The notes beneath the pieces are model-generated. The model searched no databases. It worked only from the letters and a program-made list of their open reading frames with translations, and was not told the DNA's origin. Positions 1-64,000 of a stretch of DNA of 64,000 bases are shown one piece after another; the stretch's first letter is position 1, and each line of letters starts with the position of its first letter. Source of the stretch: Quercus robur (taxonomy: Eukaryota > Streptophyta > Magnoliopsida > Fagales > Fagaceae). The DNA is taken from the NCBI RefSeq assembly GCF_932294415.1, contig NC_065539.1, forward strand, positions 49,619,501 to 49,683,500, in the 5' to 3' direction. The position numbers and the translations under genes are program-made.

Positions 1-229
1 ATTTGCTTATTATAAATGTCTATTAGAAAATATTTATCTAGATATGAAAATTTTCAAAAAAATAAATATTAGAGGAACTTAAATATAAAAACTTAATTAG
101 TAATTTTGCATATAAAAAAAATAAATTTAAAAAAAATAAAAAATTTAATAAATATTATTTAATTAATATTTTAATATAAAAAATGGCCCACTACCTAAGG
201 ACCCAAAATTGTTGAGCCGGCCTACTAAA
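1..229. other. AT-rich flank, no gene seen
   Basis: Very AT-rich sequence with oligo-A runs. I see no coding potential, RNA gene or element ends. From about 230 the sequence becomes alignable to the 3' flank of the second F-box copy near 4820. Confidence 0.6.
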
Positions 230-469
230 ACTAACATTAATTAATATTCTCCTCATCTTCTACAAGTAAAAAAAAAAAAAAAAAACCCTAAATTTTGCCA
301 TCGTTTTTCCTTCTTTTGTTGGATTTCCAAAATGAGGTAGAAAGTTGGAGTAGCCCTCTTCTATATATGTTAAACCTTTGCAAATGTTGACAATAATCTC
401 ATCGATCTTGTATTTGCACTTACTCTCTTTTCTGCCACTGTGTTGTGATCTTGTGTTCATAACCTTTGC

Positions 470-1651
470 TCATCTTATGGAAGAACCACTCTCCACATAT
501 ACACCAAGTTCAAACCCACGAGAATAATATGAGTCATCTGACTCTATATTTGAGATCACAGTTCTTTTATAAGAATTGTTTAAAAGATTATAGATGACTA
601 TTTTCTTTCTGTTCACCTCCATTAAAACATCATTGTTTTTGGTGAAACACATCACCTCCATTAAAACATCATTGTTTTTAGTGAAACACAATGGCCTCAG
701 ACGCTCCTCAAAATGGGGAATGACAAACAATTTTTCCCAAGATTCTTCCACCCCATATTTCTTCATTACCCAAGTCTCAAAGTGGCTTCCATTGGGATCG
801 TATGTTAGAGAAAGGCATCCACCTAAAACCCCCAGCTCAAACTTTGAATCCTTATCTAACATGCATCGTAATGGCAGCTCATAAAAGTCTTCTTTAGCCG
901 GATCAAAATAAACCAGTACTACGGTTACGGATTTAGAATAGGCTTCCATATCATATTCTTCACGGCGAAGAACCCAATGGGGAGCTCCATTCAAAGTAAC
1001 CCCTTGTGTGTCAAAATAAAAATTGTAAGGAAAATCACTGTAATCAATATCTTTCCAAGTATTGGTCCTGAAAGAGTAGTGAGAGATAAAGATAGATTCA
1101 AAACTATAACCACTGTTGGGTGAGCCTGGTGGACTTACTAAATGAGATACAAAAACAGCCTTGTAATCATCAGAGGAAGAATCATAACCAAGTCCACACA
1201 TGAGTATATTATCCGTGTCAATATGATAGTATAATTCAAACATATTATGTGTACCAGAAGATGGGTTCCACAGATAAAGATGAGGACGACAATAAACAAG
1301 TAAGAAATCGTTGCAAGAGCCGAAGATCTCAGGTGTTATGCCTTCATACCTTGGAGGAAAGTCGAGAGATTTCACTTCGAGCATGAAGCCATTGTAATCT
1401 ATGATGGAGAAGACACTGGAATTTATTTCTTCATCACTTTGCTCAATGCAGGCGCATCTCCAAAGGGTCATACTGTTAGGCTCGTTGGCTTCGTCATAGC
1501 GTGCTTTGGCAAACTCAGAGCTTGAAATCAGAGAACACCATGGTTTGCATACAGACTTAAATCGCTGTAGAGATTTGACGGGGAGTCTTTTTAGTACGTC
1601 ATGCACGATATCTTCTGCAACGTTTTGTGAAAAAAATCTTCGGTTTTCCAT
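470..1651 (-). CDS. F-box protein with FBA-type C-terminal region
   Basis: Single-exon gene of 393 residues. The ATG at 1651 begins MENRRFFSQN; the frame stays open further upstream but has no ATG there, and the paralogue at 6292 starts at the same place. Residues about 11-50 form an F-box ([16 protein letters not shown]). The rest resembles the F-box-associated (FBA_1) region, with YLWNPSSG and [14 protein letters not shown]. By family knowledge such proteins are substrate receptors of SCF ubiquitin ligases; the substrate is unknown. Two oddities are visible. A 13-residue block (CFTKNNDVLMEV plus a neighbour) is tandemly duplicated near the C-terminus. Compared with the paralogue, 2 bp are missing near 485-495, so the last residues shift frame and the protein ends early at SGSSIR, losing about 30 residues. 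It is open and could be expressed, but it may be decaying. Confidence 0.8.
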   Translation of the reverse strand: MENRRFFSQNVAEDIVHDVLKRLPVKSLQRFKSVCKPWCSLISSSEFAKARYDEANEPNSMTLWRCACIEQSDEEINSSVFSIIDYNGFMLEVKSLDFPPRYEGITPEIFGSCNDFLLVYCRPHLYLWNPSSGTHNMFELYYHIDTDNILMCGLGYDSSSDDYKAVFVSHLVSPPGSPNSGYSFESIFISHYSFRTNTWKDIDYSDFPYNFYFDTQGVTLNGAPHWVLRREEYDMEAYSKSVTVVLVYFDPAKEDFYELPLRCMLDKDSKFELGVLGGCLSLTYDPNGSHFETWVMKKYGVEESWEKLFVIPHFEERLRPLCFTKNNDVLMEVMCFTKNNDVLMEVNRKKIVIYNLLNNSYKRTVISNIESDDSYYSRGFELGVYVESGSSIR

Positions 1652-2039
1652 GATTTTCAAGAATCGGTTTGTGAAAAGGTTACTAGGTTTTTGGTTTTTT
1701 GGTTTTCTGATTTCTTCTATGGTTGATGCTAGGGCTTTCCTCCCTTTATATGGTGGCGTTGTAACTTTTGAGACCGAGAATCTTTGTTTATTTGGGCCTT
1801 TTTTTTTAGTGGGTTTGTATCTTTGGAAGTTACCTCTTAATTTCCTTAGTAGTTTCAATGGCTGAAGATACGAAGCTAAATCCAATCACATTATACGTAA
1901 CAGCCCAGGGATGCATGGATAGCCCATTTATTTTCATTCTTGATACGAATCCAATTTTTTTTTTTCTTTTTGTGGGGGGGGGGCTTTCATTCTATCTCAA
2001 TGTTAACACAAACATGATTTGGGACACTTACACCTCCAC
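1652..2039. other. 5' flank of the F-box gene
   Basis: Upstream region of the F-box gene. It matches the upstream region of the F-box pseudogene at about 6293-6545, including the stretch near 1890-1925 that recurs near 6500-6530. A poly-T run and a G run lie at 1952-1983. No other gene is seen. Confidence 0.5.
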
Positions 2040-2087
2040 ATGTCGACTGTAGCAAACATTAAGAGAGCCACCAAGGATGAGAAAGTG

Positions 2088-2515
2088 CACACACACTTTA
2101 GCTCGCAAAAAATTCTAACTTATCAAGCCAAAAATATTATCCCAATACAGAAGGAATCTAGTGATGATGGCATGAGCATGCTTCAATAAGCGCCTTACCA
2201 CTTAACACAATACTTGTGAGAGTGTAAACTCTGTTATGTATCATTCATTCTTTCATCAAGAAAACCAAGAAGAATACTCTGAGATGAAACAAATGCTAAA
2301 AGTATGAAATTTAGGCTAAAAGGATCATGGTTTTATTCCTGCCTCAGATTGAGAAGTTAAGGCCCGCCATACTATTTTAAGAGTTCGGGTCGGGCAGTTT
2401 TTTCAATCTCAACTCCTAGGACTGCAATAGGAACCTTATCCCCTGAAATAATCTCCAATATTAACCAGTTAACTATGACACAAAATTGTTAATTTTTTTT
2501 ATCTACCTTGCACTT
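2088..2515 (-). pseudogene. Dienelactone hydrolase gene relic (exon 6 and part of intron 6)
   Basis: About 2340-2455 aligns with exon 6 of DLH-1 (9014-9114) and its splice borders. About 2088-2335 aligns with the part of DLH-1 intron 6 near 8590-8830. The flank at 2000-2087 aligns with the 3' flank of DLH-1 near 7330-7500. Exon 7 and exons 1-5 are absent, and the surviving exon carries substitutions that spoil the protein, so this is the stump of a lost DLH copy. It sits upstream of the F-box gene just as DLH-1 sits upstream of the F-box pseudogene, which supports an old co-duplication of an F-box/DLH pair. Confidence 0.75.
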
Positions 2516-2579
2516 GTACCCTTTAAATGCGTAATTATAGCCAAAAAAAAAAAAAAACTGAAGCTAATCAATGCTTTGT

Positions 2580-2934
2580 TTTTTGGAACACATAATAAGG
2601 AGCTTAATATTAATCGAATACTACAATAAAATAAGCTCTCGGAAACAGTCATCAATTCCCTTTGAAAAGGTGATATGTTTCCATTTGCTTGTGGTCATCT
2701 CATTAAGGATACTTTATCCTATGTACACTCCTTAAGGAGTTTTAGTTTCTCTTATTCCTATAAACAAGGAAATTTTGTTGTTGATGCTTTAACAAAGAAT
2801 GCTAGGTTTTGTTCGGGTTTAACAGTCTGGATGGAGCATGTTCCACCAGACATTAACGTTCTTGTATTGGCTAATAAGCTTTCTTCTTAATTTAATAAAA
2901 TAGTGCGAAGCAGATTCTCAAAAAAAAAAAAAAA
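2580..2934 (+). mobile_element. 5'-truncated LINE end (RNase H-like C-terminus and poly-A)
   Basis: The reading frame 2675-2890 encodes 71 residues with the plant LINE RNase H-like signature: FSYSYKQGNFVVDALTKNA, then VWMEHVPPDI. It ends in a stop, a short 3' UTR with AATAAA-like sequence, and a poly-A run at about 2920-2934. This is the usual shape of a 5'-truncated L1-clade insertion. I could not define a target-site duplication. It separates the DLH relic from the F-box fragment. Confidence 0.75.
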
Positions 2935-2935
2935 A

Positions 2936-3330
2936 GTCTTGTTCTCTTTTTTATTTTATTTTTTTCAATGTTGAGTTGTGATCTTGCAAATTCTTTTAAC
3001 ATCTTGTTCATAGCCAATCCAACATACGGAAAAATGATACTTCCCACTCCCACATATACACCGAGTTCAAACCCTTGATTATTATCTGGCTTCATAAAAT
3101 CCACCACAATTCTTTTACAATTGTTTTGAAGATTGTAGGCATCTATTCTGTTGTTTATGTCCATTAAAACTTCACCATTTGCAATGAAACACAGCGGCCT
3201 CAAATGCTTATCACAATAGGGACTAGTGCGGGATCAAATGATTCCCAGCTGATCGCAACAGGGAATAATAAACAATTTCCCCCAAGACTCTTCCACCCCA
3301 TATTCCTCCATTGCCTAAGTCATAACTTTT
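2936..3330 (-). pseudogene. F-box gene C-terminal fragment
   Basis: Minus-strand translation gives RPLCFIANGEVLMDINNR and QGFELGVYVGVGSIIFPYVG, matching the C-terminal third of the two F-box copies. The stretch at 3230-3320 adds GVEESWGKLFIIP, but it is separated from the rest by extra sequence and in-frame stops. The F-box and most of the FBA region are missing. This is a third, heavily decayed copy of the local F-box family. Confidence 0.75.
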
Positions 3331-3344
3331 TGCTAGAAGGGAGA

Positions 3345-3565
3345 CATCATTTATCGTAATTTTTGCCACAACTTGATAAGATGGTTGATGTAAGCGGTGA
3401 ACAATCACTTTAAACTTATCATTTTTTTTCTATCACTTGTAAATTGACCACCTCATAATGGTAATTCTGAAATGGTACACTCGTACCAATTGGTATCCAA
3501 ACATTTCGTTCTCCTAGCAAAACTGAAATGGACGAAATTAACTCTGCTTACATGACCAAACTGAA
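3345..3565. repeat. Dispersed noncoding repeat, shared with 13640-13870 and 15680-15870
   Basis: A stretch beginning near 'acaacttgataagatggttg' recurs at 13645-13870 and, in part, at 15677-15870. I see no coding potential or clear terminal repeats, so the element class is unknown. Confidence 0.5.
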
Positions 3566-3803
3566 AATAAAATAAAACTTACCAAAATGTTGTTGGGTGT
3601 TAAGTGCTAAGACCACAAATTTTCCCACATTTTTTATCTCAATTTACTCATGTGGCAAGACGTGAGTGTTGGAGTAAAAGTGGTGGGTCCACAACTCCAC
3701 CACTTGCGTTTTGCCATGTGAACAAGTTGTGATAAAAGTTGTGATTCTAGTAGTACTCTAATTTCCATGATTTACAAAACCATAAAATAAATAAAGTATT
3801 TAT
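3566..3803. other. Noncoding spacer with short repeat-like segment
   Basis: No gene is seen. The part at 3600-3770 contains short inverted segments and loosely resembles sequence near 30770-30880, but its ends could not be fixed. Confidence 0.35.
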
Positions 3804-3805
3804 TA

Positions 3806-4066
3806 CTCCCTCCGTCCCACTTTGTTTGTCCTCTATTCCATTTTGAGATGTCCCAAAATCTTGTCATGTTTCTAAAAATAAAAATCATTAATTTACTAAT
3901 GTTCCTATTATACCCCTATTAATTTACTAATTCAATTTTTTGATAAATTTGTTTAAGGGTAATTTTGAAAACTCATACATTTTTAAAAGGTAGACAAGAT
4001 AATAAATGGTGTTCCCTTAAAAAGTTTGACTTTTCAAACAGGATAAACAAAGTGGAACGGAGGGAG
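3806..4066. mobile_element. Stowaway-type MITE (Tc1/mariner)
   Basis: A 261-bp element bounded by TA dinucleotides (3804-3805 and 4067-4068). Both ends start with the classic terminal inverted repeat CTCCCTCCGT(C/T)CCACTTTG, followed by a matching TTTGTTT(G/A)TCCT. There is no coding capacity. The inverted repeats differ at only a few positions. Confidence 0.95.
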
Positions 4067-4068
4067 TA

Positions 4069-4819
4069 ATTATCTATTCAAATTTATTTATTGATAAACT
4101 ATTACTTTGTCGCAAAAAAAAAAAAAAAAAAAAAAAATACTTGAACTGATAAAAAAGAAGAAGAAATTACATAACTATTAATGTATTTCCTATTGGTCTT
4201 GAAAAGAGTATAAAGGGATCACTATTATTGCTTTTGTTGTAGTAACTACTGTTGGGTGCGTGAGATGGGTGTAGTAATATGATGATCAAGGGAAACCTAA
4301 ACTCTAGCACCCTTGGTAGATATGGATTTCAAATAAGGGAGATGTTAAGGATACTAATGAAAAAAAAAAAAAAAAAAAAGGTGTTACAAACCTAGCTAGA
4401 TCTGTTGAATTTGCAAGCTACATGAAGGCATATATATGAGTCCATCCTCAAGAAATTAATTGGGTGTGTTATGTAACATGCAATGGAAGATTTCATATAA
4501 AATAAGAAGTGCATGAAAAAGAATTTAGACCCCCATAAGGGTTCACCTCCTTAAAATCTTTGCTAAGGTTGCTCTCAATATACACAACCTTGTAAGCTTA
4601 ATTAATTTAAATGGTGACCCCTCACCAAAAATAAATAATGCAACATATGCACTTTAAACCATAAATAAACACAATAAATGAAGTAACCTTTTTTTTTTTT
4701 TTTTTTTGAGAAAGAATAAATGAAGTAACCTGAAACAACATATATTAATTAATTTAATACCATGACACGATAATACTACAACTATTAAAGTTTTTGATAA
4801 TACTAAATACTTATCTAAA
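4069..4819. other. Gene-free spacer with oligo-A and oligo-T tracts
   Basis: Contains A runs near 4113-4137 and 4360-4380 and a T run near 4689-4707, which could be tails of decayed retroposons. I see no exon-like sequence or clear element borders. Confidence 0.4.
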
Positions 4820-4859
4820 AACTAACATTAATTAGTATTCTCCTCACATCTTCTACTAA

Positions 4860-6292
4860 TTAAACAAAAAAAATAAGCCTAAATCCTGCCATTGTTTTTC
4901 CTTCTTTTGTTGGACTTCCAAAATGAAGTTGAAAATTGGAGTAAACCTCTTCTAAATATATTAAACCTTGCGAACGTTGACAATGATCTCATCTTGTTTT
5001 TGCACTTGTTCTCTCTTTTCTGCCTTTTCCCATCACTGTTGTGATCTTGTGCTCATAAGGGACCCATCAAATTCTTTTGATTCTGTGTTTCTAATTTATT
5101 ATTGTGGTGAGAAAGGTTTAACCTTTGCTCATCATATGGAAGAACCATACTCTCCACATTATATACACACAGTCCAAAACAATCTGACTCTATATTTTGA
5201 ATCACAGTTCTTTTAGAATTATTTAGAAGATTGTAGATGACTATTTTCTTAAGGTTCACCTCCATTAAAACATCACCGTTATTGGTGAAACACAATGGCC
5301 TCAAATGCCCCTCAACATTGGGAATGACAAACAATTTTTCCCAAGATTCTTCCACCCCATATTTCTTCATTACCCAAGTCTCAAGGTGGCTTCCATTGGG
5401 ATCGTATGATAGAGAAAGGCATCCACCTAAAACCCCCAGCTCAAACTCTAAAACCCCCAACTCAAACTCTGAATATTTATCTAACATGCAAGGTAATGGC
5501 AACTCATAGAAGTGTTCTTTAGCCGGATCAAAATAAACCAGTGCCACTTATAAAGATTTAGAATTGACTTCCGTATTATATTCTTCACGGCGAAGAACCC
5601 AATGGGGAGCTCCATTCAAAGTAACCCCTTGTGTGCTAGAATCAAAATTGTAAGGAAATCCATTGTCATCAATTTTTTTCAAAGTATTGGTCCTGAAAGA
5701 GTAGGTAGAGATGGAAAAATATTTAAGAGCATCATAATAATCGCTGGGTGAGACTGTTGGACTTGCTGTATGAGATACCAACACAGCCTTGTAATCATCA
5801 GAGGAAGAATCATAACCAAGTCCACACGAGTAAACCACAATAATGACCCGTAATATCATAGTCTAATTCAAACATATCATGTGTACCAGAAGATGGGTTC
5901 CACAGATAAAGATAAAAACGATAATAAACAAGTAACAAATTGTTGCAAGAGCCCAAGATATCTGGGGTTTCTCTTCCAAAAATAAACAAGTCGAGAGATT
6001 TCGTTTCAAGCATGAAGCCATTGTAATCTATGATATTAAGCCAGGCGGAGAAGGCACGAGAATTTATATCTTTGCATTGCTCAATGCAGCCGCATCTCCA
6101 AAGGGTCATGTTGTCGTTAGGCTCGTTGGCGCTGTCATAGCGTGCTTTGGCAAACTCAGAGCTTGAAATCAAAGAACACCATGTTTTGCATACGGACTTA
6201 AATCGCTGTAGAGATTTGACGGGGAGTCTTTTTAGTACGTCATGCACGATGTCCTCTGGAATGTTTTGTGAAAAAAATCTTGGGTTTTCCAT
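4860..6292 (-). pseudogene. F-box/FBA pseudogene, paralogue of 470-1651
   Basis: Starts at an ATG at 6292 ([10 protein letters not shown]) and carries a good F-box ([17 protein letters not shown]). Compared with the paralogue, the frame shifts near 5850 around the CGLGYDSSS motif, and a TAA replaces a valine codon near 5548, just before the ALVYFDPAKE block. The remaining FBA part is open to 5053 and includes a direct repeat of FELGVL. Its C-terminus (ESMVLPYDEQRLN and on to the stop) shows what the paralogue at 470-1651 has lost. The 3' flank at 4820-5050 also aligns with 230-470, so the whole unit was duplicated. Confidence 0.85.
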
Positions 6293-6544
6293 GATTTTCA
6301 AGAACCTGTTTGTGAAAGGTTACTAGATTTTTGTTTTTTTTTTTGGTCTTCTTATATGGTTGATGCTAGGGTTTTTTCTCCATTTTATATGGCGGCGTTG
6401 TAACTTTTAAGGCCAAGAATCGTTATTTGTTTGGGCCTTTTTTAATTGGGTTGACTTCCTTAGTAGTTTAACAGGCTGAAGATATAAAGCTAAATCCAAT
6501 TACATTATACGTAACAGCCCATGGATGCATATGAAAGCCCATTT

Positions 6545-6748
6545 AAGTAGTTTCAGCTGGGTCCCACATTTTTCAGTGGATCCCGTACACTATTCACAAA
6601 ACTCGCAAATATTTTTTCCAGTAAAAACAACTTCAAAACTAGATTCCATAACACTATTTACACATTTAAAAATTATTTTGCTACAGTGTTTTTAGTTTTT
6701 AATTTTCAGTAATAAGTGGTATCCAAACACATCCTTATTCTCATCCTT
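6545..6748 (-). mobile_element. hAT-like MITE fragment
   Basis: Read on the minus strand it begins near 6745 as 'ggatgtgtttggatacca', followed by a motif of the 'cttattactgaaaatt' kind. It then has GTCCCAC and ATTCACAAA motifs typical of a plant hAT-like MITE family. A related copy lies at about 54685-54890. The outer end is not resolved. Confidence 0.45.
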
Positions 6749-6813
6749 GATAGGGGCTATATTTGATTCTTATTTTGATTCTATCTTAATATTTGAAAGG
6801 TTTATCAACTATT

Positions 6814-7016
6814 GGAGAAATTATAAGGTCCTCATGATGGACAAGTGACGTAGTCCACCATTCCACTAAAAGACTCTCATCTGTTTAAAATTGTTGAGTT
6901 AGAAAATTTTTTTAAACAGAAATTAATTACTGACTCAATAATTTTAAACAAATGAGAGTTTTTTAATGGAATGGTGGACAAGTGACGTGGTTTACCAGAG
7001 ACTGTATAATTTCTCC
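6814..7016. mobile_element. Foldback MITE with arms of about 90 bp
   Basis: The left arm from GGAGAAATTATA and the right arm ending TATAATTTCTCC are long imperfect inverted repeats (6814-6905 against 6925-7016). Both contain the block 'gtccaccattccattaaaa' with minor changes. It is noncoding. The target duplication is unclear; the flanks share 'att'. Confidence 0.8.
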
Positions 7017-7188
7017 AATTATTGGCCACCCAACCATGGTGGATGGGGGTTTGGCCCAATAACCCATGGGCCACCAGGGGTCTTTGGTCAATGTTGAAGG
7101 CCCCACCCTGACAAACCCAACATAAATCCAACCACTTTTATTGCCCCACTTGGTAACAAACATGATTAATTAGGGACACTAGGGGCCG
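7017..7188. other. Noncoding spacer
   Basis: Rather GC-rich for the region, with several CCACC/GGGTG blocks. No gene is recognised. Confidence 0.35.
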
Positions 7189-7325
7189 TTTGGTAAGAGA
7201 TTTTTAGTAACGATATTTCTATATTTTGGAAATACATATATGTGAAAAAGTATAAAAATAAGTGTAATGTTGTTTAAACACTGAAAACTGTTGTTTAAAC
7301 AAATGGTAACAAATAGCCCTATAAC
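7189..7325. mobile_element. MITE-like repeat, related to 63560-63715
   Basis: Starts 'gggccgtttggtaagaga' and contains GTTTAAACACTGAAAA. The reverse complement of 63560-63715 has the same order of motifs. It is noncoding and about 140 bp long. Confidence 0.6.
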
Positions 7326-7704
7326 CTCCAAGAACCTATGATTTGGGACACTTATGTCATGTCCTACTGTGGCAAAACATTAAGAGACCTTCCAAGGATG
7401 AGACAAGACTTGGCAGAATCTTTGGCCATTTATACAGCCTCAGAGGCAATACAAAGAAACCCACCGCGCACAAAGTACACACTTTGCTCTCACTAGTATA
7501 GTAGTACAACCATGCTTTCAGATAAAGTTTGCAACTTTTACCAATTATTCACAAATTGATTTGATCAGACTATTACATATTACATATTGAAGTTTTATTA
7601 CTCCCAAACATTTGGAAAGAACAATATTAGACTAAGGTACACACTGTAACTCATATAATAATATAAAACCCAGGCGTAGCACAAAAGTAGCTAATTTGAC
7701 ATTG
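7326..7704 (-). other. 3' flank of DLH-1
   Basis: Downstream region of DLH-1. Parts align with the 3' flanks of the DLH relic (2000-2087) and of DLH-2 (about 25980-26050, the 'aacattaagaga' block). It probably includes the 3' UTR. No other gene is seen. Confidence 0.5.
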
Positions 7705-10700
7705 TCACTTAATATACTTGGCAAACCAGTCCAACAGGTTCTGATGGGCCTCCTCAGCAGACTTCACAGCTACTTCATCTTCATCCTCGTACCTAGTTGT
7801 CCACCCATGTGAGACTTTTGGAAATATCTTGACATAGAAATCCACCTGAAAAGAATCAAACATTATTTGATTACTATCAAATGGAAAAACTAGGAAAACA
7901 TTAGAGAAGGTAACACCAAAATAGCTTGATTGCACCAACAAACTATAGCCTCAATATGGAAGATTGGCCTAAGTTAGTTAAAAGGTATTTAAAGGAAAAA
8001 GGCAGATCACCATGATGAATATCTGTTTATTGTTTAAAATGATTTAATAACATTAACTAGCCAAAACCAAAGATTCTATGATCACATCATCAAAACCAAA
8101 GCCAAAGATCCATCATCAAATGCAAAAATTGGGAGAACATGGGAAAAAGTTACACTAATATAGATTGATTGCTGATTGCTAAGAAAACTATAGCCCTAGT
8201 AAGAAAAGATTGACCTAAGTTAAGGTGTTTCAAGGACAAGATGATGAATCACCATGATGAAAATTTATTTGTTTGATTGAAAAGATTTGACACATTAACG
8301 CCGGCCAAAATGGGCATTTACCCCTAATTTAAAAACTATGTAACAAAATGCCCTTGTTTTTTAACCTCAAAGATCCATCAAATCAGGGGTAAATACCCAT
8401 TTTCCCCTACTTAGCCTGCCCCAACCTATATGTTTACAACAAAAGCCCAGCTCAAAGATGCCTTAACATTAGTAGCCAAAATGCCACCAAAGAAGAAGTC
8501 ATGATATAACAGAGGATAAGGCAAAAGATTCATGTAACCAATTTCATGTTTTGAAAACTTTTGTTACATAGAAGAAATACGTGCAGTTAGCTTGCCAAAA
8601 ATTGTAATTTATCAAGCCAAAAATCTTATCCCAATGCAGGAGGGATCTAGAGATATGGCATGAGCATGCTTCAGCCAGCGCCTGGCCACATAACACAAGA
8701 TTAGTAGGGTGAACACTCTATTACCATTCATTCTTTCATCTAGAAAACCAAGAAAAATACTCTTGAGATGAAACTAATGCTAAAAGTATGAAATTTAGGC
8801 TAAAAGGATCATAGTTATGTTCCAAATATTCCAATACGTAAAAATTAAATGCAGCCAGTCAACCCTCAATAGAAGAATGATGAACCGGCATTGTTACCAA
8901 AATGTTATTATCTAAGAAGAAGAAAAAATCATAACCAGAAAAGGTTGAGGTATATAAAATAATGTAACAGCTAAGCACTGTAAAGAAGCACGGTAAGGAT
9001 TTGATCTTCCTACCTTAGATTGAGAAGTTAAGGCCTCATCATATTGTTTCAAGAGTTCGGGTGGAGCAATATGGTCAATTTCAGCTCCTAGTACTGCAAT
9101 GGGAACCTTAACACCTGAAATCAATCCCCAAATACCAGTTAACTATGACACAAAATTGTTATTTTTTTTTCTTCCTTGTACTTGTACTCTTACTAGAAAA
9201 TAGATAAATTTAGCAAGTCCTGGTCTGCAAGCAACTTGATTGTAGAAAAAAAAAATATTGGAACAAGAATTGATTTACATTTTACAACAACCAGGGGAAA
9301 TGCAAAATTATGACAGAAAAGGAGTTATGTAAGATTAAATCATTGTAAACCTGCATGCCAATAGCAAAAAATATCCTTTGACCTCGAGAAAGGAAAGAAG
9401 CAAACTTACAAAGTCAGGTACTTGTGATTACTAATGACTTCCAATATTTTAATTGCTAAAGTTTAATAAGAGCTAGAAGTTTTTTCTTGAGAGTCCTTCA
9501 AAAGACACTGTTACATTCTGAAATTGCAAACTAACAATCTAGCGAAACTAATATAAAGCTCTTGAAAAAGTTATGCAATGGGATCCATTCAAATCCATAC
9601 CCTTGATATCATCCACTGTTACCCATGCAGGATGTAATATCACTGCAGCTTGGATAAGTTCAACTTTTGAAAGTTCAACCACAACCTTACCTGAGCAGTG
9701 AGAAGAATGTAAAATTTCAAATGTCAGAATTTTTTTCAAGCAATAAAATGCTGTATAAAGTTACAAGAAAAGAAAGACAAGAAGAATTAATAGAGAAAAA
9801 CTCACCACCCCAGCAAAAGCCTGCAGCCCCAACTGAAGAAGCACCTTTACTTTTCAAAGTTTCAATTATTGGCTTTGCCTCTTCAAATCCTTTATCCTAT
9901 AGAAATAATAATTGAGCTTCAGATACTATTAGTGAAAACTGAAATTTGCATAGCAATATGTAGAAAACTGCGATATTAGGGTCAGTGGGTCACCAATTTT
10001 AACCCAGGTCACAGAAAGTGGACACAGCCAACTAGTTCAATAATTTATGAAGTATGAACCATATGTTGCTTACAGCAATAACAATAAAGCAATTGTACAG
10101 CTGAATTCATACACATATTCAGACAGCCTAACATGCAAAATACCAAACCCCACAATGGAGGCCTTCAGAATATAATCTCAAATGAAAATGTAGCAATACA
10201 TTCAAGTTTCACAAAAGGTTCACTGTGACAAAAAAAATTTCTCTTTGATAAGTAAAAAACAAACTTATAAACAATTTCCAGGCAAAAATTAAAATCTAGA
10301 ACCAACCGTTCCATGATCCTTCAACCAAACTTCTAGAGGATTATTAGCAATATCTTCGAGCACAAAGGGTTCTCGTATGAAGTCAGGAACTACCACATAA
10401 TATCCAGCAGCTGAAACCTTGTCTGCAAGCTTCCTTTTATATATAAAGCAGCTAACATTAGTTTCAGAAGCTAAAAAAAGCACAAACTCACAATGTTGAT
10501 TATTTGTGACTGTCTTTATGAACATGCATGAGAGATCACAACTTCACTTTTTTAGTGGAAAAATTATGATTGTTGCACTTATTATTCAAAGCAACATAAT
10601 ATAGCTTTGAATAGACAATTACACGCTAGTATTTGAAAGTGTATTTGACCAAGTTAGGCCAGCTAAATTTCAGAGTGATGGGTTTAAATTTTAACAAATA

Positions 10701-12613
10701 TATTGCCACCTAAACGAAAAATCGCAATGTAAGTTATGCCTTACATACAGAATGACTTGTTAAAAACAGCATAATCTGATGGACTAGGCAAAATTCATAA
10801 ACTAAACGAAGAAAAGAGAGAGAATTAAGCATACCTCAATTTTGGAGCTTCATATCCTGCAGGAAAAATCAAACACAAAAAGTTGGAACATGATAGTGGT
10901 AATGAATTAACATAGCCAATAATTGTTCAACAAGAATTTCACCACTTCCATATTAATTTTCGATACCCAACCAAGCCCAGAACAGAAAAACAAATAAATA
11001 GTATAAAAACAATAAATAAATAAATAAGCATTTTTTTTTTTACGTGAATGCCTAAAACAAATACACTTGTGACTAAAAGTCTCTGTCTCTCTGATAAATT
11101 ATACAGGGGAGGGTTTGGATTTTGGAGCACTTAATCTCTCATTTTAATCCTATAACAAATTACCAATTCTCTTTTGAAACAATAAGAAATGATGAATTTA
11201 ATTATTTACAATATTATTCTAAGTTCTCACACTCTGGTTACTAGTAAGGAGAAACAGAAAAGGAACTAATTTAATATATATAATAGGACTAGATTCAAAT
11301 ACTTAAACTTTTAAATTAAGTAATGTATCACTATATAGTATTATGAGCCGTAATAGTTAAACATTGTGTACAAGACAATTGAAATCGTGTTATATAATTA
11401 TAAAATTGTGTTTTCAAAATATGATTTCACCGTCTCATAATTATAATTGAAATTGTATTTTCAAAATGCGGTTTCAGCTCAAATGTGTAACTCATTGTGT
11501 GTAACAATAATTAGCACAATATTATATTAAGGAGTATTGTATATGTTAAGGAGTGTTGTTACAGACAAAATTCCCTTTAAATTAGTTTGGAGAAAAACTT
11601 TTCAAACTCCTCTTATATATTTTTATTAGATGTGAATTTTGAAATTCTAACCGTTGAATTGCATTTTCTTTATATTCTTAGTACACATGTCAAATTTCAT
11701 TCAAATCGAATATTATTATTTTCTTTCAATCAATATACTTATTATTTATGCATAATTTTATACCACAAAAACTTGAAATATAAACATTTGATTGATGACA
11801 TAAATATTGATATTTAATCTTTTTGAAATTTTGTAAGTATAGAGAATATAATAAAAACATATATACAATCTAATGGTTGAATTTTAAAATTTTATATTCA
11901 ATAAAAAGATATATGAGAAGTTTGGAGGGTTTTGAAGAGAAACATTTTCCTATTGTTACCAGATGATCTCGGTAACACTCCAATCATTAGGAAAATAATA
12001 CTCATATTTTGAAGCAACATACAGATTAATGAAGATAAAATATGAACCTCTGATACTAATAGAAATCTTTTTTTTTTTGTTTTGGGTTCTCTCCAGAATT
12101 TCCAAGGATCAGGAATTTCGAAGGCCCCTATGTTATCACAGAATTTCCAAGGATCAGGAACTTCCATTTCTGAATGATTACTGGAGGTGCTAATCAATTT
12201 ACCGCCAGATTCATGTATATATAACCCAATTATTCATTAACCATAAAAGTCAACGCCTAGGTTACAGTTTGGAGTGAAAAACCAATAACTTTTCACAAAA
12301 TATTTTACAGCTACTTACTGAGGTGACAAATTCTTAATAGTAGATTATAAAATGATGTATGTAATGGATCTATACTAAAACTAATAAAAACCCAACAGTT
12401 GTGAAAATTATTGCCTTGGAAAAAAGTGAGTAAAGAAGCCAAGTATCAAAGAAACGTGCAAGTACCAAAGATGTCAGAGATGAGAATGATGGCATGCTTG
12501 GCATTAGGGGAGCCAGTGACATAGGTGCTGAGACCACAGAGTTGTTCAACATGGCCAGCTCCAGCACTTGGGTCTAAAGTTGGTGGGTTAGAGCAGCACT
12601 GATGTCCTGCCAT
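7705..12613 (-). CDS. Dienelactone hydrolase family protein (DLH-1)
   Basis: Seven exons: 12466-12613, 10835-10856, 10307-10433, 9806-9896, 9601-9690, 9014-9114 and 7705-7845. They sum to 720 bp (239 residues plus stop), all with GT-AG borders and consistent phase. The start MAGHQCCSNPP matches the paralogues. It is an alpha/beta hydrolase of the DLH family with nucleophile Cys127 in GFCWGG, Asp173 in GAEIDHIAPP and His206 in VSHGW. Plant members are often annotated as endo-1,3;1,4-beta-glucanase-like, but their true substrate is uncertain. No signal peptide is seen, so a cytosolic enzyme is likely. The segment FIREPFVLEDIANNP (75-89) differs from FFNGDPxVPDDANRP in the other two genes. Intron 1 (1.6 kb) carries a MITE. 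The gene appears intact. Confidence 0.93.
11555..11955. mobile_element. Long-TIR foldback MITE in intron 1 of DLH-1
   Basis: The two halves are imperfect inverted repeats (11575-11680 against about 11850-11945). The inner sequence matches the family seen at 14397-14792 and 16563-16958, including the block 'atttgattgatgacat'. It is noncoding. The outer borders are approximate. Confidence 0.65.
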
Positions 12614-13640
12614 CCTTCTTCTTATTTGATCAGCTGAGCAGCACAGACAGTCAAACACAAAAAAGTCACAAACACAAACACAAACACACTCTCCACAATC
12701 TTTGAGGTTGTGAGATTTTTGTAAAGAAATAAGGGTTGATAATCATATATAGATGTCACTCGGGCCACCACCTGGTCTGCCCAATAGGTCGTGTACTGTC
12801 ATCTATTAAAAAATATTTTATATCAAATAATACCATTTTATTAGTATCAAAATTTAATAAATGAAATATATGTGTACAAAAATAACTATTCATTAATATA
12901 TCTTTCAATTATTAGTGTGATTTAGTTATTTTTTACTGATATATATCACATTTATTAAATTTTAATATCACAAACATGATATTTTTTTAATACCAAACAC
13001 CTTCACGCCATCAATGACGTTACACATGAATTGGACCATTTATTATTATTATTATTATCAAAGTTCGTCATTCATGTTAATGATTGTCAAGTTTGAGTAC
13101 TTATTTGTCTATTTTTGTACAGTTTTAATTTACTTCTTTTTTTTCTTTCCTCCAATCTTCACTATTTTTTTTTTTTTTGGTAGTTCTTGTTTACAAGAAA
13201 AGGGGACTATTTATTATGGGTCATATTAGCAGATATCCTTGAGGCAATTTTTAATAAATCATAATAGGAAAGTTTTGACACTACTTTCATAAGAAATATA
13301 AAAAATTGTCAACAACATTTATTATTTTATCATTCTTCCAATAAAATGTTTCTAAAAATAGCTCCTAAACCAATGCTCATTGGTTAACATTTCCCATTTA
13401 CTATTACCACTTTGTACTTTACCAATCACAACTTGTTATGTGTGATTTGGGCCACAACTTGTTATGTGTGATTTGGGCCACCCTACTAGTCTTGCAATGG
13501 GTCATGTTGTGTCATCTCTCATGTCACTACTGATTTTATATAAGAATATGTAGGTCACCCCTAAATGGTTAAACATGCATTAAATTCAAATATAAGTTCT
13601 TTTAGGATTATATCACATATCATATTTTTTGCGTATGATT
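12614..13640. other. 5' flank of DLH-1 and AT-rich spacer
   Basis: The first 150 bp probably hold the promoter and 5' UTR of DLH-1. After that it is AT-rich sequence with an ATT microsatellite (13042-13060) and a 26-bp direct duplication at about 13427-13480 ('cttgttatgtgtgatttggg' twice). No gene is seen. Confidence 0.5.
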
Positions 13641-13697
13641 TTTTCCACAACATGATAAGATGGTTGATTATAAACGGTGGACAGTCACTTTGAACTT

Positions 13698-15227
13698 ATC
13701 ATTTTTTTTTTCCCATCACCCACAATCAACCATCTCGTAGCAGTAACCCCACAACAGTATACCAATATCAATTAGTACCAAAACATTTTGTTCTTCTAGC
13801 AAAACTGAAACGGTCTATGGTATGAAATTAATAGGACCAAATTGACAAAAATAAAATTTATGGGATCAAAATGACAATTGACCAAACTTAATTGATGTAA
13901 TTTGCATTTTTGTTTTCTTTTTTTTTTTTTTTTTTGCACGTCAAGTCAACTGATGATAATTACGACATGGTAAAAGAACTTATTACAAATTTACTCCAAT
14001 CAATTATGCATTTTACCTAATCATTCACTTAAAATTTTATTTTGATACCCAAAATAAAATTATTAATTTGATGTTTCGTTGAAGACATCTCCTTTGCCAA
14101 GAATTTTGGAATTAAACTACCAAATCTTAGCTAAAATCACTTTTTTCATTTACCAACAATGTTTTTCTACAAGAGCCAGATTATTTATTTTTAATAATTC
14201 AACAGTTACAATAGGGAGATTTGAACATTGAATCTCTCTATTAAAAATATTAGGAGGTGTTAATTAGTTGAAGTACAAAATTGGACCTACACAACTAATA
14301 AAAGTAAAGTGTTGGTAATAATATGAGAGTACTGTGAGTGTGCTAAAAGCCTAAAAGGAAGAAGTTCCATAGTTGGGGTTAATTATATAGAATAAGGGCT
14401 AAATTTGACAGCAAATTTTGTTGTAGTTTAAAATTACAACTTTACTCAATACTTTTTTATTGGATGTAAATTTTGAGAAATCTACTGTTGAATTACATTT
14501 TCTTCTTATATTCTTTATGTTTGCAAAGTTTTCAAAAGATTAAATATCAATAGCTATGTCATCAATCAAATGTTTAAATTTTAATTTTTTGTAGTCTAAA
14601 ATTATGCATAGAAATAAGTTTATAGATCGAATAGTAAATAAAATCCAACTGGTAGAAAATTTTACATGTGTGTTAAGAACATAAAGAAAATGCAATTCAA
14701 CGATTAAATTTTCAAAATTTGTTGTCATGTTAATTTTTTAAGTGAGAGTTATAACTTTAAACTACAATCAAATTTGTAACCAAATTTTGTCCATAAAATA
14801 ATATTAATTAACATATAATTAGATTATTTTACACAAAATATAAATATTAGTTTTGTTTTTCCTTCCTATAGTAGAAACTTAAAGCACAAGGTCATTCTAG
14901 GAGATTTGATCATCCTTTAGATTGGCTAATTAAAATTGATGAGACCAATAGAGTATAGAGTCATAGAGTGTCACTAATTTTATTTTGTTATTTTTTTTTT
15001 TTTTTGAAAGCTGACCATTCTATTAGTATCATCAAACCGAAAGGAACAGGCTAACGAATAACTATAACAACAACAAATAGAAAATACAAATAAAGCAAAC
15101 CAACTCAACTATCTTGTATTCTAGTTATAATAACAACAAAACAAGTAAGACAAACACAAATAAAACGAATCAACTCAAATCTCAATATCAGAATCCGTCT
15201 TAACCACCCCGCCCCCCCAAAAACAAA

Positions 15228-15259
<32 letters not shown>

Positions 15260-15680
15260 AATAAAAAAAAATAAAAAAAAATAAAAAAAAAAAACAGAAA
15301 GGAAGAAGAACATGGATAGAAATAGAATTTTATGAATGCGGGCCAAAATAATTATAATAAAAAATATAAAATTGAATCAATTTAATAGTATCATATAAGA
15401 AATATGAAGAGTTTGGGAGGGGGGTTAACCATATTTCTTTTGAAAATTTTAGGTAAATTTAGAGGTAAAAATCTAATATTTAAGAAGTTTGGAGGACCAA
15501 CCATATATTTTTTGAAAAATTTAGGAAGCTTTAGGGGTAATTTTATAAAATTAGAAAAGTTTGGACGGGCCACCCTTCTAAGTGGTCCGCCCCTGAGAAG
15601 AAGAAGCCAAATTGGAACAAATAACGAAATAAAAATGAATTCTTAAAAAGTGAAAGAAACACATAATGTTTGTGATTATC
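13698..15680. repeat. Tandem duplication, unit A (about 2.0 kb)
   Basis: Unit A runs from 'ttatcattttttttttccc' to the junction after 'cacataatgtttgtga' near 15680. It is followed directly by unit B (15680-17881) with the same order of segments, long stretches being nearly identical. It is noncoding and contains one MITE (14397-14792). Near 15225-15295 it has a C run and TA/A-rich low-complexity sequence. Confidence 0.9.
14397..14792. mobile_element. Long-TIR foldback MITE, copy in unit A
   Basis: About 396 bp. The left end 'ggctaaatttgacagcaaat' and the reverse complement of the right end 'ggacaaaatttggttacaaa' are related, and the inverted similarity runs some 150 bp inward. The flanks 'atagaataag' and 'ataaaataat' could be a decayed 10-bp target duplication, which would suggest a Mutator-like origin. 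It is noncoding. Confidence 0.7.
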
Positions 15681-16320
15681 ATTTTTTTTTTCCATCATCC
15701 ACAATCAACCATCTCATAGCAGTAACCCCACAATAGTATACCAATATCAATTAGTATCAAAACATTTCGTTCTTCTAGCAAAACTGAAACGGTCTATGGT
15801 ATGAAATTAATAGAACCAAATTGACAAAAATAAAATTTATGGGATCAAAATGACAATTGACCAAACTTAATGAATGTAATTTGCATTTTTGTTTTCTATT
15901 TTTTTTTTTTTTTTGCACGTCAAGTCAACTGATGATAATTAAGACATGGTAAAAGAACTTATTACAAATTTACTCCAATCAATTATGCATATACCTAATC
16001 ATTCACTTAAAATTTTATTTTGATACCCCAAAATAAAATTATTAATTTGATGTTTCATTGAAGACATCTCCTTTGCCAAGAATTTTGGAATTAAACTACC
16101 AAATCTTAGCTAAAATCACTTTTTCCATTTACCAACAATGTTTTTCTACAAGAGCCAGATTATTTATTTTTAATAATTCAATAGTTACAATATGGAGATT
16201 TGAATATTGAATCTCTCTATTAAAAATATTAGGAGGTGTTAATTAGTTGAGGTACAAAATTGGACCTACACAACTAATAAAAGTAAAGTGTTGGTAATTG
16301 TGGAGACTTTTTGCCTCAGC

Positions 16321-16558
16321 TCGGCCAATAGCTTGCTTGTAACCAATTTTGGCTTGAATCCCACATCGAAGGAAAACCCCCCCACTTGCTGCCTTATAAG
16401 CTGTGAAGCTAAGGGAGTAGTGTATCACCAAGCATCTGATCAGAGGCTTGGTGGTACACTACTCCCTTAGCTTCACAGCTTATAAGGCAGCAAGTGGGGG
16501 GGTTTTCCTTCGATGTGGGATTCAAGCCAAAATTGGTTACAAGCAAGCTATTGGCCGA
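16321..16558. repeat. Near-perfect spacerless palindrome (2 x 119 bp)
   Basis: Bases 16321-16439 and the reverse complement of 16440-16558 agree at 117 of 119 positions by my reading. The centre lies between 16439 and 16440 in the palindrome TCTGATCAGA, with no spacer. Each arm contains ATCCCACATCG and, 26 bp later, TATAA. It is present only in unit B of the tandem duplication. It is noncoding; transcripts would form a perfect hairpin. It could be an inverted duplication of a promoter fragment or a foldback element. Confidence 0.95.
16358..16399 (+). promoter_or_regulatory. USE-like plus TATA motif pair in the left palindrome arm (mirrored in the right arm)
   Basis: ATCCCACATCG at 16358-16368 fits the plant snRNA upstream sequence element RTCCCACATCG exactly. 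TATAA follows at 16395-16399. The centre-to-centre distance of about 34 bp fits the Pol II-type spacing of plant U-snRNA genes. The right arm carries the same pair in reverse, pointing at the centre. No snRNA body is visible, so function is doubtful. Similar motifs also occur in some retroelement ends. Confidence 0.4.
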
Positions 16559-16562
16559 TAAA

Positions 16563-16958
16563 GGCTAAATTTGACAGCAAATTTGGTTGTAGTCTAAGAC
16601 TACAACTTTACTCAATACTTTTTTATTGGATGTGAATTTTGAGAAATCTACTGTTGAATTACATTTTCTTCTTATATCCTTTATGTTTGCAAAGTTTTCA
16701 AAAGATTAAATATCAATAGCTATGTCATCAATCAAATGTTTAAATTTTAATTTTTTGTAGTCTAAAATTATGCCTAGAAATAAGTTTATAGATCGAATAG
16801 TAAATAAAATCCAACTGGTAGAAAATTTTACATGTGTGTTAAGAACATAAAGAAAATACAATTCGACGGTTAAATTTTCAAAATTTGTTGTCATGTTAAT
16901 TTTTTAAGTGAGAGTTGTAGCTTTAAACTACAATCAAATTTGTAACCAAATTTTGTCC
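16563..16958. mobile_element. Long-TIR foldback MITE, copy in unit B
   Basis: Duplicate of the element at 14397-14792, nearly identical, with the same ends. Its left end directly abuts the palindrome-bearing insert. Confidence 0.7.
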
Positions 16959-17881
16959 ATAAAATAATATTAATTAACATATAATTAGATTATTTTACAC
17001 AAAATATAAATATTAGTTTTTTTTTTTCCTTCCTATAGTAGAAACTTAAAGCACAAGGTCATTCTATGAGATTTGATCATCCTTTAGATTGGCTAATTAA
17101 AATTGATGAGACCAATAGAGTATAGAGTCATAGAGTGTCACTAATTTTATTTTATTTTATTTTTTGTTGAAAGCTGACTATTCTATTAGTATCATCAAAC
17201 CGAAAGGAACAGGCTAACTAATAACAATAACAACAACAAATAGAAAATACAAATAAAGCAAACCAACTCAACTATCTTGTATTCTAGTTATAATAACAAC
17301 AAAACAAGTAAGACAAACACAAATAAAACGAATCAACTCAAATCTCAATATCAGAATCCGTCTTAACCACCCACCACCCCCCCCCCCCCCCATAACAAAA
17401 AAATATATATATAAAAAAAAATAAAAAAAAAGTAAAAAAAAATAAAAACAGAAAGGAAGAAGAACATGGATAGAAATAGAATTTTATGAATGCGGGCCAA
17501 AATAATTATAATAAAAAATATAAAATTGAATCAATTTAATAGTATCATATAAGAAATATGAAGAGTTTGGGAGGGGGGTTAACCATATTTCTTTTGAAAA
17601 TTTTAGGTAAATTTAGAGGTAAAAATCTAATATTTAAGAAGTTTGGAGGACCAACCATATATTTTTTGAAAAATTTAGGAAGCTTTAGGGGTAATTTTAT
17701 AAAATTAGAAAAGTTTGGACGGGCCACCCTTCTAAGTGGTCCACCCCTGAAGAAGAAGAAGCCAATTTTTTTTTTTTTTTTTTTTTTTTTTGATAAAGAA
17801 GAAGAAGAAGAAGCCAAATTGGAACAAATAACAAAATAAAAATGAATTCTTAAAAAGTGAAAGAAACACATAATGTTTGTG

Positions 17882-19620
17882 ATGTTACCTCAAATGTGAC
17901 CACATCTAAGCAAAAAAAGTCTAATAAAAAAGAGAGATATTTATAATTTGGGGAACCAAATAACCAAATGTATATTCTTAGAACTTAAATATGAAGAAAA
18001 GGAGAATATGAAAAGATTGAGAGAAATTAACGAGACAAATTGGCTAATAAATTGAAAATAAAAGAGAAAAAGGATTATCTACATGGCATTAGGAAAAAGG
18101 AAGGAGAAAAAGAAACTGTTTTTTTTATTTGTAATTTAAGTGTTTAATTACAACATGTATATCATAACTTGTAACTTTTATTATATATTATATTATATGA
18201 TATGAAATCGTTCTCAAAAAAAATATTATATGATATGAATCAGTTGAAAATGCATGTGATTAACATAAAATTTTGATTTAAAGGTCTAAGTCAAGAATGA
18301 ATCTAGACAAATGGTAGTCAATATTCGCAATGACATGCCGAATGGAGTGAGGGTGTAATAGTCTATATAGACTACTTTAAGTTTAAGGAGGGCCCCTGAA
18401 CTCAAACATCACTCTACCTTGAATGATGGGTCAAAACTCCAACCATAAGCATTATTTAATAAGCAGATGAGTAATTTGGGAATCCCGTGCAAATTGGACT
18501 CAAAAGTGGACTGTACTAATTAAAGTGATAAATTTACTAATTTCTTCTTTGAAAAAAGTAATTTTATAGTTGTACAGGGATTTAAATCCTGAAGGCTGTG
18601 TTAGAAGCAGTAAAAAGTGCCGAAGTCTCCGCTAGAAGCACTAGAAGGTTTTACAGATCGTAGTTGAGTTACAAAGCTCTTAGAGAATCTATCTACTTAA
18701 TTGCTATTGACCTTACCTCTCTTCTTGTTTTCTATATTCTTGTTTTGGATTGAAGGAAGTGGCTGACCATACAATGAATGAGTGGTCCCTTGACATGTGC
18801 CTGTATACCGTTAGGCAAACAAATATGTTAATATTTTAGCTGACGGTGGAAGGATACAACATACTAAAAGTGCATAATCAGTGTACTATTTTTGTATTTT
18901 ACGTTCTATTTATTTGATTGTAAAATGTTTTACAATAAATATTTACAGCACTTTACCGGCTTCATTATAAAATTTGACCAATCAAAAAAAATGTTTTTTG
19001 CTATGCTAACTATAAAATCATTTGTAAAATGTTGTAAAAAGTATTATCTTTATAAATTTGGTAAAACATTTTATAAAAATACACAAAGGCTCTCCCCCAT
19101 CTAATGATTGGGTCATTGGTCTAATATAATTCGGTGTTGACAATTCGACAGCTAAAACTGCTAGTATTGGCTTTTGATCACCAAACCTCCGACACTGACA
19201 GCTATGGTGATTGAGCCACTAGTTTTTGTGGTTTGTATTTGAAAATTTTACAATTCACACTAAATATTTGAAAATATTTTATTGAAAATGTTTTAGAAAG
19301 TGAAACAAACAGAGCTTTGAGGTGAATAATTTTATATTGCTACATTCCAACTCCCAACCCCTAATTTTTGTAATCATTTTTTTTAATGCACCTTCCATTA
19401 GCATTAAATAAAATCTGGGCCATGTTACTTGCTAGCAAGTGTTCTAAAGGGACATGTTAAGAATAATGAATATTTAATTATGAATTGTAATATATAAGAC
19501 CGTCACGAGACAATTTCATCAAACATTTCTCTTACATGTGGGATTCACATGCATGGAAACCAAAAATATTTTAAGAACGATATCTTTATAAGACATCTTT
19601 ATAAGACCATCTCATAAGAT
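17882..19620. other. Gene-free spacer
   Basis: AT-rich sequence without recognisable exons. Around 18900-19100 and 19230-19330 there are AAAATGTTTTA-like segments in both orientations that look like a decayed foldback repeat. I cannot fix borders. Confidence 0.45.
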
Positions 19621-19631
19621 AATTTTTCATT

Positions 19632-19789
19632 TTTTTTAAGAGAGTTTTAATATATAGCGTCCATTTCTAATAATAGCTATTTATCATCAAATAAAGATAT
19701 CAATTGGTTTTTGGAGTAGGCAGAGATTGAACCATAAATCTCTTATTCAATTATTAGAGACTTTATTAGTTGAGCTAACTAGAACCCAC
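19632..19789 (-). mobile_element. tRNA-derived SINE, copy 1
   Basis: Flanked by an exact 11-bp target duplication, aatttttcatt (19621-19631 and 19790-19800). On the minus strand it starts 'gtgggttctagttagctcaa', with an A-box-like TTAGCTCAACTAA. A B-box-like GGTTCAATC follows, and it ends in a T/A-rich tail. Same family as 20171-20346 and 62665-62836. Confidence 0.88.
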
Positions 19790-20010
19790 AATTTTTCATT
19801 AAAGATGATTGAGTAGTTTCTTGCTAATGCTAGCTATGGTCTAGAATAAGGATTTCTAATGTAAATACTTTTTAAAGTCATATATTTTAGATCTTATTTT
19901 ATATGGCAATTATTTGGGTATCAAAAGATTCTTCTTTTTTGAGAGCATATCCAATATCTTCAAATGTTAAAAAGTAGATAGAGAGAGAGGAGTTATTTTA
20001 TCAATTTTTC

Positions 20011-20551
20011 ACAAGTTGATGTTTTCTAGTTGAACACAAGAATAGAAAATGTTATCCTTCATTATAATTTATATACCTTTCTTTTTAGATATAATATATA
20101 TGTTTGATCCGCAAACCTTTCTTTTTTAAAACTACATCACTATCTTACTCATTTCACGAGTTGATGTTTTTTTTTTTTTTTTTCTTTTTTTTGAGGGAAA
20201 GTTTCAACCTATGGCGTTCGTTTCTGATAATAGCTCTTTATCATTATACCAAGACACCAATCAGTTTTTGATGGAGGCGGGAATTGAACTCCAGATCACT
20301 TATACAACCATCAGAGATTTTACCAGTTGAGCTAACTGGAACCCACACAAGTTGATGTTTTCTAATTGCGCATAAGAATAGAAAATGTGATCCTTCATTA
20401 TAATTTATAAACCTTTCTTTTTTTATACTATATATATGTTTGATCCTTCACCACAAGCCTTTCTTTTTTAAAACTACATCACTATCTTACTCATTTCACA
20501 AGTTGATGTTTGTAATTGCGCACAAGAATAAAAAATATAATCCTTCATTAT
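20011..20551. repeat. Minisatellite of about 150-bp units, broken by two elements
   Basis: Units begin 'aca(a/c)gagttgatgttt'-like. Unit 1 is 20011-20155; unit 2 is 20347-20497, with its start also duplicated at 20156-20170 by the SINE. Unit 3 is 20498-20551 and continues at 24429-24549 after the LTR element. All share 'aaactacatcactat' near their ends. Confidence 0.85.
20171..20346 (-). mobile_element. tRNA-derived SINE, copy 2
   Basis: Target duplication acgagttgatgtttt / acaagttgatgtttt (20156-20170 and 20347-20361, one mismatch). On the minus strand it opens 'gtgggttccagttagctcaa', with A box TAGCTCAACTGG and B box GGAGTTCAATTCC, and ends in a long A tail. This is the best-preserved copy of the family here. 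It landed at the border of two minisatellite units. Confidence 0.92.
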
Positions 20552-22319
20552 TGTAAGGACTCGATTTGTAACGACCCAAAATGATACTGGGTTCACACGT
20601 AAATAGGCCCAAACAATATCATTTATAGAGCGTGGGTTTGGAAGGCTGGGCCTTGGTCACCGGACGGTGGTTAGTCGTGGTGTTCATACAGAATTAAATC
20701 GTGTTCGCTCAAGGAGTCTTTCTCCTAGAGGCAGACTGGGAGGCTCTGGTTTTTTGGCCTTTTTTCCTAGCCCCTTCTCCCGGATTGCTTGTTCCTCTTT
20801 TTATATTAGCCTGTATTCCTTATCCTTCGTCCACGTGTAGGATCGACTTTTTCCAAGACTGATACTTGTCCCATCAGCCCATACCCAAAGTGGTTGGGGG
20901 TGGTTGTAAAAGTTGAAGAGCATGGCTCTGTCAGGTGCAGAATGCTTTATTGCAGTTCTGGCAGCCTTTTACTTGTGCTGTTTCCGCACTGTGATCACTC
21001 TTCCTTTTAGGGGCATTTATGGCATGCTGAGCAGGAGCTCGTCCTCGGCCCTTTCCTTAGGCCATCCTCGACTCTCATGGTGCGTCATCGGCCTTGTATC
21101 TCCTCGGCGCAGGCCCTGAGCCTTAACATGAAAATGGGCTGGGGTCACAAATTCTCTGGCCCCACAATAGCCCTTCAAAATCTTGCTATCCGACCTCTTG
21201 GTCGGAGAGGAGGGTTTTGGTGATGCCACATTTTTATTGTGGTTTGCTTAGATCTACCCTTCATCAATGCGGGTGTCTCTTCATCTATCTAGGAAACACG
21301 TCGGACTACGAGACATTCCTTTAAATTCATTCACGATGCGCTCTTGCCGTTTCAATGTTCGAGACGTGTCTTTAATGATTTCCCTTTACGAGACCATTTA
21401 AATCCGACGGTTATTGACGGCGCGGGGAAGTGGAGTGGGTATATTCCCGTTTACAGATTTTCTTGGAAATTTGGATAGATTAAATGCCTCCCGTTTTGTC
21501 CTTCATATAAGAAGAAAGGCAAGAGGTTACTTCTCTTACTCAGAGACCTTTTAATCCTTTTAAAGTCTGAAACCCTTAGCCTCCCCCAGAGTTTCCCTTA
21601 TCTGCTCGCTTACACCTTGAATTGTGATACGTCTGAGATAGGAGCGGGAATGAAGAGACCATACCCATCCCAGAAATGCCATGTTCTTCTGAAGCTCAAA
21701 ATGGCTCGGTTAGGGCAGGGATGGCAGAGACTCAAGATACTTCTCATCCTCCCTTCAGCCAAAATCCGAAGTAAGGGCTCGTCGCGTCAAACTTTTGGTG
21801 CGACTGAGCTGGGGTCACCCGTTATCAGTACCAGTCGCTCTCTTATGAGCATAGCTAACATGGCACCAGCGTGTTAGGAGTCAGGACTGACGCAGGGACA
21901 AAGTATCCCTGCTTCTTCCTCTCTTCCTTCACTGGTTCCTCCTTTTGCCTCCCCTTGTTCTTCTTTCCCATCACCAGATCCATCCTGGTACTTTTCCTTC
22001 TTCCTCTTCTTCTCCTCTTCCACCAAGGGAGGTCCTCCTCTCAATATGGGTGCTACTGGGGCAGAATTTGGAAAGACTTCGGATCAGAGCTTAAAAAGAC
22101 TTCTTGTCGTTTGTTTGTTTGTTTTTTTTTTTTTTTTTTGCAATTCGTTTTCTGTATAGGCTTGTTTAAGCCCTTCATTGTACGCTGCAATACCTCTTTA
22201 TATTAATAAAAGTCAACATCGCTTTATTTTGTATATTCTACCTCTTTTTTCTGAAATGGTTATGCCGTAAATAGACGTACTACCATATGACTTCTTTTTT
22301 ATTTTTATAATCTAAACAA

Positions 22320-22600
22320 TGCTTAGGGCCGAAATCCCAGTTAATAAAAAGACCTTGCTCTATGCTTATTGAAACTATCCGGCACAATAATGCCGACTTG
22401 AACAAATGATATTTAGGGAAAAAACCTTTGTTTGAGAGAAAGATGCAATTCTGTACTTATCGGGCTATTCGGCTTGATAATGCCGTCCTAAAAAAGCAAT
22501 ACTTAGGGCTGAAACCCCTGCTAAGGAAAAGATGTTAAGAAAAAGATGTTATTATGAACTTAATAGAGCTGTTCGGCACAACAATGCCGACCTGAGAAAG
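22320..22600. repeat. Three imperfect repeats of about 110 bp inside the LTR element
   Basis: The motif 'ggcacaataatgccgac' recurs with changes near 22381, 22470 and 22571, each preceded or followed by a 'ttagggc(t)gaaa(t/c)cc' block. It belongs to the noncoding interior of the LTR element. Confidence 0.6.
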
Positions 22601-22941
22601 CGGTACATACCCCAAAACAGCCAAGATGACAGCTGAATACTCGGTGCGGTGTAAGAGGTAACCATCCGAGGATGGGTGGTTCAAAGGTGGACCGTCCATG
22701 GGGGCCGCCAAGTACTTAGAGTGTTTCGCCGCCTTCCTAATGGCTTTTGTAGCCTTGGTCCTTTTTTGGTATCTAGTCCGAGGACCGAGGTACGATCATG
22801 CCGAGCTCAAACGCTCGTTCGCATCAATTCCCTTAGAGCTGAGGCTCTGAGGACAGATCGAGATCTTCATTATGCCTAGGACTTAATCCGACTTTTAGTA
22901 AATGATCTTCCTGTAGGTCTGAGTAACCTAACATTATTCTT

Positions 22942-23620
22942 AAGTAGTTGGTTTCCCCATAGGTTTGAGTCCGAGAATCATGTAATACCTTGGTTCTGTC
23001 CAAAACTTGATTTCTAAGTAGTTGGTTTCCCCATAGGTTTGAGTCCGAGGACTATGCAATACCTTGGTTTTGTCCAAAACTTGATTTTTAAGTAGTTGGT
23101 TTCCCCATAGGTTTGAGTCTGAGGACCATGCAATACCTTGGTTCTGTCCAAAACTTGATTTTTAAGTAGTTGGTTTCCCCATAGGTTTGAGTCCGAGGAC
23201 CATGCAATACATTGGTTCTGTCCAAAACTTAGTTTTTAAGTAGTTAGTTTCCCCATAGGTTTGAGTCCGAGGACCATGCAATACCTTGGTTCTGTCCAAA
23301 ACTTGATTTCTTAAGTAGTTGGTTTCCCCATAGGTTTGAGTCCGAGGACCATGCAATACCTTAGTTCTGTCCAAAACTTGATTTCTAAGTAGTTGGTTTC
23401 CCCATAGGTTTGAGTCCAAGGACCATGCAATACCTTGGTTCTGTCCAAAACTTAATTTCTAAGTAGTTGGTTTCTCCATAAGTTTGAGTCCGAGGACCAT
23501 GCAATACCTTGGTTCTGTCCAAAACTTAGTTTTTAAGTAGTTGGTTTCCTCATAGGTTTGAGTCCGAGGACCATGCAATACTTTGATTCTGTCCAAAACT
23601 TGATTTCTAAGTAGTTGGGG
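22942..23620. repeat. 74-bp tandem repeats, nine full units, inside the LTR element
   Basis: The block 'aagtagttggtttccccata' starts at 22942, 23016, 23090, 23164, 23238, 23313, 23387, 23461 and 23535, with a partial unit at 23609. The period is 74 bp (once 75). Unit length is not a multiple of three, so it is not a coding repeat. Confidence 0.95.
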
Positions 23621-24428
23621 GAATTAACCCCTCGGCTATGGCGTGGGACCTTGGTTTAGGGGGGTTAGCTCCTCGGCCAAGCCCCTAGAACCATCTGTGC
23701 TGCTATCACTATGAAGCGCAGCCCCTAGTGAAGAAACGTAGCCCCTAGCGGAACTCTACGCCCACCGCTTGTGCCAACACACAAGCCTTCCCCACAGACG
23801 GCGCCAATTGTAAGGACTCAATTTGTAACGACCTAAAACGATACTGGGTTTGCATGTAAATAAGCCCAAACAATATCATTTATAGAGCGTGGGTTTGGAA
23901 GGTTAGGCCTTGGTCATCGGACGGTGGTTAGTCGTGGTGTTCGTACAGAATTAAATCGTGTTCGTTCAAGAAGTCTTTCTCCTGGAGGCGGACTAGGAGG
24001 CTCTGGTTTTTTGGCCTTTTTTCCCAGTCCCTTCTCCCGAATTGCTTGTTCCTCTTTTTATATTAGCCTGTATTCCTTATCCTTCGTCCACGTGTAGGAT
24101 CGACTTTTTCCAAAACTAATACTTGTCCCATCAGCCCATACCCAAAGCGGTTGGGGGTGGTTGTAAAAGTTGAAGAGCATGGCTCTGTCAGGTGCAAAAT
24201 GCTTTATTGCAGTTATGGCAGCCTTTTACTTGTGCTGTTTCCGCACTATGATCACTCTTCCTTTTAGGGGCATTTATGGCATGTTGAGCAGGAGCTCGTC
24301 CTCGGCCCTTTCCTTAGGCTGTCCTCGACTCTCATGATACGTCCTCGGCCCTGTATCTCCTCGGCGCAGGCCTTGGGCCTTAACATGAAAATGGGCTGGG
24401 GTCACAAATTCTCTGGCCCCACAATTAT

Positions 24429-24549
24429 AATTTATAAACCCTTCTTTTTTTGATACTATATATATGTTTTTTTTAATACTATATATATATTTGATCCTTC
24501 GCCAGAAGCCTTTCTTTTTCTTTTTTAAACTACATCACTATTTTACTCA
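24429..24549. repeat. Right part of minisatellite unit 3
   Basis: Continuation of the unit begun at 20498-20551, separated from it by the LTR element. It contains extra TATATA sequence compared with the other units. Confidence 0.75.
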
Positions 24550-25500
24550 TCTTTTGTGTTCAGTGGTTGTACAATGTTGATCCCATTCAAATAACTCTTC
24601 CTCTATATTAGGGAGAGACCTATCCTTTAGACTAAATGGGGCCATTCCCAACCAGCACCTATATGCAAAAAGTTTAAAATTTGGGTCAAAATTATTCCTG
24701 TTATGTTCCCTCTCAAAAAATGAAAATTAACCCTAAGAACCAAAAAATATTTAAATTAGTTAATTGACACATTTGTATTTGCCTCCCAAAACAAAATTGA
24801 TATTTTACTTCTAACAAATCCCTAAAAGTTTAAAAAAAAAAAAAAAATTCATTAACCTTGATACTTTCAAAAATAATAATCTCCTATCCATAAATGCTGC
24901 AACCTATTACCATTCGCTAAGTGTGCATTTGGTTCCAATTTGAGAGCCCAAAACGCACGTTTTCAAACCCAAAACCCAAAATGTGTGTTTGGTAAATTAT
25001 TGTCATCGCACGTTATCAAAAAGTAACTTTTCCAAATACAAAGGATTCTTGCATTTTTATATTGGACCCTCAGAGCTGCAATGCAAAAACGCAAATAGGA
25101 TTTGTAATGTTACCGTTGGTCATTTTAATATTATCCCTAAACTACCTTTGTTTTTTTTTTTGAAATCCCAATTTTACCCATATCTCTATATATAAATAAA
25201 TAAAGAATACCATCATGGAGCTGGAGAAGAATTTCTCTATGCTCTATGCTCCCTCCTGGTCAATTGCAAGAAACCTAAAAGAAGATTCTCATCTTGCCGA
25301 TAGTAGTGGTTCTTCTTTCTTTTCCTTACCCTCAAATTCAACCAAACAGACTGCAAAATTCTAAATCAAATGTGCAATTTTCAATTCTAACATAAACCCA
25401 TAAACCCACTTTTGTTGCGGTCTTCTTCTTCTTCTACTGTGAGCTTCTTCTTCTTTTGCTGCGGCTTCTTTTTCTTTCATTTTTGTGTGTGTAAAATATA
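24550..25500. other. Gene-free spacer with MITE-like segment
   Basis: Near 24895-25200 a segment begins 'gtgtgcatttggttccaat' and contains AAAACGCAC blocks typical of plant hAT-like MITEs, but no matching end is found. CTT-rich tracts occur at 25425-25475. No gene is seen. Confidence 0.4.
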
Positions 25501-25504
25501 TCTC

Positions 25505-25672
25505 TTTTTTTTTTTTTTTTTTTTTTTTACAAGATAGAATTTATACTCTAGCCTTATCTAAGTGTATATGTGTGTAAAGTTTCCTCATGGAGACTTGAAC
25601 CCCGACCTTTACCCCCCCCCACACTCCACAAACATTTATATTTGTGGAGTGACCACCGCACCAAAGGTGCAC
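25505..25672 (-). mobile_element. tRNA-derived SINE, second family
   Basis: On the minus strand it starts near 'gtgcacctttggtgcggtgg', which looks like an A box. A B-box-like GGGTTCAAGTCTCC follows and an A tail ends it (T run 25505-25528 on the plus strand). The two stretches CTCCACAAA and TTTGTGGAG form a small hairpin. I could not confirm a target duplication. Confidence 0.7.
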
Positions 25673-26247
25673 TGTGGTTTTGGATGAAGATGAGAAACTG
25701 AAGAAGATTAATGTATTTGTGTTATTTTTTTTTTTAAATTATAATATTTTATATTTTATAAAAAAAATACAAATAATTCTTTATTTCTAGTGCCTATTTG
25801 GCCAAGTAATAACTGCAGAGGTTTAGTAATAGAGCTTAACGTAAAAGCTCTATATATAAGAGCCCATGATGCCACCATCTGCTTGCACTCGTAAAATAAT
25901 GGAAATAATTCTATCACAATATTTGAAAGGATAGCATGAATGATTTGGCATACACAGTAAACCTGTGAAGTGCAATGTAGACTGTAGCAAACATTAAGAG
26001 AGCCTCCCACAATGAGGCAGGAATTCGGCCATTTATAGAACCTCAGAGGCAAGCTCTCCAGCTTTTCTTAGCCTCTGATAGCTCAAAGGCATCAGCATTG
26101 ATCACTCTTGAGGTAATACATATGCAATAATGACATGGTCACATGAACCAATTCAAAGCATTCGGCAAATTTATGATCTATATTGAAGGCATTCAGTCAT
26201 AACTCATCAGAATTAATCCAGTCACAGATTTTAGAGCCGCCAAGGCA
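25673..26247. other. 3' distal flank of DLH-2
   Basis: No gene is seen. About 25980-26050 aligns with the DLH-1 3' flank near 7380-7450, so it belongs to the duplicated DLH unit. Confidence 0.45.
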
Positions 26248-26690
26248 ACACTTTCAGTGCATTATAGCCTCAGACAGCTCAAAGAGCCAAAGGCACCGAT
26301 ATTGCCATGGACATCAGAGAATGCATGGTGTAATGACAACCACATGAACCACATACACACACATTGCTCTCACTACAGCCATAAGATAAAGCATGCAATT
26401 TTCACCCTTTATTCATAAACAAGTTCATTCAAATTCTTACATACTACAGATTGAAGTCTAGCTACTCTCAACACTTCCAGTGCATTATCGCCTCAGACAG
26501 CTCAAAGAGCCAAAGGCACCGATATTGCCATGGACCTCAAAGAATGCATGGTGTAATGACAACCACATAAACCACATACACACAGTGCTCTCACTACAGC
26601 CATACCTTCAGATAAAGCATGCTATTTTCACCCTTTATTCATAAACAAGTTCATTCAAATTCTTATATACTACAGATTGAAGTCCAGGTT
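26248..26690. repeat. Direct duplication of about 222 bp, two copies
   Basis: Unit 1 starts at 26248 (acactttcagtgcattat) and unit 2 at 26470 (acacttccagtgcattat). They share 'agctcaaagagccaaaggca', the region around 'gcatggtgtaatgacaacca', and 'ttcataaacaagttcattc', with few differences. It lies just downstream of the DLH-2 stop, probably in or near its 3' UTR. Confidence 0.9.
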
Positions 26691-26798
26691 CTCTCAAGTC
26701 TCAACCATATGAGAAAACTAGCATTTTACTGGGTCCACACTGCTACTCATAATATTATAGAACCAAGACATACCATAGATATATCTAATTTGACGATT

Positions 26799-29700
26799 TC
26801 ACTTCACATACTTAGCAAACCATTCTAACAAGTTCTGATGGGCCTCCTCAGCAGACTTCACAGCTGCCACATCTTCAACACTGTACCTGACTGTCCACCC
26901 GTGTGCAACTTTTGGAAATATCTTAACAAAGCCATCCACCTGAAAAGAATCAAAACATTATTTTATTATTATGAAATGCAATATTTGGAAAAAGTTACAC
27001 CAAGATGGATGCATTGCATGGGCAAACCATGGCCTGGTTTCGAAGATAGACCTCAGGCATTTCAAAGACAAGATGATGAATCACCATATGAACATTTAGT
27101 CATTTGTTCAAAAAGATTGATAACACTTACCCCAACCCCAACCTATCTCTTTACCACCAGAGCCAAAGCCAAAAATGCTATGACGAACATTCATCAAATG
27201 CCAAGGCCAAAAATCCTTAATAAATGCAAAATTTGGGAAAATATGGGGAAAAATATTCTACTTATCAAGTAAAAAAAAACTATCCGAAGAGTCATCTAAT
27301 CATTGAAGAAATGTGCAAAAACAAAGCTGAATAAATAACATGACCAAAAAAATTACTCTCTAAAAGAAACAAATGCTAAACTTAAAGCATGAAATTCAGG
27401 CTAAAGGGCTCCTGGCTATATTTTAATATGTAAAAAATTAAATACAGCCAATCTGCCGTCATTAAAAGAATGATGAAACATCAGTATTAGATTTCCTTCT
27501 TTTTTATATAAAGAAAAGAAGCTTTCATTATTAGAAAGGAAAAGGCATTAATTATAAGATTTCATAAGAAAATAAGGATTTGGTTTTCCTACCTCAGGTT
27601 TAGCAGCTAAGGCCTCTTCAAACTGTTTCAAGAGCGTGGGTGGAGAAAGATGGTCATTTTCAGCTCCTAATACTGCAATAGGAACCTTAACCCCTGAAAT
27701 GAATTCCAAATATTGATCAGTAAACAATGAGACAATCCATTTTTTTTTCCCTTGCACTTGTACCAAAACAGAAGAAATTTAATGTAGAAAAACTCAAAAA
27801 CACCATTGTTAAAGAAATGATTTCTGACAACCAGAATGTATTTTTTAAACAGAAAAGGCATTAAATAAGATTAAATCATTGCAAATCAGTATGCCAGTAG
27901 CAAAAAAAAAAAAGAAAAAGAAATCCATTGACCCCAAGAGGAAGGGAGAAAAAGCAACTTATAGAGTCAGATGCTTGTAATTACTGCCAACATTTAAATT
28001 GATAGAGAATTGATGAGAGCTAGAAATTTTTTCCTGAATGTGCTAAAGACATTTTTAATTTCTGAAATTGCAAACTAATAATATAATAAAACTAATATCA
28101 AGCTTTAGCAAATTTCAAGCACTAGAATCCATACCCTTGATATCATCTACAGTGACAAATGAAGGATGACATAGCACACCAGCTTGGATAAACTCAGCCT
28201 TTGCAAGTTCAACCACAACCTTGGCTGAGAAGAACACAAAAGTTCAAGTATCAGCATTTTTTTCAATCAATAAAATGCTATCTGACTTAAAATGTTAGAA
28301 ATTTAGAATCCTTAATCAAACTTGTTTCAATAGAAAAATAAAGAAACTTAGTCAGGGGAGGGGGTTATAGTGAAACTATGAAGATACACAAAACCAATTC
28401 TTCCCTAACAAGAAATAACTTCTGCACTAGGGTGCTAGTTTGGGAACAAAGAATTAATGATAAAAACTCACCACCCCAGCAAAAGCCAGCAGCCCCAACT
28501 GCAGAAACACCTTTACTTTTTACAGCTTCAATTACTGGCTTTGCCTCCTCAAATCCCTTATCCTTTAGAAAGAATTATAGAGCTTCAGACACTATTAGTG
28601 CATACTAAAAATCACATAGTAATTAGCTGAAAGCTGCAATATCAGGATCATCAATTTCAATCAAGGCCACAAAAGGTTTACACAGCTAGGTAGTTTAATA
28701 ATTTATGAAGTAAGAACAATCTGTTACTTTCAGTAATAATGATAAAGAAGTTATGCAGCTAAATCCACACACATATTCAGACAGCCTAATATGTTGTAAA
28801 ATACCAAACTCACAATCTCAAATGAAAAATGCAGCAATATTTTCAAGTTTCGCAAAAGGGTCCACCATGAGAAAATCAAAATTATAAACAACTTCCATGC
28901 AAGTATTAAAAGATAGAACCAACCGTTCCATGATCCTTCAACCAAACTTGTATAGGCCTATTAGCATCATCCGGCACATAGGGATCTCCATTAAAGAAGT
29001 CAGGAACTACCACAAAAAATCCAGCAGCTGCAACCTTGTCTGCAAGCTTCCTTTAAAAAAAAATTAAAAAAAAAAAAAAGAAAAAATTAGTTTTCAGAAT
29101 GTTACAGATCTGCGTGTCTAAAATGTGTAGAGTACAACTCCAACTTTTAACAGCAAAATCTTTATTGCTGCACTTCTTATTCAAAATAACATGGCATAGC
29201 TTCAAATAGAGAATTACAATCATCTATGTACTCCACTTCCAAATTAGAGAAAAATGAAAGTATTTTAAAGTGCCTAATATTTGACCGAATTAAGTCAACT
29301 AAGTTTCACACTGATGGGTCAAAATTTTAAAGAAATATATGTGTCACCTAAACTAAAAAGTCATAATGTAAAAGGAGTTCACCAACACATAAACACTGTT
29401 ATAACAACCTAATCTGACAGACTATGCAAAACCCATAAACTAAACAAAGAAAAGAGAGATGAAAATTAGCCATACCTCAGGTTTGGAGCCTCATATCCTG
29501 CAGGAAAACTCAAACATGTTAAGATGGAATCATGGAACATGATACTGGTAATGAATTAACATAACCTATTACATATTTTATAGCAGGTACATATGTATCC
29601 ATAGCATCTATATCAATTGTTCAACAAATCCATTCCCACTGCTTCCTTAATACTCATTTTCGATATCCCAACCAAGCCCAACACAGACAAACATATAAAT

Positions 29701-30365
29701 GGCATAAAAGAAGGCAAGAATATATTTCCCATAAATGGCTAGAACAAACACCGATCATCAAGAACAGAATACGCTAGAGATTACCAAAAATAAAATTTAA
29801 AGCTTTTCAACTAAACATATAAATTCAAAGGACAACTGATGGTGCTAATCAATTTTCCTCGAGATTCATAAATAAAGCTAATATATATATATATAAGTGT
29901 AAAAAAGGAAAAATTCAGCAAAAACCTATATTAATCCTCAATCACAATTCGATTGCACTTAAATTTGTTGCATTTTGAAACCTCGGGGTCTCATTTGTTA
30001 TTTGTTACAATCCTAAATTATAGAGTTCAAAATGTAATTTTTCCAGAAACCAAAACACCATTTCCTCCACCAATCACCTAAAATGAATCTAAACAGCCCC
30101 CCAATGGTATCCTCACAAGCCAAAATCCAACACCCAGATCACAGTTTGAAGTGAAAATTAGAGCACACCACAAAAGCAAGCAAAAAAAACTGAAGTGTCA
30201 AAGAAAAGTGTGGGCACCATAAACGTCAGAGATGAGAAGGATGGCAAGCTTGGAGTTGGGAGAGCCAGAGACATAGGTGCTGAGTCCACCAAGCTGTTCA
30301 ACATGGCCAGCTCCTGCATTTGGGTTCAAGGTTGGTGGGTTTGAGCAACACTGGGGACCAGACAT
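26799..30365 (-). CDS. Dienelactone hydrolase family protein (DLH-2)
   Basis: Seven exons: 30218-30365, 29476-29497, 28924-29050, 28472-28562, 28135-28224, 27593-27693 and 26799-26939. They total 720 bp (239 residues), with GT-AG borders and consistent phases. The start is MSGPQCCSNPP. The catalytic residues of the DLH fold are present: Cys127 (GFCWGG), Asp173 (GAENDHLSPP) and His206 (VAHGW). There is no signal peptide or membrane segment, so a soluble, probably cytosolic hydrolase is likely; the substrate is unknown. Exons 1-4 with their introns, and the upstream flank, are nearly identical to DLH-3 (47.97 kb onward), but exons 5-7 are not. The 5' flank keeps the empty site (ATTTTATAG, 30446-30454) of the MULE found at DLH-3. 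The gene appears intact. Confidence 0.94.
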
Positions 30366-32744
30366 CCTTATTCTCTTTTTTTCTTTCTTTCTATGATCAG
30401 CAAACACAACACAGGACACAATATCCCGAGTCTTTGGAATTTGGGATTTTATAGAATGTTTGATAAAAAGGAACCTTCTAGTTCCCACGTCACTACAAAT
30501 TTTGGGGTAAATTATCAGTTCTCGAATAATGTACAGCATATTCCTCCTTTTGTCGCGCAATAAAATTTGACAATATTTTTACATTTATTGAGTTGGCATT
30601 TTATTTCTAATTCTTATCTGAACCATCATTGATAACATTTTTTTCTTACTACTAAAAATTTGCCACATCAACTTAATGTCAAAATTTGTATCTCTAGACT
30701 TTCTCTAGATTTAATTAAATAAATTTAATAAAATACTCAATTTCATAATCTAGTGAAATGGTCAATGTAAATGGTTGATACTCTACCCACCACCACAAGT
30801 TCCTACACTAAATTGTGCCATTTTATGGGTGAACTGTGGTATAAGTTATGCTATTTTATGTGACACTAGCATTACTCTTCCACATTGCAAAGTCTACTAT
30901 TGGTTTTTAATCAATAGGTATTATTATAAATCCAAAAGAATGGAATACCACCATATCTTTGTACCTTGAGACTCAATTTTATGGGAAACTAAATAGTTTA
31001 GTTAGTACTAAAAAAAAAAAAAAAAAAGGATTTGAACCCTAGTGAATAGTTACTTAATGTTATGGAAGACTAACAATTAGTTAGTTACTAAGGTGGATTT
31101 GAACATTGATGTCTTCCTTAGCTTTCAAAATATTATTTAAATATTATTATTTTATAAAATGTCATATATATATATATATATTACTCAATAAAAATGGCCC
31201 CATAATAAGTAGTAGTAAATGTTGGATACCTCATACTCTTAATAGCTTATTATAAAAACCAACTGTAATAGGATAAAGTTGGTATTTAACAAAAATGGCC
31301 CTATTTACTAGTATTTATGAATAATAAATAATAGTAAAAATTGGACACCACAGACTCATTTTTTAGCTCAAAACCGTTATTGGATATAAAAGTTGATTAA
31401 AGAGAAATTTTACAATTTGTCCTTTGCTTTTTTATAGTGTACTACAACAACATTTTCCCCCTTAATGGAAGAAGAGTGCTAGAGCCAGTAAAATATACAG
31501 ACTTTTTTATACCATCTCATTAGGATTCACCTCATCTAGACTCCACCACAATACAAAAATAGTAGGGTGTAAAAATTTCAGGATATATTTTTTGTGCCCC
31601 TAGAAATTTCCTTAATGAAAAATGAGACTTATTTATTATACAATTGGTTACACTTGGGGGGCATGTGGTAACTTTTATCATCTTTGCTTAAACCAAGGCC
31701 TCGTCACGTGAAAGTGGTTATTTCAATTGGCTTTTATTAAGTAAGTACATTTGAGTATTGGATGTGATATTGCCCCCAACAAGTACTATTCAAAATTGAT
31801 CATGTGTTTATCTTATGTCTCATCCAATGCACTGGACAAAAGCCCCTCCCTTTTCAATATATTTTATTTTTGATTCAAAAATGTTCTCTTGAAATTAGTA
31901 TGTTTGAAATTTCCTATTTATAAAACATTTTTTTTGAAATTTTATTTAAAAAATATTATAAAGTTATATTTTGTGAAAGGTAAGTTTCTATCAATAATTT
32001 GGACATATGATCGATACATAGGATTGTTAAAGAAATTCAACCCTCCAAAATACTTAGGTAGAGATATTGAACAAGGGAGAGGTTCCAACTATTTTCAAGA
32101 AATTACTGGAAAAGTTCAACCCTCAAAAACTCATTGGTACAGAAATTTGGACATAGAAGAGACTATTTTTCAAAAAGAAATTATGAGCTTCAAGTCTCAA
32201 TTGTTATTAACATTTTTAATTTTATCAATCTAAAAAAATCATTGGCTTTCATAAATTGATTTGTATTATTCTTTTATAAACATAAGTGCTAAGTTCTAAC
32301 AATACTACCGGTGAAAACTCCATATGGGAAAATGATCAGGGAACAATTCCTTAGGTTCTCTAATTAAATTAAAAAACGTGGATTATATTAACCAATGAAA
32401 AATGCATAATTTTATCTTTTTCAAGGACAACTAAATTTAATACAAGAAATTTAAAAAGAAAAGAAAAGGGAAGAGACTCAACAAAGTGATGGAAGGGAAG
32501 CCAGGGTGGTCTTGGATGATGAAATGGCTTTTCTTTTCTTCTTCTGCATTTTTTTTTCCTCTCTGGAACGCAATCCAGATCACTTTGTGTATGCTTTTTC
32601 TTGAAGCTTGAACCCTGGGATTGGAGGACTCATGGGTTATTCCCTGTAGGTTGAGGGGTAGAACATTTTATATTGTAGGACGCATGGAAAATCTTGCCAT
32701 TTGTACAAATGACTTGTACAACAGGTTTCACTTGACATTAGGGG
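28480..32744. repeat. Segmental duplication, copy 1
   Basis: Aligns with about 47972-55858. It covers DLH-2 exons 1-4, the promoter and about 2.3 kb of upstream noncoding DNA. Identity by eye is very high in the gene part and high upstream. It ends at 'caggtttcacttgacat' (about 32741). It lacks the MULE, Helitron and MITE insertions of copy 2. Confidence 0.9.
30366..32741. other. 5' flank of DLH-2 and duplicated noncoding DNA
   Basis: No convincing gene. It includes a TA microsatellite (31163-31182), an oligo-A run (31010-31027), and a segment near 32470-32741 ending in a CTT-rich stretch. Everything here has a counterpart at 52927-55858. Confidence 0.5.
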
Positions 32745-34335
32745 TAGCAATTTTTATCCAAATTCATGAACCCACCCATTTGCCATCTTATTTGGATAAG
32801 TCTTAACCCAGTCCATTTGAATATTTGGGTTAAACGGATAAAGACTCATTGGGTTATTTAATTATAAAGGTCTTAATGAATAAACCCACTAATACCTACT
32901 AAAACCCATCTAAAATTCAAGTAAACAACAAAAACTCTAAATTTCTAGGCAAGCTAAACTAAAGATTACAAAATTACTTTCACCAACAACAAAAAAGTCC
33001 AAATCTCTCCCTGTTTGGTTACTAAGAAAGTAGCGGAAAACGACAGAAATAGGAATTCTGAACCTAATAAGATTGTTCAAACAAAATCGGAAACTTTACC
33101 ACTCAACTAAGCCCAAAAATAGCCGATTTTTTCATTTTTCTGATAATAAAAGCAATGAAAAAGAAAGGATCCCAGAAAAGGATCACTTTATTTTCTTTTC
33201 CTCCATTTTTTGAGCAACCAAACAAAAATTTCACTACCTTATTTTCCCTTAAATTAAAATTGAAAAAGTAGAACAAGAATGCAAGAAAGTACCAGAGAGA
33301 GAGAGAGCTAGAGAGATAGAGAGTTCGAATTTTGAGAGTGATCAGTTTTCAGTGAAGCTTTCTTTCTCTCTTCTCATTACCCTTCTTTTTCCTTTCTTTT
33401 ATTTATTTTTAATGTAAATAAGGACTTTTGAAGTCTTTTCCTTAATACTAATTTGGCTGTAGCCTCCCACCCCACACGTAACATGTAATTACTGGGAGAA
33501 ATCTTTTAGTGGTGGCCTATGATATTGATAAGGACTTTTGAACCCAAGACTTAGGATTGTATATGAGTCAAGTTGAGTATTAAAAGTTCATAATTGTTCA
33601 TTTAATTCTATTACAAATGCGAGCTAAATTTGAGATCATTCCTGAACTAAATTACATGTTCAAGCTTAGTTTTTTTTTTTTTTTTTTTTTAAATTTTTTT
33701 TTTATCAAACACGCTCAAGCTTATATGCAAACTTCTTTATTAACTTATTCTTTTTCCCATAATAGTGAACACCACAAATAATATTTTGTACCCTTTTATC
33801 TATCTTTGCAAAGTAATTAATAATTAAATTAAAATTAAAACTTTATTATTTGAGTTAATTAGATGTAATGATTTTTATTTATGCAATTATAAAAAAAATT
33901 AGATTCACAAACATTGCATTGTTAAAAATTATATATAATGTTTACTATGAATTTGACTAATTTATGTTATAGTGTTTTAAAACTAATAATTTGATATCTT
34001 ATGAATTTAGACAATCTAGTCTCAAGTCTACATAAGTATATTTATATATATTTACACATATAAACATATAATATTATATATACTTAAATTGAGTCTCATG
34101 TTCACAAGCTTATTTACAAATACATTATATGTTTGAGTTTGGCTAAATTAATAGTCGGGCCAAAATTTGGGCTTGATCTTGTCTTATTTGCCAAATAAAC
34201 AAAAATATACAAGTTTTTTCTTGAATCAAGTTTGAGCTATTTATAAAAAGTTTTGTTCATTTATAGTCATACCAAGACCTCATTAATTTCGTTAGACATT
34301 GTGAACCTCTAGAGTAACATCATAAAAGTCATTGA
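32742..34335. other. Gene-free spacer with hAT-like end and leader-like sequence
   Basis: At 32742 'taggggtagcaattttt' looks like the end of a hAT-type element, but no partner end is seen. About 32990-33400, read on the minus strand, resembles a CT-rich 5' UTR followed by a plant leader intron (GGTTGCTCAA and AACCAAACAG motifs), without an attached coding region. Poly-T occurs at 33670-33690. No gene is seen. Confidence 0.35.
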
Positions 34336-34343
34336 GCCACAAG

Positions 34344-34988
34344 TAAGGGTGTGTATGGGTCAGGTTGAGGGGTTTTTTTCAACCTAACTCACCATGGAGG
34401 GTTAAAAAAAATTCCAACCCAATCCATCACAGGAGTCTAATCCAACCCACCTAGATCGGGTTGGATAGTTTTTTTTTTTTTAATTACTATTACTATTACT
34501 ATTACTATTACTATTATTATTATTATTATTATTATTAAAAAATTGAACATTATAACAACACCACCATAAATAAGAGCAAATTTATAATCTAATAATGTTG
34601 AGTATAACAACAAACCAAAACCAACACAAACTAACTGAGGGAAACTTAGAATTTAGATTTTATTTAGGGCTTAGAATAGGAGAGAGAGAGAGATAATAAG
34701 GAGATTGCAATGAGGAGAATTTAGAGTTTGAATTTTTATTTAGAAAGAGGGGCAAAAAATTAAATAACAAAATTGTATAATATTTTTTAAAATTTAAATA
34801 TATATCAAATATAGATGGGTCAGGTTGCGTTGAGTTAGGCAGATTTGTGAATTTTATGACTTGATTCGAACCCAACCTACTATAACTAAAAAAAAAAATC
34901 GCAACCCAACCCAACCCACCAATCCCTAAAAACCAATCCAACCCAATGAATTGGGTTGGATTTGATCGGTTTTGGCTACACACTCCTA
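34344..34988. mobile_element. hAT-like nonautonomous element
   Basis: The ends TAAGGGTGTGTA and (reverse complement) TAGGAGTGTGTA form a short terminal inverted repeat. The flanking 8-mers gccacaag (34336-34343) and gccatgag (34989-34996) match at 6 of 8, as expected for an aged hAT target duplication. It is rich in ACCCAACC/GGTTGG near both ends, with a (TTA/TAC)n microsatellite at 34483-34537. It is noncoding. Confidence 0.7.
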
Positions 34989-35253
34989 GCCATGAGGCCT
35001 TTTTTTTTTCGCATCCTTTATTTATATTCAATAAATAAATAAAGATGTATACATTGTCCACATTAACTTCTCTAACCTTATAAATTGATGTTTTTATGAT
35101 TTATCTATTACATAATTTACACCATTTTTATATTGGAAAATCTTATTGCACACCTTTACCAGTTTTACATACAAACTTCACCACACAATTTTGGTTCGGT
35201 TATATGACCATGTGCCTAAGGCCCTAAGGTGATTGTGTAATCCTCTCATTTTA

Positions 35254-35849
35254 GGCTCCGTTTGGAAGTTCATAAGGGAAGAGAATGGAATGGAATAGAA
35301 TGATCATAAGGAAATAGAAATGAATGGAATGAAATGGAATGTATTTAAGCAAGAGAAATGAATGGAAATGAATGGAAAAGAATGGAATGGAATGGAATTA
35401 AGTAACCTTGATTGGATATTTTAAAATGAAGGAATGGAAATGAATGAAAATGAATGGAATGTAAGTAATCTTGTTTGGGAACAACATGGAGGGAATGGAA
35501 TGGATTCATTTTATAACAATATTACTATTGTACCCTTATTTTAAAATAAATAATTGAATATACAGGGGTATTTTGGGAGTTTTAGTAAAAAAATCATTAA
35601 ATTTAATTCCATTTCCTCCCATTCCTCCCAATTTCGGGGGGAATGAAAATTTGAGGTTTCAAGGGAATAGAAAGGAATGAATGTTCCCTCCTACTCATTC
35701 CATTCCCTTCTACTTAAACTCCCAAACAAGGAAATGAACTTTCCATTCCCTTCATTAAAACTCCCAAACAAGAGGAAGGGAAGAATATTCTAAAATTATT
35801 CTTTTTATTCCTTTCCATTCCATTCCATTCTCTCCTCCCAAACGAGGCC
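35254..35849. mobile_element. Tourist-like MITE (PIF/Harbinger) upstream of the resistance gene
   Basis: A 596-bp element flanked by TTA (35251-35253 and 35850-35852). The ends are GGCTCCGTTTGG and (reverse complement) GGCCTCGTTTGG. Subterminal regions are packed with GGAAT/ATTCC repeats in opposite orientation at the two ends. It ends about 225 bp before the start codon of the TIR-NBS-LRR gene, so it lies in its promoter region. Confidence 0.9.
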
Positions 35850-36074
35850 TTACTGACCTTCTGGTATCTTCCCCTCTCTTTCCCTCATTGGCAAGCGGGC
35901 CGGTGGACTGTAATTTCCTAAATCCGTGAATTCACATTTCAATTTTTGTAGCTTTTCGGTCACTGCTTCAATTTCCATTTTATTCTTCCCTAATTTCATC
36001 ATTATATTCCTCTCTGCCTGAGCCTGTGTGTTATTCTTCAAGAATCAAAACCAATTTGATTGATTATATTTCCG

Positions 36075-39000
36075 ATGGCTTTTATGGACACAGAAAACGC
36101 TTCCTCCTCCTCTTCTTCTTCTTCTTCTACGCCCGGATGGAAATACGACGTCTTTCTCAGTTTCAGAGGCACCGACACCCGCAAAAACTTCACAGACCAT
36201 CTATACGCGGCGTTGAGTCAGAAAGGCATATTCACATTCAGGGACGATGAAAAGCTTGAGCGAGGAACGTTCATTGCCCCTGAGCTCTTGTCAGCAATTG
36301 AAGACTCGAGATTTGCTGTTGTGATTCTCTCCAGAGACTACGCTTCGTCGAGTTGGTGCTTGATTGAGCTAGCGAAGATAGTTGAGTGCATGGAAAAGAA
36401 GGGGCTCATAGTCCTGCCAGTTTTCCACTACGTGGATCCTAGTGATGTGCGCAATCAGAGAGGGGCTTTTGCTGAAGCGTTTGTTAAACACCAAGAGCGT
36501 TTCAAAGATAAGATAGAGGATGTGTATACGTGGAGAGCTGCTTTGACACAAGTTGCTAGTATTGCTGGATGGGATTTACACGATAAGTAAGATTTTATTT
36601 TTCAATTTAATAATGCTACTTATTGATTTTGTACTTTTAATATTGTTTAATAGTAGCCCAAGAGTTAAGTCCAAATCTGATGACATCCTTTATGGATTTG
36701 AAAAAATGGGTTCTTCATCTTTGAAACTTTGAGCATGACATCTCTGATTTTCTGTCTATATATGATATAGATATTATCTTCCTTGCATGCCTTGTATTAA
36801 CCCATTTGAACTCTGCTTCCCATTGATCAATCTGTCTATATATATATATATATATACAAACAATCCAAAAAGCACTTCTAGATACGTCTTGCGAAACTGT
36901 AGTCACAAAAAATTGCAGAACACACTTATAATATTACTTTCCTTTGTTTGGTTGGGAGGAAGAATGGGAGGAACTTATCAAAAAGAAGAAAAGAAGAAGA
37001 TACAATTAACATACTACAACATGTCTTAGTGAAATAATCTAGAAACAATTTCAACAAATAAAGAATCATATAAAATCAAATTGTCGCTTTCAAAAGGTTT
37101 ATTGAAGGTTGTCAATTTCTAATTTAAATCATACTTTTCAATCATTCTTGACCAAGACCACTATACATTTTCTTTTAAAATTTTATTTGGGGAGGTAGTG
37201 AAACTATACATATCACCATCACCCAAATTATTAATTTTTTCCCCCACAACAATGGCTTACTAATTTATATATTTTTGCAGAACTGCTTAGATAAGCAAAG
37301 ACAAAATCTTTTAAGGCAAATAGTTGGGTCAAAATGCCCAAATATTTAGTTAGTTGCTTGCAGGTTTTACTAGCTAGAAGTGAGTCCAAAGAGCTCTTCT
37401 TTAGAAAGGTTCCTTACATTTTCAGAAAAAGATAAAGAGCTCAAATACATGTTTTATTTGGTTTATTTGTTATATCTTTTCGTATTATGGAACTTAGAGT
37501 TCTCTTTCCCATAACGCATAAATCTAAAAAATATACATTTGTTGAATCTTTTCCCTCGTTCTAGCCTGTGCTAACTCAATAAAATTATTGTCTATCTTCT
37601 TTGTAGACATGAGGCAAAAGTTATTGAAGAGATGGTCAGAAAAATACTTGGTAAATTGAATTCTACATACTCTGTTGTTCACAAGGATCTTGTTGGAATA
37701 AACTCTCGTATGGAGGAAATGGTGAACTTATTAGCCATAGGGTTGAATGATGTTCGCTTTGTAGGAATTTGTGGTATGGGTGGAATGGGCAAAACTACTC
37801 TAGCACGACTCATTTATAACAAACTTCATTATTGTTTTGAAGGTAGCAGCTTTATTGCAAATGTTAGAGAGGAAAGTAAAAAACATGGTCTAGTTCCTTT
37901 ACAGAAACGACTTCTTGCTGATATCTTCCTTGAAAAGAATATTGATTTTCTAGATGTTCAATGGGGAATCAATATGATAGGGAAAAGATTATGTCATAAA
38001 AGGGTTCTTGTCATTCTTGATGATGTGGATCAACTTGATCAATTAGAAGCATTAGTAGGTGAGCGAAATTGGTTTGGTCAAGGAAGCAGAATCATTATAA
38101 CAACTAGATATCAACATCTATTGATAAGGCATGAAGTGGTTAGAGTTGAAATATACAAGGCTAGGAAACTGAATGACGATGAAGCTCTACATTTCTTTAG
38201 TTTGAAAGCCTTTAAGAAGGATTATCCATTAGAAGGTTATGAGGACTTATCCCAGAAGGTTATTTGTTATGCTCAAGGCCTTCCTTTGGCTCTTGAAGTT
38301 TTAGGTCGATTCCTATTTCGTAGAAGTGTAGATGAATGGGAAAGTGCACTATGTAGGCTAAAAGAAAGTCCTGAAAGACAAATTTCGGATGTTCTTAAAA
38401 TAACTTTTGATGGCTTGAGGGAAAGAGAGAAAAACATATTTTTAGACATTGCTTGTTTCTTTAAGGGAATGGAAGAAGATCATGTTGTAAATATATTACA
38501 AGCTCTCTATGACAAGCCAAAAATTGATATAGTTGTTCTTCTGGAAAAGTCTCTCATAACTATCTCATTTGGAAAATTTTGGATGCATGATTTGCTACAA
38601 GAATTGGGTAAGGAAATTGTTCGCTGTGAATCCCCTGAAGAGCCTGGCCGACGTAGTAGGTTGTGGCTTACAGAGGATGTCATTCATGTATTGAAATGTA
38701 ATACGGTAAGATGATTATGTAGGCTCTCAAGCTTTCTTGTGGTATATATTTATGAAAATTCATCTCTATAGCTATACACTCAATCTTTATTTATTTTCTT
38801 AACTAGGGAAAAGAAGTAGTTAAAAGCATATTTCTTGACTCACCTCCAAGAAAAGAGGAACGCTTGAATGCTGAAGCCTTCTCAAAGATGAAAAACTTGA
38901 GATTACTTAAAATCAGTAATGTGCACTTTCCTCAAGGGCTCAAGTATCTTTCTAGCGAGTTACGTTTTATTCACTGGGATGGATATCCTTTAGAATCCAT

Positions 39001-40105
39001 GCCAACAAGTTTTGAGCCAGAAAAACTTGTTGAACTCATTATGCCTTGCAGCCTTGTCAAAGGATTATGGAAAGGAATCAAGGTAAGGTTTTTTTTTTTT
39101 AAATAAAATTTTTAAAAAGAAAAATTAATGTTTATAAGGGCTTAATTTTCTCCATTTGATTGGTGTTTTATAACAGAGTTTAGAGAGGTTAAAACTCATT
39201 GACCTTCGTGACTCTTGGAACTTGATTGAGACTCCGGACTTCACTGAAGTCCCAAATCTTGAGCAGTTGATTCTTCAACATTGTACAAGATTGTCAAAGA
39301 TTCATGAATCCCTTGGAGAACTCAAACGGCTTATTCTATTAGATTTGAATGGTTGTAAATGTCTTAAAAGCCTTCCACACAAGATTAGCCTGGAGTCACT
39401 TAAAGTTTTTATTCTTTCTGGCTGTTCAAGACTAAAAACGTTTCCGGAGATTGTGGGAAATATGTCATGTTTGTTGGAACTTTATTTGGATGGAACTGCT
39501 ATAGAAGAACTTCCATTATCAGTTGAGTGTTTAACCGGCCTTATTAAATTGGATCTAAGTGGAAGTGCTATAAGAGAATGGTCCCGCACTTTTCCCTCCA
39601 ACAATCTTAAAATACTTTCTCTCTCTGGATGTGAAGCACTATTATCTAAATCATCGAATAGGTTTTTCAACTTTCCTCTAATGCCAAGAAGAAGTACTTG
39701 TCCCATGGGCATGTTACAGCGTTCTTTATCAGGCTTATGCTCTTTGACCCAGCTGGATCTAAGTTATTGCAATCTTCAAGCAATCCCCGATGTTCTTGGT
39801 TGCCTATCCTCTTTAACAGAATTATATCTAATGGGAAATAATTTTGTTGGTCTTCCTAAAAGTATCATTCGACTATCTAATCTAGAATTTCTTTTTTTGA
39901 GTGGTTGCACATTTCTTCGATCATTGCCAGAGCTTCCAATTAATATTGGTTATATTCTAGCAGAAGGTTGTACATCATTAGAAACATTACCATTAAGACC
40001 AGAAGATTCTTTTAAGCCATATCTCTCTCTTTTCAATTGTGTAAAATTGATTGACAATCAAGGCTACGACGACATGTTGTTAACAATGCTAAGACATTAC
40101 TTTCA

Positions 40106-40151
<46 letters not shown>

Positions 40152-40974
40152 AGTTCTAAACATCTTGATTTGTGTGTTTCAGGGCAACTTTAAAGAGACA
40201 TCTGGATATGATATGATCATTCCTGGAAGTAAAATCCCAAAATGGTTTAGTTATCATAGTGAGGGGGCTTCACTGAATTTGCAAGTGCCTTCGTTATTAT
40301 GTAATAAATTGATGGGGATCGTTCTGTGTGTTGTTTTTGCACTCCGTGAGCATCATCCACTTGACCTAATTGATTCGGCAAATTGGGGGTTTCTTAGAAT
40401 TACGCATCAGCTTACCTGTTCCTTTAAAGTCAATGGATATGACAAACCCAATAAAAAAGAGTATTGTTTTTCCGAACAATATGGTAAGATTGAATCGAAT
40501 CACCTTTGGGTGAGTTATGTTCCCCCCCCATACTTCAATCAGGTGGAGGAATTAAGTCAAATTGACGCCAAGGTGGAGGAATTAAGTCAAATTGATGCCA
40601 ATGGATTCAATAAGATTGAGTTTGAATTTGAAACCTTCGGTCCAGGATTGGAGATTAAGAAATGTGGGGTCCATTTGGTATTCAAGGAAAATATTGAAGA
40701 TTGCAACCAAACTATGGCTCAGTGCAGCAATAGCAACATCACTCCTTATGAGGATGAATTTGATGATTCAGCAAAAGATTCAAAAAATAAGCGTAGGCGT
40801 AGCCATGATGACTATGATGGGGCTAGACCTAGTGAAGAAGGTAGCTTTAATGACCTACTGCACCCAAAGAGAATACGGCTCCCTAATATCATTGAAAGAT
40901 TTGTGCCACGTTTGGGAAATTTGATTGGGAATTTAAGCACACAAGATGACTCTGACGATGAGAAATCCCAGTAA
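36075..40974 (+). CDS. TIR-NBS-LRR disease resistance protein with C-JID domain
   Basis: Five exons (36075-36586, 37607-38705, 38807-39082, 39177-40106 and 40183-40974) join in frame to 1202 residues. TIR domain 22-165 (YDVFLSFRGTDTRKNF), with the presumed NADase glutamate E98 in SSWCLIEL. NB-ARC: P-loop GMGGMGKTT (227-235), kinase-2 ILDDVD (307-312), GLPLAL (395-400), FLDIACFFKG and MHD (497-499). Leucine-rich repeats fill exons 3-4. A C-JID (post-LRR) domain starts near 950 (IPGSKIPKWFSYHSEG). The tail holds a duplicated VEELSQIDA(K/N) and a basic KNKRRR (1140-1145), a possible nuclear signal. By family knowledge it is an intracellular immune receptor that senses a pathogen effector and signals through EDS1. 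All key motifs are present. Intron 1 is 1.0 kb. The start is preceded by a second in-frame ATG choice (residue 4). Confidence 0.96.
40107..40182 (+). other. Very short CT-repeat intron of the resistance gene
   Basis: Intron 4 is only 76 bp, and nearly half is a (CT)n microsatellite starting right after the GT donor. Repeat length changes could affect splicing. If retained, the frame runs to a stop within the repeat end, giving a protein without the C-JID region. Confidence 0.85.
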
Positions 40975-41295
40975 AAATGGTAGCTTTGATGAATTCAAAA
41001 GGCAAATAAACTTCCTCCTCTAAAATTTTTGTAAGCCACCACCTTGCCTTCTTTCACAGACCTTGGTAGTTGCATATTTCTTTCTTTTTTTTATTGATTG
41101 GGCATATGCTTGCATTTATTTTTATATTTCACTTGCAATTTTGCCATGCATGTGGCATTCTCTTTAATTTTTTCTGAGCCTAGCTGTTACGACAAGTGAA
41201 GGCCAAAAATTGGTAGAATGTGTATCTTCAAACTGTAGGACATGCTCTTCTTGTTAGTATTATGTATAAAACCTTTTCTAGATTTGATTTTTTAC

Positions 41296-41360
41296 AGGTT
41301 CTGGGGAGAGTTGAGGCAATGCATGAGTCAGTTTGGTGAACTAGAAAATGCAATGGTGAA
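41296..41360 (+). pseudogene. RRM gene relic, first half
   Basis: After an acceptor-like TTTTTACAG, one frame reads ELRQCMSQFGELENAMVN and then a stop. This resembles the RNP region of plant RRM proteins (DLR..MSQFGELED.. in several). With the segment at 43585 it looks like the remains of one RRM gene in the same orientation. Short, so only suggestive. Confidence 0.35.
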
Positions 41361-42469
41361 TTGGTGATGAAGGTACTGTGAACAATTCCTGTGTGATTTT
41401 CTCTATTATAGATTTGTTGGTTAAGGATACTTTCATTTTTGGTTTCTATGTTCAGTATGTGTCCTCTGTTCATGCAAGATAATTTTTTTGGTGGTTAATT
41501 CTCTCATTTGTTGTGAGGAGCCTTTGCTGTCTTTAATATTACATAGCTTTGGTAAAATTCTTCCGTACAAATGATAACTATAGGTTGATGATTACCTAAG
41601 TTTCTACTGGCGCTAAGCAGAAAACTAACATTTTACATGCCTTGGTCTGATGAGCAATCATTGACCTCACTTTTAGTGTTAATCCTATCATGCATTAGAT
41701 AGAATACATTTATTATGTTTCCAGATTAAATGTATATCGGATGGTGAGTTTTTACTTTTTGCAGCTTGGTGACTAACTGGTTTCTGCTATGGTTGTGGGA
41801 TCGCACAAGAAGATGTTCTTGTGGATTTAGCTTTCACATTTTAACTCTTCAGAAGATTCCTAGGTATTGAGCTTCTAGAAAGTTAATTTAATCAAGGTAA
41901 GTAGAGCAACTGGACATTCTATTATCTGATATTCATGCTGTCAGAAAATACTTGTAGCACAGCATACCCATAATGGGAGGACACTTAGGTTCAAGTTGCT
42001 ACCCCAAATGCAAGTTCTGTTCCTAGCTTAAAAGAATTCTTCTCCTTACATGGATCACCCTCTTGATGGTACCTTCTGTATTTGGATGATTGGGCATGTT
42101 GATATTTATAGATGATGGATCTTTTATCTGTCTTGCCTCAATCAGCAAAATGAGATTCATTGTATTTTTCTAAGTTTCATCCTTTGGGATCCAAACAAAT
42201 ATTGCATGTTTCTTTGAGTTCTTTTAAAGTTGATATGGGCATGTAGAGAGAATACTTAGATATATGACCGTCAATTCTAATGAGTTGGTGCACATTTAAA
42301 GTAGTTTGATGTTTGTCAATTATCATCCATTAATTCCATGACACGGAAGTATGAATTGATCTTGTCAAACTCTCTCTCTCTCTCTCTCTCTGTGCATTTC
42401 TTTTTGTTATTATTTTTGGGTTGATTGTATGTTGGAGTTTGGGACATGAGTATTTTATTTGTTATGCAT

Positions 42470-42506
<37 letters not shown>

Positions 42507-43584
42507 AGTCTCTTTACAAATTTTGAGGTGTAAAGGCTATTACCCAATATTGATCCAACTAACATAAGGTGCTGGAAGCAAAAATCTGGAAATGGTTCTA
42601 ATTGTGAGATTTTTATATGAGCGATGCTATGATTATATATAATACGAAGTATATTTAAATAATGTAATTAAGATTTATTTTGTAGTTAATTCTTGATAGT
42701 ATACATGTGTTAGTAGATGAAGATATGTATTAATACAAATTGAAGTTAAAAGCCAAAATACATTATGCACAAAGCTTGCCCAGAATAAGCTGCCTGCAGC
42801 TTAATAAGAGCTGTCTGAACTATCCAACCATTTGATCTGCGGAAGAGGGAAGAACCTATGACCTTGGTGTAGTACTAAATAATCTTTTTATTAATCTAAA
42901 TCAATTTATATGTGTTTAAACTTAAATTACCTGTTGTTTTGCTCCCCACTCTTTTTTACTTCCTTACGTAACTTATGTTTAGTAGCCATAGAAATAAAAA
43001 GAGGGGAAAAAAAATCTTTGGCAACTGGAAAACAGAAGCTATAGCTGCTTTGAAATTGAAAATTAATTGGTTGAACTTCAAATAATTGTAAGTTATGATC
43101 CTTGGTCCTTGTGATTAAGTGTTAGGGCTTATATCTACATGGATGAAGTATATGTTGATATTATATTGTGAGGAGCTCTTGAGTTTCTTTCAAATATGGT
43201 AATTTTGGGTGAGCAACCTGAACAGCCCATGTTAAGTTATTGAATTCTCCCTCCATGCTCTTAAAGCTGGCTCATAGGTATCAGTCATGACCAATTTGTT
43301 ACAAAGATGAATTGGTTACCTCTTACCAAAGAAATTCCTCTATTTATATATTAATATTACAATATACTAATTCTATGACAGAGATTATTTAAAAGAGAGT
43401 ATAAAAGATAGAATGCTAAAGAAAAGCTAGCCATGAGTGGACCTCCTCCATTTTGGATACAATAAGAAACTGAGGAAAGTACAACTTAGGGAAGGTTAGC
43501 ACAAAAGACCTTGCGTGTATATTGCTCTACCTTTAGGTATATTGTCACTTTTTCACTTGAAATAAGAACTTGTTTGCATTTCAG

Positions 43585-43650
43585 GATCCAGTGACAAAAC
43601 AACATGTTGGAATTGGATTTGTAACATATGAAAATGCAAGTGGAGATTGA
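43585..43650 (+). pseudogene. RRM gene relic, second half (RNP1-like)
   Basis: After a 'tgcatttcag' acceptor-like sequence, the frame reads DPVTKQHVGIGFVTYENAS and then a stop. This fits the RNP1 core (K/R-G-F/I-G-F-V-T-Y/F) of an RNA-binding RRM domain. No full gene is present nearby. Confidence 0.45.
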
Positions 43651-44514
43651 GTAGCTTTTGTATTCTCTTCTTGTTCAAGTGAATTTGTAGAATACATAGT
43701 GTTAAGCAAGAGATTCTAAACTATAAAGATAGCGTTTGAGGTGTTGTTTGGAAGATTGATAATTGCAGAACTTCATCGTTTGTTGTATTGATCTTCCATT
43801 TGACCTCATAGTATGCCTGGTATGTTTTCAGATTCAGTAGACTGGCTTATGTTTGAAACACATGAATTTAAAGGTTCTATAGTTGCTGCAGACCGAGGGT
43901 CTCCAAAGGTGCGCCGCTTCTTGTATTGGGAATCAAAACAAGTCTCAGTTTTAAGGTGATGGTAGACCTGCATGGTAGCTTGAATATATTTGGCGTGGTA
44001 GTATAAAATTTAAATCTCGACTTCAAAAAATTTGAAACAGTTGATTTGTAAATCCTGAAAATTTTCAAAATTTAAAAATTGAATCAATTATTTTTACAGT
44101 TATATTTTGATGATTTTGTTATGTTTGGTTGATTAGAAAGCTGTGGAAAATTTTCCTTTTGGAATTTGGTCCAGAGTGAACCCTGGAAGTGGGCCTGTAA
44201 TAGTTGAATCTTGTTTAATTTTATTTTTGAGCCCCAAACCTCCCTCACTCTGTCACACATATTAAATTCCAAGCTACTTAGTACGAGTTATCATTTCCAC
44301 TCCATTAGAATCTGCTAGATTGCTACTCAATTAACACAATGACTCTCTTAGGCAGTATGAAGATGTTAGATCAGTACACCTGTATGCTCCCCGAGAATTA
44401 TTTCTTGCATCTCAGGCCTAGTTTTCATCGCTTAATTTCTTATATATATGCCATTTTATTTAACAAGAAGTAGTGGTTCTAGTTGAGTCAACATGCATTT
44501 GAGTTTAGATCAAT

Positions 44515-44996
44515 CTAAACATGATGTTTATTATTATTAGAAGTTGGTTCATTTCTATGATGGAGAACATCTTCGTAAGGAGTGATGCTGCTGTTGCTGT
44601 AGCTGTAGCTTGTCAGAATTTGTTTGTGATTATTAGAGACATGCTTGAATACCAAACCCTCCTCACATTTCTTAACCTCCAAGCCTGGACTTATAATATC
44701 TTCTAGCCCTTCAATTGTCATTGTGTATGGAACATCATTAGAGCTACCTTGTCCACTATGTTCAGTCCCATCATAGTCATCATGTCTTCGGCTCTTCACT
44801 TAATTTCAGTGTCATTTTCTGCCATTGCTGAATCATCAAAATGATCATGGGCAGAGTCCACAGCCTCATAAGGAGTGATGCTGCTGTTGCTGCACCCAGG
44901 CATAGTTTGTTTGAGGTTTTCAATGTCTTTCTTGGATACCAAACAAACACCACATATATTGGCTGGTAATGGGAACAAGCAAATGAAAGTCTGCAC
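44515..44996 (-). pseudogene. Orphan fragment of a TIR-NBS-LRR C-terminal tail
   Basis: Minus-strand frames give CGVCLVSKKDIENLKQTMPG and SNSSITPYE, then (frame changed) SRRHDDYDGTEHSGQGSSND, then GLEVKKCEEGLVFKHVSNN and again SNSSITPYED. All match the tail of the resistance gene at 36075-40974 (CGVHLVFKENIEDCNQTMAQ, SNSNITPYED, RRRSHDDYDGARPSEEGSFN). The tail module therefore occurs twice in a row here, on the opposite strand, without any TIR, NBS or LRR part. At least one frameshift separates the modules. It is a relic of a paralogue with a duplicated tail, or two relics joined. Confidence 0.8.
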
Positions 44997-45004
44997 ATGT
45001 GCAT

Positions 45005-45942
45005 AGGTTATATGTAAGCAAGTGGCACCCCTCGAGCTGATATTTGTAAGAAGATTAATTCTACTGTGTCAATTTTGGTGAGTACAAGATTCTACTCTTA
45101 GAAAGCTGCATATGATTTATTAGGACACTTTTTGCTAACCAAAATATCTCAAAGGGCTTGGGGTAAGGAAAACTGAAATCTATACAAACATATAAAAAAT
45201 GGAGCACTTAAAACATTAATTGAGGTTGCTTCCTGCTGTGCCACTCCAGACTTGTTGTCCCTCTCCTCCCTTCTGCTTCAAAACCGTTTCAGATCACCAC
45301 CCTGTTGATCTTCTTCAATAAAATGGTTAATGGCAATTGAGTAGATGCTGTTGTGCAGCAGTGCCAGTATGTGAGCTGGTCTCAGAGATCATGGAGTCGG
45401 CAGCATGTTAGTGGATATGATAAGTCATTATATTCATTATTCATTCACTTAATATCTCTATCTATTTTCCATAATTGTGCCCTTAATTTAAGGAGAATTT
45501 TATAAAAACAAAAATGTTAGATATATATGCTACTGTGTCCTAGGCCCTCACCATGTCAAGGTCCTAATGTTTAAGGATTTGCCTTATTGCTTGTTGATAT
45601 TGTATCATATGCTATATCTATATCTATCTAGAAGTTAAAGCGTAGTATTTAATGTTACTACGCTCCAGTTAAGCCACATCAGTATTCACGTCATTATCCT
45701 TTTTCTTTTCAATTTTACTATAATTTTTTTTAAGATTCACTTATTTTTTAAATACTTACACTTTCTCCAATTTTTCTCCTTTCCTTAACTTTTCATCTTC
45801 CCACTACTCTCTACTTTGATATCACTATTCATCTTTTCCTTCATCTATTTGTCTCTTCTTATTCACTTCTTCTTACTATAAATTTGTCATTCTTTCTTTC
45901 ATTCTTTGTATAGTTTTCTCTCACAAAAAAGTTATTTCTCTA

Positions 45943-45974
<32 letters not shown>

Positions 45975-47074
45975 TTTTTTGGTGGATTTTTATTTTTCTT
46001 GTATCTCTGCTTTAGGCGTATATTTTTTGTGTTTTTTGGAACTATAATTTAGGTTGATATGATTTAGTTTTGTGTTTTTAAGTTATTATTATTATTTTTT
46101 TATTCTCTTTAATTGTTAAATATTATCTGATTATATTATAAAGAATTATAGATAGTAGATAAGAATATAATATTATTCTATTATATAGCATGATTTGGAT
46201 AATTTAGTGTTTACTGTTATATCTTTTTGTCCAATTTCTAGGTTGAGATATTCTTCTCCCCCCTTGTCTTCTTTTGTTTTGGAGTTGTAGATACACTGGA
46301 AAAATTTAGTGCTGCAAAGCATCACTTCTCTTCTGAATCTAGCAATTACTCTTTTAGTTGGAAAGGATTGCACCTTCTTGTGCAATGTGTTACAGATATT
46401 ATTAATTCTATAAAATTCATTGCTGTTATCAGTTATCTCATTAATTATCATACACAAAGTTTGTCAAAACCAAAGCCCCCTTCAGTTAGAGTTTAAATCC
46501 AAAGATTTCATATTCTCTCTCTCTCTCTACTATTTTTAAAAATATTTTATTACAAAAAATTATTTATATTTTTTGTTTGTTTGAAACTTAACTCGTGGAC
46601 CGTGGTTAAACATGAAAGTATGACCGTTGTAGTCCGGATTGTCTCCACCAGGATTGTTTGTCTGCTTGTATTGACTTCACTGCTTAGGATGGCTTAGCAT
46701 CACCACCAAGCTATAGAGAAACTCAACTCATTATTATTACTATTCTTAAATTCAATATCCCAGAAGTTTACTGGAGCCATGCTTAACACCATCGAACCCA
46801 TTCAAGTTATTGGCTAGGATAATAGGAATGGGATTTGCATGACAGATTGACTGATATTTTGAACATGTACCAATGCTATGTCTAATGGATTTTAGGGTTT
46901 AGTGCTTTTAGGAACACATCAACAAGGAAAGCTAGAATCATGTCATTAATACAATCCCATAAAAAAAACCCCAATCAAAATAAAAATCAAACTTATTCAA
47001 AACTCAAATAAAGCAAAAAATCTAGTTCAAATCGGCAAAATACCTAGTGTCTGCACCAGTGTACAAACCAATTT
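45005..47074. other. Gene-free spacer before DLH-3
   Basis: CT-rich low-complexity sequence near 45940-45975 and 46514-46527. No exon-like or element-like structure is recognised. The last few hundred bases may include the 3' UTR of DLH-3. Confidence 0.45.
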
Positions 47075-49861
47075 TCACTTAACATACTTGGTAAACCAAT
47101 TTAACATGTCCAAATGAGCCTCTTCAGCACTTTTTACAGCTGACTCATCCTCAGCATTGTACCTTACCGTCCATCCATGAGCCACACCAGGAAATATTTT
47201 CACAAAGCTATCGAACTGAAAGATATAAATAATAGGAGGTTAAGAAAAAGGCCACTTAAGTTTTTACACGGAAAGCAGAAACTGAAAATCACTTCAATTT
47301 TGTTATGGGCAGGAGAAATAGCTTTTTCATAAAAATAACAAGAAATTTTACTCTACTTGCGCTAATACTGGAAGAGATTATGCTCCCTCATCTTGGAAGA
47401 CATGAAATTCAAGCATTTTACCCAGGATTCATTAAATGTGGGAAATCTTCTATGATGGAAAATTACATTAAAATGTTTATAATTGGAACAAAAATTTTAC
47501 AGTTATTGAACTAAAAATTGTGATGACAGAATTTAAGGTTGACCTCTCATTTGGACTCACCTCAGATTTTGCTGACAACTTCTCTCCAAACTGTTTCAGT
47601 TGTTCCGGTGGGGAAATATCGTCATTCTCTGCTCCCAATATAGCAATAGGAACTTTCACATCTGAAACAATGAACTTTAACATCTGAGACACCATGCAAT
47701 CTGTAACAAATATTTAGCATGAGCGTGAGAAATGGGATACTTGCCATTGATTTGATCTTCTGTGATCCAACCAGGATGCAAAAGGACTGCAGCGTGAAGG
47801 TCAGTAGAACTTGCTAATTTCACTGATACCATCCCTGAAAAATATGCAAGAAAGCTAGATATGTTAGCAGATAGAGCACTTACGTTTACCATGCAAAAAC
47901 CATTTTCAAAGATTTCAAGCATTAAGTTTCTTGTCAAAGTTGAATTGAAAGCAAACCGCTTACCTCCCCAGCAAAAGCCCGCAGCCCCAACTGCAGAAAC
48001 ACCTTTACTTTTTACAGCTTCAATTACTGGCTTTGCCTCCTCAAATCCCTTATCCTTTAGAAAGAATTATAGAGCTTCAGACACTATTAGTGCATACTAA
48101 AACTCACATAGTAATTAGCTGAAAGCTGCAATATCAGAGTCATCAATTTCAATCAAGGCCACAAAAGGTTTACACAGCTAGGTAGTTTAATAATTTATGA
48201 AGTAAGAACAATCTGTTACTTTCAGTAATAACGATAAAGAAGTTATGCAGCTAAATCCACACACATATTCAGACAGCCTAATATGTTGTAAAATACCAAA
48301 CTCACAATCTCAAATGAAAAATGCAGCAATATTTTCAAGTTTCGCAAAAGGGTCCACCATGAGAAAATCAAAATTATAAACAACTTCCATGCAAGTATTA
48401 AAAGATAGAACCAACCGTTCCATGATCCTTCAACCAAACTTGTACAGGCCTATTAGCATCATCTGGCACAAAGGGATCTCCATTAAAGAAGTCAGGAACT
48501 ACCACAAAAAATCCAGCAGCTGCAACCTTGTCTGCAAGCTTCCTTTAAAATAAAAAATTTAAAAAAAAGAAGAAGATAAAATTAGTTTTCAGAATGTTAC
48601 AGATCTGCGTGTCTAAAATGTGTAGAGTACAACTCCAACTTTTAACAGCAAAATCTTTATTGCTGCACTTCTTATTCAAAATAACATGGCACAGCTTCAA
48701 ATAGAGAATTACAGTCATCTATGTACTCCACTTCCAAATTAGAGAAAAATGAAAGTATTTTAAAGTGCCTAATATTTGACTGAATTATGTCATCTAAGTT
48801 AATTTTAAAGAAATATATTTGTCACCTAAACTAAAAAGTCATAAACTCATAATGTAAAAGGAGTTCACCAACACATAAACACTGTTATAACAACCTAATC
48901 TAACAGACTATGCAAAACCCATAAACTAAACAAAGAAAAGAGAGATGAAAATTAGCCATACCTCAGTTTTGGAGCCTCATATCCTGCAGGAAAACTCAAA
49001 CATGTTAAGATGGAATCATGGAACATGATACTGGTAATGAATTAACATAACCTATTACATATTTTATAGCAGGTACCTATGTATCCACAGCATCAATATC
49101 AATTGTTCAACAAATCCATTCCCACTGCTTCCTTAATACTCATTTTTGATAGCCCAACCAAGCCAAACACAGACAAACATATAAATGGCATAAAAGAAGG
49201 CAAGAATATATTTTCCATAAATGACTAGAACAAACACCGATCATCAAGAACAGAATACACTAGAGATTACCAAAAATATAATTTAAAGCTTTTCACCTGA
49301 AGAGATGAATCCAAAGGATAACTGAAAGTGATAATCAATTTTCCTCAAGATTCATAAATAAAGCTAATATATATATATATATATATATATATAAGTGAAA
49401 AAAGGAAAAATTCAGCTAAAACCTATATTAATCCTCAATCACAATTCTATTCCACTTAAATTTGTTGCATTTTGAAACCTCGGGGTCTCATTTGTTATTT
49501 GTTACAATCCTAAATTATAGAGTTCAAAATGTAATTTTTCCAGAAACCAAAACTCCATTTCCTCCACCAATCACCTAAAATGAATCTAAACAGCCCCCCA
49601 ATGGTATCCTCACAACCCAAAATCCAACACCCAGATCACAGTTTGAAGTGAAAATTAGAGCACACCACAAAAGCAAGCAAAAAAGCTTAAGTGTCAAAGA
49701 AAAGTGTGGGTACCAAAAACGTCTGAGATGAGAAGGATGGCGAGCTTGGAGTTAGGAGAGCCAGAAACATAGGTGCTGAGTCCACCAAGCTGTTCAACAT
49801 GGCCAGCTCCAGCATTTGGGTTCAGGGTTGGTGGGTTTGAGCAACACTGAGGACCAGACAT
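47075..49861 (-). CDS. Dienelactone hydrolase family protein, mosaic gene (DLH-3)
   Basis: Seven exons: 49714-49861, 48962-48983, 48416-48542, 47964-48054, 47745-47834, 47561-47661 and 47075-47215. They give 239 residues, with the same exon lengths as DLH-1 and DLH-2. Cys127 (GFCWGG), Asp173 (GAENDDISPP) and His206 (VAHGW) are kept, so an active alpha/beta hydrolase is likely. Exons 1-4 and their introns are almost identical to DLH-2, but from within exon 4 onward the sequence is unrelated at intron level and the protein is divergent (GMVSVKLASSTDLHAAVLL). The gene is thus a mosaic made by unequal exchange or gene conversion. Intron 5 has a GC donor (gcaagt). A MULE lies 93 bp upstream of the ATG, replacing the ancestral promoter context seen at DLH-2. 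The frame is intact. Confidence 0.93.
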
Positions 49862-50269
49862 TCTTATTCTCTTTTTTTCTTTCTTTTTATGATCAGCAAA
49901 CACAAAACAGAACACAAACGGAATCCTCAGTTCTTGGGATTTGGGATTTTATAGGGCCAAAATGGGTAATTAACCCTGATTTTCCAACTATTTAGTTAAT
50001 AGGTCTGGTTTTCAAACTATATTATTTATTAGCATCTCGAGTCTATAAAACTTGATTTTGGCCTATAAATCGAGTCTTGAGTATTTTCATGGTCTGATCA
50101 TATGTGGCATTTTTTCCACATGGCGACCACATGGAAATCGAGTCTTAAAGACTTGATTTATAACCTTTATTACTTTATGTTGTAATGAACACATCAAAGA
50201 AGAACCTAGAGAGAGAGAGAGAAAAAAAAAAACAAGAAACAGAAAGAGAGAGAAGATCGAGATTGGAGT

Positions 50270-50590
50270 GGGTGAGCCACCACTGTGAAACCAAAGAACC
50301 CATAGCCACCACCGTGCGCAACCCAAGTAGATCACCATCGTGCGTGACCCAGCGCGAGACCTAAGTCGCGCACCGTGTGCGACCCAGGTTGCGCGAGACC
50401 CAGGCCACGCGCGACCTAGGTTGAGCTCTCTGTCTCTTATCTGATTTGAGTCTCTAGATTCTTTCTCCCTCTGAACTGATTGTATTGGGATTGGGATTGT
50501 TGTGTTTCTGGATTTCTTAAATTTTTTTTGGGTATTTCGGCTTGTACGAGAGACTTGAGGCATAAAATTTTTTAAATTTTTTTGTTTATA
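50270..50590. other. GC-rich core of the MULE, possible captured sequence
   Basis: Within an AT-rich element, about 50270-50430 is rich in CGCGACCCAGG-type repeats, and 50430-50560 looks like a leader (CTCTCTGTCTC, then TTGGGATTGGGATTG). A minus-strand open frame of 158 codons crosses it (50087-50563) but has low-complexity composition and no known domain. Capture of host sequence (Pack-MULE) is possible but unproven. Confidence 0.4.
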
Positions 50591-50687
50591 AATTGAGCTT
50601 TAGAGACTCGATTTCCAGGTGTGAAAATATTGCCACATCGAACATGATCAGACCATGGAAATCGAGTCTTTGAGACTCGATTTATAG

Positions 50688-52804
50688 TGTAACGCCCCAA
50701 AATCATAGGCAATAAAAGTCTATTTAATCTGAATAATCCATAAAAAATATTAAATAAAAGGAACTAGCAACCTTGAATCTGATTACAAAAGTCAGAGCTC
50801 TAATTCACCAAATACAAAACATCCACAAAATAATTCTCCAATACAAAGTTTAATGCCATAAAATAATAAAAAAATCCTCAGTTCCACAAAAACAGTTTGT
50901 AACTTCTGTCTCCCAAGAATCTCTACTCCAGTAATCCACCTAATGTATCTGTAATGGGAAATAAAGGGGGATGAGATAACTCAATAAGTGGAATTCACTA
51001 ACATTGAGGTGTGGGAACAAACCTTTCAAATAAATAATTCTTTCAACAGATTCACAACTTATAACTCACCAATATTTTGTCATCAACTATTTCATGTAAA
51101 AGAAAATAATATCTTTATATTGTAAGCCATCATAATATATATATTGATACCATCACATAAACAATTCCCTAGGCTTTTCTCGTGGTCAACGTTTACGCCC
51201 CGTTGACTGGGTTGTGCTGTCCCCTTTTTTGGGACTGGAACCTCCTTTCATCCCATTTCTCAAGGATGGCTCATTTGGAACCTAAAGGTACACTCCCTTG
51301 CTAAGGAGCTTCCTTTTGGATCCTCAATAGTATGCTCCCTTGCTAAGGAGCTATCAAATGTGCACTGTCCCCTTTTGGGACCGTCCCTTGCTAAGGACTA
51401 GCTGCAGCATGATTGTCCCTTGCTAAGGACTAAATATCATACCGAGCTTCTAATCACGACTTGCCATAGGTTTTCAAAACATATTCAATATGCTCACAAA
51501 ATAATCCATTCATACTTCTCAAGATATAAAGACATATTCACACATACAAGTTTAAATAAAATTAGGTTGTCCCACAAGTTTTTCATAAAACGAATAGCCA
51601 ATGTGCACATCAAACATTTGTAAAATATTCATTTATATATAAAATATCAACATATTCTTTCATATAAAATAGTTTAATAATTAACACTGTTTTGGGAAAA
51701 ACCCCCAAAATTAGTAAACACCACTTACCTCTTAGTTGCAAAAATAAAGGAAATCAACCTCCCTTGAATCACAACAATTCAGTAAAATTAGAACCTAGCA
51801 ATACCAAAAATAGGTTCATCAATACACAAATTCCCACTTAAAAATCTATTTTCACACTTAAAATGGTTTTATCCTAGACAATATTGATTTATCCAAAATC
51901 CTCTATTTATTCACCTAACTATCCAATTTACTTTCAGTTTTGATAAGATTTTTGGACTTATAAATATTGCTGCCTAATTAGAATATTCATGAAACTTTAA
52001 TCAATCTCAGAGCCAATAGAGGTATGACTATACATACTATTCATACATAATCAAATTTCAAAGCCTGGACCATACGGCTATATAAACAATTCTTATTATA
52101 ATATTATAATCATCACTCCAAAGACCCAAAATCTATTACACGGTTGAACTAGTGTGAAAGCAAAATAACCAGTCAACAATTGTGGCTTAGTGTGAATGCA
52201 TAATAACCGGTCAATGGCTTAGTGTGAATGCTTAGTGTGAATGCAATAACAACCGGTCAACAATGGTGGCTTAGTGTGAATGCAATAACATAAGCATTCT
52301 TTTCACTTTAACATGGTGACCAAGTCCAAACATATTACTCTATTTGGCTCAATCTCACGTCTGTGTTCCTTCCTGACATATTGACCAAATCTTTATCTAA
52401 TATAATACAATTATAGGAACCCTTTTTCTATTAGAATAATGATAGTCTAGGTTCATATCAATTGCAAGCTATTTGACTAATCAAACTTCCTAAATCTTGA
52501 GCATGAGAAAAATCATACCTGAAGACTCCCACCAACGCCACAGTGGAGAAAGGCAGAATTCAATTGTCGGCTGAAGCAAAAAGAAATCCCATCAAAAAAA
52601 CACGTGTGACCTAAGAGGAAAAATGCTAGGGTTTTTAAGACCCATATATGTACTTATGTCACCTCACTTGGGCTTCATATTCCATAGAATTTATCTTCTT
52701 TTTAATACCTTAGGCCCAAATTTATTTAATCCATTTTAATTATAGGCCTCCATTAAAAATTTACGTATAATAATTTAATTGGTATCAAATTATGGGGTGT
52801 TACA
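50688..52804. mobile_element. Probable solo LTR nested in the MULE
   Basis: A 2117-bp segment with ends TGTAACGCCCC and GGGGTGTTACA, flanked by tatag / tctag (50683-50687 and 52805-52809). The MULE's own other arm shows the uninterrupted sequence. TG...CA ends plus a 5-bp duplication fit a solo LTR of a plant Ty3-type element. The inverted 11-bp ends would also fit a DNA element. It contains short tandem repeats (51230-51430 and 52150-52280) and no coding region. Confidence 0.6.
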
Positions 52805-52926
52805 TCTAGGCCAAAATCGAGTCTTATAGACTCGAGATGCTAGTAAATAATATAGTTTGAGAACCGGGCCTACTAACTAAATAGTTGTAAAATCAAGATT
52901 AATTACCCATTTTGGCCATTTTATAG

Positions 52927-53960
52927 AAGAGAATGTTTGATAAAAAGGAACCTTCTAGTTTCTCCACACAAAAAAAAAAAAAAAAAAAAAACCCTTCTAG
53001 ATTCCACGTCACTACAAATTTTACAGTACTCGAATAATGCACAAAATATTCCTCCTTTTGTCACACAATAAAATTTGACCATAGTTTTTTTACATTTATT
53101 GTGGTGGCACGATATTTCTAGTTCTCCTCCTATTATTGACATTATTTTTTTACTTACTGCTAATAATATTTTTTATATACCATTAATAATTTGCCACATT
53201 AGCTTAGTGTCAATTTTTTTTTTTGTCAAAATTTGTATCTCTATACTTTCTCTAGATTTAATTAATAATAAATTTAAGTAAATACTCAATTTCATAGTCT
53301 AATGAAATGGTCAATGTAAATGGTTGATACTCTACCCACCACCACAAGTCCCCACCCTGAGTTTTGCTATTTTATGGGCAAGTTGTATTACAAGTTGTGT
53401 TATTTTATGTGATACTAACATTACTCTTCCATATTGCAAAGTATAGTATTGGTTTTTAATCAACAGGTATCATTATTAATCCAAAAGAATGGAATAGCAC
53501 CGTATCTTTGTACCTTGAGACTCAATTTTTTGGGAAACTAAATGGTTTAGATTTTTTTTTAAAGAAAGCAAATGGTTTAGTTAGTAGTTACAAAAAAGAA
53601 GGATTTGAACCCTAGTGAATAGTTACTTAATTTTATGGAAGACTAACAATTAGTTAGTTACTAAGGTGGATTTGAACATTGATGTCTTCCTTAGCTTTCA
53701 AAATATTATTTAAATATTATTATTTTATAAAATGTCATATATATATATATATATATATATTACTCAACAAAAATGGCCCCATAGTAAGTGGTAGTAAATG
53801 TCGGATACAAAAATGGCCCCATATTATAAAAACCAACTGTTATAGGATAAAGTTGGTACTTAACAAAAAATGGCCCTATGTACTAGTATTTATGAATAAT
53901 AAATAGTAGTAAATATTGGATACCTCAGACTCATTTATAGCTCAAAACCATTATAGGATA
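52927..53960. other. Displaced ancestral 5' flank of DLH-3
   Basis: Aligns with 30455-31370, the 5' flank of DLH-2. Contains an oligo-A run (52971-52991) and a TA microsatellite (53738-53759). No gene is seen. Confidence 0.6.
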
Positions 53961-54325
53961 CTAGCCTCATTGCACGCGCGAAGCGAGTGTGATGAGGCTT
54001 TTTTTGTTTAAAAAAAAAAAAAAAAAAACTGTCTTTTTTGGGTTTAGTGGTCTTATTTTATAGCCAAAAAAAAAAAAAAAAACTTGTATCTTTATTTTTT
54101 ATATATAATTTTTATTTTGAAAATCTAATTAATAAGTAGATAAAGCAATTTAAAAATCAACAGGACAGTGGCCTTGTTAGGCAACGTTTTAGTGGAAGTT
54201 AGATTTGTATTTTTACCAGATTGTCCTTTAGTTTTGTTTCTACTTAAATATAGGAGTGTAGAGTTATTTTTGAACAAAAAATTGAGAAATCTAAATAGAA
54301 AAAACTCTTTAAATAATAGTATAGA
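53961..54325 (-). mobile_element. Nonautonomous Helitron (365 bp)
   Basis: On the minus strand it starts TCTATACTATTATTTAAAG and ends ...GGCTAG, with a GC-rich hairpin (GCCTCAT...ATGAGGC) just before the CTAG terminus. It sits between A and T without target duplication. The homologous site at about 31390-31402 reads GGATATAAAAG, exactly the two flanks joined (ggata + taaaag). It has no coding capacity. Confidence 0.93.
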
Positions 54326-54684
54326 TAAAAGTTGATTAAGGAGAAATTTTACAATTTGTCCTTTGCTTTTTTATAGTGTACTATAACAACTTTTTCCCCC
54401 GTAATGAAAGAAGAGTGCTAGAGCCAGTCAAATTTACAGACTTTTTCATCCATCTCGTAAGGATTCACCTCATCTAGACTCCACCACAATACAAAAATAA
54501 TAGGGTGTGAAAATTTCAGGATATATTTTTGGTGCCCCTAGCAATTTCCTTAATGAAAAATGAGACTTATTTATTATACTTTTGGTTCAAAAAGTACACT
54601 TGGGGTCATGTGATAACTTTTATCATTTTTGCTTAAACCCAGGCCCCGTCACGTGAAAGTGGTTATTTCAATTGACTTTTATTA

Positions 54685-54890
54685 ATAGTTCGTTTAAATA
54701 TAGCTTATTTTACTGAAAATTGAAAATAATTAAAAAAAATTAAAAAAATTACTGTTCATTGGTCAGGTTATTGTTCATTGACCTAAATGCATTGTTTATG
54801 TCGCATGAACAGTGCAAGAGGTGCTGGTTCAAAAAAAAAAAGCAAACGTAGGAACTAGACCCAAATGCAAGGAACCCAAACGCACACTAA
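54685..54890. mobile_element. hAT-like MITE
   Basis: Present in copy 2 of the segmental duplication but not at the matching site of copy 1 (about 31738-31793). The ends AGTTCGTTTAAATA and (reverse complement) AGTGTGCGTTTGGG are related. Inside are TTATTTTACTGAAAA and ACTGTTCATTGG motifs. Same family as 6545-6748. Confidence 0.65.
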
Positions 54891-56041
54891 ATGTTCAAAA
54901 TTGATCATGTGTCTATCTTGTATCTTATCCAATGCATTAGACAAAAGCCCCTCCCTTTTCAATAGATTCTATTTTTGTTTCAAAAACGTTTTCTTGAAAT
55001 TAGTATCTTTGAAATTTCCTATTTACAAAACTTTTTTTTTTGAAATTTTATTTAAAAAATATTATAAAGTTATATTTTGAGAAAGGTGTAATCAATAATT
55101 TGGACATATGATCGATACATAGGATTATTAAAGAAATTCAACCCTCAAAAATACTTAGGTACAGATATTTGAACAAGGGAGAGTTTCCAACTATTTTCAA
55201 GAAGAAATTACTGGAAAAGTTCAACCCTCAAAAATACATAAGTAGAGAAATTTGCACATGGAAGAGACTATTTTTCAAAAAGAAATTATGAGCTTCAAGT
55301 CTCAATTGTTATTAACATTTTTAATTTTATCAATCTCAAAAAATCATTGGCTTTCATAAATTGATTTGTATTATTCTTTTATAAACATAAGTGCTAAGTT
55401 CTAACAATATTACCAGTGAAAACTCCATATGGGAAAATGATTTAGGTATAGTTCCTTAGATTCTCTAATTAAATTAAAAAACGTGGATTATATTGACCAA
55501 TGAAAAATGCATAATTTTAACTTTTTCAAGGACAAGTAAATTTAATACAAGAAATTTAAAAACAAAAGAAAAGGGAAGAGACTCAACAAAGTGATGGAAA
55601 GGAAGCTAGGGTGGTCTTGGATGATGAAATGGCTTTTCTTTTCTTCTTCTGCATTTTTTTTTTTCTCTCTGGAACGCAATCCAGATCACTTTGTGTATGC
55701 TTTTTCTTGAAGCTTGAACCCTGGGATTGTAGGACTCATGGGTTATTCCCTGTAGGTTGAGGGGGGTAGAACATTTTATATTTAATGACCACTGTAGGAC
55801 GCATGGAAAATCTTGCCATTTGTACAAATGACTTGTACAACAGGTTTCACTTGACATATAGTTAGCAATCACGACCTGTAGCATGTGTAACTAAACAACT
55901 TGTACCACTCAAGGATTCCACCCTTTTTCTACCTCCAAACCAAAACAAGCAAAATCCTATCTCTAGGTAAGTCCCCAGACAAACAATACTACCCAAAACT
56001 GATTTGTATGATGAAGCCTTAAGCATTTCTTAGAAACTTTC
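54891..56041. other. Duplicated noncoding DNA and 3' flank of ALG10
   Basis: Up to about 55858 it aligns with 31794-32741. The remaining 183 bp are unique and lie just downstream of the ALG10 stop, so probably its 3' UTR. No gene is seen. Confidence 0.5.
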
Positions 56042-59000
56042 CTACCATATAAACCTCTGGATCCCAGGCTCATGGTCCCAATGGTATGGCCAGAACAAAA
56101 AAATCATCATTGTGAAGATGTTGACGGCTAGATATAGAAGTCCCATGAGAAGCCAGCTTTGATAATCATTAATGTGGGAGTGAAGTACTATGAAATAGAA
56201 TGGAATCGTGTAGTATCTGAACTCAATCAATGGAGCAGGTACCAGAACTGCAGCAGTAGCCAAGAAAAATGCTAACACCCATATCTTCCTCTGAACTCTC
56301 CCTGCCAATGAAAGATATAAGCACCCTTAGTGATGCAGAAAGAAACTACAAATGGAAGGATGCAAAGATTCAATAACCATAGCTTCATTTGCTCCATTTT
56401 CAGTAAATGTTGGAAAGAAAGTATTTGTGACAAATATTGATAGGAGCTTGTACTAACCCAATGTAATGAAGATGGAAAACCATGAATAAACATAAGGCGG
56501 GACTAGAAGGTATTTCATTGACCAATGAGCATTGATGACCTTCCGCCAGAGATAGAATGGGTAATGTCGATTATCAGCAATAAGATAGGGATGAGCTATG
56601 CTGAAACAGTCATTAACCATGTGAGGAAACAGTAACATAAACTAAAAGTACGTCAGTTTTTGCAATCTACTAAAGTAAAAAATACCACTTAAACTTTCCC
56701 CCCTTGGATTAGAGAAAATTGTAAGAAAAACTTTTACAGGACAAAAAGGGTCTACAGAAGGTAAGTGAGATTGCTAAAGGCACTCAAAAAATAACCTTTC
56801 ATATAAGAATGCTTTGGTAAGTCCACCACAAGTAGTAACAAAACCCAATTCACACCCATAAATTTACAGATCAAAACCAGGAATAGCATTCTCTTCAATT
56901 AAGTTTATGCTATTATTTCTCTAGAAGCATCAAGTTCAATTAGGTGTAGCAGAAAAGTAAAAAAGATCCCTATAGCAATTTGCTCAGGGTACTAACTGGT
57001 TCTCTGACCTGAAAAAATGTACAGAGAAGAAGCCAGCAATAACAGCTATGAAAACTTGAAAGAAACTGATAGGCCTTCTCTTCCAAAATGACCGGAACAG
57101 GTCCATGACTTGACCTTTGCTGCAGTGTAAAGGAGCCACAGCAAGAGCAGAAACCAAACCAAAATACATGATCTGTGCAAAATGTGGAGAAACTGTGTGA
57201 GCTTCTTTTGCACCTGTCATATCAGGACAAGCAGTGAGAGACAAGCAACAAAGGCCCTTCATATGCCTCAAAGTTAAAAGAAGCAACATGAACAATACCT
57301 AGAACTACACTCCCATTCCAACGGATAAAAGCCAAAAAAGCCACAAATACCATGAGAAAAGGACTAAAGGAAACCAAAAGCTCCCACTTCATATGCCATA
57401 ATGCTAAAAAGATGACCTTGACCTCATCAAGTAAACCTGCAACACAGTGCCAGTAACTGAATCATAAGGAATAAGGATCAAGAACAAAAAAGTATAGATA
57501 GTGAGGGAGAAAGAACCAATAACTACCATATCGGCGGGCTAATCTTCCATTACTTATAGAAAATGGAGAGTAAATATAGTAAATTAACTTTCATCATAAC
57601 ATAACATGATTACATATATTACAAATAACAAACCTGATGAGTGGTTTGTTGAAACCAAGCTTGCACTAGGCATAGAATGTTTATCAGTACCCAGGGAATT
57701 ACTGAACTTTCGCAGTCTCAAATTTGACCCTGATGTAACATCATTGTTGGATGTTGATCGATTAGACTTCCTGATAGCTGTGTCAATATCATTTACTTCG
57801 ACATTATCTCTTGGACGGACCAGAGTAATATTTATAACCCCAGTGCATGCAACAAAAAGCATCCAAACTATATTTGTCTGTCGAATGACAACAGCCAAGG
57901 CACCAAGCTGCATATAACAAAATGAAATTAGTTTACCACTAGAATGAAGTTATGTATTTCTTTGTTTAAGTATGTAATCTGTTGATTTTCAAAAAAATTT
58001 AATGGTTAATGGAAAAAGACTTAAGCTAAGTACCTTACCACTGCACTTAACCAGTAATTCTTCTTCAAACATGCAAGATACATAGCAAGCACTGCAGTAA
58101 GTGATGCAACATCTGTATAATAGAGAAAAGTGAAGAACCAGTGAAGGGGATATAAAGCTAGGACCACTGCAGAAATTGTTGCTTTTCCTTCGCTAAGAGT
58201 TGGTCTCAAGAGGGTAATAATGTCATACACAAGAATACTGCATAATACTGCCAAAACACCATTTACAGATCGAAGAATCGCAGTGGTGCAAACTTCAGAA
58301 AATGATGAGGCTGCTTGTACTATAGACATGCCTGGAAACAAAGAAGCAACATGGACAAGTGAAAGGTAGTACCTGCAAAAGTTTTAAATCGCATGTATCA
58401 ACCCCTTTATCAAAATATTTGTTCTGATTAGGACTTAGCTAACCCAATAACTTACTGAGACCTAAGCAGCCCTTGTGTGTTATTCTGGTAAGGCATTTGG
58501 AAATATATGGACCATGGTAAAATCTTCATTTTAAACCCCTCAGCTGAAAATAGGCGATATCCTATCACATGCATAAAATGATATACCAAAAGAAAATCAT
58601 TCTTGGAACAGCTTAAAGGTCAACTACTATTTCCAAGCAGCTTACTGTTTCATCAATAAATAGTCACGGTGAAAAAAATATTATAATATATAATACCTAT
58701 AAACCCCACTTCCATACAACGTTTTCTTTGCTTTGTGCCCTTAATCCAGAATACAAGTTCGAGAATAGTAGAAGCCACATTCAAGCTAATAACCATAATT
58801 TCAAAAGCAAGGTACAAATTTCACATTGTAACACCAATTAATGAGTGGAAGTTAATTGGTAGAAAATTCACATTGTAACACCAATTAATGAGTGGAAGTT
58901 AAATATGACCCACTTCAATCTCTCATTTTATTAAATCTTTCTTTGTTAAGTTGTCCATTCAAGGTAATCCCCAATTCAGCTATCAACTAGTGGAAGTTCA

Positions 59001-59332
59001 AATTCCTCAACAAAATTATTAAAATTTATAAAAAAAATAAAAAGAAGAAATGCAAAAGGTTTAAGAGGACGTACAGGCCAGGAGGGGTGGTAATCATGGG
59101 ATCCCAGCTTCTGAAATTGCCAATGCAGTACTGTTGTGCTTGAGGTATGTGGAATATTTCATCCTATGCAATCAACAAAATAAAAATCAGCCAATTTTTC
59201 AAAAACATTCATATTCTTTTGGGTTTAGGGTTTGGGGCTTACCATGTAAGGCTCAGGAACTATATGGTTAACAAGGATAGAGATAGAAATGACCCACAAA
59301 CTCACAATCACTGCCACAGCTACTTTTCCCAT
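56042..59332 (-). CDS. ALG10: Dolichyl-P-Glc:Glc2Man9GlcNAc2-PP-dolichol alpha-1,2-glucosyltransferase
   Basis: Eight exons: 59243-59332, 59075-59163, 58039-58372, 57634-57907, 57299-57436, 57009-57213, 56458-56600 and 56042-56301. They sum to 1533 bp (510 residues), the usual length of plant ALG10, with consistent phases and GT-AG borders. It adds the third, terminal glucose to the lipid-linked oligosaccharide in the ER membrane, the mark that favours transfer by oligosaccharyltransferase. Seen: an N-terminal hydrophobic segment, then [13 protein letters not shown] (31-43), many hydrophobic helices, a hydrophilic loop at about 201-263, and [16 protein letters not shown] (380-395), a family signature. 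The C-terminus is [13 protein letters not shown]. For exon 7 the acceptor before CATAGCTCATCC keeps the frame; the open frame upstream of it is intron. The gene appears intact and single-copy in the window. Confidence 0.95.
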
Positions 59333-61716
59333 TTCTCTCTCTCTCTCTCTCTGTAGCTGTCTCTTTCACAGAATCTTTGAAGCTATAAGAACTGTGCTGG
59401 GCTCATCCTTCCTTTCACTCCCAAGTCCCAATCCAGCTCTCACTCATGTATGTTCAAATCAATACTGGGTTCTGAGGTATTTCAAAAGAAAGTCAGGCTT
59501 TTTAATTAAGAGGCAAAAGGAGAAGCTAAGCTCTCTGTTTCAGCATGGTTGTATTCAATCTGATCCTTTCATTATTATTATTTTTTCCTTTTCCTTTTAG
59601 GATATGCAATAATGAATTTAGTCTGATCCTTTTCATTCTTTTTTTTTTTTTCTTCCCTTTTTACTCTTTAAGATATGTATTTCAAGTAGATGCACATCAA
59701 TGCGTTCTTAATAGTGTTAGCACAATCTGAGCTATATTTAATACCATAGCTAGTATCTGCAACAAATCATTTTGGAAACTCCAAGTAAAAGTTTTGAATA
59801 ACATGAAAAAATTTATTAGAATTAAGAAAATGTAAAGAACTTTGCAGTGAAATAAAATCATTTTACTTTCATTGGAAAAGAAGGCTAGCTGCATATCAAG
59901 TAGAATTTGACAATGTACCATGTCTGCCAAGTTATTTTTAGTCAATTCAACTAGCTATTGCATGTAATGGGATTCAACTAGTGACAATATGTCATCCTAA
60001 TTTTGAAATTTTATGGAGCACATCGTGTTAACAGTTAGCAGTATTTGGAAATGGGGAAGAAACCCAATCCAAATGTTTGCCAATTTAACAAGTCAACATT
60101 CATAAGCAATATTATCATTTCATTAAAGAAACACCCATACAAAAAGGTCACAAAGAGAGAGGATAAAAGAACCAATCCAGTGAAGGGGGAAAAAAACTCA
60201 TTAAGCGGAAGACAAGATTTTCAAAAACAATTCAAACCACGTAATAAAGAGAAGATAAGATGAGTCAAAGTCAAAATTATAAAATGGGAAGTAACTTAAC
60301 AATCATGTGAAAAGAAATTCAAGAGTACCAGAAAAAAGAAAAAATAAGTAAAGAAATATGAAAAAGGGAAAGAGTTCAAGAATTATATTCTTGTCCATGA
60401 ACACCATCAAATTAACAACCAAATATACCTGACAATGACATCAAAGAAAAGACTTGAGAGAGACTACAAAAAAGTAATAACACAAGGAACAATCCCAAAT
60501 CAGCTTGAAATCAAATGGGAATGTAAATTAATTTCTAAAAGCATACACTTAAGCAAAGCACTGCCTACTAACTTAAGAACAGCTAAACGAAAGAAAATGT
60601 CATAAATTATCTACACACACAAAACTTCTTATGAATGCAACCCAGATCACCTAAAACAGTTCATTTCCTCTGTTTTCTAAGTGGCAAATCCAAAAACTCC
60701 CAAACAAACACACACCCCAAAGAAAAAGACCTTAGTGCCTTAAGCCTTAGAATAAATCTGGAAAAATATGCAGTTTTGCATTTTCCACCATAATAAATAT
60801 GAAAAAAAAATTTGCTCTACACATTTGTTGCACGCATATGACTTAAAACCAACATATAAGCATATGAATTTATGATAAACCCAAATTTCCTCCAAGCATA
60901 TTGATATATAAAAAACACACACTTCATCAACAATGAGACAGATTATTCAACCATAGAAACATAGAAAACTGCTTCTTAATAATATAAACCAATAAATTCT
61001 AACAGGCCCAACTCAACCAAATGATGTTCATAACAATGCCTATATCTCATCCATAGCCAAAGCTTATGCAGATAAATAAACAGCTAAAACTTAAGTTTTT
61101 TTTTTTTTTTTTTTGGGTGAAGAAACAGCCAAAACAACTTATTAGTTATCTCTCCATTTGAAATGGATCCATTTCATGGTTTAGATTAAATATTACAAAT
61201 CTAAAGATGCATATAGTGCCACACCATTTCAAAAATCTCCATTTGAAATGTATCCATTTCACGTTTCAGATTCAATATTACAAATCTAAAGGTGTATAGA
61301 ATGTGGCACAGCATATAAAATCTTAATTGTGAAGTGAACTCTTTTCATTTCACGTGAAATGGAGGGGATCACAACATACAACCTCATGCAACCAAACCTA
61401 TCTCTTGTAAAACAACACACACACACACACAGAGTTCGCCATAAAAACACAGCTTCACCCATCACAAATTTTAAACCCAAATACCCCAAAAGCAAAACCC
61501 AGTAGTACCAAGCATAGTTTTAGCAATACAATCGAAAATAGCTTAATACATATACAGAAACATCTAATGCAAAACCAAATATGAAATGGGCACCCTAAAA
61601 GAATAAACTTGGCTACAATTAACTCATTGAATATCCTTGATTAATTAAGTTTTATATCAAAGAAAACCAAATTTTAAAATTTTTCGAAAATAATAATTTT
61701 TCTACACATTACTCAC
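59333..61716. other. Upstream region of ALG10, mostly noncoding
   Basis: The first 50-250 bp, with a CT repeat at 59334-59352, likely hold the 5' UTR and promoter of ALG10. The rest is AT-rich without clear exons. A 90-bp direct duplication lies at about 61150-61320 ('ccatttgaaatg(g/t)atccat' twice) and a CA microsatellite at 61416-61431. Confidence 0.45.
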
Positions 61717-61990
61717 CGCATTCCATTCAAAAGTGCGAACATGTGATGGTAATGGCATGTGGGGAATAGCATTTGATACTAAATAACACAAATTGAGGTT
61801 TCAGATGCTTCTGTTCAATAGGTTTATTAAACAAACAATAGAATAGATTAACAAAATTTCATACCCTTTTGGCCTTTGAACGATGCGAAGCTAAGCTAAG
61901 CGAAGATGGCAGTGAGTGGGTCGAGAGCTATCAAGCGTTTGTGTTATGGACTCTGAGAGAGAGAGAGAGAAAGAGAGAGAAGCTGTGTAA
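61717..61990 (-). other. Candidate 5' leader exons of an unidentified minus-strand transcript
   Basis: Going down the minus strand: a CT-rich start at about 61990-61955, a moderately GC-rich stretch ending at 61865 before a GTATGA donor, then an exon-like 61717-61778 between a TATTTAG acceptor and a GTGAGT donor. The second piece could begin coding at MPLPSHVRTFEWNA, but no downstream exon is recognised. It could be a noncoding RNA, an unrecognised gene, or a distant leader of ALG10 (2.4 kb away). Confidence 0.3.
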
Positions 61991-62648
61991 TAGGTTGGGG
62001 AAAAAAAAATCATGGTTTTTACTTCCAATGTGTGGGTAAAAGATAGAGAAGTGTGTTCTCCTTTTATTTATTTTTTTATTTTTTTATCTTTTAGATACAA
62101 TTGTATTTCAAGTTCAACCTAAGGTATCTCTCCACGATAATGATAATGATGATTACCTTTAAGTTTCTTATTCTACGATTAAAAAACTTTATCATTAAAT
62201 TGATTTAAGAATTGAAGAAACGAGAATTTGGTATTAACTCAATTTTTAAGAGAACTCACATCATGATAATACATACATAATAGGATGAGATAACTAAATT
62301 AACCGCAATTGAGTGCTAAGTTAAATAAGACCTCGGGCTTGTTTTGGGTTTTAAGCTCAAAACTTAACATTGGGCCAAACTCCGAAGATAATCAATGGCT
62401 ACTATTGCATTTTTTCCTGCTTCCAAGAGAAAGGAGGCCTAAAATTTGAGAAGTAAAGTTTCTGTGATAAGTGAGCTTTGATTTGTGCACAAAGATGAGA
62501 ATAATATAAGTCCAATAGTGAGGAGTTAAAAAAAAAACATTGAGTCTCCAACAATAGAAAGAAACAAAGCATTATACTTCCATGGATTAGGTGAAAAGCA
62601 AAAATAATACACGTTTGGTGATAATATAAAACTGAAACAAAACAGTCT
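61991..62648. other. Noncoding spacer
   Basis: AT-rich, no exon-like sequence or element ends seen. The first part could be promoter for the candidate transcript on the minus strand. Confidence 0.4.
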
Positions 62649-62664
62649 CAACACTTATGGTATG

Positions 62665-62836
62665 ATTGTGGGTTCCAGTTAACTCAATTAATAAAGTCTT
62701 TGATATTTAAATAAGAAATTTAGGGTTCAATCTTCATTTATACCAAAAACCGATTGATATCTTGGTTTGATGATAAAGACCATCAGTAGGAGCGAACACT
62801 ATAGATTGAAACTCTCTCTAAAAAAAAAAAAAAAAA
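62665..62836 (+). mobile_element. tRNA-derived SINE, copy 3
   Basis: Flanked by a 15-bp target duplication aacacttatggtatg (ending 62664, and starting in the tail near 62835). It starts near 'tgtgggttccagttaactca', has a B-box-like GGGTTCAATC, then 'gatatcttggtttgatgata', and ends in a poly-A tail (62820-62836). Same family as the copies at 19632 and 20171. Confidence 0.92.
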
Positions 62837-62851
62837 CACTTATGGTATGGT

Positions 62852-63555
62852 TCATTATCCAACAAAAAAAGAAAAAACGCCAATAATAGTTCTCTTTTGG
62901 TTCATTTGGACATGCATACGTGTTTTAATTCCTTCATGAAATAAGAGTTTTTTTTTTTTTTTTTCTCCGCCCAAAAAAAAAAGGGTGATTTCTCTGTACA
63001 TACCTATATATTAGATGACTTGTGTATACTTATTAAGTTTACAAAGATGATTAATTATCTATCTTATTCAAGTAAGTTATGACTTAATTTAATATTAGCA
63101 AAAATAAAGATTTTTTATTCTTTCCATGGAGATGGAGTTGTGAAGCAATGTTAAACTTTTGGCACCCCAAAATTTATAATTGTACACTTTATTTATTTAT
63201 TTTTAATTAGAACCAAAAAATTTGGTCTCCCAAAAATAAGACAAATATTCCTCTGGTTATTGCGATCGCAGGGAGTTGATTAACAATTTGCTTCATCAAG
63301 AGAACAATTAGAAAGTTTACAAAGACAAAAAACCGAACTGAGAAGTTGAGAGAAAAATGCCTAGGGTTATAGGAAGAAGGTGAACGAGGAAATGGTTGAA
63401 ACAAAAATTGCGTAATTGGTAAAGCAGAGAAAAGTAGCCCTTTCGAATTTCAAATGATAAAATTGTCGTGATAGACATGTTTTGTCTTATTATTTTCAAT
63501 AACACAAACAAAAAATTGGCTATAACCTATGCCAATCACGTATGGGGGCATTTGT
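62852..63555. other. Noncoding spacer
   Basis: T run at 62949-62964 and A run near 62974-62983. No gene or element is recognised. Confidence 0.4.
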
Positions 63556-63559
63556 TAAC

Positions 63560-63715
63560 AACATAATTAAAAGATAGGAGGGTATTTGGTATAATTATTT
63601 AAATAACAATTTTCAGTGTTTAAACACTGAAACATGTATTTCCACTATATTTTTTAACTCACACGTATTTTCACAATACTTGAACAACGATATTAGAAAT
63701 CTCTAACCAAACGGA
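63560..63715. mobile_element. MITE-like repeat, inverted relative of 7189-7325
   Basis: Ends 'ctaaccaaacggacatta'. The reverse complement starts 'tccgtttggttagagattt' and contains the CAGTGTTTAAACACTGAAA palindrome seen in the copy at 7189. It is noncoding. Confidence 0.6.
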
Positions 63716-64000
63716 CATTAGGCAACACTAGAATAACAGAACACATAAAAAGTATTATTAGGAGACCACAAGGACGGCAGTGCTAACATATTTAAAATGT
63801 GATGGTGAAGTGACAACTCCCAATTTAAAGTATGAGAAGCTTATCGTGCCAATCATTAGAGTTATCATAATCCAAAAAGAAGTTAACACGTGATGACAAC
63901 TTATTGGATAAGTGTCCTATGCGATGAATGATAAAATTCCATGTGTTACAACAAACTAGAAATAACCAACAAGACCTCGAGTATCTAAGTAAAGGCTCAT

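Follow-up and report, generated by a model that had tools for sequence, protein, structure and literature searches.

How did a long and almost perfect palindrome come to stand in one of two neighboring copies of the same genomic segment, and does it have a function there? The locus that raises this question lies in a 64,000-nucleotide stretch of the Quercus robur genome (contig NC_065539.1, positions 49,619,501 to 49,683,500 of the forward strand). The whole of this stretch is called the window below, and all coordinates are counted from its first base. The analysis presented here shows that the palindrome is real and suggests that it is rare, that its cause is probably an ordinary one, and that, unusual as it is, it probably has no function.

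A Spacerless Palindrome in the Window

The preliminary description reported a 238-bp palindrome at positions 16321–16558, with no spacer and with 117 of 119 arm positions matched, and we recovered exactly this structure. The left arm (16321–16439, + strand) and the right arm (16440–16558, - strand) are each 119 nt long, have 0 nt between them and are complementary at 117/119 positions. The outer 104 bp (16321–16424 in the left arm) are perfectly paired, and the two mismatched pairs are 16425/16454 and 16434/16445. We scanned the window for spacerless palindromes with a mismatch penalty of 3, taking every centre except those in the outer 150 nt at either end. This palindrome scored 111, and the runner-up anywhere scored 13. 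A passage in PMC7999016 cites 718 spacerless palindromes longer than 200 bp, with no more than four mismatches, in the human genome.

A second copy of the arm or of the palindrome was not found within the 64-kb window. When the arm was compared with the window by blastn (E up to 10), only matches of 11–22 nt were returned beyond the palindrome itself. Neither the viral contigs nor the prokaryote genome contigs that were searched had an exact match to patterns of 20–23 nt taken from the arms (0 in each), and a distant blastn search of the arm against plasmids gave no match; these misses carry little weight because the collections are not of plant DNA.

The Insertion Site and the Sister Unit

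Of the two tandem 2-kb units, a single one was said to have the palindrome, and comparison of the units agrees with this. The first unit (about 13.7–15.7 kb) lacks the palindrome and the second (about 15.7–17.9 kb) contains it. The two stretches in which the units were aligned revealed 46 differences over 1451 sites (25/636 and 21/815). The length of the replaced sequence, previously put at about 80–90 bp, has to be corrected: according to the unit alignment, 72 bp of the sister unit (14320–14391, + strand) are absent from the palindrome unit. They are replaced by an insert at 16299–16558, which consists of 22 nt followed by the palindrome. These 22 nt (16299–16320, + strand) continue the insert on the left side only, since they are absent from both the sister unit and the right arm, and no convincing match that could reveal their source was found within the window.

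Next to the replaced segment, the sister unit contains a 397-bp element (14396–14792, + strand). The alignment of its terminal inverted repeats covers about 55 columns. Its two 9-bp flanks, ATAGAATAA on the left and ATAAAATAA on the right, were read directly from the sequence and are alike in 8 of 9 positions. By these 9-bp duplications we take it to be a Mutator-like (MULE-like) MITE. The copy in the palindrome unit (16563–16958, + strand) is 97% identical to it over 396 columns; one of the differences between the two copies is at the first base of the MITE. Here the right flank ATAAAATAA is kept, and the left 9-bp flank is gone save for ATAA, whose initial A doubles as the final base of the palindrome. 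As a target duplication that has been lost would hardly arise again, the sister unit, in which both flanks are retained, likely shows the older state.

A partial and diverged (79%) copy of the MITE was revealed on the other strand at 11635–11922, together with a short piece in the opposite sense at 11620–11679. The copy was considered as a third locus that could serve as an outgroup, and it was rejected because it stops short of the junction.

The edges of the palindrome and of the insert were examined for target duplications by comparing 15 nt per side, and none was found. These flanks share no word longer than TTTG in the case of the palindrome and TAAAG in that of the insert; neither of the two words abuts both edges, and the insert thus has no target duplication.

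Facing Promoter-Like Modules in the Arms

Each arm contains an upstream sequence element (USE) of plant snRNA genes, a feature that was overlooked in the preliminary description. The element is identical at 11 of 11 positions in both arms to the consensus RTCCCACATCG given in passages of PMC4448504 and PMC9845283. Pattern scans placed it at 16358–16368 (+ strand, ATCCCACATCG) in the left arm and at 16511–16521 (- strand) in the right arm, where it likewise faces inward. A passage in PMC545797 prints the element one C shorter, as RTCCACATCG, which is taken here for a misprint. The left element is followed after 25 bp by a TATA-like box, TTATAA (16394–16399, + strand), and the mirror box in the right arm lies at 16480–16485 (- strand). 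The gap between the element and the box is exactly 25 bp in each arm, and the distance between their centers is 33 bp, or about three helical turns.

The exact 11-mer occurs twice in the whole window, both times inside the palindrome and pointing inward. A search for the element together with the box, with up to three mismatches, revealed no site elsewhere in the 64 kb; its two matches are both exact and both palindromic. At this tolerance, shuffled windows contained 0.67 matches on average, and 16 of 100 reached at least two. We also made 200,000 dinucleotide shuffles of the arm and searched both strands: the element appeared in 1 of them, and the element with TATAA at 22–28 bp in 0, figures that measure rarity and do not amount to a blind test, because the motif had been recognised before testing. 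When a single mismatch was tolerated, the USE by itself matched a third site in the window (50631–50640), and 14 of 100 shuffles gave at least three such sites. Weight attaches only to the exact 11-mer that is accompanied by a correctly spaced TATA box.

In plants, the element is placed near -70 and the TATA box at -28 to -30 in the relevant passage of PMC9845283, and near -60 (the element) in that of PMC12889822. The former also states that in U6 and U3 genes, transcribed by RNA polymerase III (Pol III), the element lies one helical turn nearer to the TATA box than the four turns found in Pol II genes. As far as can be judged from the sequence, the spacing in the arms is of the Pol III (U6/U3) type, and each arm looks like a putative snRNA-type promoter that might be active. 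According to a passage in PMC12268498, 70-bp U6/U3 promoters with both elements suffice in dicots in most cases tested (all but 2 of the 14 worked), and the consensus of the TATA box is looser than that of the USE. A point against this reading is that the TATA-like box of the arms, CTTATAAG, is unlike the GTTTATA given as the soybean U6 form in an excerpt of PMC4448504.

The arms share with the type-3 Pol III promoters of plants (U6, U3, telomerase RNA and the like) an exact USE, a TATA-like box and a spacing of about three turns, features described in parts of PMC9845283, PMC11961915, PMC12133305, and PMC12268498. They differ from these promoters in being arranged as two opposed copies within a palindrome, with no recognisable RNA gene downstream. 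Among the titles and abstract openings listed from the open-access literature, none described a palindrome of facing plant snRNA-type promoters, and this absence counts as weak evidence. What is new at the locus is that two predicted promoters face each other.

If the distance from the first T of TTATAA to the start of transcription is taken as 28–31 nt, the predicted starts fall at the center of the palindrome, at 16422–16425 (+ strand) and, by symmetry, at 16454–16457 (- strand). The USE then begins 64–67 nt ahead of the predicted start. Between the predicted start and the mirror point there are 15–18 nt, too short a stretch for an RNA gene to be recognised.

The Central Repeat and the Age of the Palindrome

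The center of the palindrome, at 16426–16453, is occupied by an 8-bp inverted repeat, CACCAAGC/GCTTGGTG, whose halves are separated by 12 nt. We propose this repeat as the possible seed of a fold-back event. The two arm mismatches are located 6 and 15 positions from the center and flank this exact 8-bp repeat. The probability that random placement would bring both of them into the inner 15 of 119 positions is 0.015, a value computed after the data had been seen. The mismatches could be later mutations in a once-perfect palindrome.

The palindrome was previously thought to be young. That it is derived stands, given that the sister unit keeps both MITE flanks; its youth does not follow from the number of arm differences, 2 of 119 against the 3.8 expected at the divergence of the units themselves (P of two or fewer = 0.27). 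Thus, on number alone, the palindrome need not be much younger than the unit duplication. The probability of 0 arm differences is 0.023, and it is relevant only if both mismatches were inherited.

A Proposed Break-Repair Origin

The presence of a central repeat between perfect outer arms makes a copied strand that folded back and was extended over itself the simplest history. In our judgement the chances are about even that the palindrome is a break-repair product, built from a copied fragment of an snRNA-type promoter that was duplicated in inverted orientation by fold-back priming. The history would have begun with the insertion of the MULE-like MITE, followed by tandem duplication of the ~2-kb segment. 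The second unit would then have been broken at or very near the left end of the MITE, with the loss of 72 bp, and about 140 bp would have been copied from elsewhere in the genome, running through the USE and the TATA box to what was probably the start of a small-RNA gene. The new strand would have folded on the short inverted repeat at the gene start and primed synthesis over itself, so producing a second arm that was halted 22 nt short, and its end would have been joined at ATAA. The anatomy, the promoter elements and their spacing, the likely older state of the sister unit, the unequal arm ends and the lack of a target duplication are features of the locus itself; the break, the source locus and the fold-back priming are steps that the repair model would add to them, and any activity of the promoters would likewise be an addition.

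Both halves of this scheme have counterparts in known systems. Templated filler DNA at plant breaks is described in parts of PMC8395108, and the insert resembles it in being foreign to the locus, in the loss of target sequence, in the ATAA at one join and in the absence of a target duplication. An insert of this kind would match the traces of templated filler rather than those of transposons. It differs from the fillers described there in that it continues as its own inverted copy, and its donor is putative. For the second half, a passage in PMC7999016 describes palindromic duplications that arose in Mre11- or Sae2-deficient yeast through inverted repeats of 5–9 bp with spacers of 3–12 bp. Fold-back-primed palindromes of yeast and mammalian cells, as presented in the same source, are similar to ours in their long spacerless arms, the mismatches at the central repeat and the perfect outer arms. 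They are found at a chromosome end or in an amplicon, unlike the small insertion at a plant locus considered here, for which the mechanism is read from the DNA sequence alone. That the evidence for fold-back on short repeats comes from repair-deficient yeast and not from wild-type plants counts against the repair model.

Two parts of the model may be specified further. The join lies within 5 bp of the MITE end, which suggests, as a weaker inference, that the break arose from transposase action at this end. As to the source of the arm, we lean toward an snRNA-type gene rather than a transposon with the same promoter module, because of the spacing of the elements. The module might instead come from an LTR or from another transposon. 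Motifs of this kind may occur in plant LTRs. A plant retrotransposon described as carrying the USE was not present among the matches listed for the open-access literature, again weak evidence of absence.

If the break-repair reading is true, the locus provides a clear example of the birth of a long spacerless palindrome in a plant, with the older state preserved in the adjoining sister unit and with a short central inverted repeat marking the point of fold-back. The facing promoters of Pol III type would then make a natural test of function with nearly colliding starts.

A Transposon as a Possible Source of the Palindrome

It is possible, if rather unlikely, that the palindrome is a fold-back or hairpin transposon, or a fragment of one, that contains an snRNA-like promoter module, or else an LTR fragment with the same module that became palindromic. 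MITEs and fold-back elements typically have long complementary arms, and the palindrome, with its long inverted repeat, adjoins a MITE. The structure of the insertion differs from that left by such elements: no target duplication is present, the arm ends are unequal by 22 nt, and 72 bp of the target are lost. The window, moreover, contains no second copy of the arm or palindrome.

Predicted Transcripts and Their Folding

The preliminary description stated that any transcript through the palindrome would form a long hairpin. Folding bears this out, as the RNA of the whole palindrome reached -232.9 kcal/mol against a mean of -70.1 in 200 shuffles (z = -32.7; 0/200 as good). Transcripts from the predicted arm promoters would have another form. 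The rightward transcript would run from the center to TTTT at 16503–16506 (+ strand) in the facing arm, a candidate Pol III stop revealed by a motif scan, and would be about 83–85 nt long; the mirror TTTT, to which the same role may be assigned, is at 16376–16373 (- strand). Because these transcripts would start at the center and cover one arm before reaching TTTT, they would not form the long hairpin, which would be possible only from a transcript entering from outside the palindrome.

On these grounds we consider it improbable that the palindrome is a young hairpin RNA gene, whose through-transcript is cut into siRNAs or represents an incipient miRNA. The stability of the through-transcript would suit such a gene; the promoters that can be recognised start inside the palindrome and would not span both arms. 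The Rfam results point the same way. No match at the gathering score was found in the whole window. When the 501 bases at 16200–16700 were searched at E up to 5, ten matches were obtained, all of them (10/10) below the gathering scores. The best were mir-2804 (35.6 bits, cut-off 86) and mir-971 (29.4 bits, cut-off 53), located at the palindrome center on both strands with E-values from 1.5e-05 (mir-2804) to 0.001. Such matches might favor a hairpin gene, but we read their small E-values as the effect of a perfect hairpin meeting hairpin models. ARAGORN, run with the bacterial code, detected 0 tRNA genes.

Still less probable, in our estimate, is that the palindrome has been selected as a two-way Pol III cassette, with short structured RNAs transcribed from each strand. 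We regard it as similarly improbable that the palindrome belongs to a family of mobile or recurrent hairpins in which facing type-3 Pol III promoters form a self-contained cassette for short RNAs of both strands. The element, the TATA box and TTTT are present on both strands at Pol III spacing, and the predicted 85-nt RNA folds better than its shuffles (z = -4.60; 0/200 as good). This stability is due to the central stem-loop (16422–16457, -20.5 kcal/mol, z = -5.72), which includes both mismatches and the predicted starts and which the palindrome guarantees. The other 49 nt have a z of -1.14, and 27/200 shuffles were as good. A functional small RNA was accordingly rejected as a candidate, the predicted transcript being no more stable than shuffles beyond the central stem. 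In addition, facing starts about 30 bp apart should interfere with each other, and TTTT would be a minimal stop. In our view, the absence of a selected function is the most likely state of the palindrome.

Fold-back reads are known to yield spacerless palindromes, but an assembly or library fold-back artefact, which would usually mirror the flank itself, is the least credible explanation and has no support in the anatomy of the locus, because both outer flanks take up the ordinary unit sequence again in register with the other unit, and the unequal arm ends and the local loss of target also speak against it.

Other Features of the Window

The GC content of the window varies from 26 to 43% in 2-kb steps. 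With this composition and with the F-box and TIR-NB-LRR genes described below, the window has the look of plant nuclear DNA, and the TIR-NB-LRR domains at 36–41 kb fit a dicot. In the palindrome unit, a run of 26 T at 17766–17791 precedes GATAA, with a copy of GAAGAAGAAGAAGCCAA on either side; it is absent from the matching place in the first unit. The run resembles a retrotransposon insertion on the - strand of which only the tail was inserted, with a target duplication around it. A tandem array at 22941–23618, in a stretch of raised GC, consists of about 9 copies of a 74-bp unit that are 93% alike. The segment at 20550–20849 recurs across this array, at 23807–24106, with 94% identity.

Three exon-like frames on the - strand (8915–9142, 27551–27778, and 47480–47713) lie over a repeated stretch, a fourth copy of which, at 2368–2458, has no long frame. 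Two of the three frames showed weak similarity, below the cut-off, to alpha/beta-hydrolase or dienelactone-hydrolase models, and the frame at 8915–9142 showed none. They are possibly members of a tandem gene family. F-box genes were identified with Pfam at 470–1885 and 5053–6301, and parts of them repeat at 86–94% identity about 4.6 kb apart. The second copy, perhaps a pseudogene, is divided into two separate frames, and Pfam gave no match for the first of them. Finally, TIR, NB-ARC, LRR and C-JID domains were revealed by Pfam in successive frames at 36060–40974, which identifies a TIR-NB-LRR immune receptor gene.
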